DNA of 64,000 nt, from the NCBI GenBank assembly GCA_028583605.1, contig CM053337.1:25716162-25780161 (forward strand). Reading direction: 5' to 3'. The notes beneath the pieces were generated by a model. That model worked only from the letters and a program-made list of their open reading frames with translations, was not told the DNA's origin and did no database searches. Positions within the stretch are counted from its first letter, which is position 1. Each line of letters begins with the position of its first letter. Made by a program: the position numbers and the translations under genes. The DNA is from Dastarcus helophoroides. Lineage: Eukaryota; Arthropoda; Insecta; Coleoptera; Bothrideridae. Shown one piece after another: positions 1 through 64,000 of this stretch.

Positions 1-127
1 TTCATTATTTGGAGCTGTCACTGACTCTAAGTAGTTTCGACATCGCTAAATAAGAAGAATAATGCTCCAGCTTTTAATCAGAAGCCATTGCTTAGATGCT
101 TAGATTAAACATTACTTAGGTTAGGTT

Positions 128-295
128 AAAATATCTCCGTGATGATGATAGCTTGGCTATCAAAACGCGTTAGAGCAACTTTTGTTGTGTTTTTTAATCT
201 TTCTTGGTTTCAGGGGACAAGATTTGTATTTCAACTTTTGATGATAACCAAGGACCAGTCCGTTCCACCAAAAAAAGTTATGGTTGAGGCAAGTT
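128..295 (+). repeat. Family A repeat, unfolded (monomer) copy with 3' tail
   Basis: This copy runs from the boundary word ctccgtgatgatgatagc through cttggctatcaaaacgcg, a segment ending caggggacaag, and the family tail ccaaggaccagtccgttcc followed by A-rich sequence. It matches the right half plus tail of the hairpin copy near 15.1 kb. It lacks an inverted left arm, so it is an unfolded form. I see no clear target duplication around it. The TTAGGTTAGGTTA just upstream is only two telomere-like units. Confidence 0.8.
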
Positions 296-296
296 A

Positions 297-640
297 TTTA
301 TTGTTTTAAGACTTTAGGTCCCAAAAGGGTTTTTGAATGCTTTTTTTTCGCGCAAAAATAATTCAATGAATTGCAGAAAATATCTCTCAAGCATTAGTCA
401 CTTTATAACACTTGCAACCCACTTCTTCCTGAAATCACTTAAACTTGATATCGCGAAGAAGTGGATGCAAGCCTGATAAAGTAGCTAATAACCCAGAGAT
501 ATTTTCCGATGATCACTACTTAAGTTTGTTAATTAATGAGAAAATCATGCTAATAAAATTTGAAACTATTTGTTGTTTACTAAAGAATCATCTTTTCATC
601 GTCGTAGAGTCATAAATCTCATAAATCTCAAAAAAGTTGA
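297..640. other. Intergenic AT-rich sequence
   Basis: No gene or mobile element is recognised. It contains two imperfectly inverted words around 'aagtggatgcaag' and 'cttgcaacccacttcttc' (about 410-470), which form a weak stem. Confidence 0.5.
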
Positions 641-2460
641 GAAAAACAGGCACTTAAAAATCCCTATAAATGCAGTCTTTGTCTTTGTCTTCCAATCCCC
701 ATATGGTGTCAGGAATTCTTTCCTCTTACGCCTTACTCGCTCTGTTCTTTCTATTATTTGTCTCCTACGTTGTTTCTGTTTGCTTTTTTTGCCTCTCTAG
801 AGATGCAGACCTTCCTCTGCCTCTCTTTTTTTTCTGCAGACTTTACATATCTGCCCTTTTTGTACCATTCACTGAAAACACCCTCTTCACGCGTATAGAG
901 CGCTTTGTTTTTCTTTCGCCTACTAGTCATTTGACCTATCCCCCGGGGAAACCATACAAAAACCCGGGGTTAGTAGACTGCTTCCTGTCTTCTTGTTTTA
1001 CTCTACTATCTTCAGTAGTTCCTGCATCTTCTCTATGAAGTTGCTAACTTCCTTTGTCGATGCTCCTGAGCTGAAAAATTGCATTATCATGTCACAAAAA
1101 ATAATGCTTACCTATGTCCCTTTTGTCTTCTCTTTTTTCCTTCTTGTTTTCTCTCTCTTCTCGTTTCTTTGCCTTTCCGTTTTCTCTTTGTCTTCTTTTC
1201 GTTGTCTTCTTGCTTTGCTATCTTTGCCCTAGCTTTACTTGCGTAAGAGACTCCCTCGATTCTCTTCGTAGTATTTATTTTGCTGTTTTTGATTTTCGTT
1301 ATTGCGGGACAACCGCGATAGCTCGCAGGGTGAGCTCCTTTGCAGTTGGCGCATTTTGCCGGCTGTGTCTTCAGAAGTTGTCTTCGTGTCCTCGTCGCAT
1401 GCTTTTGCCCGCATTTGACGCCGATTGGGTCCGCGTGGCAATTTTTCTGCGTGTGTCTGTAGCTCTGGCAGTTGAAACACTGCCCGACGTCTTTTCTTCT
1501 CCTGAGGGCCTCTGCTCCTATATCTAGGACGCAGCAGGTTTTTATTTCGTAAATCTTCTTCTCGTCTCGGCTTAGCTCAACAAAGACCAGCGGCATTATT
1601 GTCCACTTCTTGCTTCTCTTGTACATCCGAACAACTTTAGTTGGATGAAATCCTTTTTCCTTTAAATCAGCTTCAACTTTTTTTTCCTTTCGGAAAGTGG
1701 AAATTCCTCTCAGTACTATCTTGAGTTTTCTTTCCTCTGAAAGGGGGCACGTGTGGTACTAAATTTTTTTCCCTGACTTCCTTAACAAGAGCTTGATGAA
1801 CTTTGGGGCGAGTTTGACAGATTTTTATTCCATCCTTGCTCGCTTGTGCCTTGATGTATTCAATTTTCTTCGTCTTCATGGTTACCGTCCAATTTTTGTG
1901 CTCCCACAGAATAACTGGAGGTACCTGTCCTTTTCTTTCACTAGTTTTGTTGTTTCTTTTTCTTGACTTTGCTTGAATAGCCGTTATTTTAAATTATTCA
2001 ATCTTCTTGAGCTTCACACGCTTTTCCTTTTCTTCTGTTTTCATTTCCATTGCTATACTCTCTGGGTTAGCAACGGGATATTGAGTATTTTCTTCGCTTT
2101 CTCTTTTCTTTTCCATCGCTATACTCTCTGAGTTAACGATGCGATATTCAGTATTTTCTTCGCTTTCTTCTTCATTTTGTGTTAGATTCAATCTTTCTTC
2201 CTTTCTTTAGCAGCCAAGCATTTTACATTTTGTGTTGATCACAAGTCGCCCACTTTGTCTTTTATTGCCGTCTCTATCAATAAAAGTATTTCCTTTAATG
2301 CCTCTATCGACATATTTTTAAAATCGTCGTCGGATTTTGGGCTTGTTGCCCTTTGGCAGGTCTTCAGCTTTTTTCTCTTCATTGACACACAATTACGTTG
2401 GAGAACAAACCTCTCTGTTCTCGCATGGTCACTTCACTACACTTTAATCGCACTGCGATG
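640..2460 (-). pseudogene. Non-LTR retrotransposon ORF1 (gag-like) relic with CCHC zinc knuckles
   Basis: Read on the minus strand, this is the nucleic-acid-binding ORF1 protein of a Jockey/I-type non-LTR retrotransposon, which packages element RNA. The clearest part (1108-1626) has CFNCQSYRHTQKNC, then VKCGQKHATRTR and CANCKGAHPASYRGCP, matching the usual three clustered CCHC knuckles; the second lacks one Cys position (R-R in place of the usual T-C). Upstream, in another frame (1673-1879), is a segment with DGIKICQTRPKVHQALVK, like the conserved domain that precedes the knuckles in these gags. Further upstream (1994-2400) are charged, low-complexity residues. At least two frame changes and several stops show it is dead. 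The matching ORF2 does not follow; downstream the signal fades around 640-1000. Assignment to gag is firm, clade is not. Confidence 0.85.
2045..2176 (-). repeat. 66-bp in-frame tandem duplication inside the ORF1 relic
   Basis: The word ccat(t/c)gctatactctctg recurs at 2047 and 2113, an offset of exactly 66 bp (22 codons). Both copies translate on the minus strand to variants of ESEENT(Q/E)Y..(A/V)N(P/S)ESIAME. The copies have diverged by several substitutions, so the duplication is old. It lies in the charged N-terminal part of the gag-like ORF. Confidence 0.85.
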
Positions 2461-2730
2461 GCACCAATGATCCGGAGACCTTGACGCAAACCAACTAAAA
2501 ACTATAAGTGCAGTATACTGATTTTAGACTATATTAGGCAGCGGCGTGTAGTGTCTCTTATAAGTGAGGAAGCTGATTGGCGAATTGAGAGCAACTGCAC
2601 TTTTTTCAAGTTACTGGATCACACCATTCTGCATAGACTGCATAATGAAACAAATATATAATTCTTTTTTCTTGATACTGTAGAAGTACTGGTCTACTAC
2701 TTTGTTTCAAAGGAGGATAATTATAGTTCT

Positions 2731-2823
2731 AATTCTTCTTCTTTTTCTCTTTTTCTTCTTCTTCTTCTTCTTCCTCTGCTTCTTCTTCTTCTTCTTCTTC
2801 TTCTTCTTCTTTTTCCTCTTTTG
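2731..2823. repeat. (CTT)n microsatellite
   Basis: An interrupted run of CTT/TTC triplets, about 90 bp, with TTTTTC and CCTCTG interruptions. Confidence 0.95.
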
Positions 2824-4640
2824 TTAAGACATAATCTTGTGTTTTCTGTTATAAAGCCTTGTGATGCGCAATGCGGATGTCAAGTTTTCATGCCAGCTGT
2901 TAGGTGGTCTGCCAGAAAGTCTTTTTGATGTAGGTATTTCTCCTTTTGCCCACTTTGCCTATCTGTCGTGCCCCATTCTATCCACATGGTATCTCTAGTA
3001 TCCTCGTTTTGATCCTATAAATCTTATATTCCAATTCATTTTGCAAATATTTGGACTATCGAAATATCGATATTAAAAGTAAAATTTTGGGATTAGAGTC
3101 GAAATATATAGAGAAAACACAAACTTTTGATTTTACAGTCATAATAATAAGCAATAATTAAAAATTGCTATGTGAAATTAAAGTGTTTGGAACGCAAGAG
3201 TACACAAAATTATTTGAAACTTGTTAATATAAATCCAAGATTTTGTCAAAAGAGTTCAAATTTAAAGAAAACAAATTTAGAATTTGATGAAATTCATTGG
3301 ATATAAATTATGTTTTTGTAAAAGGAATATTTTTTTCAATTTTATTTTTGTAAACGTAAACCGGAAGGTTGCAGGAAAAAGTCAAATTTTTGAGAAAAAA
3401 GTCCAAAACTTTGGGACTAGGGTGGAAATTCAAGGAACAAGGTAAAGTTCTCTATCAAGATTTCATGACAAATAAGTTAAAATTGCAAGCGTAACTTGTA
3501 ATTCATTTAAAAGTATAATAAAAATTTTTTTCAAATTTTAGATCTTAATTTCGATATCTTGAATTTAGACTCAAATATTCCAAGTTTTTTTGGAGTTTTC
3601 TACTTTAAATCCGCTTCAGTCAAAACTTAGTTTTAGAAATGAGGTTTTCTTAGTAGAACGGACCCGTCCTTGGTTATCTTCAGAAGTTGATGTACAAATC
3701 TTGTCTCCTGAAACCAAAAAGATTAAAAACAGCAACTTTTATTGTATTTTTTAATTTTTCTTGGTCTCAGGAGACAAGGTGTATCAATTTTTGGAAATAA
3801 CCGAAACTTCAACGTTAAAGTCAAAATTTAGAGACAACACACATTTCGATGTTGAATTCGAAATGTTGAAAAAACTCTTTTTGATTAATTTATCTTTTCC
3901 AAAACTCGACTCTTTTCACCTAAAATTTCGACGGTAATAACGTTTATAAAAAAAATTAGGTTTAAAATTTTAATTTTGAAAAAACATATAAAATGGAGAA
4001 ATGTACGAAGTTTATTAAAATCAAATTCCTGATTCAATATAAAATTTTGAAATAAAAATAAAATAATGGCTTTAATCTAGGAATATTTAGGTACCAATTT
4101 GTCACACAAATTTAAAATAACGACAAAAAAATAGCTGTAATTTATATTTTAAAGTCGAAGTTCAAATTTTTTTATTGAGATGTTGATATCTTTTTTTCTA
4201 AAAATTCGAAGTTTAACGTTTTAACTGTTATTTTTTTCGCCAAGATTTAAATTTAAACTTTATATTTTCGATTTTTTGTCAAAATTTCAAGTTTTAACTT
4301 TAAATTTGGGTACAGGTAATATTTGTTTTGGAAATTTAAAGAGTAAGTTTTGAACGAAATTTGGTCACATATGCCATTAGTAATAGGATATTTGTGTTTA
4401 TAAAACTGAAGCTTCTCATTAATATTTTAAATACACTCTCAAATTATCCATATTTGTTACTTTATCTTTAAAACTAAAGAAAGAAAAAAGTTAAAAGAGC
4501 TTGAAATAAACGTAAGTTCTACATTAAAATATTTTTCCCAAAATATTAACTTTTTTTAAAAATTTTGACTTTTAATATTTTGACTTAAAAATGAAATTAT
4601 CTTTTTTGTTTTCTAACTATTGGGATTCTGGATTCTAGGT
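2824..4640. other. Degenerate AT-rich block without gene
   Basis: Apart from the family A copy at 3.65-3.79 kb, this is AT-rich sequence made of varied words such as aaattttga, caaaatttc and tttcgat. No open frame of interest and no recognisable element. Confidence 0.6.
3650..3785 (-). repeat. Family A fold-back copy (tail first on + strand)
   Basis: On the plus strand it starts with the inverted tail (gaacggacccgtccttgg), then gtctcctgaaaccaaaaag and, after a short loop, the inverse cttggtctcaggagac. The stem is about 27 bp with a few mismatches. The loop junction differs from other family A copies: one arm stops at ...gattaaaaac and the other starts at agcaac. No convincing target duplication is visible. 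Confidence 0.8.
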
Positions 4641-4644
4641 TCGT

Positions 4645-4835
4645 TGTGGGTTGCCTAAAGCTTAGGCCAGCAATTAGACCACCCTTTCCGGGCCTATTGT
4701 GCTATCCCCGTGATTGAATTGTCCTTGGTTATTCACTCAGCCACCCAAACTTGTTGACAAACTAAAGAACATCCCTTGGATTCGGCTCTCTCAAACTGGC
4801 CACACTAGATCACAAGTCCCCCAGCGTGTTTCTAG
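4645..4835 (-). pseudogene. LINE ORF2 extreme C-terminus, fragment 1
   Basis: On the minus strand one frame reads SVASLREPNPRDVL then a stop (Gln expected) and FVNKFGWLSE followed by a stop. The same ending is found in the fragment at 5.5 kb (VASLREAHPRDVLQFLNKV GWLNE, stop). This is the last part of an ORF2 polyprotein of an RNase H-bearing non-LTR retrotransposon. It is too short to classify further. Confidence 0.65.
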
Positions 4836-5528
4836 GTATTTGAAGTTAAACATTTCTCTTTCAGAGACAAAAACCAAACTTTTAAGATTAAAGTTCAAAT
4901 TGCAAAAAATAGCAAAAAAGTGAGTTAAATTTTCAAACAGAAGACCGAATTTGAAGTAATATTTTAGGAATAAAAAAACAAAAACAAAGATTTATCCATA
5001 TTTTGGAAAAATAACCAAAATTTTGGAAATACAAAACTTTGAGATTTTGATAAAATTTAAAACCTGATCTCAAACGACGAGTTTAAAGCTTCAACTGCAA
5101 TTTTAAGATTAAAACTTAAAATTTTGAAACCAAAGTCGATTTTTGTGTTTCGAGATGAAAAACAAATTTGAAAAAATAAAAACCATTTGTAAAACCAAAA
5201 GTGTACGCCTTGCTAGTTGGTTTTATGATTTGGACTCGAAATTTCCACTTTTTTTTCGAAATTTTAATTTTAAACTTAAGCTTCAAAAAACTTAAAAACT
5301 CCACTTCAAATTGAACATTTACCTCAAAATTTGGAGTTGTCAATGAAAGTTTTAGGCGAAGTTTAAAAGAAAGTCAAACATTTGACTAGAGATTCTGCCT
5401 TTATCTCAAAATTCGGATTTCAGCCAATATTTTAAATAAAATCTTAAAATTTCTGGAAATTTAGACTTTATCATAAAAAAATCTATTAAAATTTTTAAAT
5501 TTGGACTAAAATCAATAAATCTGCGATC

Positions 5529-5765
5529 GAGGTGTCCTTGGTCATTCATTCAGCCACCCAACCTTGTTGAGAAACTGAAGAACGTCCCTTGGATGCGCCT
5601 CTCTCAAACTGGCCACACTTAGCCAGAAGTACCCTCTGTGGATCCTCTGATTGATGCTAGTGCCGGGCAATGACACATCACGTGCTCGACACTCTCATCT
5701 TCCTCTAAATACTCTCTACAAAACGGGTCGTTTATAATTCCCATTCTTCTACCTTGACATTTTGA
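5529..5765 (-). pseudogene. LINE ORF2 C-terminal fragment 2 with Cys/His knuckle
   Basis: On the minus strand the fragment begins NDPFCREYLEEDESVEHV and MCHCPALASIR. This is the C-x-(E/D)-ES-x-EH-x-L-x-C-x-CP-AL pattern that closes ORF2 in RNase H-containing LINEs of the R1/I/LOA type. A frameshift follows, after which the reading continues VASLREAHPRDVLQFLNKV and GWLNE, then a stop. It is about 80% similar to the fragment at 4.7 kb, so both come from one family. Confidence 0.75.
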
Positions 5766-6840
5766 TCAACTGCTAAACGTCAAGTAAACTCGGAATTTCT
5801 ATCTTTTTTTCCTTATTTTCGAAATGTGGGGCTTATAGTTCAAGGTTTAGTTTAATTTTAAAAAAAGTCAATTTTTTTAAGAAATGGTTGGAATAAAAAA
5901 AAACAAATTTTAATTCGAAATTGTATTAAATAAAAACCTTTGAAACAAGAACTCAAAAATTTAAAACCAAAATTGAAATTTTGACATTAAATTTGAATGG
6001 TTTGGAAAATTTATAGATGTTAAGAAAAAAGTTGAATTTTAAGGAAAAGAAAGCTTTGATAAAATTTTTAGAAAAACTGTCGAAATTCTTATACTACAAT
6101 TTAACAAATCAGGAGAAAAAAGAATATTGTATTTTTATTTTAAGTTAGGAGCAAAGTAATAAACTTTAAATTATACATTTTAAGTTAAAGCTCAAAATTT
6201 CTTAAAAAACTTCTAGATTTATTCTCATCATTTTGAGTTTACTTCCCGAACTTTTAGTTTAATTTATTAAACTTTGTAATTTGTTACTAAAATTAACATT
6301 TGCCTGAAATTTTGCCCAACATTATTTTTTTTTAATTATGACGAACAAAATTTCGATTTTTCAGAATTTGAACCCAAGCTTTTTATAAATTTCTAAAATT
6401 TATTTCGTTTGTTTGTTCAAGTCTTTTGGTTTAAAATAAAATGTTTATTTTTATCCTAAATATTTAAGACTTATTTTTTAAAGCGACCTTCACATTTTTT
6501 GGCGAAATTTTGTTTTAATTTCCAAATTTAATATTTTTATTGCAACCTTTACATTAAAATTAATTGGTAAAGTGTTTTCTGTTTAAAAAATAGTAACAAT
6601 AATAACCTAAGAAGTTTTATAAAATGTAGATGATTTATTAGGTAGTCAGAAATGTCCAAATTTTTGCATAAATGATGTAAAAACTAAAATAAAATTAGTT
6701 AAAGTGAAAGAATTTTCTTTAAGAAAAGATAAGCAAAAAAAGAACGTAAAGTTGAAAGATTTGTAAAAGATTTCAGTCGTTTACTGAAAAAAATTATCCT
6801 GGAGAATAAATGCTCTTTCTTTTTTTATTATAATATTATA
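5766..6840. other. Degenerate AT-rich block without gene
   Basis: Same quasi-periodic AT-rich texture as 2.8-4.6 kb. Nothing recognisable in either strand. Confidence 0.6.
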
Positions 6841-7570
6841 ATGGTGTCTTCAAAATAAACGGAAAATGTCACCATCAATGCTGCTGAGCTTACTAGTAAA
6901 GTAATTGCAGAAATCAGTAAATCAAGCCTCATTTACAACTACAAAAGGCACCAATGTCTTGCATATGCAAACGATCTAGCAAGAATGAAAACATAAAAAA
7001 AAGTAACTTTTATATTAAAAAATAACCTAAAGCACGAAAAGTTCAAAAAAAAATTTCAGAAAGACAAAAACTGAAAGCAGAAACGAGTAAAAAACAATTT
7101 TGAGGAAGTAGAAAAATACACTAGATCACGAAAATTAAACATAGACAAAAAAAATAGAAGCCTGAGTAATGAATAAATTTTTAGGAAGTACCTAGGCAAA
7201 AATATTGAAAAACAATTCCATTAGCAGACGAGAAAATATAAAACCATTCAGGTCAGTGATGATTAATTGTTACACTCCAGAGCCAAACATGCAGGCTTAA
7301 CTAAAATTAAAGATAAATAATTATTCAGACTAGAGATATTGATTAAAATAATGAGAAAAACGTTTAAAATGGCTTAAAAGAAAAAATAAACGATTAAGGA
7401 ACCTACACAAAGAGATACACATAGTGAGAATGATAAGAGGTTGGCAGGTCATATCGAAAGAATGTTGGACCAAAGAACGCAAAAAAATACTACTGATACG
7501 AACAGTTAGAGACACAAAGATGAGAGGGTTACCAAAGACTAGATGGAAAAATAAAATAGCAACAAAATGA
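6840..7570 (+). pseudogene. Decayed LINE reverse transcriptase (palm to C-terminal region)
   Basis: At 6893-6975 one frame reads TSKVIAEISKSSLIYNYK and HQCLAYANDLA, which fits the RT palm around the catalytic YADD box; here the box is YAND, so a catalytic aspartate is lost. At 7437-7565 the same strand reads RLAGHIERMLDQRTQKKIL then KMRGLPKTRWKNKIATK, the well-known ORF2 ending (GHIERM-D-R and RGRP-TRW-D/N-I) of endonuclease-RT LINEs. The stretch between is full of stops and indels. It is a dead 3' part of a LINE in plus orientation. Clade not assigned. Confidence 0.75.
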
Positions 7571-7586
7571 CTTGATTGAGGTGAAG

Positions 7587-7752
7587 ACCAGAATCATAAT
7601 AGAGACTCTTTTTTCTATAGAACTTCCAAGTTATGAAACTTGTTACCGAAAGAAATTTTCCCCAAAAATTACAACCTATCCTTGTTTAAGAAGGCGGTTC
7701 ATCGCTGTCTATCCTTGTTTCCGCATCCTACTCGCAGTACTTTGAAAGCATA
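7587..7752 (+). pseudogene. C-terminal end of a second LINE reverse transcriptase
   Basis: The plus strand encodes NRDSFFYRTSKL, a TGA where Trp is expected, then NLLPKEIFPKNYNLSLFKK and AVHRCLSLFPHP, ending TLKA and a TAA stop at 7750-7752. The pattern SFF-R-LWN-LP-----YN---FK--V--YL is the standard ORF2 terminus of many CR1/Jockey-type LINEs. It abuts the previous relic but has its own different ORF2 ending, so it is probably a separate insertion. Confidence 0.75.
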
Positions 7753-8616
7753 ATGAGGTTACTTTTCTGGTGTGGTGGTTATATGGATTAATCAGCTTTT
7801 CTGTTTTGAATCTTGCTTTTCTTTTTCAAGAGTCTCTGGTATGATTGACTGCGTGTCTGCATCATTCTGTACTGACCACCTCCTTTCTGCCAATTTCACT
7901 TCAGAAGAGTTTAACCTCTGGTATAGTTAACATACAAACTCAATTGTCGTGCTCTGCTCAGTTGTCGTGCTCTGAATTTGCTTCGTCTATGTTTCTAAAG
8001 AATTCTACGACGACGTCATCAAATATTTTTGGCAGCTCCCTAACATGGTCCAATTCCAGAAGAAGAATATCCTTTTCATTGATTAGTACTCCAGAAAGCA
8101 CCCTTCAACGAAAATTGCATACATCCAACACAATGATAATTTGTAGTAATTTTAAGGCTTCGTATTGATTTCGAGTACAGAGTGAGGCGGCAGCGGAGAA
8201 AGTAAAACGAACAAAACGTAAACGCAATAAGCCGTTGAAATATTTTCCTATTACCTCGGAGTGGTTGCAGCTCCATGCTGCTTCCGCTTCGGGCTCATAT
8301 TAACTGCATTCCACCGGCATATCTGGCCTGTACATCAACCACTTGCTTTGACTCACTTTAAAATAATCAAATTTGAGTTACCTCTGCAACTTTGAACGTG
8401 ATATTTCAATCGCATCATCCAGACACGAGTGCCTGAGAACGAAATCGGATATTGAAATTCGCTCAAGATGCTCAGATGAATTGTAAGATCGCACAACAAA
8501 GTGGATTGATGCAAGGCCTGCATTTTTGAGCACCCCAAGCATGCGGAGAAACACGATTCAGTTAATTTTTAATTTTGGACGTTGAAGTAGATTGCTTTTA
8601 TAGCTGTTTATAGTAT
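7753..8616. other. Non-periodic sequence; possible decayed coding fragment at 7975-8120 (-)
   Basis: This block has more balanced composition than its surroundings. On the minus strand at 7975-8085 a frame reads VLINEKDILLLELDHVREL then PKIFDDVVVEFFRN and DEANSEHDN, which looks protein-like but ends in two stops around a duplicated EHDN. I do not recognise the protein. The rest (8120-8616) shows no known element. Confidence 0.3.
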
Positions 8617-8973
8617 TGTTGCCCGTTATCGGTTCGAATGATTAACACGTGAATTGTAAAACAATTTATTTCTAAACTGAACTCGAAATATTACAATGGC
8701 AATTCACTAACACTGTTTAATTAACCAACTTATTGATTGACTTCTAACTACTAACTAATTAACTAATTACACTGACTAATTCTGAGGGAAAGCCAACCGC
8801 CTTATATAGGTCCCCTTTCGGGTTCTAGTAGTTTTTAGCAGATAAGACTTATCGTTTGCCAAAATTTCTGGAAAGCTTATCTGTTTGCTTTATTATCGCG
8901 GGCGCTTTCCCTTATCAGATTTTTTTTAGAATATTTCCTTAGATTCTAAATTCTATAATTACATTTCGTTACA
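8617..8973 (-). mobile_element. Solo LTR 1 (Gypsy-like), 357 bp, TSD GTAT
   Basis: On the minus strand the unit starts TGTAACGAAATGTAATT and ends CGATAACGGGCAACA, so it has the TG...CA ends of an LTR. It contains CTATATAAGGCGG as a likely TATA box and further down AAATAAATTG as a likely polyadenylation region. GTAT is found directly at both sides (8613-8616 and 8974-8977), a 4-bp target duplication as made by Ty3/Gypsy-type integrases. No internal region adjoins it, so it is a solo LTR left by recombination. A related copy lies at 32.2 kb. Confidence 0.88.
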
Positions 8974-8977
8974 GTAT

Positions 8978-9485
8978 GTAGGAGTTGTCATAGTTGACCA
9001 ATTTTACAAGAATAATATTTGCGCCACGAGCGGCAGCAAGTGGCATGAATCATTTACGTGTAAAAATAGATATAATAATGTATTGGATTACCTTCTAATG
9101 CTGAATTGGTAATAAATAAAGGTAAGATGGCTTCTCTTAAAGGGTATTTACAATTGTAGAAAAAATATAATTCTTCTGGGATTGAACTTGGTCAAAGAAC
9201 TATTGAAATTATTTGATGTTTTGCCCACCTGTGGGGGACTTCTTCAGGAAGAAGTAAAAAAACCAAATTCTTTACAGAAGAGCACGATAACTCAGTATAT
9301 GAACAGCATCAGAGGCGAAGCTCTTTCAAAATGAAAGTGACACAAAAGAAAATGCAGTCACTAAAGAAAATTTCAGTAACTCGGTGTGTTAACAAGACCA
9401 AACTCCAGAAACTGTGAAATGATAAATCGAGACACAAGACACTCTTCTAAAGTCAAAGGATTTTGCCTTTGGGTTGATTGCTCAA
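8978..9485. other. Intergenic sequence without recognised feature
   Basis: No open frame or repeat recognised. Composition is AT-rich but not of the periodic type. Confidence 0.5.
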
Positions 9486-9489
9486 GTTG

Positions 9490-10250
9490 TTAGCCTTTTA
9501 AACTTCATTGGTATTATTTTTATTATATTATCTGAATTGGTACAACTGTTACAGTCGTTTCTCGCATCCCAGTTTCCATATCCCGCCTGTTCTACCATTG
9601 ATTCTCCTGGAGGTTCCTGTCTCTCATGGCAGATGTTATACCGTCCCGTCATGTCGTTCTATGTCTTTCTCTTTTTCTCCGTTCTGGCGACGTCCATTTC
9701 ATAATTCTCTTTGGCTATTGTCTTTCATCCATTCTTTGGACATGACCCTACCATCTAAAGTTTTAGCATCTATAGTGTCTAATATTGATGTACCTATACC
9801 GATTCGTTCTCTAATTTCCTCATTGATGACATGGTCAAGTAGGGTCTGACTGCGGCTTCGACGCTAAAAGCCCATTTCCATCGCCTTTACCCTTTGTCTT
9901 CTCTATTCAGATGTTTTTCAAACTTCTGCCCGATACCTTTCTAAGCTTTCTATGATGGTTTTAAAGATTGTTATTTTGGTTACCTTTCTTATATACCTTT
10001 GTTCCAGAGGACCGAGTGAAACTTTTTGGTGATTTGTTTACCTTGGGCTATTTTCTTCCTGATCTCCACTTCACTGTTGCGCTCCCTATCGAATGTAAAT
10101 CCTAGATAATTGAAGGAATCTACACTCTTCACTGTTCCATGATCCAGAAATAAGTCAATAGCATTCCCGCCGACAACCATATATGCGTTTTTTTCTATAT
10201 TGATTGTCAAACTCAATTTTTGATATTCTTTCTGTAGCTTTCTGTAGCGT
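9490..10250 (-). pseudogene. LINE reverse transcriptase C-terminal region, decayed
   Basis: The minus strand at 9989-10216 reads LTINIEKNAYMVVGGNA, then DHGTVKSVDSFNYLGFTFD and SEVEIRKKIAQGKQ, the thumb region that follows the YADD box in endonuclease-RT LINEs (N-KT-Y-V---- and F-YLG---). After frame changes the strand continues with GHVQRMDERQ, PKRIMKWTSPERRKRKT and similar remnants around 9650-9760, the usual ORF2 end of the same class. Multiple stops and frame changes show it is dead. The upstream catalytic box is not visible by 10.33 kb. Confidence 0.8.
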
Positions 10251-10935
10251 TAGTAAGGTATTATAAACCAGTAATATACTGTGGTGCTGCAGATTTGTTT
10301 ATTGGCGTCGATAATTAGCTGGTTCTAATGACAGCGTCGTCATAGGTGTATGTGGAAGTAGGCGCTGTTTTTGGCAGTCTACGCCTTGGTCTTTTAAGCT
10401 TTCGCTGCGAAACTCCACACTTAATTCCCTGGTAATCTGTCGCGCACATATTGAGCTTTACGACTTGGTGCAATGTCGGTCAAAAATCGTAGATGACATT
10501 CTAGTTTTGAATGCAGTTAACATTTGTTCACCTGAGAATGGTCCGGATAAACAGGTATTATTGAGGGTTATGGAGCAACACACCGCCAAAGGTAAAAAAC
10601 ATAATTACTACGGAGACGCTCGTTAAATGCGCTGTTGCATTTTCGTTATTTTCAGACTCTAAATGCTTTTCAGTGGCTCGTATATATTGTCCTATTTTCT
10701 TCCTCGATTTGGATGAAGTGAATTTCAACCTCGGGCACCCGATGACTTTCCGATTTGGTGTTTCGTGATACTAGCTAGAGAATATGCTCAGAGGCTACTT
10801 CCGTTGCCAAAAAGTCCCTTCCTCCTTGAAGGAAGTTTTCGTGATGTTTTACAACTTTAAATTTTGTTCGGCTTCGATATTTTTCTAAATTTAGCAAACT
10901 TTCTAGAATTTTGTACCTTTTTGCAATTTCTAACT
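10251..10935. other. Intergenic sequence without recognised feature
   Basis: Balanced composition with no protein or element recognised. It may hold further decayed LINE sequence upstream of the RT relic, but I cannot show this. Confidence 0.4.
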
Positions 10936-10939
10936 AAAA

Positions 10940-11040
10940 CAAATGAAATACAAATCTTGTCCCCTGAAGCCAACAAAAGAATAAAAAAGACAACAAAGGT
11001 TACTCTAACGCGTTTCAATAGCCAACCTATCATTTTCAGA
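10940..11040 (-). repeat. Family A monomer copy, tail missing
   Basis: The plus strand reads tacaaatcttgtcccctg, then acaacaaaggttactctaac and gcgtttcaatagccaacc, ending with tcattttcagagaga. The last word is the inverse of the tctctgaagatga seen at the 5' boundary of other unfolded copies. No inverted arm and no tail. Confidence 0.75.
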
Positions 11041-11339
11041 GAGATACTAACACCTACTTCTAAAATTAACCCTTATATACTAAGAATATTCACTTCGGGC
11101 ATGATCGACAGCGTTCAAACGCGCATGCCCATCTAATCATACACGTCACTGTTACAATTCCTTATTTATCAACCTTAACCATTTTTAACAGACATGAGTG
11201 GCCTAAAAAGCCAGCTTAACTATTCATGATGTTGTCTCCAGCCTTATGGATGTCTAAGCTTACACATGCATTTAAAATGGAATTCTTATTTAGTTCTCTT
11301 TACTTCTCTTATTCAAAAGCATGTCGAGCCATATTTTCA

Positions 11340-11423
11340 CTTCTTAATTTTTTCGTTAGGGTACAAGATTTATATTTCAATTTTTAAAGATAACCAAGGA
11401 CAAGTCCGTTCCACCAAAATGCC
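11340..11423 (+). repeat. Family A copy, 5' truncated, with tail
   Basis: Starts inside the element (cttaattttttcgttaggg) and runs through acaagatttatatttcaa to the tail ccaaggacaagtccgttcc and accaaaa. Only the 3' part remains. Shared 3' end with variable 5' ends is the usual mark of retroposition. Confidence 0.75.
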
Positions 11424-14400
11424 TAATTAACAAATTTTCCAGTTTTTGTGATCCTTTAACACTTTTTGTGGTTTTTCAATATTTTACGCGACATAACTTT
11501 TTCAATTTTTTTTGTATTTGAAAAGTTATATCTCAAAATTTGTTAGCATGTCAAAATTGTTTACCAGGTTTGACTTTCTTTTTCTTATCTTGCTTTTCCT
11601 TGTTCTTATTCTTGCTGTAGGAACAAAACAAGAAATTTGTGAGCAAAATAAGATAAGACAAGAAGTTCTTTTAGCAACAACAAAATTTCTTTAAAACGAT
11701 TAGCAAGAATCAAGGTTTCTTGCTTTTTTTAGGATTTTCTTAAAACGAGCCTTAGAACAGAGCTTCTAAACCTTTCTGAATACAAGAATAAATTTCTAGA
11801 AAGCATCAAGATTAAAAGAAAAAGTTCAATGCTCGCTTTTTTTTCTCGAAATAACACTATTTAGGTATCGAAATTTAAAAATAAATTAAATTTTTCCCTA
11901 AACTTTAATTTTTTTAGAAAGTTTCCTTAACTTGCCCAATTTACTTTCTAAATTTAAATTTTAGTTTCGATATTTCGACTTTTTCTGAAGAGTTTGAAAA
12001 CAAGATTTGGCTTTGACTCGATTTTTTCTCAACATATTGACTTTGATCGCCAAATTTTTCCCCGCTAAGCTCAGCTCGATTTCGATTTAGGCCCGTAACC
12101 AGGGAGAGCTCGGGGGCTGCACTCACGTCTTCCCTAAACTTTTTGGCTTTACCCTAGATGGAACTGAACTTTCCAGATGTGCGACCTTTATAAAAACCAT
12201 TTTTAATGGATCATTTTGTTTTCATACTGAAATGTAAGAAACTTTTTTTCAAATTTGGCGCCATTTCCTATTATTAGAGACCGGATTTTAAGCACAATAA
12301 AGCAAGGTAAAAAGGTGAGCAAAATGTTAAATTAGGCAAAAACAAAAAGCTAAAGAAGGTACCAAAAAGGTAAAATACTTTAAAAAAAGGCATTAACACG
12401 TCACAATTAACAAAAAAAATATTTTGAAACCTCAGTCGAAATTAAAAAAAAATAGATTTTAGATTATACTCAGGATATTCAGAAGGGATATAACATTTTT
12501 AAATGAAAAAGTTCTTACAATTTCGAGTTCAGTCTCGAATTTTCACCCTAAATCTGAACTTTTTTCCTTAAACTCATTCGAATTGTTTCCAAAATTTTGA
12601 CTTTTAAATGTGAGATTTCGTTTCTAGAAAAAATAATGTTGTATTTTGCAAGTGTTTCAAGCTTAAATTTTACATTTTGAAAAAAAATTCAAATTTTGAG
12701 AAGAACTGGAAATTTATACAAGCGATTATTCAAGATTTAGCACCAAATTTTGAGAAAAACTTGGATTTTGTAATAATAGTTTTACAGTTTTGGAATTTAA
12801 AGATTTAAATTTTAAATTCGCTATTTGAATAAAATTTTGAATATTAGGCCCTTTACTAAAAATTCAAAATCTCTTATAAGCCATTATTTTCAGAAGACAT
12901 TTTTTAATAAGTTATTTTTATGGGTTTCTTCTATAATTTTTCCAACATGGCAATTGAACTTTAAAAAAATGTCTAAAATGTCGATTCTTTTATACATTCC
13001 GAGTTTTTAACATCTTTAAGTTGGAAAATTCTGGATTTTTTTAATGACTTTAACCGATCAGCTTAATTTGAATTTTTTTCAAAAAGTTTTAACTTCATAA
13101 TAAAAAAATGGAAATTTTTTTATATATAAAATTTCGAAATTTTTTGTTATAAAGTTGATTTGTTTATTTTCGATTACGGTTTCGAAAGTTTGACTTTTTT
13201 CTCCAAAATTCGAATTCCAAGTCCAAAACACATTGAAATTTTTATCTTAGTTATCAAATCTCAATTTTAATTAAGAAATTTTTTAAATTCATATTTTTAG
13301 AAAAACCTGATTTATAAAATTTTTACAAAGAGTTTAAAAATGTCAAGATTAAAGCCGAAATTTAAAAAAAAAATGCGCTTAATGACCTAAGTTTATTTTT
13401 CAAAATGTTTACATTAGCACTGGTTCAAAATTCAGTCTTTTTCAAAATATTTTGACTTTCTTTTTAGACATTTAATTAAGAAAAATCCCCTGGCCATTTT
13501 GAGAAAACACTAAAAGTTTCAGGAAATATCAAAGTTTATTTTCTGAATTTTGTTTCAAGACAAAATGTTGAATTTTTGTTAATAGATTTTATCTTTTGGA
13601 AATTAGAGGTTTTTTTTTCAAAAATTATAGCTTCTTTTTTCTTTGGACTTAGAGAGTAATTCTAAATGTCAACTTATTTCTAATATTTCGAATTTAAAAA
13701 ACTAAAAATTCGAACAGGTAAATTTGTTAAGGATTAACATATTCTACTTTTTGTTCGGAAATTTATAATTTCTAAAATGGTTAATATTTTCAGAAATGTT
13801 TAATAATGAATTCTGATTATTTTTAAGTACAAACACGGTCGTAAATAAACTTTTTCTAGAACGTGTTTGCCAACTCTAAATGAACACTTTTCTAGACATT
13901 TCAAATTAAAATTCCAAATTCAAAAAACTCAAGATTAAGTTCAGAATTTTGATATCTGACATTTTTGCATTTTTCACAAAAACTTTGGCAAAATTTCCAG
14001 GTTTCTAGAAATAATCGAAGTTTAAAAAAATATTTGTGGATTTGAAGAATTTAAATTTTGAATTTTGAGAAAAAAATAGTAAAAGTATTAGCATACTTCG
14101 CATTTAACAAAAACACTAATTCAAATTGAAAATTCCAAAAAAAGGTCAAAATTTTGAGATTAAAGGTGCTAAAAAAATACGATAAATAACTTTATAGTAA
14201 AACCTTTTTTTCAAAATTTGGAAGAATTAAATGCATTTCGACATTGCAAATTCAGACATCAACAATAATTCCCAAAATTGCCAAAATAAAAAAACGTAGG
14301 AACTGAAGTCTTTGCCAGTTAGAAAAAGATTTGGACGCCAAGAGGAAACTTGAAGTTAAAAAAAAATCTAATCTTCCAGAATTTAGAAAGAATATCCAAA

Positions 14401-14862
14401 TTTTAAATGTTCGGGTGCAAACTTTAAATTTGAGATAAAAGTTAAAATTATGAATCTAATGGAAATTTGAAACAAAATGAAAAAAAATATTTTTCTCCAA
14501 CTAACTTCAAACTATGTCTTTAAATAAATCACTTTCTAGAGGCATTTTTCATACACAACTGCAGGTTAAAGAAGACACTTCAAAGATAAATTTTAAAAAA
14601 GGAATATCTTTCCAGTAATTTTATCATCTTACCCACACATCTGTTTTTATCTAGAAATTAAATTAAGATAAATAGGCAACATTGTTGTTAAATTATGGTA
14701 CTTTGTCAGAATGTTAGAAGAGTTAGACTTTGGAAATGTTTTTAGTGTATTTTTTATATTTTAGTGTAGTTGTAAATAATAATAATATTAATGCTAAATT
14801 AGTATTGGACCGTGGCTTCTTAGCTCTAAACTAAATGTAAACAAAGACTAGGTAGTTTTAGC
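11424..14862. other. Degenerate AT-rich block; CTTGCTT/AAGCAAG words at 11.57-11.74 kb
   Basis: No gene. At 11575-11735 there is a cluster of cttgcttt, cttgttctt, caagaaa and gcaagaa words in both orientations, also seen at 16.53-16.63 kb; they form loose imperfect stems. At 12060-12130 is a short more GC-rich piece (gtaaccagggagagctcggg) related to that at 14.87 kb. The rest is periodic AT-rich sequence. Confidence 0.5.
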
Positions 14863-14865
14863 AGA

Positions 14866-14925
14866 AGGATCGCAGCGCCCCTCCCCCTCCCGCCGAAAAA
14901 GATCCTGGTTACGGGACTGTTTCGA
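14866..14925 (-). repeat. G-rich repeat fragment
   Basis: The minus strand reads cccgtaaccaggatctttttc then ggcgggagggggaggggcg. The same order (CGTAA-CAGGAT followed by a G run) recurs at 54.24 kb on the plus strand and more weakly at 12.08 kb, so it is a dispersed repeat end rather than chance. Confidence 0.6.
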
Positions 14926-15065
14926 TTTATTATTGAAAATTGGAATTTTAATTACAAGAAATTCAATTTGAATTGTGATTTCTAAATGTTTGACTCTTAA
15001 TCCCAAAATTTGGCTAAAAACTTTAAAATTTTTAGGAAGGCGAAATTTGAACACTAAAAAACAAA

Positions 15066-15290
15066 AATTGAAACACAGAACTTGTCCCCTGAAACCAAGA
15101 AAAATTAAAAAACACAACAAAGGTTGCTCTAACGCGTTTCGACAGCCAAGTTTCTCTCTGAAGATGACAGCTTGGCTGTCGAAACGCGTTAGAGCAACCT
15201 TTGTTGTGTTTTTTAATTTTTCTTGGTTTCAGGGGACAAGTTCTGTGTTTCAATTTTTGAAGATAACCAAGGACCAGTCCGTTCCATCAA
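15066..15290 (+). repeat. Family A fold-back copy with 89-bp perfect stem and 13-bp TSD
   Basis: The arms 15062-15150 and 15171-15259 are perfect reverse complements over 89 bp with a 20-bp spacer (tttctctctgaagatgacag). The single-stranded tail follows (gataaccaaggaccagtcc, gttccatcaa). The direct repeat ACTAAAAAACAAA lies on both sides (15053-15065 and 15291-15303) and reads as a 13-bp target duplication; its left copy slightly overlaps the arm. An RNA across this would fold into a long hairpin. This is the youngest-looking copy, since the arms have not diverged. Confidence 0.92.
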
Positions 15291-15303
15291 ACTAAAAAAC
15301 AAA

Positions 15304-17379
15304 TTTTAACAAAATCGCAATTTCGGGATTAAATTCGAACACTTTTTTCGTTAACATTGTTACAAGTTTTTGCATAACTTCTAATTTTAACATCAAAATT
15401 TCGGAGATTTTCGGCTTTAGAATAGACATTTTTTTTACAAAATTTATATTTTTAAATCGAACTTATAATACCCTTTTTATACCTTTTTCTTAGAGTTCAT
15501 TATTTTTGAAAAGTACAAGTTTAATCTCCTAATTGTTACTTGAATTGCTTCCAGATTTTGGCTTAGATTTCGTAACTTAAGAAAACATTTTGTAAAGGAC
15601 TTTCAGAAACAAAAAAGTTTAAATTTAAAGTCGAAAAAGTCTGAGTCGAATGTGGAATATTACATAAAAACATTACACTTGTTTTAAATCTAAAATTCAA
15701 AATTTGAGAAAAAGTTAAACATTTTTAAAAACCCGTGCTTTGAAATTTTTAGCTTTAAGGTTCAGTTTCAAAATTTCTTAAAACATTTCGTATTTTCCAG
15801 ACATTTTTTAGTTGTTTCAGAAATCTTAAGTTTTCTCTTTAAATTTTTTTATTTCATTTTTTTTTCAAAGTTTCAAAATTAACATTTTTACTGCAGACTA
15901 TTGCAGGCAGGATGAGGAACAATATTTTAAATTTGATTTTATCGTCGAAAAATTTGCCTTTAAGGTTAAAATTTCAACTGAAAAATTTTAATTTATTCAT
16001 CAATTTTCGAAAAATTAGAAATTCCAAATAAGTGCAAAATGTTCAAATGAAACTAAGTGTTTTCTTACAATTTGTAATATTTTAAATGTTTATTAAAAAA
16101 TACTAGGATTTTCCTGAAAAGTCGAAAATTTTGGTTATAAAATTGAGGTTTTAAGTTTGCACTGAAATTTTAAAATTTGACCTTCAGGTTTCACAACTGA
16201 GGTCGATATTTCGGGAAAAAAACCAGGAAATTATTACTAAAACAATGTTTTTAATTTGTAGTGTTTTATGTAAATATCAACTATTTTTCTCAAAATTTTA
16301 ATCCGAATTTAAAACTTCAGTTAACAAAAATTTCCTTTTTTTCAAAATTTCGATATTCGTTTAGATAGATTTAGATTTTTTTAACTACATTTTGGGTTGG
16401 TTTTGGTTTTCATAGCCCACGTGTCCAGTTTACCGTTTTATTTTGTCTTTACATTTTTTATACGTGATGTACTTTTTCAATGACCGTGTCACAATTAATT
16501 TTGAATCTGTTTTGTTGTTGCACATGCCCAAAACAAGCCAGCAAGTACAAGAAAAAGTAAGACTCTTGCTAACAAGACGAGAATTAAACCGGCAAGAAAT
16601 TGGCAAGACAAGAAATCTTGCTTTGGGCATCACTTGTTTAGATATTTTTCGGGTAATTATTCAAAATTTTTTCTAATACGTTTACACTTCGTGGCAGTTC
16701 AGATTTGTAATTTTCTAGAATTTTTCTTGACTTTGAACCCTTTTTTTCATTTTAATTTACCCCTACTATCTTACAAATTTTTTGTGATATTTCGACATTT
16801 TTTCCTTATTCTATACTTTATGAATATTCGAAGATTTTCGATTTTTATTTTATTATTATTGTGCGTATTTCGTTTTTTGTTACGAAATCTTTTGTAATAC
16901 ACAACGTGTTTCAGCTGTTGTTTATTCATTCATTCCGAATACCTTAATAAAAAATCGTGTTATTGGAAAGCTTAATAAATATCTAAAAAAATGTTATTTT
17001 ACCTTTTTAAAGAGGGTCAAATTAAACGATACATTTTTCCTCAGAAGGCTCCACTGATTGGCAACACACTTTTAGTAAGTAATATTATTTACTATTTCGT
17101 AAATCAACAGATACACTAGCAGGTGCACAGATAATGTAGCAAGAGAGAATTTCTCCAAACTAATGTGCCATAAACTGTTAAGTTTTAACATTGTATAATT
17201 ATTTGTACTTTCGTACTCTTAAAACTAATATGAAAATAATTGAATCTATTTACATATTTGGTTTCTTAGATCAACCGGTTCAGAGAGATTAAGAGAGAAA
17301 TTTCAAAAAGTTAATAACGTAAAAAGTTTATAAAAATAATTAATCAAACAAATATTAAAACAGGAATTCAAAAAATATG
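15304..17379. other. Degenerate AT-rich block without gene
   Basis: Periodic AT-rich sequence to about 16.4 kb. At 16.5-16.64 kb are gcaagaa/cttgct words like those at 11.6 kb. From 16.9 kb the sequence is ordinary AT-rich intergenic DNA leading to the DNA transposon. Confidence 0.55.
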
Positions 17380-17382
17380 TAA

Positions 17383-17407
17383 GGGGCCGTTCATAAATTA
17401 CGTAAGA
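17383..17407 (+). repeat. Left terminal inverted repeat of the 3.1-kb transposon
   Basis: Matches the reverse complement of 20461-20485 at 24 of 25 positions (C/T difference in the ACGTAAG/ATGTAAG part). It is preceded by TAA. Confidence 0.93.
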
Positions 17408-17690
17408 GGTTTTGAGAGCTATTTTGACCCCCCCCCCTTCCCTATTGTAAGACATCATAAGTTTTCAACTACTCCCTGCTTCCCCTTAATAAGAAATTTT
17501 CGTAAGAAATGTATGCATCAATAACATACAACTCCGTTAGTTTTAAAAATACCTTTTATTATTATCTTATTGTTATAAATATCATTAACTTACTTGAATA
17601 ACATTAATCTTATCAACCTATCACAGTTTTTACCAGAATTAGTTTAGTAAAACCTAAGGTGTTGAAAAAACTAGATAATAAATCAAAACT

Positions 17691-18395
17691 CTAATTATTA
17701 TGTATCCACGGACTGACTAACCATTCAGATATTGATTCAATTACCGGAATGACTGATTCCTTTTGTTTCTCTTGAGGCTCTTCAATTTTTTCAATATCAA
17801 TATCTTCATTGTCGTACCATTCTATGTCATTGGTATTATTATTGTAAGATGTAAGACACAGGCTCTGTCCAGCACGACAACGCAATAATTTAATAGGATG
17901 AAAATTTTCAGTACGAGCACACTGGTACTTGTGAACTGATTGACGATGGATTTTCACATTTTTATTTGATGCAAAGTACAATCCACATGTTGGACATGTA
18001 CGTGCAATCAATTGCGTTTGAACCGTAGAACAATAAAAGTGGTATGGTGTTAAAATAAAATCTAGGCGGCTAGGAATTTCAATGTTTAGAGATAATTGCA
18101 CAAATAAAGGACAAAAATTAGCATTTGCTTGGTCTTTAGGAAGTGGTATATCTAAAGTTTGCGCTTGTGGAAGAGGATAAGGTGGTAGAATAAATCCATC
18201 TGCTAATATCATTCGCAAATTACTTCGTAATTTTCCACAGCATCTAAATTCTGTGCATTTGCTAATTTGCAGTAAATACTGAGGTTCTCTTATATGTCTA
18301 CAGTACCAATCAGGAGTCCATTCCACTAAAGTTCTATCAATATTATCATCAATAATTAACTTACTCCATATTTGCGCTAAAATATCAGCAGCCAT
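17691..18395 (-). CDS. C-terminal segment of the transposase with a C2H2 zinc finger
   Basis: Continues the core after the shift near 18428: the frame reads DNELELKNFKMAADILAQIW, then WTPDWYCRHIREPQYLLQI, KCTEFRCCGKLRS and a C2H2-type finger CPTCGLYFASNKNVKIHRQSVH split as C-x2-C-x12-H-x4-H. A Cys/His-rich tail and acidic end (WYDNEDIDIEKIEE) follow. The first Met at 18393-18395 is internal and not a real start. The finger probably aids DNA binding; this is inference. Confidence 0.8.
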   Translation of the reverse strand: MAADILAQIWSKLIIDDNIDRTLVEWTPDWYCRHIREPQYLLQISKCTEFRCCGKLRSNLRMILADGFILPPYPLPQAQTLDIPLPKDQANANFCPLFVQLSLNIEIPSRLDFILTPYHFYCSTVQTQLIARTCPTCGLYFASNKNVKIHRQSVHKYQCARTENFHPIKLLRCRAGQSLCLTSYNNNTNDIEWYDNEDIDIEKIEEPQEKQKESVIPVIESISEWLVSPWIHNN

Positions 18396-19573
18396 TTTGA
18401 AATTTTTGAGTTCAAGTTCATTATCAATTGTACGTCGCTATCATCAAGATGATTACCAAAAGAATCATACGGTAAGACAAGTCCAGATAATTGAAGACTC
18501 AATGGAGCCATTCTACGCTCTACTCGATGACAAGAACTTCTTCCGGGAGCGTTAGTGATAATAAATATAGCATCAAGATCAAATTTACGAATGTGGGAAA
18601 CAGCATGAGAGATGACTTGAGGAAAGCGTGGATATTCATCAGGTCCTCCGTCAACAATCATGATTATAACTGGTTTTATATTATTATAATCTGTTTTGGC
18701 CAGGCATTGAAATTCTGCTAGCTCCATAAGATGTTCTAGATCGATGCTATGAGTGCGTGCAGATGATGATGAATGTTTTCCTGATCTGATTGCAACGTAC
18801 GTAGGTCCACTGTATGTCACTGCTTCAGGTTTGCCCATTCCATCAGTATTAATTTCAATGCCAGCATATACTGAAGGTATTAATTTATGTTTTTCTGCCA
18901 CCACCCAGTCGTGATCTGGTAGTCGTACTAGATATTCCATATGCATCAGAAAGGGTGCTCGTTTTTTTAGAGCAGTTTTACCACTTAAAATGGGCGCTTT
19001 GTCGTCCTGTGCTAAGAAGAAAACCTGAGCAGGCCAAAGCATGGAGGCGAGAGACTCGATAGCCCGGATAGAAGCAGTGCAAAATTTATCATCGGGATGG
19101 CTTTTGCGTTCATCATTTGTTGCTCTCGCCAGTTTTACCGGAACTGTTACTAAGTGTTTTTTTCCTTGAATTGTAGTAGAACATCTAGGTAAAAGACGAA
19201 GATACGTAGCACTTCGTGATAGATTGAAACCTAACGTCTCTAGTTCTTTGACCAAGTCATCTAGAGTTCTACAGCTTCTTACCATTTCAGTTCGGCGGTT
19301 CTCATCTGCACCACCTCCAAAGCTCGCAATTTCTGCTAAAACTTTTAACAGCTCAGGTTGAGCTTCCTCCAAACGAGGGCGACTTACTGTCTCGTGCACA
19401 TTTAATTGTTGTTTTACAGCTAGATTCTTAATAACATCTTTTATCAATTCCTGTTTTTTTTCTGAAACCTGTTTGATATTCAGCGTTTCGTTTTTTATTA
19501 GCAAGTTTTTTTTTAGCTTCACCGAAGTTTTTTTGCAATTTAGTGATTTCTTGATTGATCTTGAGTCCTCCAA
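18377..19573 (-). CDS. Core segment of the transposase (longest open part)
   Basis: Open for 398 codons; the N-terminal 25 or so residues are probably out of frame, since the true reading enters near 19510. Candidate catalytic residues are the acidic pair in FFLAQDDKAPI (about residue 209), Asp in IMIVDGGPDEYP (about 309) and Glu in GRSSCHRVERRMAPLS. From the second Asp to that Glu is 43 residues, and NAPGRSSCHRVERR resembles the 'PG-----N---E' signature of IS3/retroviral-type integrases. I infer a DDE nuclease. Before the core a helical stretch (LLKVLAEIASFGGGADENRR, then RTLDDLVKELE and FNLSRSATYLRLLPR) looks like a helix-turn-helix DNA-binding region. The last codons (after DDSDVQ) are out of frame; the family continues in the next segment. 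Confidence 0.8.
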   Translation of the reverse strand: MEDSRSIKKSLNCKKTSVKLKKNLLIKNETLNIKQVSEKKQELIKDVIKNLAVKQQLNVHETVSRPRLEEAQPELLKVLAEIASFGGGADENRRTEMVRSCRTLDDLVKELETLGFNLSRSATYLRLLPRCSTTIQGKKHLVTVPVKLARATNDERKSHPDDKFCTASIRAIESLASMLWPAQVFFLAQDDKAPILSGKTALKKRAPFLMHMEYLVRLPDHDWVVAEKHKLIPSVYAGIEINTDGMGKPEAVTYSGPTYVAIRSGKHSSSSARTHSIDLEHLMELAEFQCLAKTDYNNIKPVIIMIVDGGPDEYPRFPQVISHAVSHIRKFDLDAIFIITNAPGRSSCHRVERRMAPLSLQLSGLVLPYDSFGNHLDDSDVQLIMNLNSKISKWLLIF

Positions 19574-19803
19574 GACCAGAATCCCGACGTAAAATACTTG
19601 TATTTAATTCACTTTCCACCAATCAATTTTTTTTTAATTGCATCTTGTGCTGGAGTAGGATGACATGTTAATTGTGATTTAACAGGAATCGCCTCTTTTG
19701 GAATCAGTCTGTGCACCATATCGACTTCTCTAGTGCATAATGCGACAGAAGAATCTGTTGAGTTTTTGTCCATCAAAGCAAGCGGTCCACCAGACACATT
19801 TTG

Positions 19804-19969
19804 CTGTAAGAAGTGATTTTGATTATAGCTTAGCATACACAGCAAAATATGCGTAACTTATAAGTTTATTTAAACAGAATTTTACATATAACAAATTCTT
19901 AAAAATAATATTAAAATATTGATAATAATGTTTTGAACAAAAAATTTTAGAAATAAAGTGCCAACTAAC
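19804..19969 (-). other. Intron of the transposase gene, 166 bp
   Basis: Donor AAACAG|GTTAGT and acceptor TTCTTACAG|CAAAATG are both canonical. It is AT-rich and has stops in all frames. The phase agrees across the junction only if the A8 run next to the donor is one base longer. Confidence 0.7.
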
Positions 19970-20460
19970 CTGTTTAAAAAAAACCGAGCATGTTGGTTTC
20001 TTTTCTTAGCAGCATACTGTTTTAATTCATTTATTTTTTGAGATACAAATTTTCCGAAAGCATCGTCATCATTTTTGAAAACTTCTTTGTTGGTTGTCCA
20101 GAATAAATTAGACTCTTGTTGACAAACCTTTGGTGTTTTATCTGGGAAACCTTTTACCCACGTTTTAAATAACAGTGGATGTAAGTATCCAGACATGTTA
20201 GATAAAATAAATATTCTGAAAGGAAATGAGGTATATTTTTGAGATTTCAAGTAACAGGGAAATCCCCGATCAACGAAAACAACAACGAAATAGTAGAAAG
20301 TCTAGAAGTACTGACAACATATGATCCTTGTAAGATTCAATACTGAGTAAGAAAGATAAAAGTTTCTAATTCGAAATTTTACGTAATATCAAATTCTCTA
20401 CCCTCCCTCCCTATAGTAAGAAACTATAATATTTAATCAACACCCCCCCTTCCTTAAATA

Positions 20461-20485
20461 TCTTACATAATTTATGAACGGCCCC
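20461..20485 (-). repeat. Right terminal inverted repeat of the 3.1-kb transposon
   Basis: Inverse partner of the left end; it ends ...gaacggcccc and is followed by TAA at 20486-20488. Confidence 0.93.
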
Positions 20486-20488
20486 TAA

Positions 20489-22994
20489 GGACTTATTCAC
20501 AAAATTAATTATTGTTCATTTTAGACCCTTACTGGTCGCAGAAATGTTAAATAAAATAAATAAACTCAGAATTAATGTTCAGGGCTCAAACATTCAGATT
20601 ATTTAATTTCGGAGACTATTAAATTTGTCGAGAGTTAGGTTGTTGTTTATGAAAAATGTACAGAACTTCGCAACTGTCCAAAAATTTAATCCCTCTAGTA
20701 TTGGTACAGTGTACTTTTACGAGTTCATATGTGTCCATTTTTTCGAACTACTTACATATTTTGGCTTCTATAAAGGAAAAATATGATTCGTCGTTCGTCG
20801 ATAAACACCTTCTGAATCAAAAAAAATTCGTCGGAATTACCTGTTCCTTTCATGGATTCACAAAACTTAAAACAATTGTTATGGGCGTCGGAACATATTT
20901 CCAGTATTGGCTACTTTTACCTATTCATTTTCAAAATGTTCCACACTCTTCGCAATATCTTGGCTGAATTTAATGCTACAAAGCGAATCAACCAATGACT
21001 TCTTCAAGACTCTCCGAATCGAAATGATGTACATGTTTTCATTATTCAAGTATAACCTCAACAATACTTTAACAAGATATTTCAAAAAGGGGTTTAAATT
21101 ATGATTTGAACTTATATTACTTCAGCGTTAATATACCCACGCATTCGTATCATATTTTTTCTGTTTTCTTTTAAAATTAATAACAAGCCTTACCAAATAA
21201 GTACAAAGGTTCCGTAACGAGGAATATTCATTTCTTCATTTAAGTAAGATATGTAACAAAACATCGTCGTCTTTTTTAAAGAAGACACCAAGATGTTATG
21301 GAGTTTACACACACAATGAGATTTATGCAGGAGGTAATTTAAAAGTTTATTCGGGGTGGAAATCCATTAGAGAGGTGACGTGAAAAGCAGGGAGTAGCGC
21401 TTCTATATTAATTAAGGGCTACCTGTCACAAACCGGCCCGTCAAGTGATGGATGGTTTCAGAGGCGGCGCTTCGGCGCATCTTCTCGAATATTTCCAAGT
21501 TTATTTTCAATCAGTGCAACGCGACAAAACAGTGACACAAAATTTCGTCAAACAAAAGCGAATTGGGCCTTTTAAACCGTCACAATGAATGAAGGAAGTT
21601 TATTAAAATGTATTCGAAACTTTGGAAGATACAAGTATAATTATTATAAACCTTTTCTTTTCAGTTTCTAGCTTCATAAGTTGTAGAGAAAAGGAAAAGA
21701 TTTTGTGTTTCTAATTCACTAGCAGTTAAGATGTGTTTTGCTACAAGGAACGAACATATTACCGTGTTCCACCTTGATTAAATTTCTCCTTCTCTGGATC
21801 ACAGAGCGCGCTCGTACGATAATTTCAGGATGCGATTTAATGGATGTCAGTTTTCATTAGAGCTCAAAAAGCTGACGCAATATTTATTTGATTTCTTTTA
21901 AGGTAAGCCCTCCTGTATTGTGCGAAGCCTTCAATATCACCTGTTTCGCATCAACAGGGTGCTATGCAGAAGTTCGTTGGATAAAAGCAAGTATTCATCC
22001 CTGCACGCGACCAACACGTGTTACTGTCATCGCCTCTCTGATTATTTTATCAATTGTGAACCCTGAACGCAGGGTCTAATACTGTAAATGTCATATTTGT
22101 AATTCTCTATGGAAAGTTTCGGAAACTATTTATTGAGGTGTTGAGCTTTTAGAATTACCTGAATAATAAATATCACAGGTAACGCTTTTCGCCCTGGAGA
22201 GGGGGGGGATAACTTAGTTTGGTAAAAATCATTCTTCATGTGTGAAAAAATAAGTACGAAAGTTGGTTACATCTATGATTTATTAAAAAAAAATACTTGC
22301 ACCAAGAACTGAAACTGAAACGAAGTACGGAAGCCTATTATTTTGTCAGAATGAAAACCGCTGTTGCATCTTATCCAAATATTCTTATCTGACAATTAAA
22401 AAATAAAGAAATTGTCAGTTTTCAAATAGACAATTTTTTATATAGTCGACAGGAATATCTAGGAAATTGGTGACTGTCATAATTAAAACGCCACAAAATA
22501 TATCAAGTAAAAAAGTATTCATATATTCACAATGACTAATACGGTTTATGAAATCTCACTAAAATCCTTTGCCCCAACGTATCAGCTGGCTGTGATAATT
22601 ATCTACTAATAGCACTGGTTACTCTGTCGTAATTACTGTATTTTGTACAATTAATTAATCTGAGCTAGCTCCTAAATTATTTGTAATCTAAATGAACTAA
22701 TGCAAATAATAAATTTGATCTAGGCTTCAGCTAATCAATGCTTTTTATTTGATTACAATTAATACTATATAAATCAAAAAGCCTTGGAAAGCAGACACCT
22801 AATTTTATGAAGATAGTTTTTTTAGACTATGTATTTTTAGATCTTCTGAAATCTTTAAGATCAGGGCGGGAACTTTCAGTTCTTCCGAATTTTGGGATGG
22901 GAATATTTTTTCCTAATCGTTGAATGGCGGTATTTATGTGCGTTATCAAGAGCTAAAACTATGACAGATTAATTATAGAATGTCTTTTGTGTGT
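20489..22994. other. Intergenic region with a GC-balanced island at 21.34-21.59 kb
   Basis: No protein recognised. 21341-21590 is notably less AT-rich and non-repetitive (ggtgacgtgaaaagcaggg, ttaattaagggctacctg, ggcggcgcttcggcgc) and could be a conserved regulatory element. A G9 run lies at 22200. 21.7-22.1 kb is also fairly balanced, with short open frames that I do not trust. Confidence 0.4.
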
Positions 22995-23055
22995 TTGTGT
23001 TTTAACTGTAGTAGTAGTTCGGCTACCTACAATTCACTATACACGTTTTAGAGGT
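22995..23055 (+). repeat. Family C fragment (tail part)
   Basis: Reads gttttaactgtagtagtag then ttcggctacctacaattcac and tatacacg, matching the gttcagctacccatgattcac region of the 33.3-kb family C copy. Short and diverged. Confidence 0.55.
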
Positions 23056-25086
23056 TTCGAATTATTTTAAATCTTTTGTTATTTCAAATTTTGGTTTTTC
23101 TAAATTGCATCTTTTATTACATTTTTAATTTTCTTCAAAATCTTGACTTTTTTCGAAACATCTTTTTTTTATCGATTTCCCAATATTTCGACCATTTAGA
23201 ATTTTTATCTAAATGAAGCCAAAATTTTGAAATTTTTGAGAAACTTTTTTTTATAAAAATAGGAAAATTACAAATTGCAAGAAGACACTAAACGTTTAAA
23301 CATATTATTTGCACATCCTGATGTTTTTCTGGAATGTCTAATTCTTTTTTAAAATTTGATGATTAAATTTAAAATGGTAGTTTTTAATTAAGATTCCAAA
23401 GTCGAATTTTTCAAAACTAAATTCAATTGTTAAATTTTGCGCTCAGCTGCGATAGCACAAAATAAAAGATGTTAAGTTCAAAATTTGTAGAAAACGTCAA
23501 AATATAAAAAATGGAAAAATAAGATTTTTATTGAAAAATAAAAATTTTAAAAAAATTTAAACTTCCTTGTAAAATTTAAATATTTAAAATCAGAAATTTT
23601 CAGTTAAAACTAAAAAGTTCAATATTTTAAGGTTTTTCAAAACTGTTTAAAATTCTCTGAAATTCTGAATTGGTAGTTTTAATTTATTATTTTTTTTTTA
23701 CTTTTTACCCTTCACAGTCCAATTTCCAGACAAGATTTAAACTTTCAATTTTGTTTCTAAAATTCCTTAAAAAATATTCCAGTTTACATTTAGACCGTCG
23801 AGAGCATTAGTGTTTCAAAAGCGACATTTCGAGCTGAGTTTTGAAGAAAAATTTTGTAATTGAAAACGAAATGTTAATAAAAACTTCGGGATTACTTATT
23901 TTACGAAAGTACAGTAGAACAGTAGAACTTTTAAACAAAAATTAAAAATTTTGAGGTTTAAATTCTAAACTTGAGCAAGAACTGTCAAAATAAGGAAATG
24001 AAAATTTCAATTTCGAGAATAAAATTAAAAGTTCCGTAAATATTCTACATTACCGGAAATTTGTGAAAAAATTATTTTTTCCTTAACTTCGAGTTGCTTT
24101 TATGCAAAGTTATTTTGAAAAACACTGAACACTTTTTTATTCTTGAAATTTTCTAGAATTTAATTCTTTTTCGAAATTGGAGGGAAGTTGCCAGATTTTT
24201 TTACGTTTAAAGAGAATCGCATAGTTAAAAAGGCTGAAGAACTCTCGAGATTTGAAATAAACCTGAAAAAGACGAACTTTTTTGAATAAAGTCAAGGTTT
24301 TGAGAAATTCATTCATCAGTTTGCTTATTTTAAATTTTACTGACGCAAGATTTAGACGTTTTTTGAATATTTCTTTGGGATATTTGGAACCTGACCTTAA
24401 AACAAAAAAAAAATGCAAAGAAGTTCCAAAATTATCATTTGTGTAACGGAATTTTGACTAGTCAACTTTTTTTTCGAAATTTTTCGGGAGACCTTAACAT
24501 TTTCAGAAAAGTTTTAAATTTTCGGGATCTTTTTTGTTAAATAACCTGTTTTTTAAAGTTACAAATCATTGTAATTTTTTTACAAGGTTTTGTATTGCTT
24601 GCTGCTTCTATAATTTAGGTGATGGAAAGTTGTTTAGAAAATTCAAAGAACGAAAATATGATAAATTGACCAGGCCTGAACCCAAAAAATGCGGGGCCGG
24701 GTTAAACTTTTTACGGGGCCCTCTACATACTAAATATTTAAATTAAATGCAAATTCAATATATTTTACAAAAAACTTATTGTAATTGCTTATTTGTAACT
24801 TTAAATAGGTGATTATAGTATACTAGTCGAGAGCAGCGCCTTCGTCTGCATAAAAGAAGAGAAAGCGTCCTTGGGTCATCTTTTTGAATCTGCCAAATTT
24901 ATTTGAAGAGTTTGTTTTTTTTGTTCGACGTGTTTTAAAAATATTGTTTTAAAACATCTCCTTTCTCGTTCGACTCCCGAAATTTCAACTTTTTCTCAAA
25001 ATGTTGACTTAATTTTGAGTTTCGATTTTTTTTTGAAATTTTCACTTTTTCAAAATTCTAACTTTCTTAAAATTCTGACTTTTATA
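23056..25086. other. Degenerate AT-rich block without gene
   Basis: Periodic AT-rich sequence. A GC-richer scrap at 24668-24725 (caggcctgaacccaaaaaatg, cggggccgggttaaac) may be a repeat end. Nothing else recognised. Confidence 0.55.
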
Positions 25087-25090
25087 TATA

Positions 25091-26787
25091 CCGGGTGTTT
25101 TTTTTAGTTGGGAGGTTACCTTTATATGGAATACTACTTATTATAAAGGCAAACTGATTGTGTCGATGGGACGAATCGGTGTTAAACTATCTTCTAAAAA
25201 TATTTTCAGCTTCCCCCCACTACCGATTATACCGGAAGTAGACATCAACTTTCTTATTTTAAATGGCAACCCACAAATTTTATGTTTTATTTGGATTTTA
25301 CGTAAAAAAATAAGGTGAGATTATGTATACATGTTTATCGCTACCTTTGATTGTTTTAAAGATATTTCAATTTTTCGAAAAAAAAATGACAGAAAATAGG
25401 GTTATTTTGACTCTTTGTATCTTTTTTATTATTTGCAGTAAAAACATGAAATTTGGGTTGAAGTCAGGAAATATTATAAAGACTATAATAACGTTAACAG
25501 ATTTTACATTTATTACACAGAGTGATGGAAAATTTATAATCTTTGCTGTTTTTGTTTTATTCAAAAAAACTCTGTTTTTTTAAATGGGAACTATAGGTTT
25601 TTTAATCATTTTTGAATTCTTCACATAAAAAAAAGAAAAAAGTTATATTATTTATTTTTTAAAATTTTGTGCCGTTACAGAGGTATTTTACATAAATCTC
25701 AAAATAAAAAAAAATCAAACATTTCTTGTTTGTTCAAGTAGGAAATTAACTGTGGGCAATAAAAGCTTAAAGAATTAATCATAATAAGTAATAGGAAACA
25801 AAAATAATTGACAAAAAATTTACATCAAGAACAACAAGGGCGATATTCTCTTTCAATACATTTAAAAAAAATCCTGAGTTCTAATCTAACAGTGTAACAG
25901 TTAAAGGACGAATTTCCTTAAACATTTGTTGTTGATTTTGATTACTCCAAAAATGAGAAGTCTGTTTAACAAACCATTTTTACGAAACTTACATTCGTGG
26001 CTACCTAAACATTTTTCAGTAAGTATTCTAACAATTAGCCAAAAACTTATTCGTCTTGTGCGGTTATCTTTTAAGTGTTATTTAGCCTAAAATTTTTAAG
26101 CCTTGTGGTTGTGTTTTTTTTTTGAAAATTTTGTTGACTACTACCAAGTTGCTACTAAAAAAAAAAGATATATTTTTCTTTTTCATTTTGCATTATATCT
26201 CTGTAAAGGTGCAGAATTTTAAAAAATTAGTAATATACCTTTTTTCTTCTTTTTACGTGAGGAATTCAAAAATATTTAAAAAACATATAGTTCCCATTTA
26301 AAAAAACAGAGTTTTTTTGAATAAAACAAAAACATAAAGATCACAAAATTTCCATCACCCTGTGTAATAAATGTAAACCTTGATTACGTTATTACAGTCT
26401 CCATAATATTTCATGACTTTAGCCCAAATTTCATGCTTTTATTGCAAATAATAAAAAAGATACAAAGAGTCAAAATAACCCTCTTTTCTGTCAGTTTTTT
26501 CCGAAAAATTGAAATATCCTAAAAACTACCAAAGATAGCAATAAACATGTATACATAAACTCATCTTATTTTTTTTACGTGAAATCCAAATAAAATATAA
26601 AATTTGGGGGTTGCTATTTAAAATAAGAAAGTTCATGTCTACTTCCGGTATAACCGGAAGTGGGAGGAAGTCGAAAATATTTTTGAAAGGTAGTTTAGTT
26701 CCGATTAGCCATATCGACAAAATCAGTTTACCTTTATAATGAGTGATACTCCATATAAAGGTAACCTCCCAACTAAAAAAAACACCC

Positions 26788-26789
<2 letters not shown>
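25091..26789. mobile_element. Fold-back element with ~600-bp inverted arms
   Basis: The ends are CCGGGTGTTTTTTTTAGTTG (25091) and its inverse ...ctaaaaaaaacacccgg (26789). Arms about 25091-25690 and 26190-26789 are inverted copies of each other along their whole length, with scattered substitutions and small indels (for example aggttacctttatatggaat against attccatataaaggtaacct-like sequence). The middle 500 bp is single. The flanks carry TATA on both sides, a possible TA or TATA target duplication, though the right side is a TA microsatellite. Short open frames in the arms (such as 25323-25583) match nothing I know. No transposase, so it is non-autonomous; superfamily unknown. Confidence 0.88.
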
Positions 26790-26843
<54 letters not shown>

Positions 26844-26846
26844 TAT
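26790..26846. repeat. (TA)n microsatellite
   Basis: An almost pure TA run of about 50 bp ending in acatatatatgtatttatat, directly at the right end of the fold-back element. It may be the expanded target site. Confidence 0.95.
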
Positions 26847-26978
26847 GTATTTATATTAATTTCTTCTAAAACTTTAATTCTTTTGCGAACTTTTGTCTTT
26901 ATTAAAAATCTTTTTTGGAAATGTCAACTTTTTAAAAAATATCCTTTTCAAAACTTCAGTTTTTTGTAAATATTTTGG

Positions 26979-27138
26979 TTTGATTGAACGGACTGGTCCT
27001 TGGTTATCTTCAAAAATTGAAACACAGAACTTGTCCCCTGAAACCAAGAAAGATTAAAAAACACAACAAAGGTTGAGAGAAAAAAACTGTTTTTTAATCT
27101 TTCTTGCTTTCAGGGGACAAGTTCTGTGTTTCAATTTT
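26979..27138 (-). repeat. Family A fold-back copy with 12-bp TSD
   Basis: The plus strand begins with the inverted tail (tttgattgaacggactgg), then arm 27012-27062 and its inverse 27089-27139, differing at one or two positions over 51 bp. The loop acaacaaaggttgagagaaa differs from other copies. TAAATATTTTGG is repeated directly on both sides (26967-26978 and 27139-27150) and looks like a 12-bp target duplication. Confidence 0.9.
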
Positions 27139-27150
27139 TAAATATTTTGG

Positions 27151-28894
27151 ATTTATTCCGAAGTTTGGAATTTTAAAATTTTTTTTTAATTTTCGATAAA
27201 ATTTGGATTTTTTAATTTCGACAATTTTTAGATTTTATTGAAAACTTGGCAATCAAATTTTTTGATAATGTCGAGTTTTTTATAAGGTTGGATTTTTTCA
27301 AATTTCGATTTTATTGTAGAATTATGACCCTTTTTTCTCAAAATCTTGACTTTTTTTCTCAAAATCTTGACTTTTCTCATTATTTTTAAGTTTTGACTTT
27401 TGCGAAGCTCTATATACCGTTTTGAAAAATTTTATATTTTCGTTAACATTTCGACTTTTCACTGTTTTGGTTTTTTTTTCCATAAATCTTTTAGCAACAT
27501 TTAACGTTTTTATAGAAATTTCCATTTTGTTATTTAAAATATATACTTCATTTAAAGTTTTGACTCGAAATCTCAATTTTTGTGTGCAAATTTAATTGTT
27601 TTTAAAGTCGATTCCTTAATACATTTAACTTTTTTCAAAATTTAAATTTCTTGAAATTTTTGATCTGTAAAACAATGACTTATTTCTTGAAATAATTGAT
27701 TTTTTTAATTTGACCTTTTTCAAAATTGCGGCCATTTCTTGAAACTGACTTTCTGAAAATTTCAATTTTTTTGAAAAATCCGATTTTTCTATTTTTATTG
27801 AAAATTTTGACTTTATGGAAATATTTCAACTTTATATTAAAAAAAAACATTGAGATATTTAAAAAATTTCGAAGTTTCACATTTTCCATCTTTTTTATTT
27901 CTACTTTTTCCAAGTTTTAAGTTATTTTGAATATTACAACACTTTTACAATTCTGCCTTTCCTTAATATATTTATTAATTTTTGAATTTTTTTGAGAATT
28001 TTGACTCAAAATCTCAACTTTTCTTCAAATATCTGATTTTTTTTTATAAATCTGTTGTTGAAATATTATTTTTTTGAAATTTTCTGCACATTTTTATAAT
28101 ATTCACTTTTTTGAGAATTTCCGTCGTTGATCAAACTTTTAACTATTTCTCAAAGTTTTGACTTCTTTTAAAAATATGGCCTTTTTTTAAATAAAGCCTT
28201 TTTTAAAAATTTAAACTTTTTCTCAACATTTTAACTCTTGTGTAGTAAACTGACTTGAATTGAAACATTTGACTTTTCTTTGAAAATTGCTTATCACCTT
28301 CTGGAAAAATTAATTTTTTTTTAAATTTTAATTTTGAAATTTTAGATTTTTTTTATAATTTCCACTTTTTTAAATTTTTTGACCTTCTACCATCAAAATT
28401 TCAACTTTATTTTTGAAGTTATTACTTCTTAAAATTTAAAACTTTTTTGAAATCTCTACCTTTTTTATTCGAAATTTTGACTTTTTGCCAAAACTTAAAC
28501 ATTTCTTTGAAACTGTTGATTTTTTTTCCAAAATTTTAAATTTATTTGACTTCTACTTTTTAAAAAATGCTACCGTTCCCGAAAATTTTACATTTTATAG
28601 AATAATTTGAATTCTTAAATTGCGAATATTTGAAATTTTGAACGAATTATATAAAAAGAATTCGAGAGTTAGATTAATATTGATTTTGAAGGCTAATTTT
28701 TAAAAAGTAACATTATTTAAGTTTAAACTAAAAATTTTTAAAACAGGTGAAATTTCAAAGAGTTTTCGGGTTTAAAATTTAAATAAGACATTTGAAAAAA
28801 GCACAAAACAAAATGTTTAATTTAGTAGAGATAACAAGCCTTGTATATACGAATATATACAAGTTTATTACGATGCAATTGAAATCTAATTTCA
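27151..28894. other. T-rich quasi-periodic block
   Basis: Plus strand rich in ttttgactttttctcaaaat-like words spaced roughly 20-30 bp, endlessly varied. The minus strand has open frames made only of Lys, Phe, Asn and Ile that I regard as by-products. No gene. Confidence 0.6.
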
Positions 28895-29420
28895 TTAGAA
28901 TCTAATGAAAACCATACTGCAATTGCAAAGTTCACGGAGATGAGGCAAAGCTTGTATCACGGGTTGCATCGCAACATCCATAGATACAAGCGTCCTCGGC
29001 GTGACTTTACTTTCATTTAGTTTTGACAAACGACCAATTAAATGTTCTGTAATTAAACAGTTAAACGTGCTTAAAATTGAAAATATGTACAACCGCAACC
29101 GTAGACCAATTTCGGCCTTCCTTGGCCTCATCCTTGGCTTGTTATCTCAGCAGAGAAGAATGCTTCAATTAGCATGTAGCGAAAATGTTTGCGTAATAAA
29201 CAATTAAAAGTCAGTTACAAGTCACCCAATGGAGGTTTACTCTCTTGGATACTTATACGACTGACTAACGGCTTTAAATTGGAAGTGTATACAACCACCG
29301 GACCATGCTGATGAGGCCAAGGAAGGCCGAAACTAGTCTATGGTTGGGGTTGTACATATTTTCAATTTTAAGCACGTTTAACTGTTTAATTACAGAACAT
29401 TTAATTGGTCGTTTTTTATT
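28895..29420. repeat. Repeat D with ~104-bp inverted arms
   Basis: Arms 29028-29131 and 29311-29415 are reverse complements at about 90-95% (aaacgaccaattaaatgttc ... ttcggccttccttggcctca), with about 180 bp between them. The sequence before and between the arms (for example ttgcatcgcaacatccatag, tacaagcgtcctcggc, gcttcaattagcatgtagc) is related to the element at 51.0-51.5 kb. Confidence 0.85.
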
Positions 29421-30374
29421 TTAGTAATTACGATGCTTAAATGGACATGAGAAAGAACATATTTTGAGACATTTTCAAATTTCTTTGGAAATTTCGTCGA
29501 CATCTTTGCCAAATTTTGCCATTAAACTCAAAATTACGAGAAACCATTTTGGAGCAATTCAAGGTTTTTTTGACCTTAAATCCTGCATTTCGAGTTTAAT
29601 CTAGAAATTTTAACTTTAAATATGAAATTTCAATCTTAAATTAAATATTATTTTTATTACATAATTTTTCTTAATATTTCATTTGGCATTTTCTCCTTCA
29701 GAACAAATTTTTAATTATAAAGTTGCAATTTTGAGAAAATACATTTGAAAATCCTGTGATTCTCGAAAAAAGTCGAAATTTGTAAATATAATTTTTAACA
29801 ATCTTGCAATTATGACTTTCTTAAAAAAAATTTGATTTCTAGCAGAAGCTTTCAACTTTCTACATTGAAAGACATTTTGAATAAAAAATTTAAATCAGAA
29901 ATTATTAGAAAAAACTTGAAACGTCGAAAAAATTCTAATCAAATTTGTGCAGAAAAGTATGGTATAAAATCAAAATTTGAAGAAGAAAGTTTAAAATGTC
30001 CAATCAAATTATTCCTTCACATTTCGATTTAAGTATCAGAAGTACCAAATTAAAGCCAACATGTCGCGCTTGGACCGCTGGACCCTTTATAAGTTTATAT
30101 TAAAAAAAAGAACCCGAAAAAAAAATCATTTGCAAAAATTTGGGTAAACTCTTGTGGAAACAGATTAATGAATGATGTCAGGTCACAAAGAATATACTTT
30201 AATGCTCATTTTTACCACCTTAGAGACAGGATTTTGAAAAATTCTTTCTTAGTATTCACCTACATCTTACGGGGTATACCTAAGTGAAATTTTATGTTTT
30301 TAACCCATCGGTTTAGGATGTGACAGTCAGTGTTTAGAAATTATTAACTATATTGTTTTTCTGTTGATATTTTA
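29421..30374. other. AT-rich intergenic sequence
   Basis: Periodic AT-rich to 30.03 kb, then ordinary intergenic DNA. No gene recognised. Confidence 0.5.
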
Positions 30375-31065
30375 ACTAGTACTTTAGACCCATTTGTTTT
30401 ATTACGCTTAGTTGAACTAATTTTATACATGGCAAAGTGTGTTACGTTGTATATATCACTGAGCCATCTTTTGTGTTATCTTATGACAACCTTCTTACTC
30501 AGGAATATTTTTTGCTTTAAATGGAAATGTTTATTTATGGCTAAGCAGCCAGCAGAAATAAAATAATGTGCTGTTATCGAGTTCATATTTAAAATGAAAC
30601 AAATCGAATTATGTCAATTTAACAAAGCATGAAATTGCATAAACTGTTTGTAACTTTGGATAGTTGATTACATAAAGTTTTAATTTTGCTCCCTTTTTTT
30701 TAAGTAGTACTTTAAAACCATTTGTTTTATTGCGCTTATCTGAACTAATTTTATATATGGCAAGGTGTGTTGCGTTGTATATATCACTGCGTCACCTGAC
30801 GTGCTATCTTATGACAACCTTCTTACGCAGCAATATTTTTTTGCTTTAAAGGGAAATGTTTATTTTTGGCTAAACAGCCAGCAGAAATAAAGTAATGTGG
30901 TGTTATCGAGTTCATATGTAAAATAAAACAAATCGAATTATTTCAATTTAAGAAAGCATGAAATTGCATAAACTGTTTGTAACTTTGGGCAGTGGATTAC
31001 ATAAAGTTTTATTTTTGCTACCTATTATTTTTAATAGTATTTTGGAACGTTTTGTTTCGTTACCT
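30375..31065. repeat. 328-bp tandem duplication (two full units and a partial third)
   Basis: agtacttta at 30378 recurs at 30706, an offset of 328 bp. The two units match along their length (catttgttttattacgctt / catttgttttattgcgctt; catgaaattgcataaactg in both) at roughly 90%. A third unit starts near 31033 (aatagtattttggaacg) and is lost within about 40 bp. It contains no open frame. Confidence 0.9.
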
Positions 31066-31087
31066 GGTGTATGTAATAATAAGGAAC

Positions 31088-31180
31088 ATGTTTATTAATT
31101 TCATTTAACATTTCTTCGGCCCAGTTTGGAAATTAATAAACATAATATTTCCGGTCAATAAGAGTTCACCATGAAGAATT
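31088..31180 (+). repeat. Family B copy
   Basis: Contains aacatttcttcggcccag and tttggaaattaataaac, then the tail cataatatttccggtcaat, aagagttcaccatgaaga. Both parts match the family B insertion at 46.4 kb, in opposite orientation. A small stem (tgtttattaatttc / gaaattaataaaca) makes this too a short hairpin plus tail. Confidence 0.8.
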
Positions 31181-31189
31181 AAGAAATAT

Positions 31190-32201
31190 GTCCTAACTAA
31201 CTATTGACGGATCAACGCATAACTTACATCTTTGGATATAGAAACCTAAACTTGTTTAGTACATTTAATTAATGAGCAGGAAATGGGCAATGCCTAACCC
31301 GGAAAGTTTTTCTTAGAAAATAAAACCTTGAAGAACTGAAATGCTAACATTGAAATAATTTATAATTCCATAACCCCTTACCCATAATGTTGAAATTTAA
31401 ACCCTATATTTAGGCTATTAAGGATTTATCATTTTCTACAAGTTGAACAAAGTCATTACAGGGGATGGTAGTTTTTTTCACCTAATCCCCATTTTAATCG
31501 TCTGAGTTTTTACCATGGTTAATTTTTTAACTGACAGGCACAAGGTCAATTAATTTTAAAAAAGTTGTCCCTTGACAAAATCGTATACCAGTGAATATTT
31601 TTGTACTTTGCATTATTTTATTTAGATAAACATTTTCGGAGTTAGTACTAGTTTATTAAATTGCATGCAACACATTCACTGCATTTGGAGTTGAACATTT
31701 TTGCGCTCTCACAAACTGTTATGTCCTCGACTGACACTATCAGTACAGTTATCAGTGCCATAGATATTTGGCTTGATTGTAGAAAAAAGTCTGCTCTTGG
31801 GTAAATTTTTTTAAGCAACTATATTTCCAAAATAAAACCAAATTTAAAAACAAGGAATTTTAAAATAAAAGAAATATGTCGTCAGTCATACAAATGACCA
31901 TGGATTCAAAAATGTTTTATTTTCGTTGCTCGTTGGGCATAAAGACTTAAATCTGTGGCACTTAGTATACAAAACGAATCAATTAGACATTAAATAGGCA
32001 TTTTTCTCAAGAATGGGTATCTGTAGACAATTTACTAAGAGCAAATTTCGTTGAAATTGCCTGCGCTTTTTCGTGGCGCCATTCATTTAAAAAGATATAC
32101 GATAGTTGTAAAAGTTCTGATTGATGAAATGGGGAGATCGGTGAAGAAAGCTACCACCCAGTATATCGCCTTCCTTGGGTTCTAGGAAATAATGGGCATT
32201 A
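31190..32201. other. Intergenic sequence without recognised feature
   Basis: AT-rich, not periodic. No open frame or element recognised. Confidence 0.5.
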
Positions 32202-32205
32202 ATAC

Positions 32206-32530
32206 TGTTGTATGTTACCGGTTCGAAAATTAAAACTTCGTAAATTGTAAACACTTTATTTCCAACTTATTTCGGAACACTACAACTATAATTCACTTAA
32301 TTATTAGACTATTTAACTACTTGACTATCTGACTAATCAACTGACTGACTGAGAGAAGACCGCGTATTTATAGGTACCGTTCCGGTTTCTAGAACGGATC
32401 TCCGTACAGAGAAGACTAATTGCTGCCGTATGATTCATTCTCGCGGCCGCTTTCCATTATCAAATGTTTCCAGAGAGTTCCTTACACTACACAATCACGA
32501 ATACAAATTTTATAACTACATGTTGTTACA
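32206..32530 (-). mobile_element. Solo LTR 2 (Gypsy-like), 325 bp, TSD ATAC
   Basis: On the minus strand it starts TGTAACAACATGTAGTT and ends CGGTAACATACAACA. It is related to solo LTR 1 through the ends, the Tyr-like ctatttaac/gactgactgag stretch, a TATA-like cctataaatacgcgg and an aataaagtg signal. ATAC is at both sides (32202-32205 and 32531-32534). No internal region is present. Confidence 0.88.
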
Positions 32531-32534
32531 ATAC

Positions 32535-33314
32535 TCTAAGTTAATGATTTAAATTTGAAAACAACTGGTAAAGGCGTTCTTGAGTTACTAATTAAATTTG
32601 TACTTTTGCAACCTTGTTCTAGGGACTTCATTTTAGAAACAGTTTCACATCGCTGACATGATACAGAAATACTTCGCGAGCGTATTTTCATAATCACAAA
32701 GAAATTTTACGAATATTTCATGAGACTGTGCATGTTTATAAGATAACCTTTATTTAATTTGCGAAATTTCCTTTCTTTATTATATTCTCAAGCGGGCGCA
32801 GTAAGTTACAGTTATCTCCTGCAATGACCTGAGCGATCCTTTGATCCCGCTCCCTCGGCAGGAATAAAATAAAACATCCAAGGATCACGGAGGGCGCAAC
32901 GAGCATAAAAATTGCCTTCTTTCTCCTACGCAATCAAAGTTGAGCTCAAATGTGACCCCTCGTAATCTTAATATTTCATTTTTATCATATCTCCCTCGAC
33001 TTCGCAACGTATTTTTATGCTTTCTAAATACGCCCAGGAAAAGTCATAAAAAATATCTAATTGCGTGTTTTACGCGACTTTTCCTAATGCACCAGATGCA
33101 GCCGCATCATGGGGCTCGAAATTTTATGATTATTTTAAAAAAGAAACTTAGTGACAGAGAAACACAATGGAAAACCACATATCAGATTGTTCATGAAGGG
33201 TAATTTCAATGCGATTCTTAAACGGCAACTTAACTGGTGAATTTTACAACTATTTGTTTGCTAAAATTAGGAAAGGACCTAATATTTCCAGATATAATGG
33301 AAAACAAAATTTTA
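32535..33314. other. Intergenic, with a GC-balanced island at 32.79-33.13 kb
   Basis: 32790-33130 is less AT-rich and non-repetitive (ctgagcgatcctttgatccc, atcacggagggcgcaacg, tttttatgctttctaaatac). The open frame at 32940-33203 has no recognisable similarity. A conserved non-coding element is possible. Confidence 0.35.
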
Positions 33315-33323
33315 ACAATTAAA

Positions 33324-33567
33324 GATCCTAATGCACAGACCAATAGGTTCGAACATTTATTAGATTCGAAGTTTGGAATGTTTGAATGTTCAAACCAATT
33401 GGTCGGTGCATTAGAATCCTTGTCTTCTGGGAACTTTTTCCTGGAGAGCAACTGCTTCGCTAGGTGGCAGTGTTTCAACTGTTGGTAGTTCAGCTACCCA
33501 TGATTCACTATACATGCCTGGAAGACTGCATGAATTTGTAGTCTAGGTTGCATTCTACTTGCATACG
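33324..33567 (+). repeat. Family C fold-back copy with possible 12-bp TSD
   Basis: Arms cctaatgcacagaccaatag (33327 onward) and its inverse ending ggtgcattagaatcc (to 33419) make a hairpin of about 34 bp with mismatches. The tail follows: cttgtcttctgggaactt, gcttcgctaggtggcagtg, gttggtagttcagctaccc, ending ctacttgcatacg. ACAATTAAA(G/A)AT flanks it at 33315-33326 and 33568-33579 with one mismatch, a likely target duplication. The 46.2-kb copy is the unfolded form. Confidence 0.82.
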
Positions 33568-33579
33568 ACAATTAAAAAT

Positions 33580-36105
33580 ATCTAAAAAAAAACGTAAAAA
33601 TTAATTAGTGGAAAATGGACCAAGAAAATGGAAAAAAGCTTTATATAACTGATTTACCATATATAGAGGATGTGGTAGTATTCATTAAATATCAATAGGA
33701 ATTATCGGTTATGTCGATGGTTTGGGCAAACGAAAACTACCGGTTGTTTGGATTATATCGAAATGTATCGATAGTTTGTATTTTCGAAAACTATCCAAAA
33801 TTTAAACGTTGAACTTATCGAGAGTTTGGCTGTCGAAAACTTTTTAGTATACGATTGTCCAATTAAGACAGGGTTTCTTAACTTGGAGTCCATGGTCCCC
33901 CGAGGGGTCCATATTAAGAGCCTTGGCCTATCTAACAACATTTATTAAGATAATAATTACTCAATTAATTTGTCCAGTCCTACGTAACAAAAAGAATTTT
34001 TAGATTCCCTTGACTTTTTTTAATATTAGCTAGCTACCATAAAACAGAGTGTGGCACTTGCTTCCTCTCATGCAACCGAAAAATCTTATTCTCAAATGCT
34101 GGAATCTTTTGCAGAAATTTCCATTTTTTTCTTCAAAAATCGCTCTCTCCTTAAATTTGGACACTTTTTCGAAATTTCGACATTTTTCTCAAAAATCGAC
34201 ATTTTTTACAAAATTTGTCTTTTTCTTTTGAAATTTCGAATTTATTTCTAAAATAAAATTTGACTTCTTTTATTAGAATCTTACTTTTTTGAAATTTAAA
34301 ATTTTTATCTCAAAAAATATTCGTTTTTTTTGGAAAGTAAGCCATTTTTCGAATTCAAATTTTTTAAATTTTAAAACTCAAAATTAGCAGAAAATTTCAA
34401 CTTGTTGATCGAAATTTTTTTCGAAATTTGGTCAATTCTTTGTTAAAAAAGTAAATATTTAAAGAAGAATAAATCAATTTAGAAATTTTAAAAATATTTT
34501 TTGGAAATTTTGAATTTTCATATATATATTCCATATTCCAAAATACAAGTTGGAGAAAATATTCTGTAGAAATATCAACTTTTTCTTTTTAAATCAAACT
34601 TTCTGGAAATTCCAACTTATTTCTCAAAATTTTATCTCAATATTGTACATTTTCTAGGATAAAGTGGGGAGCTTGTCCTTATTGACTCAGGCTGAGTCAA
34701 GAAACTTCTACTCTTTTCTTTTAACAATTATTTTACAAAATTTGTTTCATTCTTTTTTTTTACCGAAATGTCGACAAAATTCGACTCCGAGGAAATTTCG
34801 AATTGTTATTAAATTGCGACTTTTTTTCGCTAAATTTCGATCTTTTTTTCAAAATGTCTATCTTTTGCCCAAAATTTGGATGTTTTTTTTTCTTCAAAAA
34901 TTTATTTGGATTTTTGAAAGTTTCGATTTTTACCTCCAAAATCGTTTTTTTCTCGAAGTATTTGTTTCAGAATCCATCTTTTTTAGAAATTTAGACTTGA
35001 AACTTGATCTACCGTGTTTTAAATCTCAAGGTTTTCTTCAAAATTACACTATTTACTCAAAATTTGACTCGATGTAAATATAAATTTTTTTCTTGAAATT
35101 TCATGTTTGTCGTAGAAATTCATGTTTTTCTCGGAATGTCGATTAATTTTTCAATATTCGTCTTTTATAATTTAGGCTTCCCATTGTTTTTCTAACATTT
35201 GGCACTCTTTGGAAAGGTTCGAATTTTTTTTTCGAAGTTTTGACGGTTTTTTTAAAATTACGGCTTTCATTTTTCGAAATTTCCATATTTATCTTAACAT
35301 TGGACTTCTTTTTGCAACTTTTCTCCAAATTTTTTAGTGATTTTGACTAGTAGTGTATAATTTTCCTTTTTTTCGAAATGTTAATGTTTGTTTTAAAATT
35401 CCATAAATATTATTTCTGGTCATTTTGCGTTTTTCGTCCAAATTCGTCTCATTATAGAAGTTTTGACTTTTTTTCTTAAAATAAGTCTTTTTTTCTAAAA
35501 GTTATCTCTTCCCCAAAAATCTATTTTTTAAAAATGTCGACCTTCTTTTGAAAATTCTACTTTTTGAAAAATATTCATTTTTGTCGAAATTTCACCATTT
35601 TTCCTAATACTCGTCTGTTTTTGAAAACTCTAAATTTTTTAAATTTAAAATTGTAACTTGCATCTCAATGTTTTGCTTCATTTTCGAAATTTTGACTTTT
35701 ATTTCATAGTGTAAACTAGCTTTTGCGTTAAATATTGATTTGAAATGTTAAGAAATAAGTAAACCTGTTGAGAAAAATATATTCGGATAATTACATGATA
35801 TACAAAGTTCGTATAAATTCAGCTTCTTTAGTGAAATTTAAATATTCAAAATTTAAATAAAATACAAATAAAAAATACTGCCAGAAAAATATTTGTAATA
35901 GTTGTAAGAAATATTATTCGAAATAACGATTTTTTTATCAAAATTTGACTTTTTGCGAAAATTGTTCGCTCTTTTTTACAAAATTCTAAATTTTAACTTT
36001 TTTCGAATTTTCGATATTGTTCGAGTTTTTTGGCTTTTAATTTAAATTTGAATTTCAAAAATTTTGAAGTCTTTTTTTGTGAAACGTCCTAATTATTTTC
36101 AAAAA
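33580..36105. other. Intergenic, then T-rich quasi-periodic block from 34.07 kb
   Basis: 33.58-34.07 kb is ordinary intergenic DNA with an imperfect inverted pattern around tatcgaaatgtatcgatag. From 34.07 to 35.75 kb the plus strand is T-rich with words like tttcgacatttttctcaaaa. No gene. Confidence 0.55.
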
Positions 36106-36107
36106 AC

Positions 36108-36160
36108 TGATATACGAATCTTGTCCTGTGAAACAAAGAAAACAGTAGTTGCTCTAAAGT
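36108..36160. repeat. Family A fragment
   Basis: Reads tatacgaatcttgtcctgtg, aaacaaagaaaac, then gtagttgctctaaag, a diverged piece of the family A arm. No tail. Confidence 0.6.
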
Positions 36161-36164
36161 GATA

Positions 36165-39100
36165 ATTTTTTTACATCTATTCGCAATTTTTAACAATGTC
36201 TTAAAAGTTCAAATTTTGTAATATTAATATTTATTTTTAAACTTAACCTTAAATTTAAAAGTCGAAGTTTATTCTTTCTAAAACTTCGAAAGAAAAATTT
36301 ATTTATTAAACAGCCTTTCAAAATTTCGTATTTTATCTGGACATTTCGACTTTTTAAAATTTTGAAACTTTGGACAGTTAGATATTTTATAGAAAGATAA
36401 TCCAAGTTTAAACAAGATGGTTAAGTTCAAAAATTTGAGAATATTTTTTCTCTAAATCCAAGTTTTGTTCTCGAAAGTTTCATTGATTTGCGAAATTTCG
36501 TATTAAAATTTGAATATTTATATTTTTGCAAATTTCGGTTTTCCATTGAGCCTTTATTTTAAATTTAAAGTTTCAGCAAACAATTTTTAAATTTGCAAAT
36601 GTTGCAACATTTCTTTATAAAATTTACGTCTAAAAAGGAAATTTTGAAAAAGGAAATTTCTAAATAAACTTCATTTACTTCGGACATTCCCAGAATTTAA
36701 TTTAACTTCAAAATGCTGGCCTTAAACACAAAATTTCTGCAAAGTGCGCAAATATAAATTTATAATTTTTAGTCTTTTTTGGTTTCGAAACATTGACTTG
36801 AAACGAGATTTAGAGAAACGATTTTTTTTAGAATATAATCTTCATATGGAATATTTTAACTTTAATTTAGATATTACGTTAACAGAAATTTGGAGGAACA
36901 CTTTTATAGACATGTCAATTTTTTATTTCAAATTTTGAGATAATTTTCAAAACTTTTCTTTAAATTGAAACTTTCAAAAAAACATTTCATAGAAATTCTG
37001 CATTTTTTTTTACCTAGTATCTACGTTTCGCCTTAACTTTGAAGATAAAATGCCAACTCTAGGCTCCAAATGTTTGATTTTATAACTGAAATCTTAATAC
37101 GAGAAAAATTCTCGTATTTATAAATAATTCTTAAAATCTTGCAATTTTTATTTTGTTTTTAAAAAATTGTGGTTATTAAAAAATGGAGTTTTCATTTAAA
37201 ATTAAATATGTATCTGCTTCAGAACGAGTGGAAATTTCGATAAAAAAAATTAAAAATTCCATACTTCTTTTGCAAAGTGTTAAAAAAATCAAAATTTCTT
37301 TAAGTTTCTTTTACTCGACCCTTTCCTAGAATAGCTTTTTTTCTAAAAGAGCAATTCCCTTTAAAATTTCTCAGAATCTTGGCACTTTTTTCAAAATTTT
37401 GGCTTTTAAAGCGGACATTAAAAAATAAGTTAAAAATGTTCAGGTTCAATCTGAAAGTTTGTCTTCTTTCTTGAATTCTGTGTTTTATAAACTCGAGATT
37501 CAAAAAATTTAAATTATCTTACCTCCAGCTGAAGACGAAATTTCGAATATAATCTTAGCATTTTGGGCTTTTTGAATTTTAACGTTTATCTGAACGTTTT
37601 GGCTTTATTGTTAACATCTATAGCTTGAAAATGGAATTTCACCAAAAAACTACAAATGCATACTTGAATTTGAAACAGAATAAAAGTTGACATTTCTGAG
37701 AAAAACCAGAAAAGGCTCTGAAGAGTCTAATCTTTTTTTGGAAATTTTGACTGTTTCTTCTTTAACCTTCGATTTTAATTTGTACTTTTTTTAAATTTCG
37801 GTATTTAAAGTTAAACATTCGATTTTAAATTTAATAATAATTTGATAAAAATTTTAAAGATGTTTCTTGACATTTTAATGTTAGTAAAGAAATTTCAATT
37901 TGAATGAATTGAAAAAAAAATAGCAATCCCCAGTTTAAATTTGCTGTTTCGATATAGTTTAAAAAAATCTTTCGAAAATATTTTGAAATAATGAAAGTAT
38001 TAGTTTCTGATTGTTTTTAATCTCAAATTTTCACTCTTTTTACATTTTTTATGAACTTTCTACTTTGAACTGTTATTAAAAAGTCTGTTTTGAGCTTGTT
38101 TATTGTTCATCATCTGAATACTAATTGTTGCAATTAAGGAACATACAATTAATGTTCGAAGTTAAATGTTACTATTTTTATTGAATCTAGAGTTCAACGA
38201 GTATTGTAGTATATTGGGTTGTATTTCGTGTTCCTGAGGATCGTATTCTTACGTGAATTGCCCAAATTTTAACCTGATTTTCAAAAGAAAATACTAGTAG
38301 AGAAATATGAAAAAAGGCAAATTAAAGCTCCAATTTTATAAATTTTTAATATTCAGTTCAATTTCTTCACCTTTCATTTTTTTATTAATCTTAATAAAGT
38401 CGTCTGAAAACAATAAGCCTAACTTGCTTTTTTTATATTTTTACTAGGACTACTTGCCTACAAGTTATTGTCTTTTAAAAATTATTTAAAATTTTTTATG
38501 TCATTTTATTTAGGAAAATAGATTATTATAAACTAGCTGTTATACCCATGACATCTGCGGAATTACATAAATAATTTTACAACTTAAGGGAAACCCTGCC
38601 AAAATTAAAGAAAGGTTTTAAATTGGTTAAATTTGTTTCGTTTTTGATGTTTTAATTTGTCCTTGGTTTTAATTAAGGACCAGATTGCGTAGCTGTAAGA
38701 TAGCGATAAATGGTACTGTAAGTCAAACATGCTTTCTCACTTATGAAATTAGTTTAATTTAACCAGCTATGCACAGCTTAGAGTTCGTGCAGATTAGAGA
38801 ATTATATTTTGTTTAAATTCGTTCGATACAATCATGTGTATATTTAACTGTTCAGCGAGTCTCCAGTTATATATTGCGCTCTGTCGCATTAAATGACTTT
38901 GACAGACCCATTGTATTAAAACAATCATTCACCAGATTATTTATTTACATAGAAAATGAAGAAACGTTATTTGTACTTCCTGGATATAATCTTAGTTTGA
39001 GAGTGTCTGGAATAGTTTTTGCGTGAGAAAACATGTCCAATTGACGATCCAATCTCGCAAGATACGTCTGTGTTAATTTTCGTCAGAAACGTTTCAATGA

Positions 39101-39250
39101 TTAACCCGTACAAATCGGACAAACAGACAAATATAAATTTGTCTAGGATGGAATCGATCTAATGTTATTAAAAATGTCACTTTTCCTCTTTCAATATGTT
39201 AATGTGCAACTTGTTTAATAACGTCACTTAATATGGTGCCCAAGCATTAT
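36165..39250. other. AT-rich block, periodic to about 38.0 kb
   Basis: Degenerate periodic AT-rich sequence, then ordinary intergenic DNA from 38.0 kb. Nothing recognised in either strand. Confidence 0.55.
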
Positions 39251-39254
39251 AATT

Positions 39255-39560
39255 TAAAAATTAAAAGGTCAATTTCGGCGCGGCCCGTCGAGGGTGAAAC
39301 GCCAAAAGCTACGTAGCCTTACTCACCCCAGCAGGGGCTCCCCTGTATTATGCATGTTGTTATTATACATATTTCACGGAGAGAAAGCTAATGTGTTAGG
39401 AGATAATGGGGCCGCGAAGCCGAACAAAAGCATCGGAAAACACTGGTTTCGCTTTTATTCAGACGCGTTTATTATGGACTCCGATCTACTCCCTGCGACG
39501 TCTAAAAAAAGGGAGAGCGTAAAAGCGTTTGGCCGGATAAATCGATCTAATTAGCCGGCC
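39255..39560. other. GC-balanced island, possible conserved non-coding element
   Basis: Stands out sharply from its AT-rich surroundings: ttcggcgcggcccgtcgag, ctcaccccagcaggggctc, gcgtttattatggactccg, ggccggataaatcgatc, ctaattagccggcc. The last words hold homeodomain-like cores (TAATTAG, TTTATTA). An 86-codon open frame (39294-39554) crosses it but has no recognisable similarity. Enhancer or promoter function is inference. Confidence 0.4.
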
Positions 39561-39783
39561 TTCGTGTTGCTTGTGATGAAAATGGATCTTTGAATTGTAT
39601 TGGAAAGAACGAAATGAATGTGTCAATCAATATTATATTTAGAACAAGAGTTTCTTAAACTTAATAAGTTAAAATTAGTTTTGATCATATTTTAGTAATG
39701 GTCATTGTTTAATAATTGCATTCTTTACTTTTATTAGGTTCGTCGAAAAAAAAAGCAAGGACATTAAACCAGGAAGTTTGAAA

Positions 39784-39925
39784 TACAAATCTTGTCCCCG
39801 GAAACCAAGAAAGATTAAAAAAACACAACAAAGGCTACGTTTTTTAATCTTTCTTGGTTTCAGGGGACAACATTTGTATTTCAATTTTTGAAGATCATCA
39901 AGGACCAGTCCGTTGCATCAAAACT
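39784..39925 (+). repeat. Family A fold-back copy with 13-bp TSD
   Basis: Left arm tacaaatcttgtccccgg ... gattaaaaaaac, short loop acacaacaaaggctac, right arm gttttttaatctttcttgg ... caacatttgta, then the tail ccagtccgttgcatcaaaact. AGGAAGTTTGAAA is at 39771-39783 and again at 39926-39938. With AAAC(C/T) in front, the duplication could reach 18 bp with one mismatch. Confidence 0.9.
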
Positions 39926-39939
39926 AGGAAGTTTGAAAA

Positions 39940-41430
39940 ACCATGGAACACGTTGAGAAAATTTTATTTGTAGTTATACGCACTGTTATTAATATACATA
40001 CTTTACATTATAATTTACATTATACTTATTTTTTAACTTATAAAAACGTTAAAAAAGAGAAAGTTAACCAAATCAGAAAATTCTATTTCCGTTTTAAAAA
40101 GTGCATTTCATTTCGTGTCAATTTCTTACAATAATTCATGTCGTCATTCAGCATCTCAAACAATTTTAATTGTCTTCTGTTCTGCAGACCTCTTACCGCC
40201 CAAGAACAATGATCACTGCTGATATTCGATAATCTAAGATGGTTGAATCGCTAGAAACTAAACAATATATTATATATGGGAAATACTGAAATAAATGTAC
40301 TGTAGTAATTGTCACTGAAACAGAAGCTATACAAATTGCACACTGATTTCTAACTCACAATTTTATCCTTGAATTCTTCCACAAGACAAATATGTTGGGA
40401 ACCTGATATATTAGTAAACTTGAGTAAAGCGTTTCCATGACCAACTCTTTAGTTTCTCAATGCAATTGCGTGATTAAAGGAATGACTAAAGACACAGTAC
40501 AATGAAATTGTACAATGCGCCAAAAAGGGAAGCATAGGGAAAGGTTCTAAATCTCAGAATTGATATTGAACCATACAAGTTTAAAAAATTAACGAATTCG
40601 TTTACTTTGAATTAATGGTAACACAATATTTAAACGGAAGTGTAAGAATTGTCTTATCAAACCAAGAAAGATATTGTAATGCACTACTTAATACCAGAAA
40701 TTTCCCCAACAGAGTTAAGTGGTAGAGATATTAAAAGGTCTAAACTTTAATGTAATATAGCCAGCTAGAAAGGGAAGAAAAGTGGAAAAGATTATTTTTG
40801 TTACAGGCTAGGAATATTGCCCCAGTGGTAACTTACCTCATCATCTTATGCGATAACAAAATACGTAAGACAATATATAAGACAAATTTTGAAATGAGGG
40901 TCACCATTTATATTTTTATTACTAACTCGTGACTTACAACCGAGTTATAGGGCAATCCAAAATGACCACTATTTATTTTTTGCATACATATCAAACTTAT
41001 TTTCAAACTTTTGACTTTTTTGTCAAACTTCCCAATTTAAATTTGCAGATTTTTAGGTATTTTCTGAAATTTTAGGTTTGAATTAAAAATTTCTAGAAGT
41101 CGATATTTTGGTCTAAAAGTTGCTAAAAAAAGTCGACTTAAATAATATAAAAAAAGAATACATATCAAATTTAGAGTACAAATTTTAGCGAAAAATTAAA
41201 AAGGCAGATCTACAGGATTTTAAAAGAACAACGAAATTTTCAAAAGTTGACTTTATTTCAAATTTTCAACTCTTTTTGGGATGTTTCTGCTGGCAATTTT
41301 TTTGATTTTATGAAGCAAAATTGAGAAAAAAAGTTGATAACTCACTCGCAATAAGTCAATTTCAAAATTGATGTCAAAGTTTCCAGACAAAACTCAAATG
41401 TAAGGAATCTGTTTTTTCTTATTTTCTAAT
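39940..41430. other. Intergenic sequence without recognised feature
   Basis: No gene or element recognised. From 40.97 kb the texture turns to periodic AT-rich. Confidence 0.5.
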
Positions 41431-41434
41431 TTGC

Positions 41435-41522
41435 ATGCAGTTAATTGGCTTTTTCTTCGCCGGTCACTCCTTTCACAATCCTAAATTTCAGTACCGGCGA
41501 AGAAAAAGCCAATAAACTGCAT
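41435..41522. repeat. Compact 30-bp stem hairpin
   Basis: ATGCAGTTAATTGGC..CGCCGGT at 41435-41464 is the reverse complement of 41493-41522 with one mismatch; the loop is 28 nt. It is more GC-rich at the loop side than its surroundings. It has the size of a pre-miRNA hairpin but may be a small inverted-repeat element. No second copy seen in the window. Confidence 0.75.
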
Positions 41523-43688
41523 ACAAATATGAATACTTCGCAAATAAATTACAGAGAATATTTTCTAGTTGTTTACGCAGATTTTATTATTATTTTTTTT
41601 TACATTCCCAGTTTAAATTTGCTTAGTTTTTACTTTTATACTAACATCTAGGTTTTAAGCCCCCTTCATTATCTATTTATTTAGTTAACTGTTCTTTAAT
41701 ATAGGATCATCTAAAGAAAGTCCACTTTTTCTTCTATCTTTTTACCTCTAGCATTTATATTTAAAAATTACATGTTTGTTTGGAAAGAATTTTCAACTTT
41801 TTCAACTTTTTGTTCAAAATTTCTTGTTTTCCAAGAGATCTTTCCATTTTTTCTTTTAAATTAATTCTTTAACATCCAAACTTTTTCCCCAAAATTTCTA
41901 ATAGCAATTTTTTTTAAATATCTGATTTTCTTTTAATAAATTATGCCTTTTTCTTGAAACGTCGACTTTTTGGAATGTCCGCATTTTTTGAGGATTCTGA
42001 CTGTTTTTTTTTTCAGAATGTCGATTGTTTCTTTCATTAATATTGTTAAATTTGAACTTTTGTGAAAAGTTTTATCTTTTTGACAATGTTGGTATTTTCT
42101 TATAAAACAAATTTGTTGGACTCCAGATAATTAATATTTTATATTTTTAAATTTCGGTTTTTTTTTGAATATTTTAATTTCTTTAAAATTTACGCCCTTT
42201 TAAAAATTTTAGTACGACTTCCATTAAAATGCTGACTTTGTGTCTGTTTCAATATCTTTTTTTTTTAAATTTGTCATTTCCAGTTTGAACTATTATTTAA
42301 AATTTTTGCATTTCAATATAATAAATATTCTAAATTTTGACATTTGGCTTGGTCAAAAATTATGATTTCTTAAAATTTGAACGTTTTGAAAATTTTGACC
42401 TTTTTCATTACATCAACCCGTTTTAAATTTATCGAATTTTCACACTTTTTAAAACCTTTTATCATAAATTTTCTGATTCTACCTAAAAAAATTACCTCTT
42501 TTCATTTTTTTTTGTTGAACATTTCAACTGTATCTTAATTTTTTAAAATTTGTTCGATTTGTTTTTAGTATCAAGCTTTACTAAACATTTTTTCCTAAAC
42601 TATGACTCTATTAAGAATCTGACTTTTTTAATTCGATTTTCATACCCACTTCCCACATATTTTAAAATTTTTAAATGTGAGTTTTTTCCCTAAATTCTGA
42701 TGTTTTTTGAAAATGTTGGCTTTGGTTAAAATTTATTACTTTATTCTTTTAAAATTTTGACTGTTTTAATATTTCAATCATTTAAAATAATTTTAATATC
42801 TTTTGAAAATTACGACTCTCTCTTTTTTCAAATTTTTAAAAAAATGTTACTTTTTTAAAATTATTTTTTGTAAATATTCATAACTAATAGATTCTAATCA
42901 CGATAAATACAACAAAAGATATTCTCTATTAACGATAAATACTACCAGAGGTATAAAAATTCCACAATTTCATACAACCATTTATAGAAACATTGTAGAA
43001 ATTATATATCTTTTGTAGTATTTATCGTTAGTAGAGTTTATTAATTATGAATATTAATGGGTTACACAGCAGAGGTTAAAAATGTCAACTTTTTGTAAAT
43101 TTCAAACCTTTGGTAATCTCGCTCCTTTTTTAAAATGTAGACTTTTTTCAAAGTTTTGCCTTTTTTAAATATTACTTTTTGTAAAAATTTAATTTTTTAA
43201 TATTTTTAATTTGAACATCTTGATTTTTTTTTGAGTATTCAGTTTTATTTGGAAATTTAGACATTTTCAGAAAAGCATTTTTTCAAAATTTTTTGAGTCA
43301 TCATTTTTAAAAAAAGTCAAGGTTTTCATAAATGACCAAAATTTTGATAAAATGCTAGGTTAGGTTTTGGTAAAAGGTTAAGTATTATTCCTAATTTGGA
43401 ATTTTTCATCTTTTATTTTGAAATGTGGCCCATTTTGAAAATTTCACAATTTTTAATAATTGCAGTTTTATGATTTAGATTTTCTTAAGTTTAAAAATTT
43501 ATAAAAATCTTTTTAAAAATCTCTATTCTTTTGCCCTTTGTTAAAATTTCGAATTTTTTCAACGTTTTTTGATTTTTCATTATATTGAAATTTTGTGTAA
43601 TTTAAAAAAAATTATGTTTTAAAAATTCTTTTTTATATTTGGGCTTTTTTTTTGAAAATTTTGACTTTTGGAAATTTTGATCTTAGAA
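41523..43688. other. T-rich quasi-periodic block
   Basis: Plus strand T-rich with the recurrent ttttgaaaattttgactttt texture. It holds the small fold-back repeat at 42.87-43.06 kb; otherwise no feature. Confidence 0.6.
42873..43056. repeat. Small inverted-repeat (MITE-like) element
   Basis: aatattcataactaatag ... acgataaatacaacaaaag at the left is matched by the inverse of cttttgtagtatttatcg ... aattatgaatatt at the right, about 52 bp per arm with several mismatches. A third partial word (aacgataaatactacc) lies in the middle. No target duplication resolved. Confidence 0.7.
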
Positions 43689-43689
43689 A

Positions 43690-43870
43690 TTGAAATAAAA
43701 ATCTTGTTCCATGAAACCAATAAAGATTAAACAACACAACAAAATTTGCAGAGCAACTTTTGTTGTTTTTTTTTTTGACTTTTTGTGTTTTTTTAACTTG
43801 TTTGTGTTTTTATGAAAAGATCCGTTTTTTAATTTTTGAGGTTAACCAAGGACCAGTCCGTTCCGCCAAA
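43690..43870 (+). repeat. Family A fold-back copy, diverged
   Basis: Left arm attgaaataaaaatcttg ... aacaacacaacaaaatt, then agagcaacttttgttg and, after a T-rich insertion (ttttgactttttgtgttt), the tail gttaaccaaggaccagtcc, gttccgccaaaat. The junction between arms (tttgc|agagcaac) again differs from other copies. Confidence 0.75.
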
Positions 43871-43879
43871 ATTTAAAGA

Positions 43880-46228
43880 AGAATTTTTCTCAAAATTACG
43901 ACTTGTTTCGACAATTTTTACTTCTTTTGTAAATGTTTACCATTTTTCATATTTCTTTTAATTGGCTGAAAATTTAAACTTTTTTGAAAATTCATACTCA
44001 AAATTTCTACTCGTTTCCAAAAATTTTACTTCTCTAAACATCTTCACTAATTTGCAGATTTTTTTAATATCGACATTATTGAAATTAAAAACTTTTTAAA
44101 AATTCGGGTGTTCTAAAAATTTCGTTCTTTTTATCAAAACTTTAACCTTTTCTAAAAGTTTTCATTTCCTGAAAATTTCTGCTAAGTTCTTCAAAATTTG
44201 GATTTTTTCTCAAAACAGCGATTTTATAAATGGTAAATTTTTTGCAATTACGACTTTTTCCTCATAGTTCCCAATTTGCCTTTGTTTGGTCTATATTTTG
44301 ATTTCAAAACTAATATTTTGCATTTTTCTCAACATTTCAGTTTATAGAATTAGCTTTAATTCCTTTTTAGTAATGTAAAGTTTATTGGTCGCCATTTTGA
44401 TTATTTTTTTTGTTAAAATTGCAAATTTCAGTAATTTAGTTTATTCTAAATTTTAGCTTTAAACTTCACATTGAAACTTTTGATAAGGATTTTCATTTAT
44501 TTTTCGAAATAATTACCTGAAACCCGATTATTTTGCATAGTCTTTTGATTCATTTAGATTCTCCCTCGAAATATCAAACTTCGTTTTAGCCTCTAAATAT
44601 TTATACTTCCTCCTAAAATATTTTGTCTAACTTTTAAACTTTCTATGTTTTTTTATAAATTTTTATTATTACCTATTTTTTTGTATAAATTTTGACTCGG
44701 AGTTTGTAGATTCTCTCTCTGAAGACTTTCTTGTGAAAATCCTAATTTTCAACTCAAAACTCAGAATTAAAATTCAAATTTTCAATAAAAAATAATTGAA
44801 ATTGGTTGAATTTAAGATGTAACTTATAGATTTACTACCAAAATTTCAATGTTATTTACAAAATTTTATTTAAATTGTTGGGCTCTTCTCCTTTATATTT
44901 ACCAATTAGAGACATAATTAGGAAGAAAACAGAGAATTTATCAAAAAAATTTTGAAATGTCAGGATGTAGGTATATTTTAAATGTGAACTTAAAGTATAT
45001 TAAATATCCTTAAACGTCGATACTGAAGTTCAATGTTACGATAAGTTGAAGTAATGAATTTATTCTAGTTCCTTGTTATTTTTTATATTCTACGTGTTTT
45101 AAAAAATTCCAAGTGTGTGAGAAGATGTAAGTGTGTGAAATGGGTATGATGACAGCATTCAAATAGTTTTGAGAGGGCTTAGTACCCCAAGCCCCACCTT
45201 TACTGCGTCTATTTTTATCCTAAATATTGGATAATAAACTGTAAATATATTTTTTTAGCAAACATAATTTTTTCTAAAAAATTAAAATTTATAACCTTAT
45301 AATTTCGACTGTTTTTTAAAAATGTCAATCTTAAGTTATAATGTTTAATACATTTGTTGAAGTTCCACTCACAATGTTCGCGTGAAAATCCAAGATTACC
45401 TACATCATAAAATTTTTAGTTTTTCTTGAAGTTTAAACTAAAGTTTTTGTCATAAAATTTCAGTTCTTTTTTTCAATTATAATTTTTTCCTTTTTTAATT
45501 CAAACCGAAATCTTGTTTTTTCTTCAGCTTTCTACTGAATTTTTTTTAATTAGTTTGACATTTCGAATAAATTTTGTATTTGTGCAGAAATTTTAATCAA
45601 AGTTTCAAAATTTTAATGGTAATCTAGAAATTTCGAGTTCAAACTTATAACTTATTTTTTTGAAATTTCGACTTGAAATGTAAATTTTTTGTCAATTACT
45701 TTTATAAGCAAAACTCAAAATTTCCACTTTAATATCAAACTTTGAATTTACACTAAACAATTAAAGTTTTTCAAAAGTTTTTGGTCAAAATCTGGAATTT
45801 TATTTTCAATTTTCAACATTTTTCGATTCAAAGAAACAAAAAAAATTAACTTAAAATAAAAAATGTATTAGTGTATAATTTGCCACTTTAATATAGAAAT
45901 AATGACTTAATATTTAACCGCTTCAAGTCAATTTCTCCCAAATTTTATTCTAAAAAAATCGAACTTTTAAATTTAAAATAGAAATATTTACTTCTTATTA
46001 GTATTTTGGTTAGAAATGAGACCTCGACATTTTCAAACATTTTTCCTTGATTCAAAATTTTAATTTTAACTTGACATTTTGATTATTTTGCAAAATTACT
46101 TTTTTAATTTCGAAAATTTAATCGTAAAATCCGTTCTTAAACTAAACATTTTTTTTTTAATTTTCTCTTCAAGTATGAAATTTCAACTCCTAATTGATCA
46201 TTTGGAAGTGAGGAAATCTTTATCAAAA
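43880..46228. other. Degenerate AT-rich block without gene
   Basis: Periodic AT-rich except 44.95-45.24 kb, which is ordinary intergenic sequence. Nothing recognised. Confidence 0.55.
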
Positions 46229-46229
46229 C

Positions 46230-46720
46230 AAAGGTATGCAAGTAGAGTACAACCGAGACTACAAATTCATGCAGCCCTTCAGGCGTGTAGGTAGCTGAAC
46301 TACCAACAGTTGAAATACTGCCACCTAGCGAAGCGGCTGCCTTCTAGGAAAAAGTTCCCAGAAGACAAAAATTCTAATTCTTCATGGTAGACCCTTATTG
46401 ACCGGAAATATTATGTTTTTTTCAATTTATTTAACATTTCTTCGGCCCAGTTTGGAAATATTTAAATTTTTATGGTTTGTTGAAAATTTTCTAAACAATT
46501 TTTGAAATGCGACTACGTAATTTGCAAACTGTCATGAAGTGACGTTTTCAATAAATTTAAATATCACGTAGTCACATTTCAAAAATTGTTTAGAAAATTG
46601 TCAACAAACCATAAAAATTTAAATATTTCCAAACTGGGCCGAAGAAATGTTAAATAAATTGAAAAAAACAAAAATTCTAATGTATAGACCAATAGGTTGG
46701 AACATTTATTAGATTCGTAG
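46230..46720 (-). repeat. Family C monomer copy, interrupted by a family B insertion
   Basis: 46232-46378 and 46682-46718 together match the 33.3-kb family C copy in inverse orientation (tgcaagtagagtac, ctaccaacagttgaaa, ctgccacctagcgaagcg, aaaaagttcccagaagac, then gaccaataggttgg). The 5' part is present once only, so this copy is not folded back. It is split by 303 bp that the 33.3-kb copy lacks. Confidence 0.85.
46379..46681 (-). mobile_element. Family B fold-back insertion with 14-bp TSD and empty-site match
   Basis: Tail ttcttcatggtagaccc, ttattgaccggaaatattatg, then arm 46415-46518 and its inverse 46567-46670 (about 104 bp, few mismatches) around a 48-bp loop. ACAAAAATTCTAAT stands at 46365-46378 and again at 46668-46681. 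The 33.3-kb family C copy reads straight through this position (agaagacaaggattctaat on the inverse strand), so it shows the site before insertion. No coding capacity. Confidence 0.93.
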
Positions 46721-46724
46721 CCAA

Positions 46725-47440
46725 GTTAGGTAGCCAAGTTACAAATTATTTTGGTAAATTGTTTTGATCACTTAGATTTGCTGAAAAATGACGTTGTATT
46801 TAAAAGTTGCCCTAAGTTTAAGTAGGTCACAATTCTTGGTAGATTTTGGTGACTGTCATTTTTTGAGATTCGTAAATTATTCAAAAATTGTAATCGCAAT
46901 TGGAAATGGTTGTTTACATAGATTAGTTTTTATTAAATAGTTAAATACTGATCCCATAGCAATACAGTCTCCGTGCCATCTCAGTAAAATTAAATATTAG
47001 TATGTAACAAACGAGTGTTCCCTAAAATTCCACTTTTTCAATTTTTAAGTACAAAATTAATCTCAAATGTTTGGAAATTACAAATTTTTAGCATAAGGTA
47101 AGAGAAAACGGTAGAAATTCGAAAGTTAATATTGGAATTTAAATATTAACGTCAAAGTTTTGAGATTTAGGTCGAAATTAAAAAAAAAATGTTTTTCCAG
47201 ATTTCTAAAAAAAGTAAAAAATATTAAGTTCTTTTCAAGGAAAAGAATTGAGTGCAACTCGAAATTTAAAAAAACATTCTTTTACGATCGAAACTACAGT
47301 AACAGTTTTGAAATAGAGTGTTATAGGCCTTTACACCTCTTAGCACTGCAACCCATTAGGATCTTTTGTGAGGACTCTATTTTTTTTAATGATAAAGGAT
47401 TTACTGATTAAGGAGCTGCTTCTCTTATTTCTTGGGGTGT
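46725..47440. other. Intergenic sequence
   Basis: Starts with a short tandem tagccaagttagg/tagccaagtta, then AT-rich DNA. 47.30-47.44 kb is the untranslated end of the neighbouring LINE. Confidence 0.5.
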
Positions 47441-47445
47441 CAGGG

Positions 47446-48880
47446 TCACCCGTTCAAGAAATTTAAGCCTTTTACAGAACTGAGCCATGCATTCGCATAG
47501 CAGGTGTTCTGTTGTTTCTGTTGCTGCGTTATAGAATCTGCAGTTTTTATCATCCACTTTTCCATCTTCTTAAAGTGATACTTTACGAAGAAGTGTCCTG
47601 TGAATAGTCCCGTTATTATTCTTAGGTCGTTCTTGTTCAGTTTGAGAAGCTGCAAAGACTTCCTTCTTGAGATAGTAATGAACTTTTTTGATTGCCTTAG
47701 GCTTGGCGTTTTCCTCCAGTATGACAGCCTTTGGTTTGACTTCCAAGTATCTATTTCATTTTTTACGTGGCTTTTTGTAAGACCCCAGTATGGTTCTGGG
47801 TCAGAGAGAGGTGTGATTGAGGCCTCTTTTGGGAGTCTATTTGCCTCTTCGTTCCCTTCTAGGTCTTGATGCCCTGAATCCCACATCAAAGTTTTGTTGT
47901 TGTTTGCAGCCAGTTGCTTCAGGAATGATGCATTTCCAGGCCACTTTTGACTCGATTCTGAACGACTTTAAAGTCTTTTATGCAGCCTGGCTGTCCGAAA
48001 CGAAATAAACCTGTCCTTTTGTCCTTTTTGAATGCACTTTTTTGCGCACAGAGTTACTGTAAGCAGTTCTGCTTGGAAAATTATGAGAGTGTTTTTTAGG
48101 GGTTCAGAGAGTCTTAGATTAGGACCAAATATTCCTAGTCCTACTTCTTCTGTTTGTTTTGATCCGTCTGTGTACCTGGTAGATGCATTGTTTGCTTTTA
48201 CTGTGTCTATTTCATGCCTGGCGGTCCGGTTTTGTAGGTATTTGATCTGTTGGTTTGGCCATGGATTTCAGTGGAATTTTTTTTAGAATCTGTACGTGGC
48301 CAACCAAGTCACTCGGTTTCAGTTTGCTTGATTGGAATAGCTTTGAGCCACAAAGCGCTGCCTTCTTTTTTACACAAATGTAACGTAGAGTCAGGCCTAC
48401 CATTGCCTCTATTGCAGCTGTTGGATATGACGGCATAGCTTCGGTTATTCCAATGCAACTTAACCGCTGTAATTTGTGTAGTTTGCCTTGCCCAAAAATT
48501 TGTTCTGTTTTTGGCCACCATACTATTGAGGCCTAGGTGACCTTTACTACCGTTTGGAATATTTAGGATATCATTTTTGGTTTCAGTCCCCATGTCTTTC
48601 CCACAAGTCTATGAGAGGTCCATGCTGCCATTGTGCCTTTTAAAAGAGTTCTTTCCAAATGAGTGTTCCAATTTAGTTTTTGGTCTAGGAAGATCCCTAA
48701 GTACTTAACTTCATTGAAAAATCGTATCTATCTTCCATTGAGAGTGGGAGGTTTAGCTTCCTTCTCCTCGTAAATGGAATAAGAACTGTCTTGTGAAAAT
48801 TAACATTTAAGTTCTTCTGCCTCACAAGAGTTCCTTCTAATGTTGAAACTAACATATCGACTAACATCCCAATATTTTGA
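47446..48880 (-). pseudogene. LINE ORF2 relic: RT thumb plus RNase H domain
   Basis: The minus strand holds the C-terminal half of ORF2 from an R1/I/LOA-type non-LTR retrotransposon. From 48.87 kb down: RRKLNLPL, then EVKYLGIFLDQKLNWNTHLE (RT thumb), WGLKPKMIS, SIVWWPKTEQ, MPSYPTAAIEAMVGLTL, then the RNase H domain starting VYTDGSKQTEEVGLGIFGP (first catalytic Asp kept), FQAELL (Glu kept), and WDSGHQDLEGNEEANRL. In the last motif the usual Asp of GNEEAD is Asn, and the S-D-S-Q-A motif is lost in a frameshift (FRTARLHKRL). Several stops and frame changes. Its last 147 codons (47446-47889) are open and end with a TAG. Dead, 5' truncated. Confidence 0.88.
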
Positions 48881-51005
48881 AAAAAAAAACTAAATCTGGA
48901 ATAAAATTGAACTTTCGACGCACAAAAGGCTGTTAATTTTGGAGGTTATTTGTTTTATTTTAAAATTGACTGATCTTTAAGATTGGAGTCTTATACAGTT
49001 GACACTTAAAGGAAACAATTAACAGCTTTATATTATACAGTAGTAGCTGTTTATTAACGATATATAAATAGACGTTAGTGAGCGAGACCTCGATTATAGA
49101 GGAAGCAGTTTAAATCTAGAGAATTAGGAACTTCAAGAAGGTAATTGTTGGGCCGTTGTGAACGTCTTTAAGAATGGCCGAAACATGTTTTGAACATTTA
49201 CTCAGGTTAATTGAAGCCAGAAAGAGATATCCTAAAATTACATGGAGTATCAAGAGGTACCAACAATTAATAACAGCTTCAAGATTTTTTGTTATTTTTT
49301 GTTTGTTTTTTTGACCAAAGTTTAATATAACCTTTTCATATTGCCGAGTAAACTATTTCTTTATTTGAACAAATGGCGTAAATAGCTGCCTATAAAGGAC
49401 TTGTTAAGAGATGCACAAAGGTAAAATTGTTTTATTATATTTGAATTTTTAAAATTAATTCTACATATTTTGCATATCGACTCATCCAACAAAGACTGAA
49501 GTACCTAATTGTTGGCAGTATTAAGATAATAAGATAATAATAATAAGTGTTGCCACACAAATATAAAATTTACATAGTGTAACAGGTTTTTTAATATGCA
49601 GTAACCCAAAATAGACAAGATCAAAGACTAGATCGTATACAAACATAAAAGATATAAAAACTAGAAATAACAATTTTAATTTACAAATTATGATATTTTT
49701 ATTTTTAATATTACAATTTCAAAATTAAATAAAAATTCTCTTATATCCTAATTTTAAGTTTTCACGCCTGTCGGCAGTCCCCACAACTGCCCATTTTTTC
49801 TTGTCCTGTTATTGTTGGAAATTAATATAATTGCAACGCTATAGATAAACGAGGTTTAAAATAAACTTTTATTTACTTATTATTTTATTTTCTAAAACAG
49901 AAATGCGAGGATTTACCAGTGATTCAGTTGGCGCCCGATATGGTTGCCAAGAGATACGGTCGCGTAGCATTCAATTGAGGGGTTTCAGTAAAATGGAAAG
50001 CAGACTGATAGGCAGCCAAAACATCCACTCCGCGCTCCATAAGATCGAAAGATAAAGCAGGATATTAAATCGGTTCTCCATTTCGATTTAAACGGTGGCA
50101 TTTCTTTTCGCATTGACGTGTGGAAGTTAGAAACGTGATTTTTTATTTACGCGTTCGGTTTCTACAAACACGAATAAGAAAAAAATGCGAAAATTGTTTA
50201 CTTTTCCAAGTAGCTGCCACAAAGCGCCATAGAACGGGCAAAAGTTCCTATCTAGTTTTAGAAACGAGCTTCTAATTAGACGTTAAAGCGTTCGACTACA
50301 AAAGTGTCCTTCAGGGTTAAGTAAAATTCATTTTACATACATTAACGCGTTCGTCATAATTAATAGCTTATATAAGTAGTTATCGTGTTGAATTTTTGAA
50401 ACAATATACTGTGACAACGAAAATGGAAACATTTTTACTACGATTACAGATTGCCACCCACACTAAAAGAATTATTTGTTAAATAATGATTTACAAGAGC
50501 CGGAATTAAAACAAAAGTGAAATAAGGTTTACTTGAAGTACTCTTTTTAGGCATAATTCACTCACAAAGGGTAACTCTAGTATGCCCTTAGATTGCTGCA
50601 CAACTCCTTTTGTCTTATAATTTCGAGTTTATTTTTTGAATTTTTTGAATTCGTACCCAAAATTTGAACAACAAAAACGAAATTTCCATGTTTAAATCAA
50701 AAAGTAATTTTTGCATAGACGTAGACTTTTTTCATGAAAAATTAGAAATTTCCAACAACAAAAATTAAATACACAAAAGATAAAAAAAATGTATGCTTTA
50801 AGTTTCTCTCGAGTTGGACTGTTTTCCAAATTTTAACTTTCCTTTCCTGATTTTCAATTCAAATTTTATACTTTTTTAAGGACATCTCATTTTTTTTCGA
50901 TTTTTCCAATTTTTTGTGATTACGGATAACAGTTTCTAAACTACCGACCGCACCGCACCATACACCAATATGGTACGGTTGCTGTGGACATTGCTAATTT
51001 ATAGT
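48881..51005. other. Intergenic, with a GC-balanced island at 49.90-50.29 kb
   Basis: 49.90-50.29 kb (gattcagttggcgcccgata, gccaagagatacggtcgcg, actccgcgctccataagatcg) is non-repetitive and could be a conserved element. aacaattaacagctt (49015) and aacaattaataacagctt (49261) are near-direct repeats about 245 bp apart and might bound an old insertion. No gene. Confidence 0.4.
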
Positions 51006-51007
51006 CC

Positions 51008-51540
51008 TAATCAGTCACAAATACTCAAGAGATATAAATCTCACTGAGTGATTTGTAACTGACTTTCGATGAGCATTTTTGCTTATTGTTAATTAAAGCA
51101 AGTATTTTTGAAAATTACAATCAGGTTATGTATACAATACATCTAAAGTCACAAAAGTTGCTTGTAGAGAAGTAAATTGCTTGTTTTATGGGATGCATAG
51201 CAATATTCACTAAATACAAGTGTCCTACATGTGGCATACTTCTAGGTGTGTCAAACTTAACAATCAACGTCAATAACGTTCTGGAATGAAAAGTCGAAGG
51301 TGTTAAAGTTGAAAATATATACAACCAACAACCAAACCAATCCATAACACATGAAAGTCATCTCAATACTAGTGACCTTTGTGACTTTAGTTATATGGTG
51401 CATAACCAGATTGCAATTTTCAGAAATAATTGTTTCAATTAGCATATAGAAAAAATGTTCTTCGTGAGATACAGTCAGTTAAAATTTTCAATGGAATTTA
51501 TACATCTCTTGAGTAGTTATATGATTGACAATGGTTGAAA
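51008..51540. repeat. Repeat D element, more complete copy
   Basis: The ends are inverted relative to each other: aatcagtcacaaatactcaagagatataaa at the left and ctcttgagtagttatatgattg at the right. The interior (gcatagcaatattcac, aatacaagtgtcctac, ttgaaaatatatacaacc, tgtttcaattagcatata) is related to 28.9-29.3 kb. About 530 bp, no coding capacity recognised, no clear target duplication. Confidence 0.7.
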
Positions 51541-51544
51541 TTAT

Positions 51545-54008
51545 ATAATACAATTTTTTTTCTGGCTTAAATTCCTTCGAGAACCATTGTTCCGAAATGC
51601 GAAAATTTATTAGAAAAATCGAATTGGACACAGGAATAATCCAGAAAAAAAAATCTAAAGTAAAGCTTTAAAAAGATCCAAATTTATACAGGACATTCCA
51701 ATTTTCAAATATAAATTCAAAACTTGAAAAAAAACACAAAAGTTGAAATACCCAAAAAAGGCACTAAATTGTTTTAGTAAAATAAGTATTACATAAAAAT
51801 CAAAATGCTATAAAAACACAAAATCAAAAAAAAAAACAAATTTTGAAATAAAGTTCTTATGAAATAAAGTTCGAATTTTGGGAAAAATTAAAATGTGGAA
51901 AAAAAATTTAAGGTGGCAGAAAAATTGTGAAAATTTACTCCAGAAATTTTGAATTTAATATTGAAATCCCGATTTTTTTTCCAAGTTATTGGACTTTTCT
52001 GTTTGATTTTTAAATTTTAGATAAAATTTTTAAACCACGAAAAAATATATATCATCAGTTTAAATACACACACACGGAACTTCAAATTTAAGATTTAAAA
52101 TAAACGACAAAATTAACAAAACAAAAGTCCTCAAAACGGCTCTTGATTTATGAGCTTAAAGTTTTTCGCTTGAAATATCAAAACTTGAGAAAGTTGATAT
52201 TTCGGAAATAAAGTAAGCATCCCAAGCATCTGAGCTGATTTTAAAAAATCTCGAATAAATAAGTCTGGAAAATTTTAAATAACTGACGAAATGTCGAGTT
52301 CAACCGAAAAAAATAAAAATAAAATTCAAAATTTGTATAAATGGTCTCGACAATGCAACTCTAAATATTAAATATTGAACTTTTTCCCGAAATTTTTTTT
52401 TTGCAAATCCAAAATTTCTGCAAGGTTCAGATTTTTTAAATGAATATTCTCTATATCTCCTTTGCTGCTTTGGACAATCTATAAGAGATTAACAAAAGAT
52501 GACTGAAATTCTGGACTTGTGGAAGAAGGAACTGGAGAAGGAAAAGCCAATAAAAATGAATGAAATTCCCAATGAAGTTTGTATAAGGATAGAAAGAGAA
52601 AGTTGTAAGTTTAAACCTAAAATACTGAAAATAATAGGATTTCAAAAACAAAAATCCAAAAATTATACAAACAGCATTTCCTTATTTCTAATTTCGCTCA
52701 AAATCTCGCCTTTTTTCTAGAAATAAAAGTACTCATTGACAGTAATCGTAGGTAAAGGTTTTAGAATATAAGATATCCGCTAACTATAGCAAGAAAAAAT
52801 GCAGACTGTCACCACTAATCGATTTTTAGCATAGACTATACGCGTGGATACAATAACAAATCTCCAAGCCGCTTTGCAGTAGATTTTTTTAGCCGACAAC
52901 CCTGCACTGCTCATTCAATTCATAGTTTCGAGACGGGAGAGGCATCTAGAAGGAATAGTAGATATACAATTTGGGATAATATTTAGGCAAAAACGGTACT
53001 GCTAACAATCCTCATGTTTTACTACTTCATTAGAAATATAACCTTAATAACATATTACTTTGTCGTCAACATCAATAAAAAGTTTAGGCTACAATAAAGT
53101 AAAATCGATTCGAAAAAGTTTTTTTGCCTCTATTTTACATGTTAAAAATTGTAAGTTTGACAATAATTATCACGTTTTCGGTACCGACACAAGTCTTTTA
53201 ATTTTGCAAAAGTATAGGTAACACTGTTAGTACCATCTGACAGAATGTTTAAAAAAATCATAGAGAAGCAATTAATCGATAAACTACTTTAAAATAAAAC
53301 ATTTTTAAAAAAAGGTAGAATTTCGAAAACAATACCCATTTCTTGAAAAAACTTCTTTGTATACAAAAACTAGTCGAGTTTTTAAGTTTAAGTTGAGTTC
53401 AAATTCCAAAAAAAAACAATAAAAAATTTTTAATCAAAGAGGAAAAAAAGGAACTCCAAATAAAAAAAAAACAATTTTGTAGAAAAATTTTGTTACATTA
53501 GAATGAAGTAACTCTAAATTTGTAGATAAAAATCAAGAGTTTAGAAAAAGAATCAAATGTTTTAACTATCACCTTTAAAAAATAGATTAGATTTTTGAAA
53601 AATGACCTAGAAATGCATGCAAGCAAAATATCTCCACAATTTCTAATTTTCTGTCGATTCATGTTTAATAGAGAGATTTTTGCGTTAGCTTTATTAAGTA
53701 TTAAACTTCCTTCTGGATATTTCGAATTTTGAACTTAAAATTAGCTAAAAATCTAAATTTCGAGGTTAGAACCAACATAAAGAAACTGAAAATTCAAGAA
53801 AAAATCTCTATAGCTTGCTAGGAAGTCCATAATGTTGCCATTAAAGCCGAATGTTGGCCTTAAGAACGAAATATTTGACTGTTTTCTTAAAGTTTGAATT
53901 TTAACTTTAAAATTTACTGAAATTTTAAAGCTGTATAACGTTTTTCAAATGAATGTATTTCTTTAAAATTTTGGATTATTTTGAAATTTTTTCTTTGAAA
54001 AATACACA
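51545..54008. other. AT-rich block without gene
   Basis: Periodic AT-rich to 52.7 kb and again from 53.3 kb. 52.74-53.27 kb is ordinary, non-periodic intergenic DNA. The frame at 52499-52720 (MTEILDLWKKELEKEKPI) is charged but unrecognised, and I do not call a gene. Confidence 0.5.
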
Positions 54009-54010
54009 AT

Positions 54011-54123
54011 CTTTTTTATTTCTCTGAAGATGCTAGTTTGGCTATCAAAACGCGTCAGAGCAACCTTTGTTGTGTTTTTTAATCTTTCTTGATTTCAGGA
54101 GACAAGATTTGTATTTCAATTTC
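54011..54123 (+). repeat. Family A monomer copy, tail missing, possible 8-bp TSD
   Basis: Begins at tctctgaagatgctag, the same 5' boundary as in the other unfolded copies, then tttggctatcaaaacgcg and caggagacaagatttg, and stops after tatttcaatttc before the tail. TACACAAT is on both sides (54003-54010 and 54124-54131). Confidence 0.8.
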
Positions 54124-54235
54124 TACACAATTTATATTTGTTTTTTTTTGCCTAAAATTACGATTTCAAACTCAAATGTTTTTATAAATAATGAGGTTTT
54201 AATTAAGAAATCTCCTGCAATTAGTCAGGTAACAG

Positions 54236-54284
54236 CATGGGCGTAAGCAGGATTTCGATCGGGAAGGAGGGGGGGGGGGCAACA
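54236..54284 (+). repeat. G-rich repeat fragment with G11 run
   Basis: catgggcgtaagcaggat then ttcgatcgggaagga and an 11-G run. Same layout as the fragment at 14.87 kb (minus). Likely the end of a dispersed repeat common in insects. Confidence 0.6.
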
Positions 54285-54289
54285 ATCAT

Positions 54290-57200
54290 TTTGAAAAATT
54301 GATGACAATTCACATAATTTCAGCTGAATATATGTATACTTTCATTTAAGTACATAAACTTGGCAATTGAATCTTCATATTAAAGTCGAAATTTCAAAAA
54401 AAGGTGAAACTTAGGAAACGTAAGAAATTTAAATTTAAAATTAAAACATTTTGGAAAATGTCGGAATTTCTATAAGTCGAATTTTTTAAAGGTTTGGAAA
54501 CAATCTTACAATTTTCAAAATATGTCAAATTTAAAGAAAAATTTTACACTTTACAGAAATATTCTCTACCATTTTGAGTTTATTTAAATGTTGAGAATTT
54601 CGAAATTGACAAAAAATTTTTTCTTGAAATATTCTAAAAATGTCGTTCTTAAAGGTTATAGCTTTTTATTAAAATTTTCATTCTATTTGGAAAAGTAAAC
54701 GAATTTTGAAAGAAATCAAAATTCCGAGAAAAAGTTCTATGTTAAAAGGAATTTTTCAAAAATGTACACCATCGAATTTTGAGCTAAAATTTTTTTTATG
54801 TAAATTTTGACTTAATATCTGAATTTTCGGAAAGAAGTTGAATTTTCAAGAACCTTTTTTTGTAAATTTTTCAAAAATATTTTCTCAACAAACTTACTTT
54901 TTTACTAACATTCTAATCTATTTTAGAAAAAATAAACGAATTTTGAGAAAGTTTAAATTTCCAGAACAAGCCAGTTTTGCAGAAAAAGTTGAAATTCTGA
55001 AGTAAGCAAATTAGGAGATATACATTGAAATTTCTACAAAGGTCAATTTAAAAGGGCCAAATTTTTAGAAAAGGACGAATATTAAGAAAAATTGCATCAT
55101 TTCGAAAAAAATGACGATTTTTGAAATAAATGTCCAGAAGGCAGAATTTTGAGACTTTTGAGAAAAAAACTAATTAAAAAAAAGATAATTCTAAGAGAAA
55201 ATTTTAGAATTTTGAGAAAGACACGAATCTTGGGAAAATAGGTATTAAATATTGAATTTTGCGATAAAAATCCAAATTTCTTGAAAAACTTTTAAAAAAA
55301 TCAGAATTTGTATAAAATCGAATCTTAAAATATTCAAATTTTCAGAAAAAAACCAAACTAAAGAAAATTAAAAGAATTTAGAAAAAAGCAACATTTCGAG
55401 AAAAATTTCCAAACTGGCAAAAAATCCCAAATTTTTCAGGAAACGATAAGTTTAAAGAACAATAAGTCGAATTTTGCTAATAAAGTGTAAATAAAAAAAG
55501 ACGAGTTTAGAAAAAAAAATAGTTGAAAAGTTTCGACGAAAAAAACGTCCTAACAAAAAATTTGATATTTCGCACAGAAAGTCAAATTCTGGCAACGAAC
55601 GTTGTTTTTAAAAATTTTGAGAAATTCCGAAAAAAAATTGAAATTTCCGGAAACAGATTTTGAGGTAAAGTAGAAATATTAAAAGAATGTTGAGAAAAAA
55701 ATTGAAGACATCAAAAACAAAAAAGCAAGAGATCGAAATTTCAAGTAAATTACCAAAAAAAGCGAAAATTCCCAGAAACCAAAATTTGTTGGAATTTCGA
55801 AAGAAGATTGAACTTTGAGAAAAAGTCGTAATTTCAAGAAAAAAGTAAAAATTTCCTGACTGATTGTTTCTGTTTTCTCTTGACGACTTGAATCAGAAGA
55901 CAAGCACCCCATTATCCCCCACCGTGGCGTCAGAAAATGTTCAATATTGAGATTAACGTCTAAATTTTAAGAAATCAGTCAAAATTTTCAGACAGTGGAA
56001 TTTAAAAAACAGTTGTTATTTCCAAAAAACTTTTCTTAGAATTTTTGTCTCTTTATAAAAGTTCAAATTTCCAATAATTAATATCCTCATAGATATTTTT
56101 CTCAAAACGGTTAGTTCTCTATCAGATGATTAAGAAACGTTGAGAAAAGATTTTAAAAAGTCGAAATTTATAGTGAGAATTTAAGAAAAAGTACAACTTT
56201 TCAGTCGAATTTCGAGAAACGGTAAATTACTGGAAAAAGGCGACAAATTTTTAAGATAAAAATTAGAAGTTTTGAGAAAGTCTGATTTTGTTAAAAGATT
56301 GAAATTTTAGGAACAAATTGAAATTTTAACAGTAAAAGGTAAATTTGGATATGACTAGGGAATTCGATCTCGATTCTTATTTCTAATCCCGGGATTTCGA
56401 GACTACATTTACTTAGTCCCAGGATTCCGGGATTATTTCGGTATTGAAGGGTACAAATAAAAAAAAAACAGCTTTTCAACCAACAAATCAAAACAATCAA
56501 CGTAATCAAAATTTAGGTAAAAACAACGTATTTTACCGCAAAAACGCAGATATAATTAATCAGACTTAAGAAGTACACTAATCAGGCTTAAAATCACTGC
56601 ATCGTTATGTTGAAGTTATTCTTTTTCAAGAATCAATAAGAGCTCTTTAAACTTAGGGGCCATCCTTTCATTCATGATTTTTTGAGGCCCACCTCGTCCT
56701 TGCAACAAGTGGTCAAATTTGTAACATTAAAATTGGTGAAAAAAAACCTGAAATTTTTTGAAAAGTTGTCAATTTTTTTTGAAATGTTTCCAGTTTCTTC
56801 TCAAATCTTCCACTCCAATATCTAAAATTAAAACCGAAAAATTTCCACATTTCCAGATTTTGAATAAAATGCAAATTTGTAAAAGAGTGCAAGAATCAGA
56901 ATTGGCATTGTTTTTAGAAATATCAAAACTCTTTACCAATTTACAGCTTTGAAAGTAAATCTGAATAAAAAAAAAATCGTAAACTTGGAATTTCCAAATT
57001 TTCAAAATAGTAGAATTTTTTGAAAGACTAAATATTCAAGCAAAACCAAAATTACAAGAAATTTAAAAGCTTTAAAAATGCTCAACATTTTGAAAAGTTA
57101 AAATTTTAGACAAAAATTTTGGAAAAAAAATCAAAATTTGAAAAATGCGAAATTTAAAAATCAAAATTATTAAAAAAACCAAGCACAATATGAAAAGGGG

Positions 57201-58990
57201 TAGAAGTTTTGGGAAAACCCAGAGTTACGAGAAACTATTGAAAAATTGAAGATAAGGCACCAGAATTTTAATAAATGTCAAAATTTTCGTAGAAAGTTAA
57301 AATTTGTAGAAAAATGCTGAGATTTTAAAAAACATTGGTATTTTTGAGAAAAATTCAAACATTGAAGAAATCGACAATTTCAAAAATTCTAAAATTGAAA
57401 AAAGTGGCGAAATTTTCGCAAAAACTCGTAATTTTGAAAAAAGTTGAAAGTTTGAATTTGAACTTTCAGTTTTCATATTACCGTTGACTTAAAAAAATAC
57501 TAAAACTTTTGAACTTGAACTGGAAAGTTTTAGAAGAAGATGGAAATTTTGATAAAATTGAAATTTATTGAAAAAATTCTCGAATTTTATGGTTTAAAAA
57601 ATTGAATTTAAGAAATAGAGATATTTTTAAATACAAATTTTCCTGAAAATAGAAAATTTATTAGAATGATTCAAATTTTAAAATAACATTTCCAAAAAAC
57701 GGTCTACACATCGAATTTCAGGTCGAAACGAAAAATATTGTGATTTTGGACAAAACGAAATCTGTGAAAAAGTCTTAATTTTATAAAGTAGGGCGGAATT
57801 ATAAAAAAAGTTAAAATTTATAAAAGAAAAAAAAAAGTCAAATTTAAATTTAAAAAAAAGGTTAAAATTTTGAAAATAATTAGTTTTCAAAAAAAATTAA
57901 AATTTTTGAAAATATCGCAATTTTGAATAATGTAAAAATTTTCATGGATATTAAGATTTCCAAGATTTTTAAAAAGTAATCTAAATTCTAACAAAAAATC
58001 TCAACACTTTAAAGAAACTGACATTTTAAAAATTTGAACATTTAAAGAAATTTTTTCAAAAATTTGTAATTTTCAAAACGATTAATATTTTGGAAATTAG
58101 TGAGATAAAATTTTAAAAATGGTCAAGATTTTGAAAAAAAAATTCGAGTTTTTAAAAAATTTAAAAATGTTTGGTCAAATTTTCAAAGTAAAACGAATTT
58201 TTCTAAATGTCTTCAAATTGAAAAAATCCAAACATTTTTACAAAAGTTTAAAAGATGGTTCAAATTTTGAAGTTAAAATTTTCGAAAAGATCAAAATTTT
58301 GGATAACTGAAATTTTGAAACAAAATCAAAAATTTTAATTAGAAAGTTAAAAAAAATTGAAATTTTGAAACAGGTTTGAGATTTCCAAATAAAATCAACA
58401 TATTCAAATAAAATTGTCGACATTTTGAAAGTTTTTTTAAAATTAAATTTAATGAAAAATTCAAATAGTCGAAAATTTCAAAAAATTCGATATTAAAAAA
58501 TTTCCCGATTCCGAAAAAAACAATTGAAATTCTCCAAATAAATGGAATTTTGAAGAAACTCTAAATTTTCAAGAAAATGTAGTGTAAAAAAACCAAAATT
58601 TTGAAAACTAATAGCTGAAAACTAAGAAAGTCATCATTTTTAGGAATAAAAAAAAATTTTATAATCTAAAAAAATATAGAAAGTTTCAAAAAAATTTAAA
58701 TATAAAAAAAGTGAAATTTTGCAAAAGTTTCAAAATTTCAAAAAGTACAAATTTTGGAAGAAACCCAGCTTACAAAAAACTTAACATTTTCGAATAAAAT
58801 GAGAATTTGTAAACACCAAAAACTTTGAAAACATGAAAAAGTCTTTAAAAAATTCAATATTTTAAAAAAGGCCTAAATTTTTAAAAAAGTCAACATTTTC
58901 AAAAAAATTAATATCTTGAAAAAACGTAGTCGACAATTTTTTCAAATAAGTCAAATTTTTTAGAAAAGTATCGACCTTTTTCTCGAAATT
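54290..58990. other. A-rich quasi-periodic block
   Basis: Nearly 5 kb in which the plus strand is A-rich, with recurrent gaaattttgagaaaaagtc-like words, the inverse of the texture at 27 and 34 kb. At 56380-56440 is a short palindromic piece (taatcccgggatttcgag, gattccgggatt). No gene. Confidence 0.65.
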
Positions 58991-61206
58991 TAAACTTTTT
59001 GTGAATATCGATTCTCTGATATATTTAGTTTTTTCAAAATTTTTAGAAAAGTATCGAAATTTTGAAGAAAGTAAATTTTTTCGAAAGAATTTGTATTCAC
59101 AAAAGTTTAAATTTCGAGAGAATGATTAAATATCTACAAAACTGCTGGTTAGGCAACTGAACGAAAACTATAAGTCAGATTTTTCTTAAAAAAACCTTTT
59201 TTTGCGTATTTATCATACTATCAATTAATAATATATCTATTGAAAGTTTAGCTCCTTATTTAGTTATCGATCTAATGATCAAACAACCTTAACAATCAAT
59301 TTCCAATAATAACTTTTTTAGTTAATATCTTTGGCACTTAACCTCTGCTTATTCACATGTGCGACTTGATTAAAAACAGAGCTGATTATTTATTCACGAC
59401 AGGATTTTGTGATTAATATTGCTGCCGTAAATATACTATAATTAATGTCAGAAGTAATTTAACTGAACTGAAACATTTTCTGGAACATAAATATTATGAA
59501 ATCAGCTAAGTGGAGCGTTTTTAGTTGGAAAGCAAGAAATAAATCTCAGGAAACCTTAAAGAAATGTTGCTTTGCAGAATAGGTTAATTAGTCGTAGAAT
59601 TGAATAATTTAAGGCATGCTAAGATGTATGTTATTATTAAGTTCTACAATTAAAGGTAGGTCGTCGGGATAGGCAGGAATTCGATCTGTTACGTGCGGTG
59701 AGCAAGATCGAGCCGTCATGCAGGGAAATCAAGAGTAATGCGGACACGAAACTGCACTCCCGCCAACTCCCGTGAGGTTTAAAATGGCGCAAGCTACATC
59801 GTCGTTCCCGATTCCCTTCATCAAGCTCCCACCTTTATCCAAACGAAGATATCGCAACGAATTTCAATCCCAGAAATCTCAAATATGCTTTAATGTTGTT
59901 ATAATTTAAGATTAATTCATCATTCAACAACATTCATCCTAGCTCAATTTCCCGGTTCGAGTAAACGAGTAAAATCCTGATTGATTGTCTGATACATTAA
60001 AACAGAAGCAAAACTACCGGACAGAAATAAAATTTATACTGTTGGATTATTTAATAGACATGCAATGAGAAAAGATTTTTGTAAACTCATCAACTAGAGG
60101 GATTAATAATACTTCTTCAGGCTCAGAGCCTAGGAAATCCTAAACGTCGCAGGCCGATGTTACCTAAGCCATCTTACCCTGACAGCTTGCATAAAACATC
60201 TATGTTGGAATTCATGTGAGACAATGGCAAAGTAGATGGCACCGAACTCTAATATTGCAAGAAAATAGAACAATTTCATGGTTGTCCCTTATTTCTCGAT
60301 TCTCGACAGTCTGAGGAGTGTAACGACAGCTTTCATGTGCGTTAGATAATAGATTTATATGTTTTAGAGACACTGCTACTACAAATTCGATTAGTAGCAT
60401 AATCCAACTGATTAAAAAAAGATACTGGATCATGACATTACCCCTTTGGATACACATTTATTTGAATTTTTTGCACTTGGAGCACATTTAATTTTGTGGG
60501 CAAGTAAAAGCAGTAGATTTTATGCAAGAGTTTATTTATTTCGTATTAATCATTACACAGAGTCTCACAAAGAAAACTTGAGGCCCCCTTATAATTAAAA
60601 AAAACCGAGATTTACTTTATAATTCGCCGAAACTCGTCGATTTTGTTTTTGGGGGGACCATTTTTGACGGTCAAGCCAATTTATTGTTTATCCCCTAACC
60701 TCTATAAACCTTTACTTTAAAATTTTAAATCAAAGTATATTACTTGTAATACATTATTTAAAGCCATTTCGATTGCAAATACACTGATGCATCGTTTTTT
60801 GGAATTAAATGACAACTAAAAACGAAAAATTGCCAAACCCGCAGTCCTGTGACATTAAAGTGACACTGGATTATCACCCAGTCTTTGCAGGCACGAAGTA
60901 TCGATATCAGGTACTTCAGAAAACCGTTTTACATTACCTACATTTTCTTTTTCTTACCAAATCTATTCATCGAATTTTTCACGTAGACTCACTATCACTG
61001 CTTGATAAGTACCTTGTACGTCTTTGACGCCTTGGAATAATTTCACTATCATTATCACTTTCTACTTCTACATATTCTTCATCATTTTCATTTTGAAATT
61101 CTCCTTTATCGTGTAAAAAATCAAAAAAAAAATTGTTCATTACATTGTTCGAGATCATTACATTCATTAATATTGTCTCTGTCACTTTGACCAAAAAATT
61201 AAAAAA
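58991..61206. other. Intergenic, with a GC-balanced island at 59.64-59.90 kb
   Basis: 59.64-59.90 kb (ttacgtgcggtgagcaagatc, gagccgtcatgcaggg, ctcccgccaactcccgtg) is non-repetitive and may be conserved. At 60979-61194 the minus strand has a 71-codon acidic frame ending SSSDSEST that I do not recognise. G6 run at 60652. Confidence 0.4.
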
Positions 61207-62460
61207 CCAAAAAAGTTCGTGCGGTTTTGAAGGTTAAGAAATAATAACACAAAAAATGGATTAAACTTAGTTTTATTCTGAAAAATAGTCACCCTCGGCA
61301 AATATTACTCTTTCCCATCTAGACAAAAGATCATATATCCCATTTTTGTAAAAATCTTGCTTTTGGGAATTGAAGAAATGTATCACCTCGTTTTCCAAGA
61401 CCCCTCTATTTTTAAATCGCTGATTCCGCATGTGGTTGTCCAAGGCCAAAAACAGGTGGTAGTCACTTGGGGCAAGGTCTGGTGAGTACGAAAGGTGAGG
61501 TAGAACTTCCCATTGTAGTCGCGCTATAGTTTCCTGCGTGATTCTTGCTGTGTGTGGTCTTGAGTTGTCCTAATGGAAGACAACACCTTTTCTGTTCGCC
61601 AAAGCAGACTGTTTTTGACTTAGAGCGACCACAACTCTGTTAAACTGTGCTGAGTATATTTTAGCAGTAATGGTTTCTCCACTTAGCAGAAGCTCATAGT
61701 GAAATATATCCGAAGTCCACCATACACATAACAGAATCTTTTGTTGGTGAATGTTTAGTTCAGCAGTCAACGGCGACGGATCTTTACTGGAGAGTCAATG
61801 ATATGAGCACTTATTGTGGCAGTACATAATCCATTTTTTATAACACGTCAACATCCGGTCAAAAAACGACATTAAGTTGTGGCGGAAAAGCAACGATGAA
61901 CAGATTGGTAAGAACTTGTTCGTATCACTCACTTCATGTGGCACCCATTTGCTTAACTTCCATCGTTTTCCAAGCTAGTGCAAATGTATGCGAATAGTGT
62001 CACCACTCACATTAAATCTTAAAGCAAGAGCTTGACATGTCTGACTTAAATCCTGCTCGATCGCCAGCTTAATATCGTCCTTGTTGACCGTTGATGGTCT
62101 TCCGGAGCGAGGTTCATCTTCCAGATTTTCATCTCCAGAGGCAAATTTCCTAAACCACTTCTGACCCACCCGTTTAGCTATAGTACCTTCCCCAAAAGCA
62201 GTGCATATCCTAGGACAAGCTTCTGCATCATTGGTACCAAGTTTGAATTCACAAAGTAAACAAGCACGAATTATTGTATTTGACACGGCCATACTCTAGT
62301 AAATAATTTGCACTTTAATTCAAAGTAATCTAACATATCAAATACACTGAATGATAGTCCCTGACATAAGTTTTCACCTGTATTAAAAATTACCCCACCA
62401 CTACATCCTGTTTACTGAATATAATTTATAAAAGTAGAAAAACCGCACGAATTTTATTGG
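61207..62460 (-). mobile_element. mariner element, about 1.25 kb
   Basis: Ends share ttcgtgcggtttt: CCAAAAAAGTTCGTGCGG at 61207 and, on the inverse strand at 62460, CCAATAAAATTCGTGCGG. The exact outer ends and the TA duplication are not clear at the left; at the right a TA lies about 10 bp further out. Between them is one full-length transposase frame. Confidence 0.85.
61273..62292 (-). pseudogene. mariner transposase, full length with three in-frame stops
   Basis: Reads in one frame for 340 codons with no indel. N-terminal half: MAVSNTIIRACLLCEFKLG, then QKWFRKFASGDENLEDEP and RSGRPSTV, the mariner HTH region and linker. C-terminal half: LLCVWW, FHYELLLSGETI, DNSRPHTARITQETIAR, LSYSPDLAPSDYHLF. 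From Asp in DNSRPH to Asp in APSD is 34 residues, the mariner DD34D spacing. The first catalytic Asp is lost: the usual TCDEKW reads TCYKKW. Stops: TAG at 61975-61977, TGA at 61795-61797, TAG at 61570-61572. Each is one C-to-T or G-to-A change from the expected Gln or Trp codon. Length is normal for the family (about 340-350). Certainly inactive. Confidence 0.95.
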
Positions 62461-64000
62461 TTGCCTGGTATATTCTTTATTTGTGCCATTATGGGGTTGT
62501 GTATCCCAAATAACCTTTACCAAAATACTAAAATTATTTGTTTCATTGCAACAGATACACATTATTTTAATATAAACAAAAATGAACTAGTTAAATGTGA
62601 TCTCAGTTTCAACGACGTTTCAGAACGTCATTTGCGTCTTTGTCCAAATAAATGGATGACGTTCTGGCTGTGTCAGATGTACCCAAAGGGTTAAGTAAAA
62701 TTAAAAAGTCGAGGTCCTCCTAGATCAGTTTTATTGATTACACAACTAGAAAATAATTTGAAAACTTATAAAACCGCGTCTAGAAAATGCAACAGAAGCT
62801 CTTATACTTTAGCGGACCGATTGTGTGGCTGTAATGTGAAAGATAGTTTATAAATGTATTCATTAAATTAGTGGAAAACATAATTTTGTTTTTGTTACTG
62901 TTCCCGATTCACTGATGATAAATCTAAATAATGACTCATGGCCTAGAATTAATGTTTTGCGTTTAAGGCATTAAAACTATCTTATCTTTTCCATTTTTAA
63001 GTTTTTGTCAAATCGTTCATGTCAGAATATTTTCTATTCCATTTTCATGCCTCCACTTTTGAACTCCTTCTTTCGTCGATTGATTCGGGCCGATTTCATC
63101 TCCGCCTTCCTAATAACATTCCAAGTCGGAATCGAGAGAGATTTCCTCCTAGATCGACAACGACTCGGAACTGATTACTGGGGCCTTTCAGGATATTGGC
63201 GATCACTGCACAAGATTGCAACTAAATTAAATTTCTTTAGACGTTTCGGGATCGATTACATAAATCAATTTGGCTACAGGGGACATTTATTAACCGTTTG
63301 GTTTACAAATCACGCTGTTCCGCTTCCAAAATAAGATAATTGTGTGTTATTATGCCTTCTTTAAAATTCGAAACTTGGAAGTGATTTGAATGGAGAGCAA
63401 TGTACTTAAAAATTAATTGATACTTGACGAAGTTGGGGTACACAACCAAATGAATTTACAATTTTTTAAATTTAAATGCAGTATACAATTAATACAACTA
63501 AATGTATATGATGATAATGAAAAATAAGTGAATAAATAAATAAACTTTTGAAATAAAGTTTATAATTCTATATTTTGAAACTTTGACAAGGGAAATGTTG
63601 ATAGCAGAAGTGGCTGTATCGTAACAAATATACTAATAAATAAATAAAATTATTAAAATAAAGAAAATTGTAACTATATTTACTGTTTTGACCCAGAAAG
63701 GTTCTACTAGCAGAAACAAATTTATTTTATCAAGTGAAAACCAATTTAAAGATAACAATTTCTGATCACTGATTTTTGCCAGATAAAGTGAAAGTTTCAA
63801 ATTTTTGAAATTTTAAAATTTCACATTTTTAACGCTTTGACTTCGAAAAATTTTGATTTCTGAAATGAATCTATCCTATCAAATAAATACCAATAAAAAC
63901 CAATTTAAAAATAGCATTCCATACCTACTGACTGGTAAAGTCAAAATTTCAAATTGTTAGAATATGATCGGGTGGTAAACAGTGAACCAGTGGTACACAG
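62461..64000. other. Intergenic, with a GC-balanced island at 63.05-63.34 kb
   Basis: A 109-codon open frame (63005-63334, plus) crosses the island but its product (FRRLIRADFISAFLITFQVG...) matches nothing I know. The DNA holds homeodomain-like words (gattacataaatcaatttgg). 63.4-64.0 kb is AT-rich with tandem ataaataaataaa words. No gene called. Confidence 0.4.

Follow-up and report, generated by a model that had tools for sequence, protein, structure and literature searches.

Family A, a set of short repeats built as a hairpin plus a tail, is probably the pseudo-LTR (pLTR) of a Penelope-like retroelement (PLE). We put the probability of this assignment at about 0.8; a higher value is not warranted, as a PLE protein was not detected and the peptide searches failed. 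The assignment is based on PLE anatomy, as the outermost parts of a hairpin are a tailed and an untailed 3′ end and a hammerhead-like core is found at the ATG of an open frame (PMC3846280, PMC11167929). Inverted pLTRs with an optional tail of 30-40 nt on one of them, a PLE feature, are present in all five family A hairpins. All counts given below come from one 64-kb window, that is, the whole stretch of DNA that was analyzed.

Hairpin copies and their target-site duplications

The three copies of family A named in the first-pass annotation are real, but the family is larger: with these copies as BLAST queries, ten copies were detected in the window, five of which are hairpins (at 3.7, 15.1, 27.0, 39.8, and 43.7 kb) and five single-armed (at 0.2, 11.0, 11.4, 36.1, and 54.0 kb). 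The tail, CCAAGGACCAGTCCGTTCC, has seven matches with at most three mismatches in the window, compared with none in 100 shuffles. For the hairpins near 15.1, 27.0, and 39.8 kb, the presence of the tail and of exact flanking repeats was verified. Duplications of 12-14 bp had been reported; those of the three hairpins measure 12-13 bp, whereas the duplication of 14 bp is that of a different family, located at 46 kb.

The best-preserved copy is the hairpin at 15.1 kb, with arms of 89 nt that are 100% complementary and spaced by 20 nt. It is composed of a left target-site duplication (15053-15065, plus strand), an inverted, untailed and pLTR-like 5′ arm (15062-15150, minus strand) that stops at the proximal of the two sites described below, a hammerhead-like core (15154-15197, plus strand), a 3′ arm complementary to the 5′ arm (15171-15259, plus strand), a tail delimited by alignment between the proximal and distal ends (15260-15290, plus strand; tail match at 15267-15285), and a right duplication (15291-15303, plus strand), the two duplications matching exactly over 13 bp. 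The hairpins at 27.0 kb (26967-27150, minus strand) and 39.8 kb (39771-39938, plus strand) likewise carry a tail and are flanked by duplications of 12 bp (26967-26978 and 27139-27150) and 13 bp (39771-39783 and 39926-39938), respectively. An older hairpin plus tail at 3.7 kb (3650-3802, minus strand) has a candidate duplication matching at 10/12 positions, which is not significant, and no duplication was found around the degraded hairpin plus tail at 43.7 kb (43678-43871, plus strand).

Among the single-armed copies, the one at 0.2 kb (122-273, plus strand) is tailed and has a degenerate hammerhead-like core; by eye, it has no convincing duplication. The copy at 11.4 kb (11348-11419, plus strand) is 5′-truncated and tailed, and the one at 36.1 kb (36075-36142, minus strand) is a degraded single fragment in which, by eye, the tail is reached via a short internal deletion. 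Two copies are untailed and have a degenerate hammerhead-like core: one at 54.0 kb (54003-54131, plus strand), tentatively placed by eye between 8-bp TACACAAT repeats, and one at 11.0 kb (10938-11079, minus strand). The latter contains TATATAA at 11073-11079, about 40 nt upstream of its core, as a possible pLTR promoter.

The exact flanking repeats are ACTAAAAAACAAA (starting at 15053 and 15291), TAAATATTTTGG (26967 and 27139), and AGGAAGTTTGAAA (39771 and 39926), and the left duplication always has a few bases in common with the beginning of the arm. Equally long matches within equal reach occurred at 3, 11, and 3 per 400 random places, respectively. For the five family A and two family B hairpins, the flank preceding the 5′ arm was also compared with the flank following the tail. 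At the expected junctions, the flanks match at 12/12 positions in four of these seven, at 10/12 in two, and at 8/12 in the 43.7-kb copy; among 3000 random window pairs, none reached 12/12 and 267 reached at least 10, and among 42 mismatched flank pairs, five reached at least 10 and none 12. When gaps were allowed, the matches of the 15.1-, 27.0-, and 39.8-kb hairpins and of the 46-kb family B insert were equalled by 5, 3, 3, and 4 per 3000 random pairs, while those of the 3.7-kb (748/3000), 31-kb (283/3000), and 43.7-kb (1237/3000) copies were not above random pairs. Based on these ungapped and gapped comparisons, four duplications are considered firm and three are not. Within family A, the duplication is exact in three of five hairpins, matches at 10/12 without being significant in one, and is absent in one. 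Family A displays variable target-site duplications at AT-rich sites, another PLE feature.

The family B hairpin at 46 kb (46365-46681, minus strand) carries a tail of 37 nt and a 14-bp duplication, ACAAAAATTCTAAT. When its flanks are joined, the resulting sequence aligns with a related TE at 33.4 kb, unbroken at the junction (82% identity over 166 columns), and this match to an empty site fixes the duplication. A second family B copy, a short hairpin with the same tail (31088-31188, plus strand), has a candidate duplication of 10/12, which is not significant. By eye, family B has no open frame and no clear hammerhead.

Further inverted structures were noted in the window. A different head-to-head pair (29028-29414, no strand assigned) has arms of 105 nt (96%) and a hammerhead-type core at 29308; the Rfam family HH9 matches 29290-29360 with 21.9 bits and thus does not reach its gathering score of 52, the E value being 0.0011 when the short stretch is searched and 0.71 when the whole window is. 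No flanking duplication was found for this pair. Its N-terminal peptide had no protein match at E ≤ 10 in a database containing insect proteins and no relative in viral contigs. A rearranged relative of 28950-29424, about 70-81% identical in pieces, lies at 50970-51542. There is also a large inverted repeat at 25083-26797, whose arms measure up to 264 nt and are 76-89% complementary, and there are hairpins with arms of 41-50 nt at 42919-43041 and 41424-41533.

No tRNA was found in the window, no phage match was obtained, and the exact tail had no match in viral contigs. A degenerate 17-base version of the tail matched 16 loci (3 viral, 13 bacterial or archaeal), which have at most about 24 nt in common with family A and were attributed to chance. 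The 20 Rfam matches in the whole window, mostly to microRNA families, all score below the gathering scores and were dismissed, being of a kind that any long hairpin gives.

Two 3′ ends and a hammerhead-like core

Aligned in sense orientation, the arms of family A stop at two recurrent 3′ ends about 30 nt apart. The distal end, ...CCGTTCCAYCAAA, terminates the 3′ arm in all five hairpins, as well as the single-armed copies at 0.2 and 11.4 kb and, by eye, the one at 36.1 kb. The proximal end, ...TTTCAATTT, located about 30 nt earlier, terminates the 5′ arm in all five hairpins and the copies at 11.0 and 54.0 kb; in the 3.7-kb hairpin it is blurred, as the adjoining flank looks like the beginning of the tail. 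A hairpin thus has a 3′ end of the element on either outer side, tailed on one side and untailed on the other. One tailed and one untailed arm are found in each of the five family A hairpins, and the same build recurs in both family B hairpins (scored by eye). If tails were independent, the probability of this pattern would be at most 0.5^5 = 0.03 for family A, or 0.5^7 = 0.008 including family B, which still amounts to seven copies only.

The head-to-head junctions, or loops, are unlike one another in all five hairpins, as judged by eye, indicating that the hairpins were not copied as units in the manner of a MITE or a hairpin SINE. According to the coordinates, the 3′ arm is longer at the head in the copies at 15.1 kb (by about 20 nt), 27.0 kb (about 12), and 43.7 kb (about 3), and the 5′ arm in those at 39.8 kb (about 10 nt) and 3.7 kb (about 17). 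The heads of the two arms are offset independently, and base loss at the loop may have contributed later. Identity between the two arms of a copy is 100% at 15.1 kb, where the closest sequence to each arm is its own partner, and 98% at 27.0 kb, where partner and another copy tie. Each of the remaining hairpins has an arm that is closer to another copy than to its own partner (93 versus 86% at 3.7 kb, 96 versus 91.5% at 39.8 kb, and 87 versus 62% at 43.7 kb).

In the loop of the 27.0-kb hairpin (27064-27087), the hammerhead-like core and one strand of stem I appear to have been skipped, with TTTCTCT joined to CAACC. Possibly this reflects a jump across a folded ribozyme, as seen by eye in one copy with filler of uncertain origin. 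The minus-strand, untailed copy at 11.0 kb and the plus-strand, tailed copy at 11.4 kb are separated by about 270 nt in head-to-head orientation (10938-11424) and may form one wider pair, which we regard as a lead only. Their outer flanks contain a gapped CTAAYTAAACAAAT-like match, which was equalled by 208 of 3000 random pairs and is not significant, and the stretch between them is not repeated elsewhere in the window and lacks a long open frame in the sense of the 11.0-kb copy.

In the core of the 15.1-kb hairpin, CTGAAGATGACAGCTTGGCTGTCGAAACGCGTTAGAG, the hammerhead letters CUGANGA and GAAA are accompanied by stems I and II of 4 and 6 bp, respectively, and by the palindrome ACGCGT, taken as a weak stem III; CTGAAGA lies at 15158, an ATG at 15164, and the predicted cut after 15190. 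A hammerhead descriptor allowing a 1-nt bulge before stem II and composed after both sites had been seen identified two sites in the window, this core and the one at 29308, compared with a mean of 0.017 sites in 60 first-order Markov sequences of equal length. Rfam called no hammerhead in the 15.1-kb copy. Among the four copies covering the core, the core letters are kept in the 15.1-kb copy only, with bases changed in those at 0.2, 11.0, and 54.0 kb. Over the same four copies, 22 of 24 stem II cells are paired, including one two-sided change; covariation was not above shuffles (reached by 120 of 500) and is too weak to count. The frame starting at the ATG of the core is open through the tail in the tailed copies at 0.2 and 15.1 kb, and in the untailed copies it contains a stop (54.0 kb) or a frame shift (11.0 kb). 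Counted from the ATG, the predicted cut follows nt 27, and the distal end is reached at nt 128.

Proposed insertion route and alternative explanations

We propose that each family A hairpin consists of two 5′-truncated pLTR copies that were inserted head to head in a single event. An endonuclease of the element would nick AT-rich DNA twice, with a stagger of about 12-14 bp, and each nick would prime reverse transcription inside an element RNA. On one strand, priming at the distal site would leave a tail; on the other, synthesis would begin about 30 nt further upstream, at the proximal site, and leave none. The two cDNAs, presumably synthesized by a PLE protein on two RNA molecules, would stop at unrelated points and be joined by their 5′ ends, yielding a hairpin plus tail between target duplications.

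The rule of one tailed arm, which holds for all seven hairpins and for the possible 11.0/11.4-kb pair, could even reflect a fixed division of labour, with an enzyme dimer that holds two RNAs and uses the distal site on one target strand and the proximal site on the other. Each such insertion would then be a double target-primed event, creating in one step a ready-made hairpin locus (double-stranded RNA). We advance this idea tentatively and consider it rather doubtful. It is made less probable by the Anolis PLE, in which top and bottom strands did not differ in their observed start site (PMC11167929), although one start of each kind per event is still compatible with that result. We regard this observation as neutral to mildly unfavourable for the pairing of one distal with one proximal end.

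A mobilizing PLE is expected to encode a telomerase-like reverse transcriptase with a GIY-YIG endonuclease. Neither domain was detected in the 18 frames scanned with Pfam, out of 100 window frames of at least 70 aa, and a protein search with the N-terminal peptide of the 0.2-kb copy gave nothing at E ≤ 1 in a database containing insect proteins. Elsewhere in the window, the frame at 18380-19603 (minus strand, 408 aa) is 81% identical to an uncharacterized protein of Eumeta japonica and 78% to one of Temnothorax nylanderi. It has 619 relatives; the named ones among the best 120 are mostly from insects, several of them multi-copy, and also include a spider, a water flea, and a slug. It has no Pfam domain, and the gene looks mobile, so that these relatives make an insect source of the DNA likely without demonstrating it. 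A Mos1-type HTH (PF17906) at 61978-62295 (minus strand) marks a mariner-like transposase remnant, and a frame with a PRE_C2HC domain lies at 1111-1758 (minus strand), presumably encoding the gag-like protein of an arthropod retroelement.

Long inverted arms lying close together give the family A hairpins the look of an ordinary MITE or a foldback DNA transposon, yet the tail is present at one end only, the five loops are unlike, single-armed copies exist, and the duplications measure 12-14 bp. Two fixed symmetric inverted ends with a short constant duplication, as in a MITE, are not seen in the window copies, and we consider such an origin hardly credible. The first-pass annotation had already favoured target-primed reverse transcription over a cut-and-paste MITE, and the fixed 3′ end, the variable truncation, the 12-14 bp duplications, and the five unlike loops bear this out. 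A caution to be drawn is that MITE-like hairpins can be retroelement ends. The further step of the annotation, LINE-type mobilization, was not supported, as the two-ended hairpin and the core at the ATG of an open frame match the anatomy described for PLE pseudo-LTRs. A SINE-like element mobilized by a LINE and inverted through twin priming would share the 12-14 bp duplications, the fixed 3′ end, and the 5′ truncation. In twin priming of L1, a second nick primes inside the RNA, which results in the inversion of a different, upstream piece, the 3′ end not being duplicated. Family A differs in that its inverted arm repeats the 3′ region itself and stops at a second recurrent site, a kind of start site that is not known from L1 twin priming. 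In addition, the distal end reads CAAA, without a long poly(A), and the 15.1-kb copy carries a hammerhead-like core. Altogether, a LINE is unlikely as the mobilizing class, and twin priming of a SINE-like element appears very improbable.

A more serious competitor is snap-back synthesis, in which a tailed cDNA folds and primes synthesis on itself; the inverted arm is then a copy of the cDNA body and ends short of the tail. The identity of the 15.1-kb arms at 89/89 positions is in keeping with such a process, and the junction of the 43.7-kb copy is nearly palindromic, as judged by eye. Palindromes also occur at inverted junctions in Adineta PLEs, for whose inverted structures a self-priming origin on an antisense template has been proposed (PMC3846280). 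However, in the 39.8- and 3.7-kb hairpins the untailed arm outreaches the tailed arm at the head, which is impossible in snap-back unless bases were lost later, and arms within a copy are not always each other's closest relatives. We therefore judge snap-back unlikely and retain double priming of a PLE as the preferred reading.

Comparison with known systems

Although the first-pass annotation knew of no named family with this build, inverted PLE pseudo-LTRs have already been described (PMC3846280, PMC11167929), and inverted pLTRs and short 3′ extensions are listed among PLE features (PMC8969392). What seemed a nameless build probably matches a known but poorly understood mode of movement; second-strand synthesis and repair of PLE insertions are still to be validated according to a 2024 in vitro study (PMC11167929). 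A few small copies in one window record the start, stop, and joining of each strand. We found no report of stand-alone hairpin-plus-tail pairs as a separate family in the open-licence literature, which is not proof of absence.

Metazoan retrozymes, which carry type I hammerheads and have PLEs as suspected movers, form tandem repeats of about 150-300 bp (PMC7761336). Like family A, they are short and non-autonomous; unlike them, the ten family A copies are single or inverted, as judged from the BLAST copies, and a retrozyme made of direct tandem units with hammerheads was rejected on this ground.

PAc, the Poseidon PLE of Anolis carolinensis, encodes a protein that prefers AT-rich targets and both cuts and extends the two strands (PMC11167929). 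According to the same study, reverse transcription starts internally in the RNA, at 111-118 bp of the ORF, and the tail is the stretch between two such starts; the hammerhead cut lies 26 bp after the start codon. Family A resembles PAc in the two internal starts that would bound the tail, in the proposed cutting and extension of either strand, in its AT-rich targets, and in the position of the predicted cut (27 nt after the ATG). Since Anolis hammerhead mutants still inserted (PMC11167929), the core of family A need not matter for insertion. PAc was studied as an intact element in vitro, whereas family A is known from copies for which no protein was found.

A close structural parallel is provided by the Penelope elements of Adineta vaga, in which inverted pLTRs, one with an optional tail of 31 bp, take in the first codons of the ORF, and target duplications of 8-10 bp accompany some of the insertions described and are absent in others (PMC3846280). 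Head-to-head pLTRs, a short one-sided tail, target duplications, a pLTR reaching into the ORF, and microhomology at the junctions are common to both. On the other hand, the firm duplications of family A, taken together with family B, are longer at 12-14 bp, and Adineta pLTRs mostly flank an ORF or captured DNA, whereas the family A pairs stand alone (PMC3846280).
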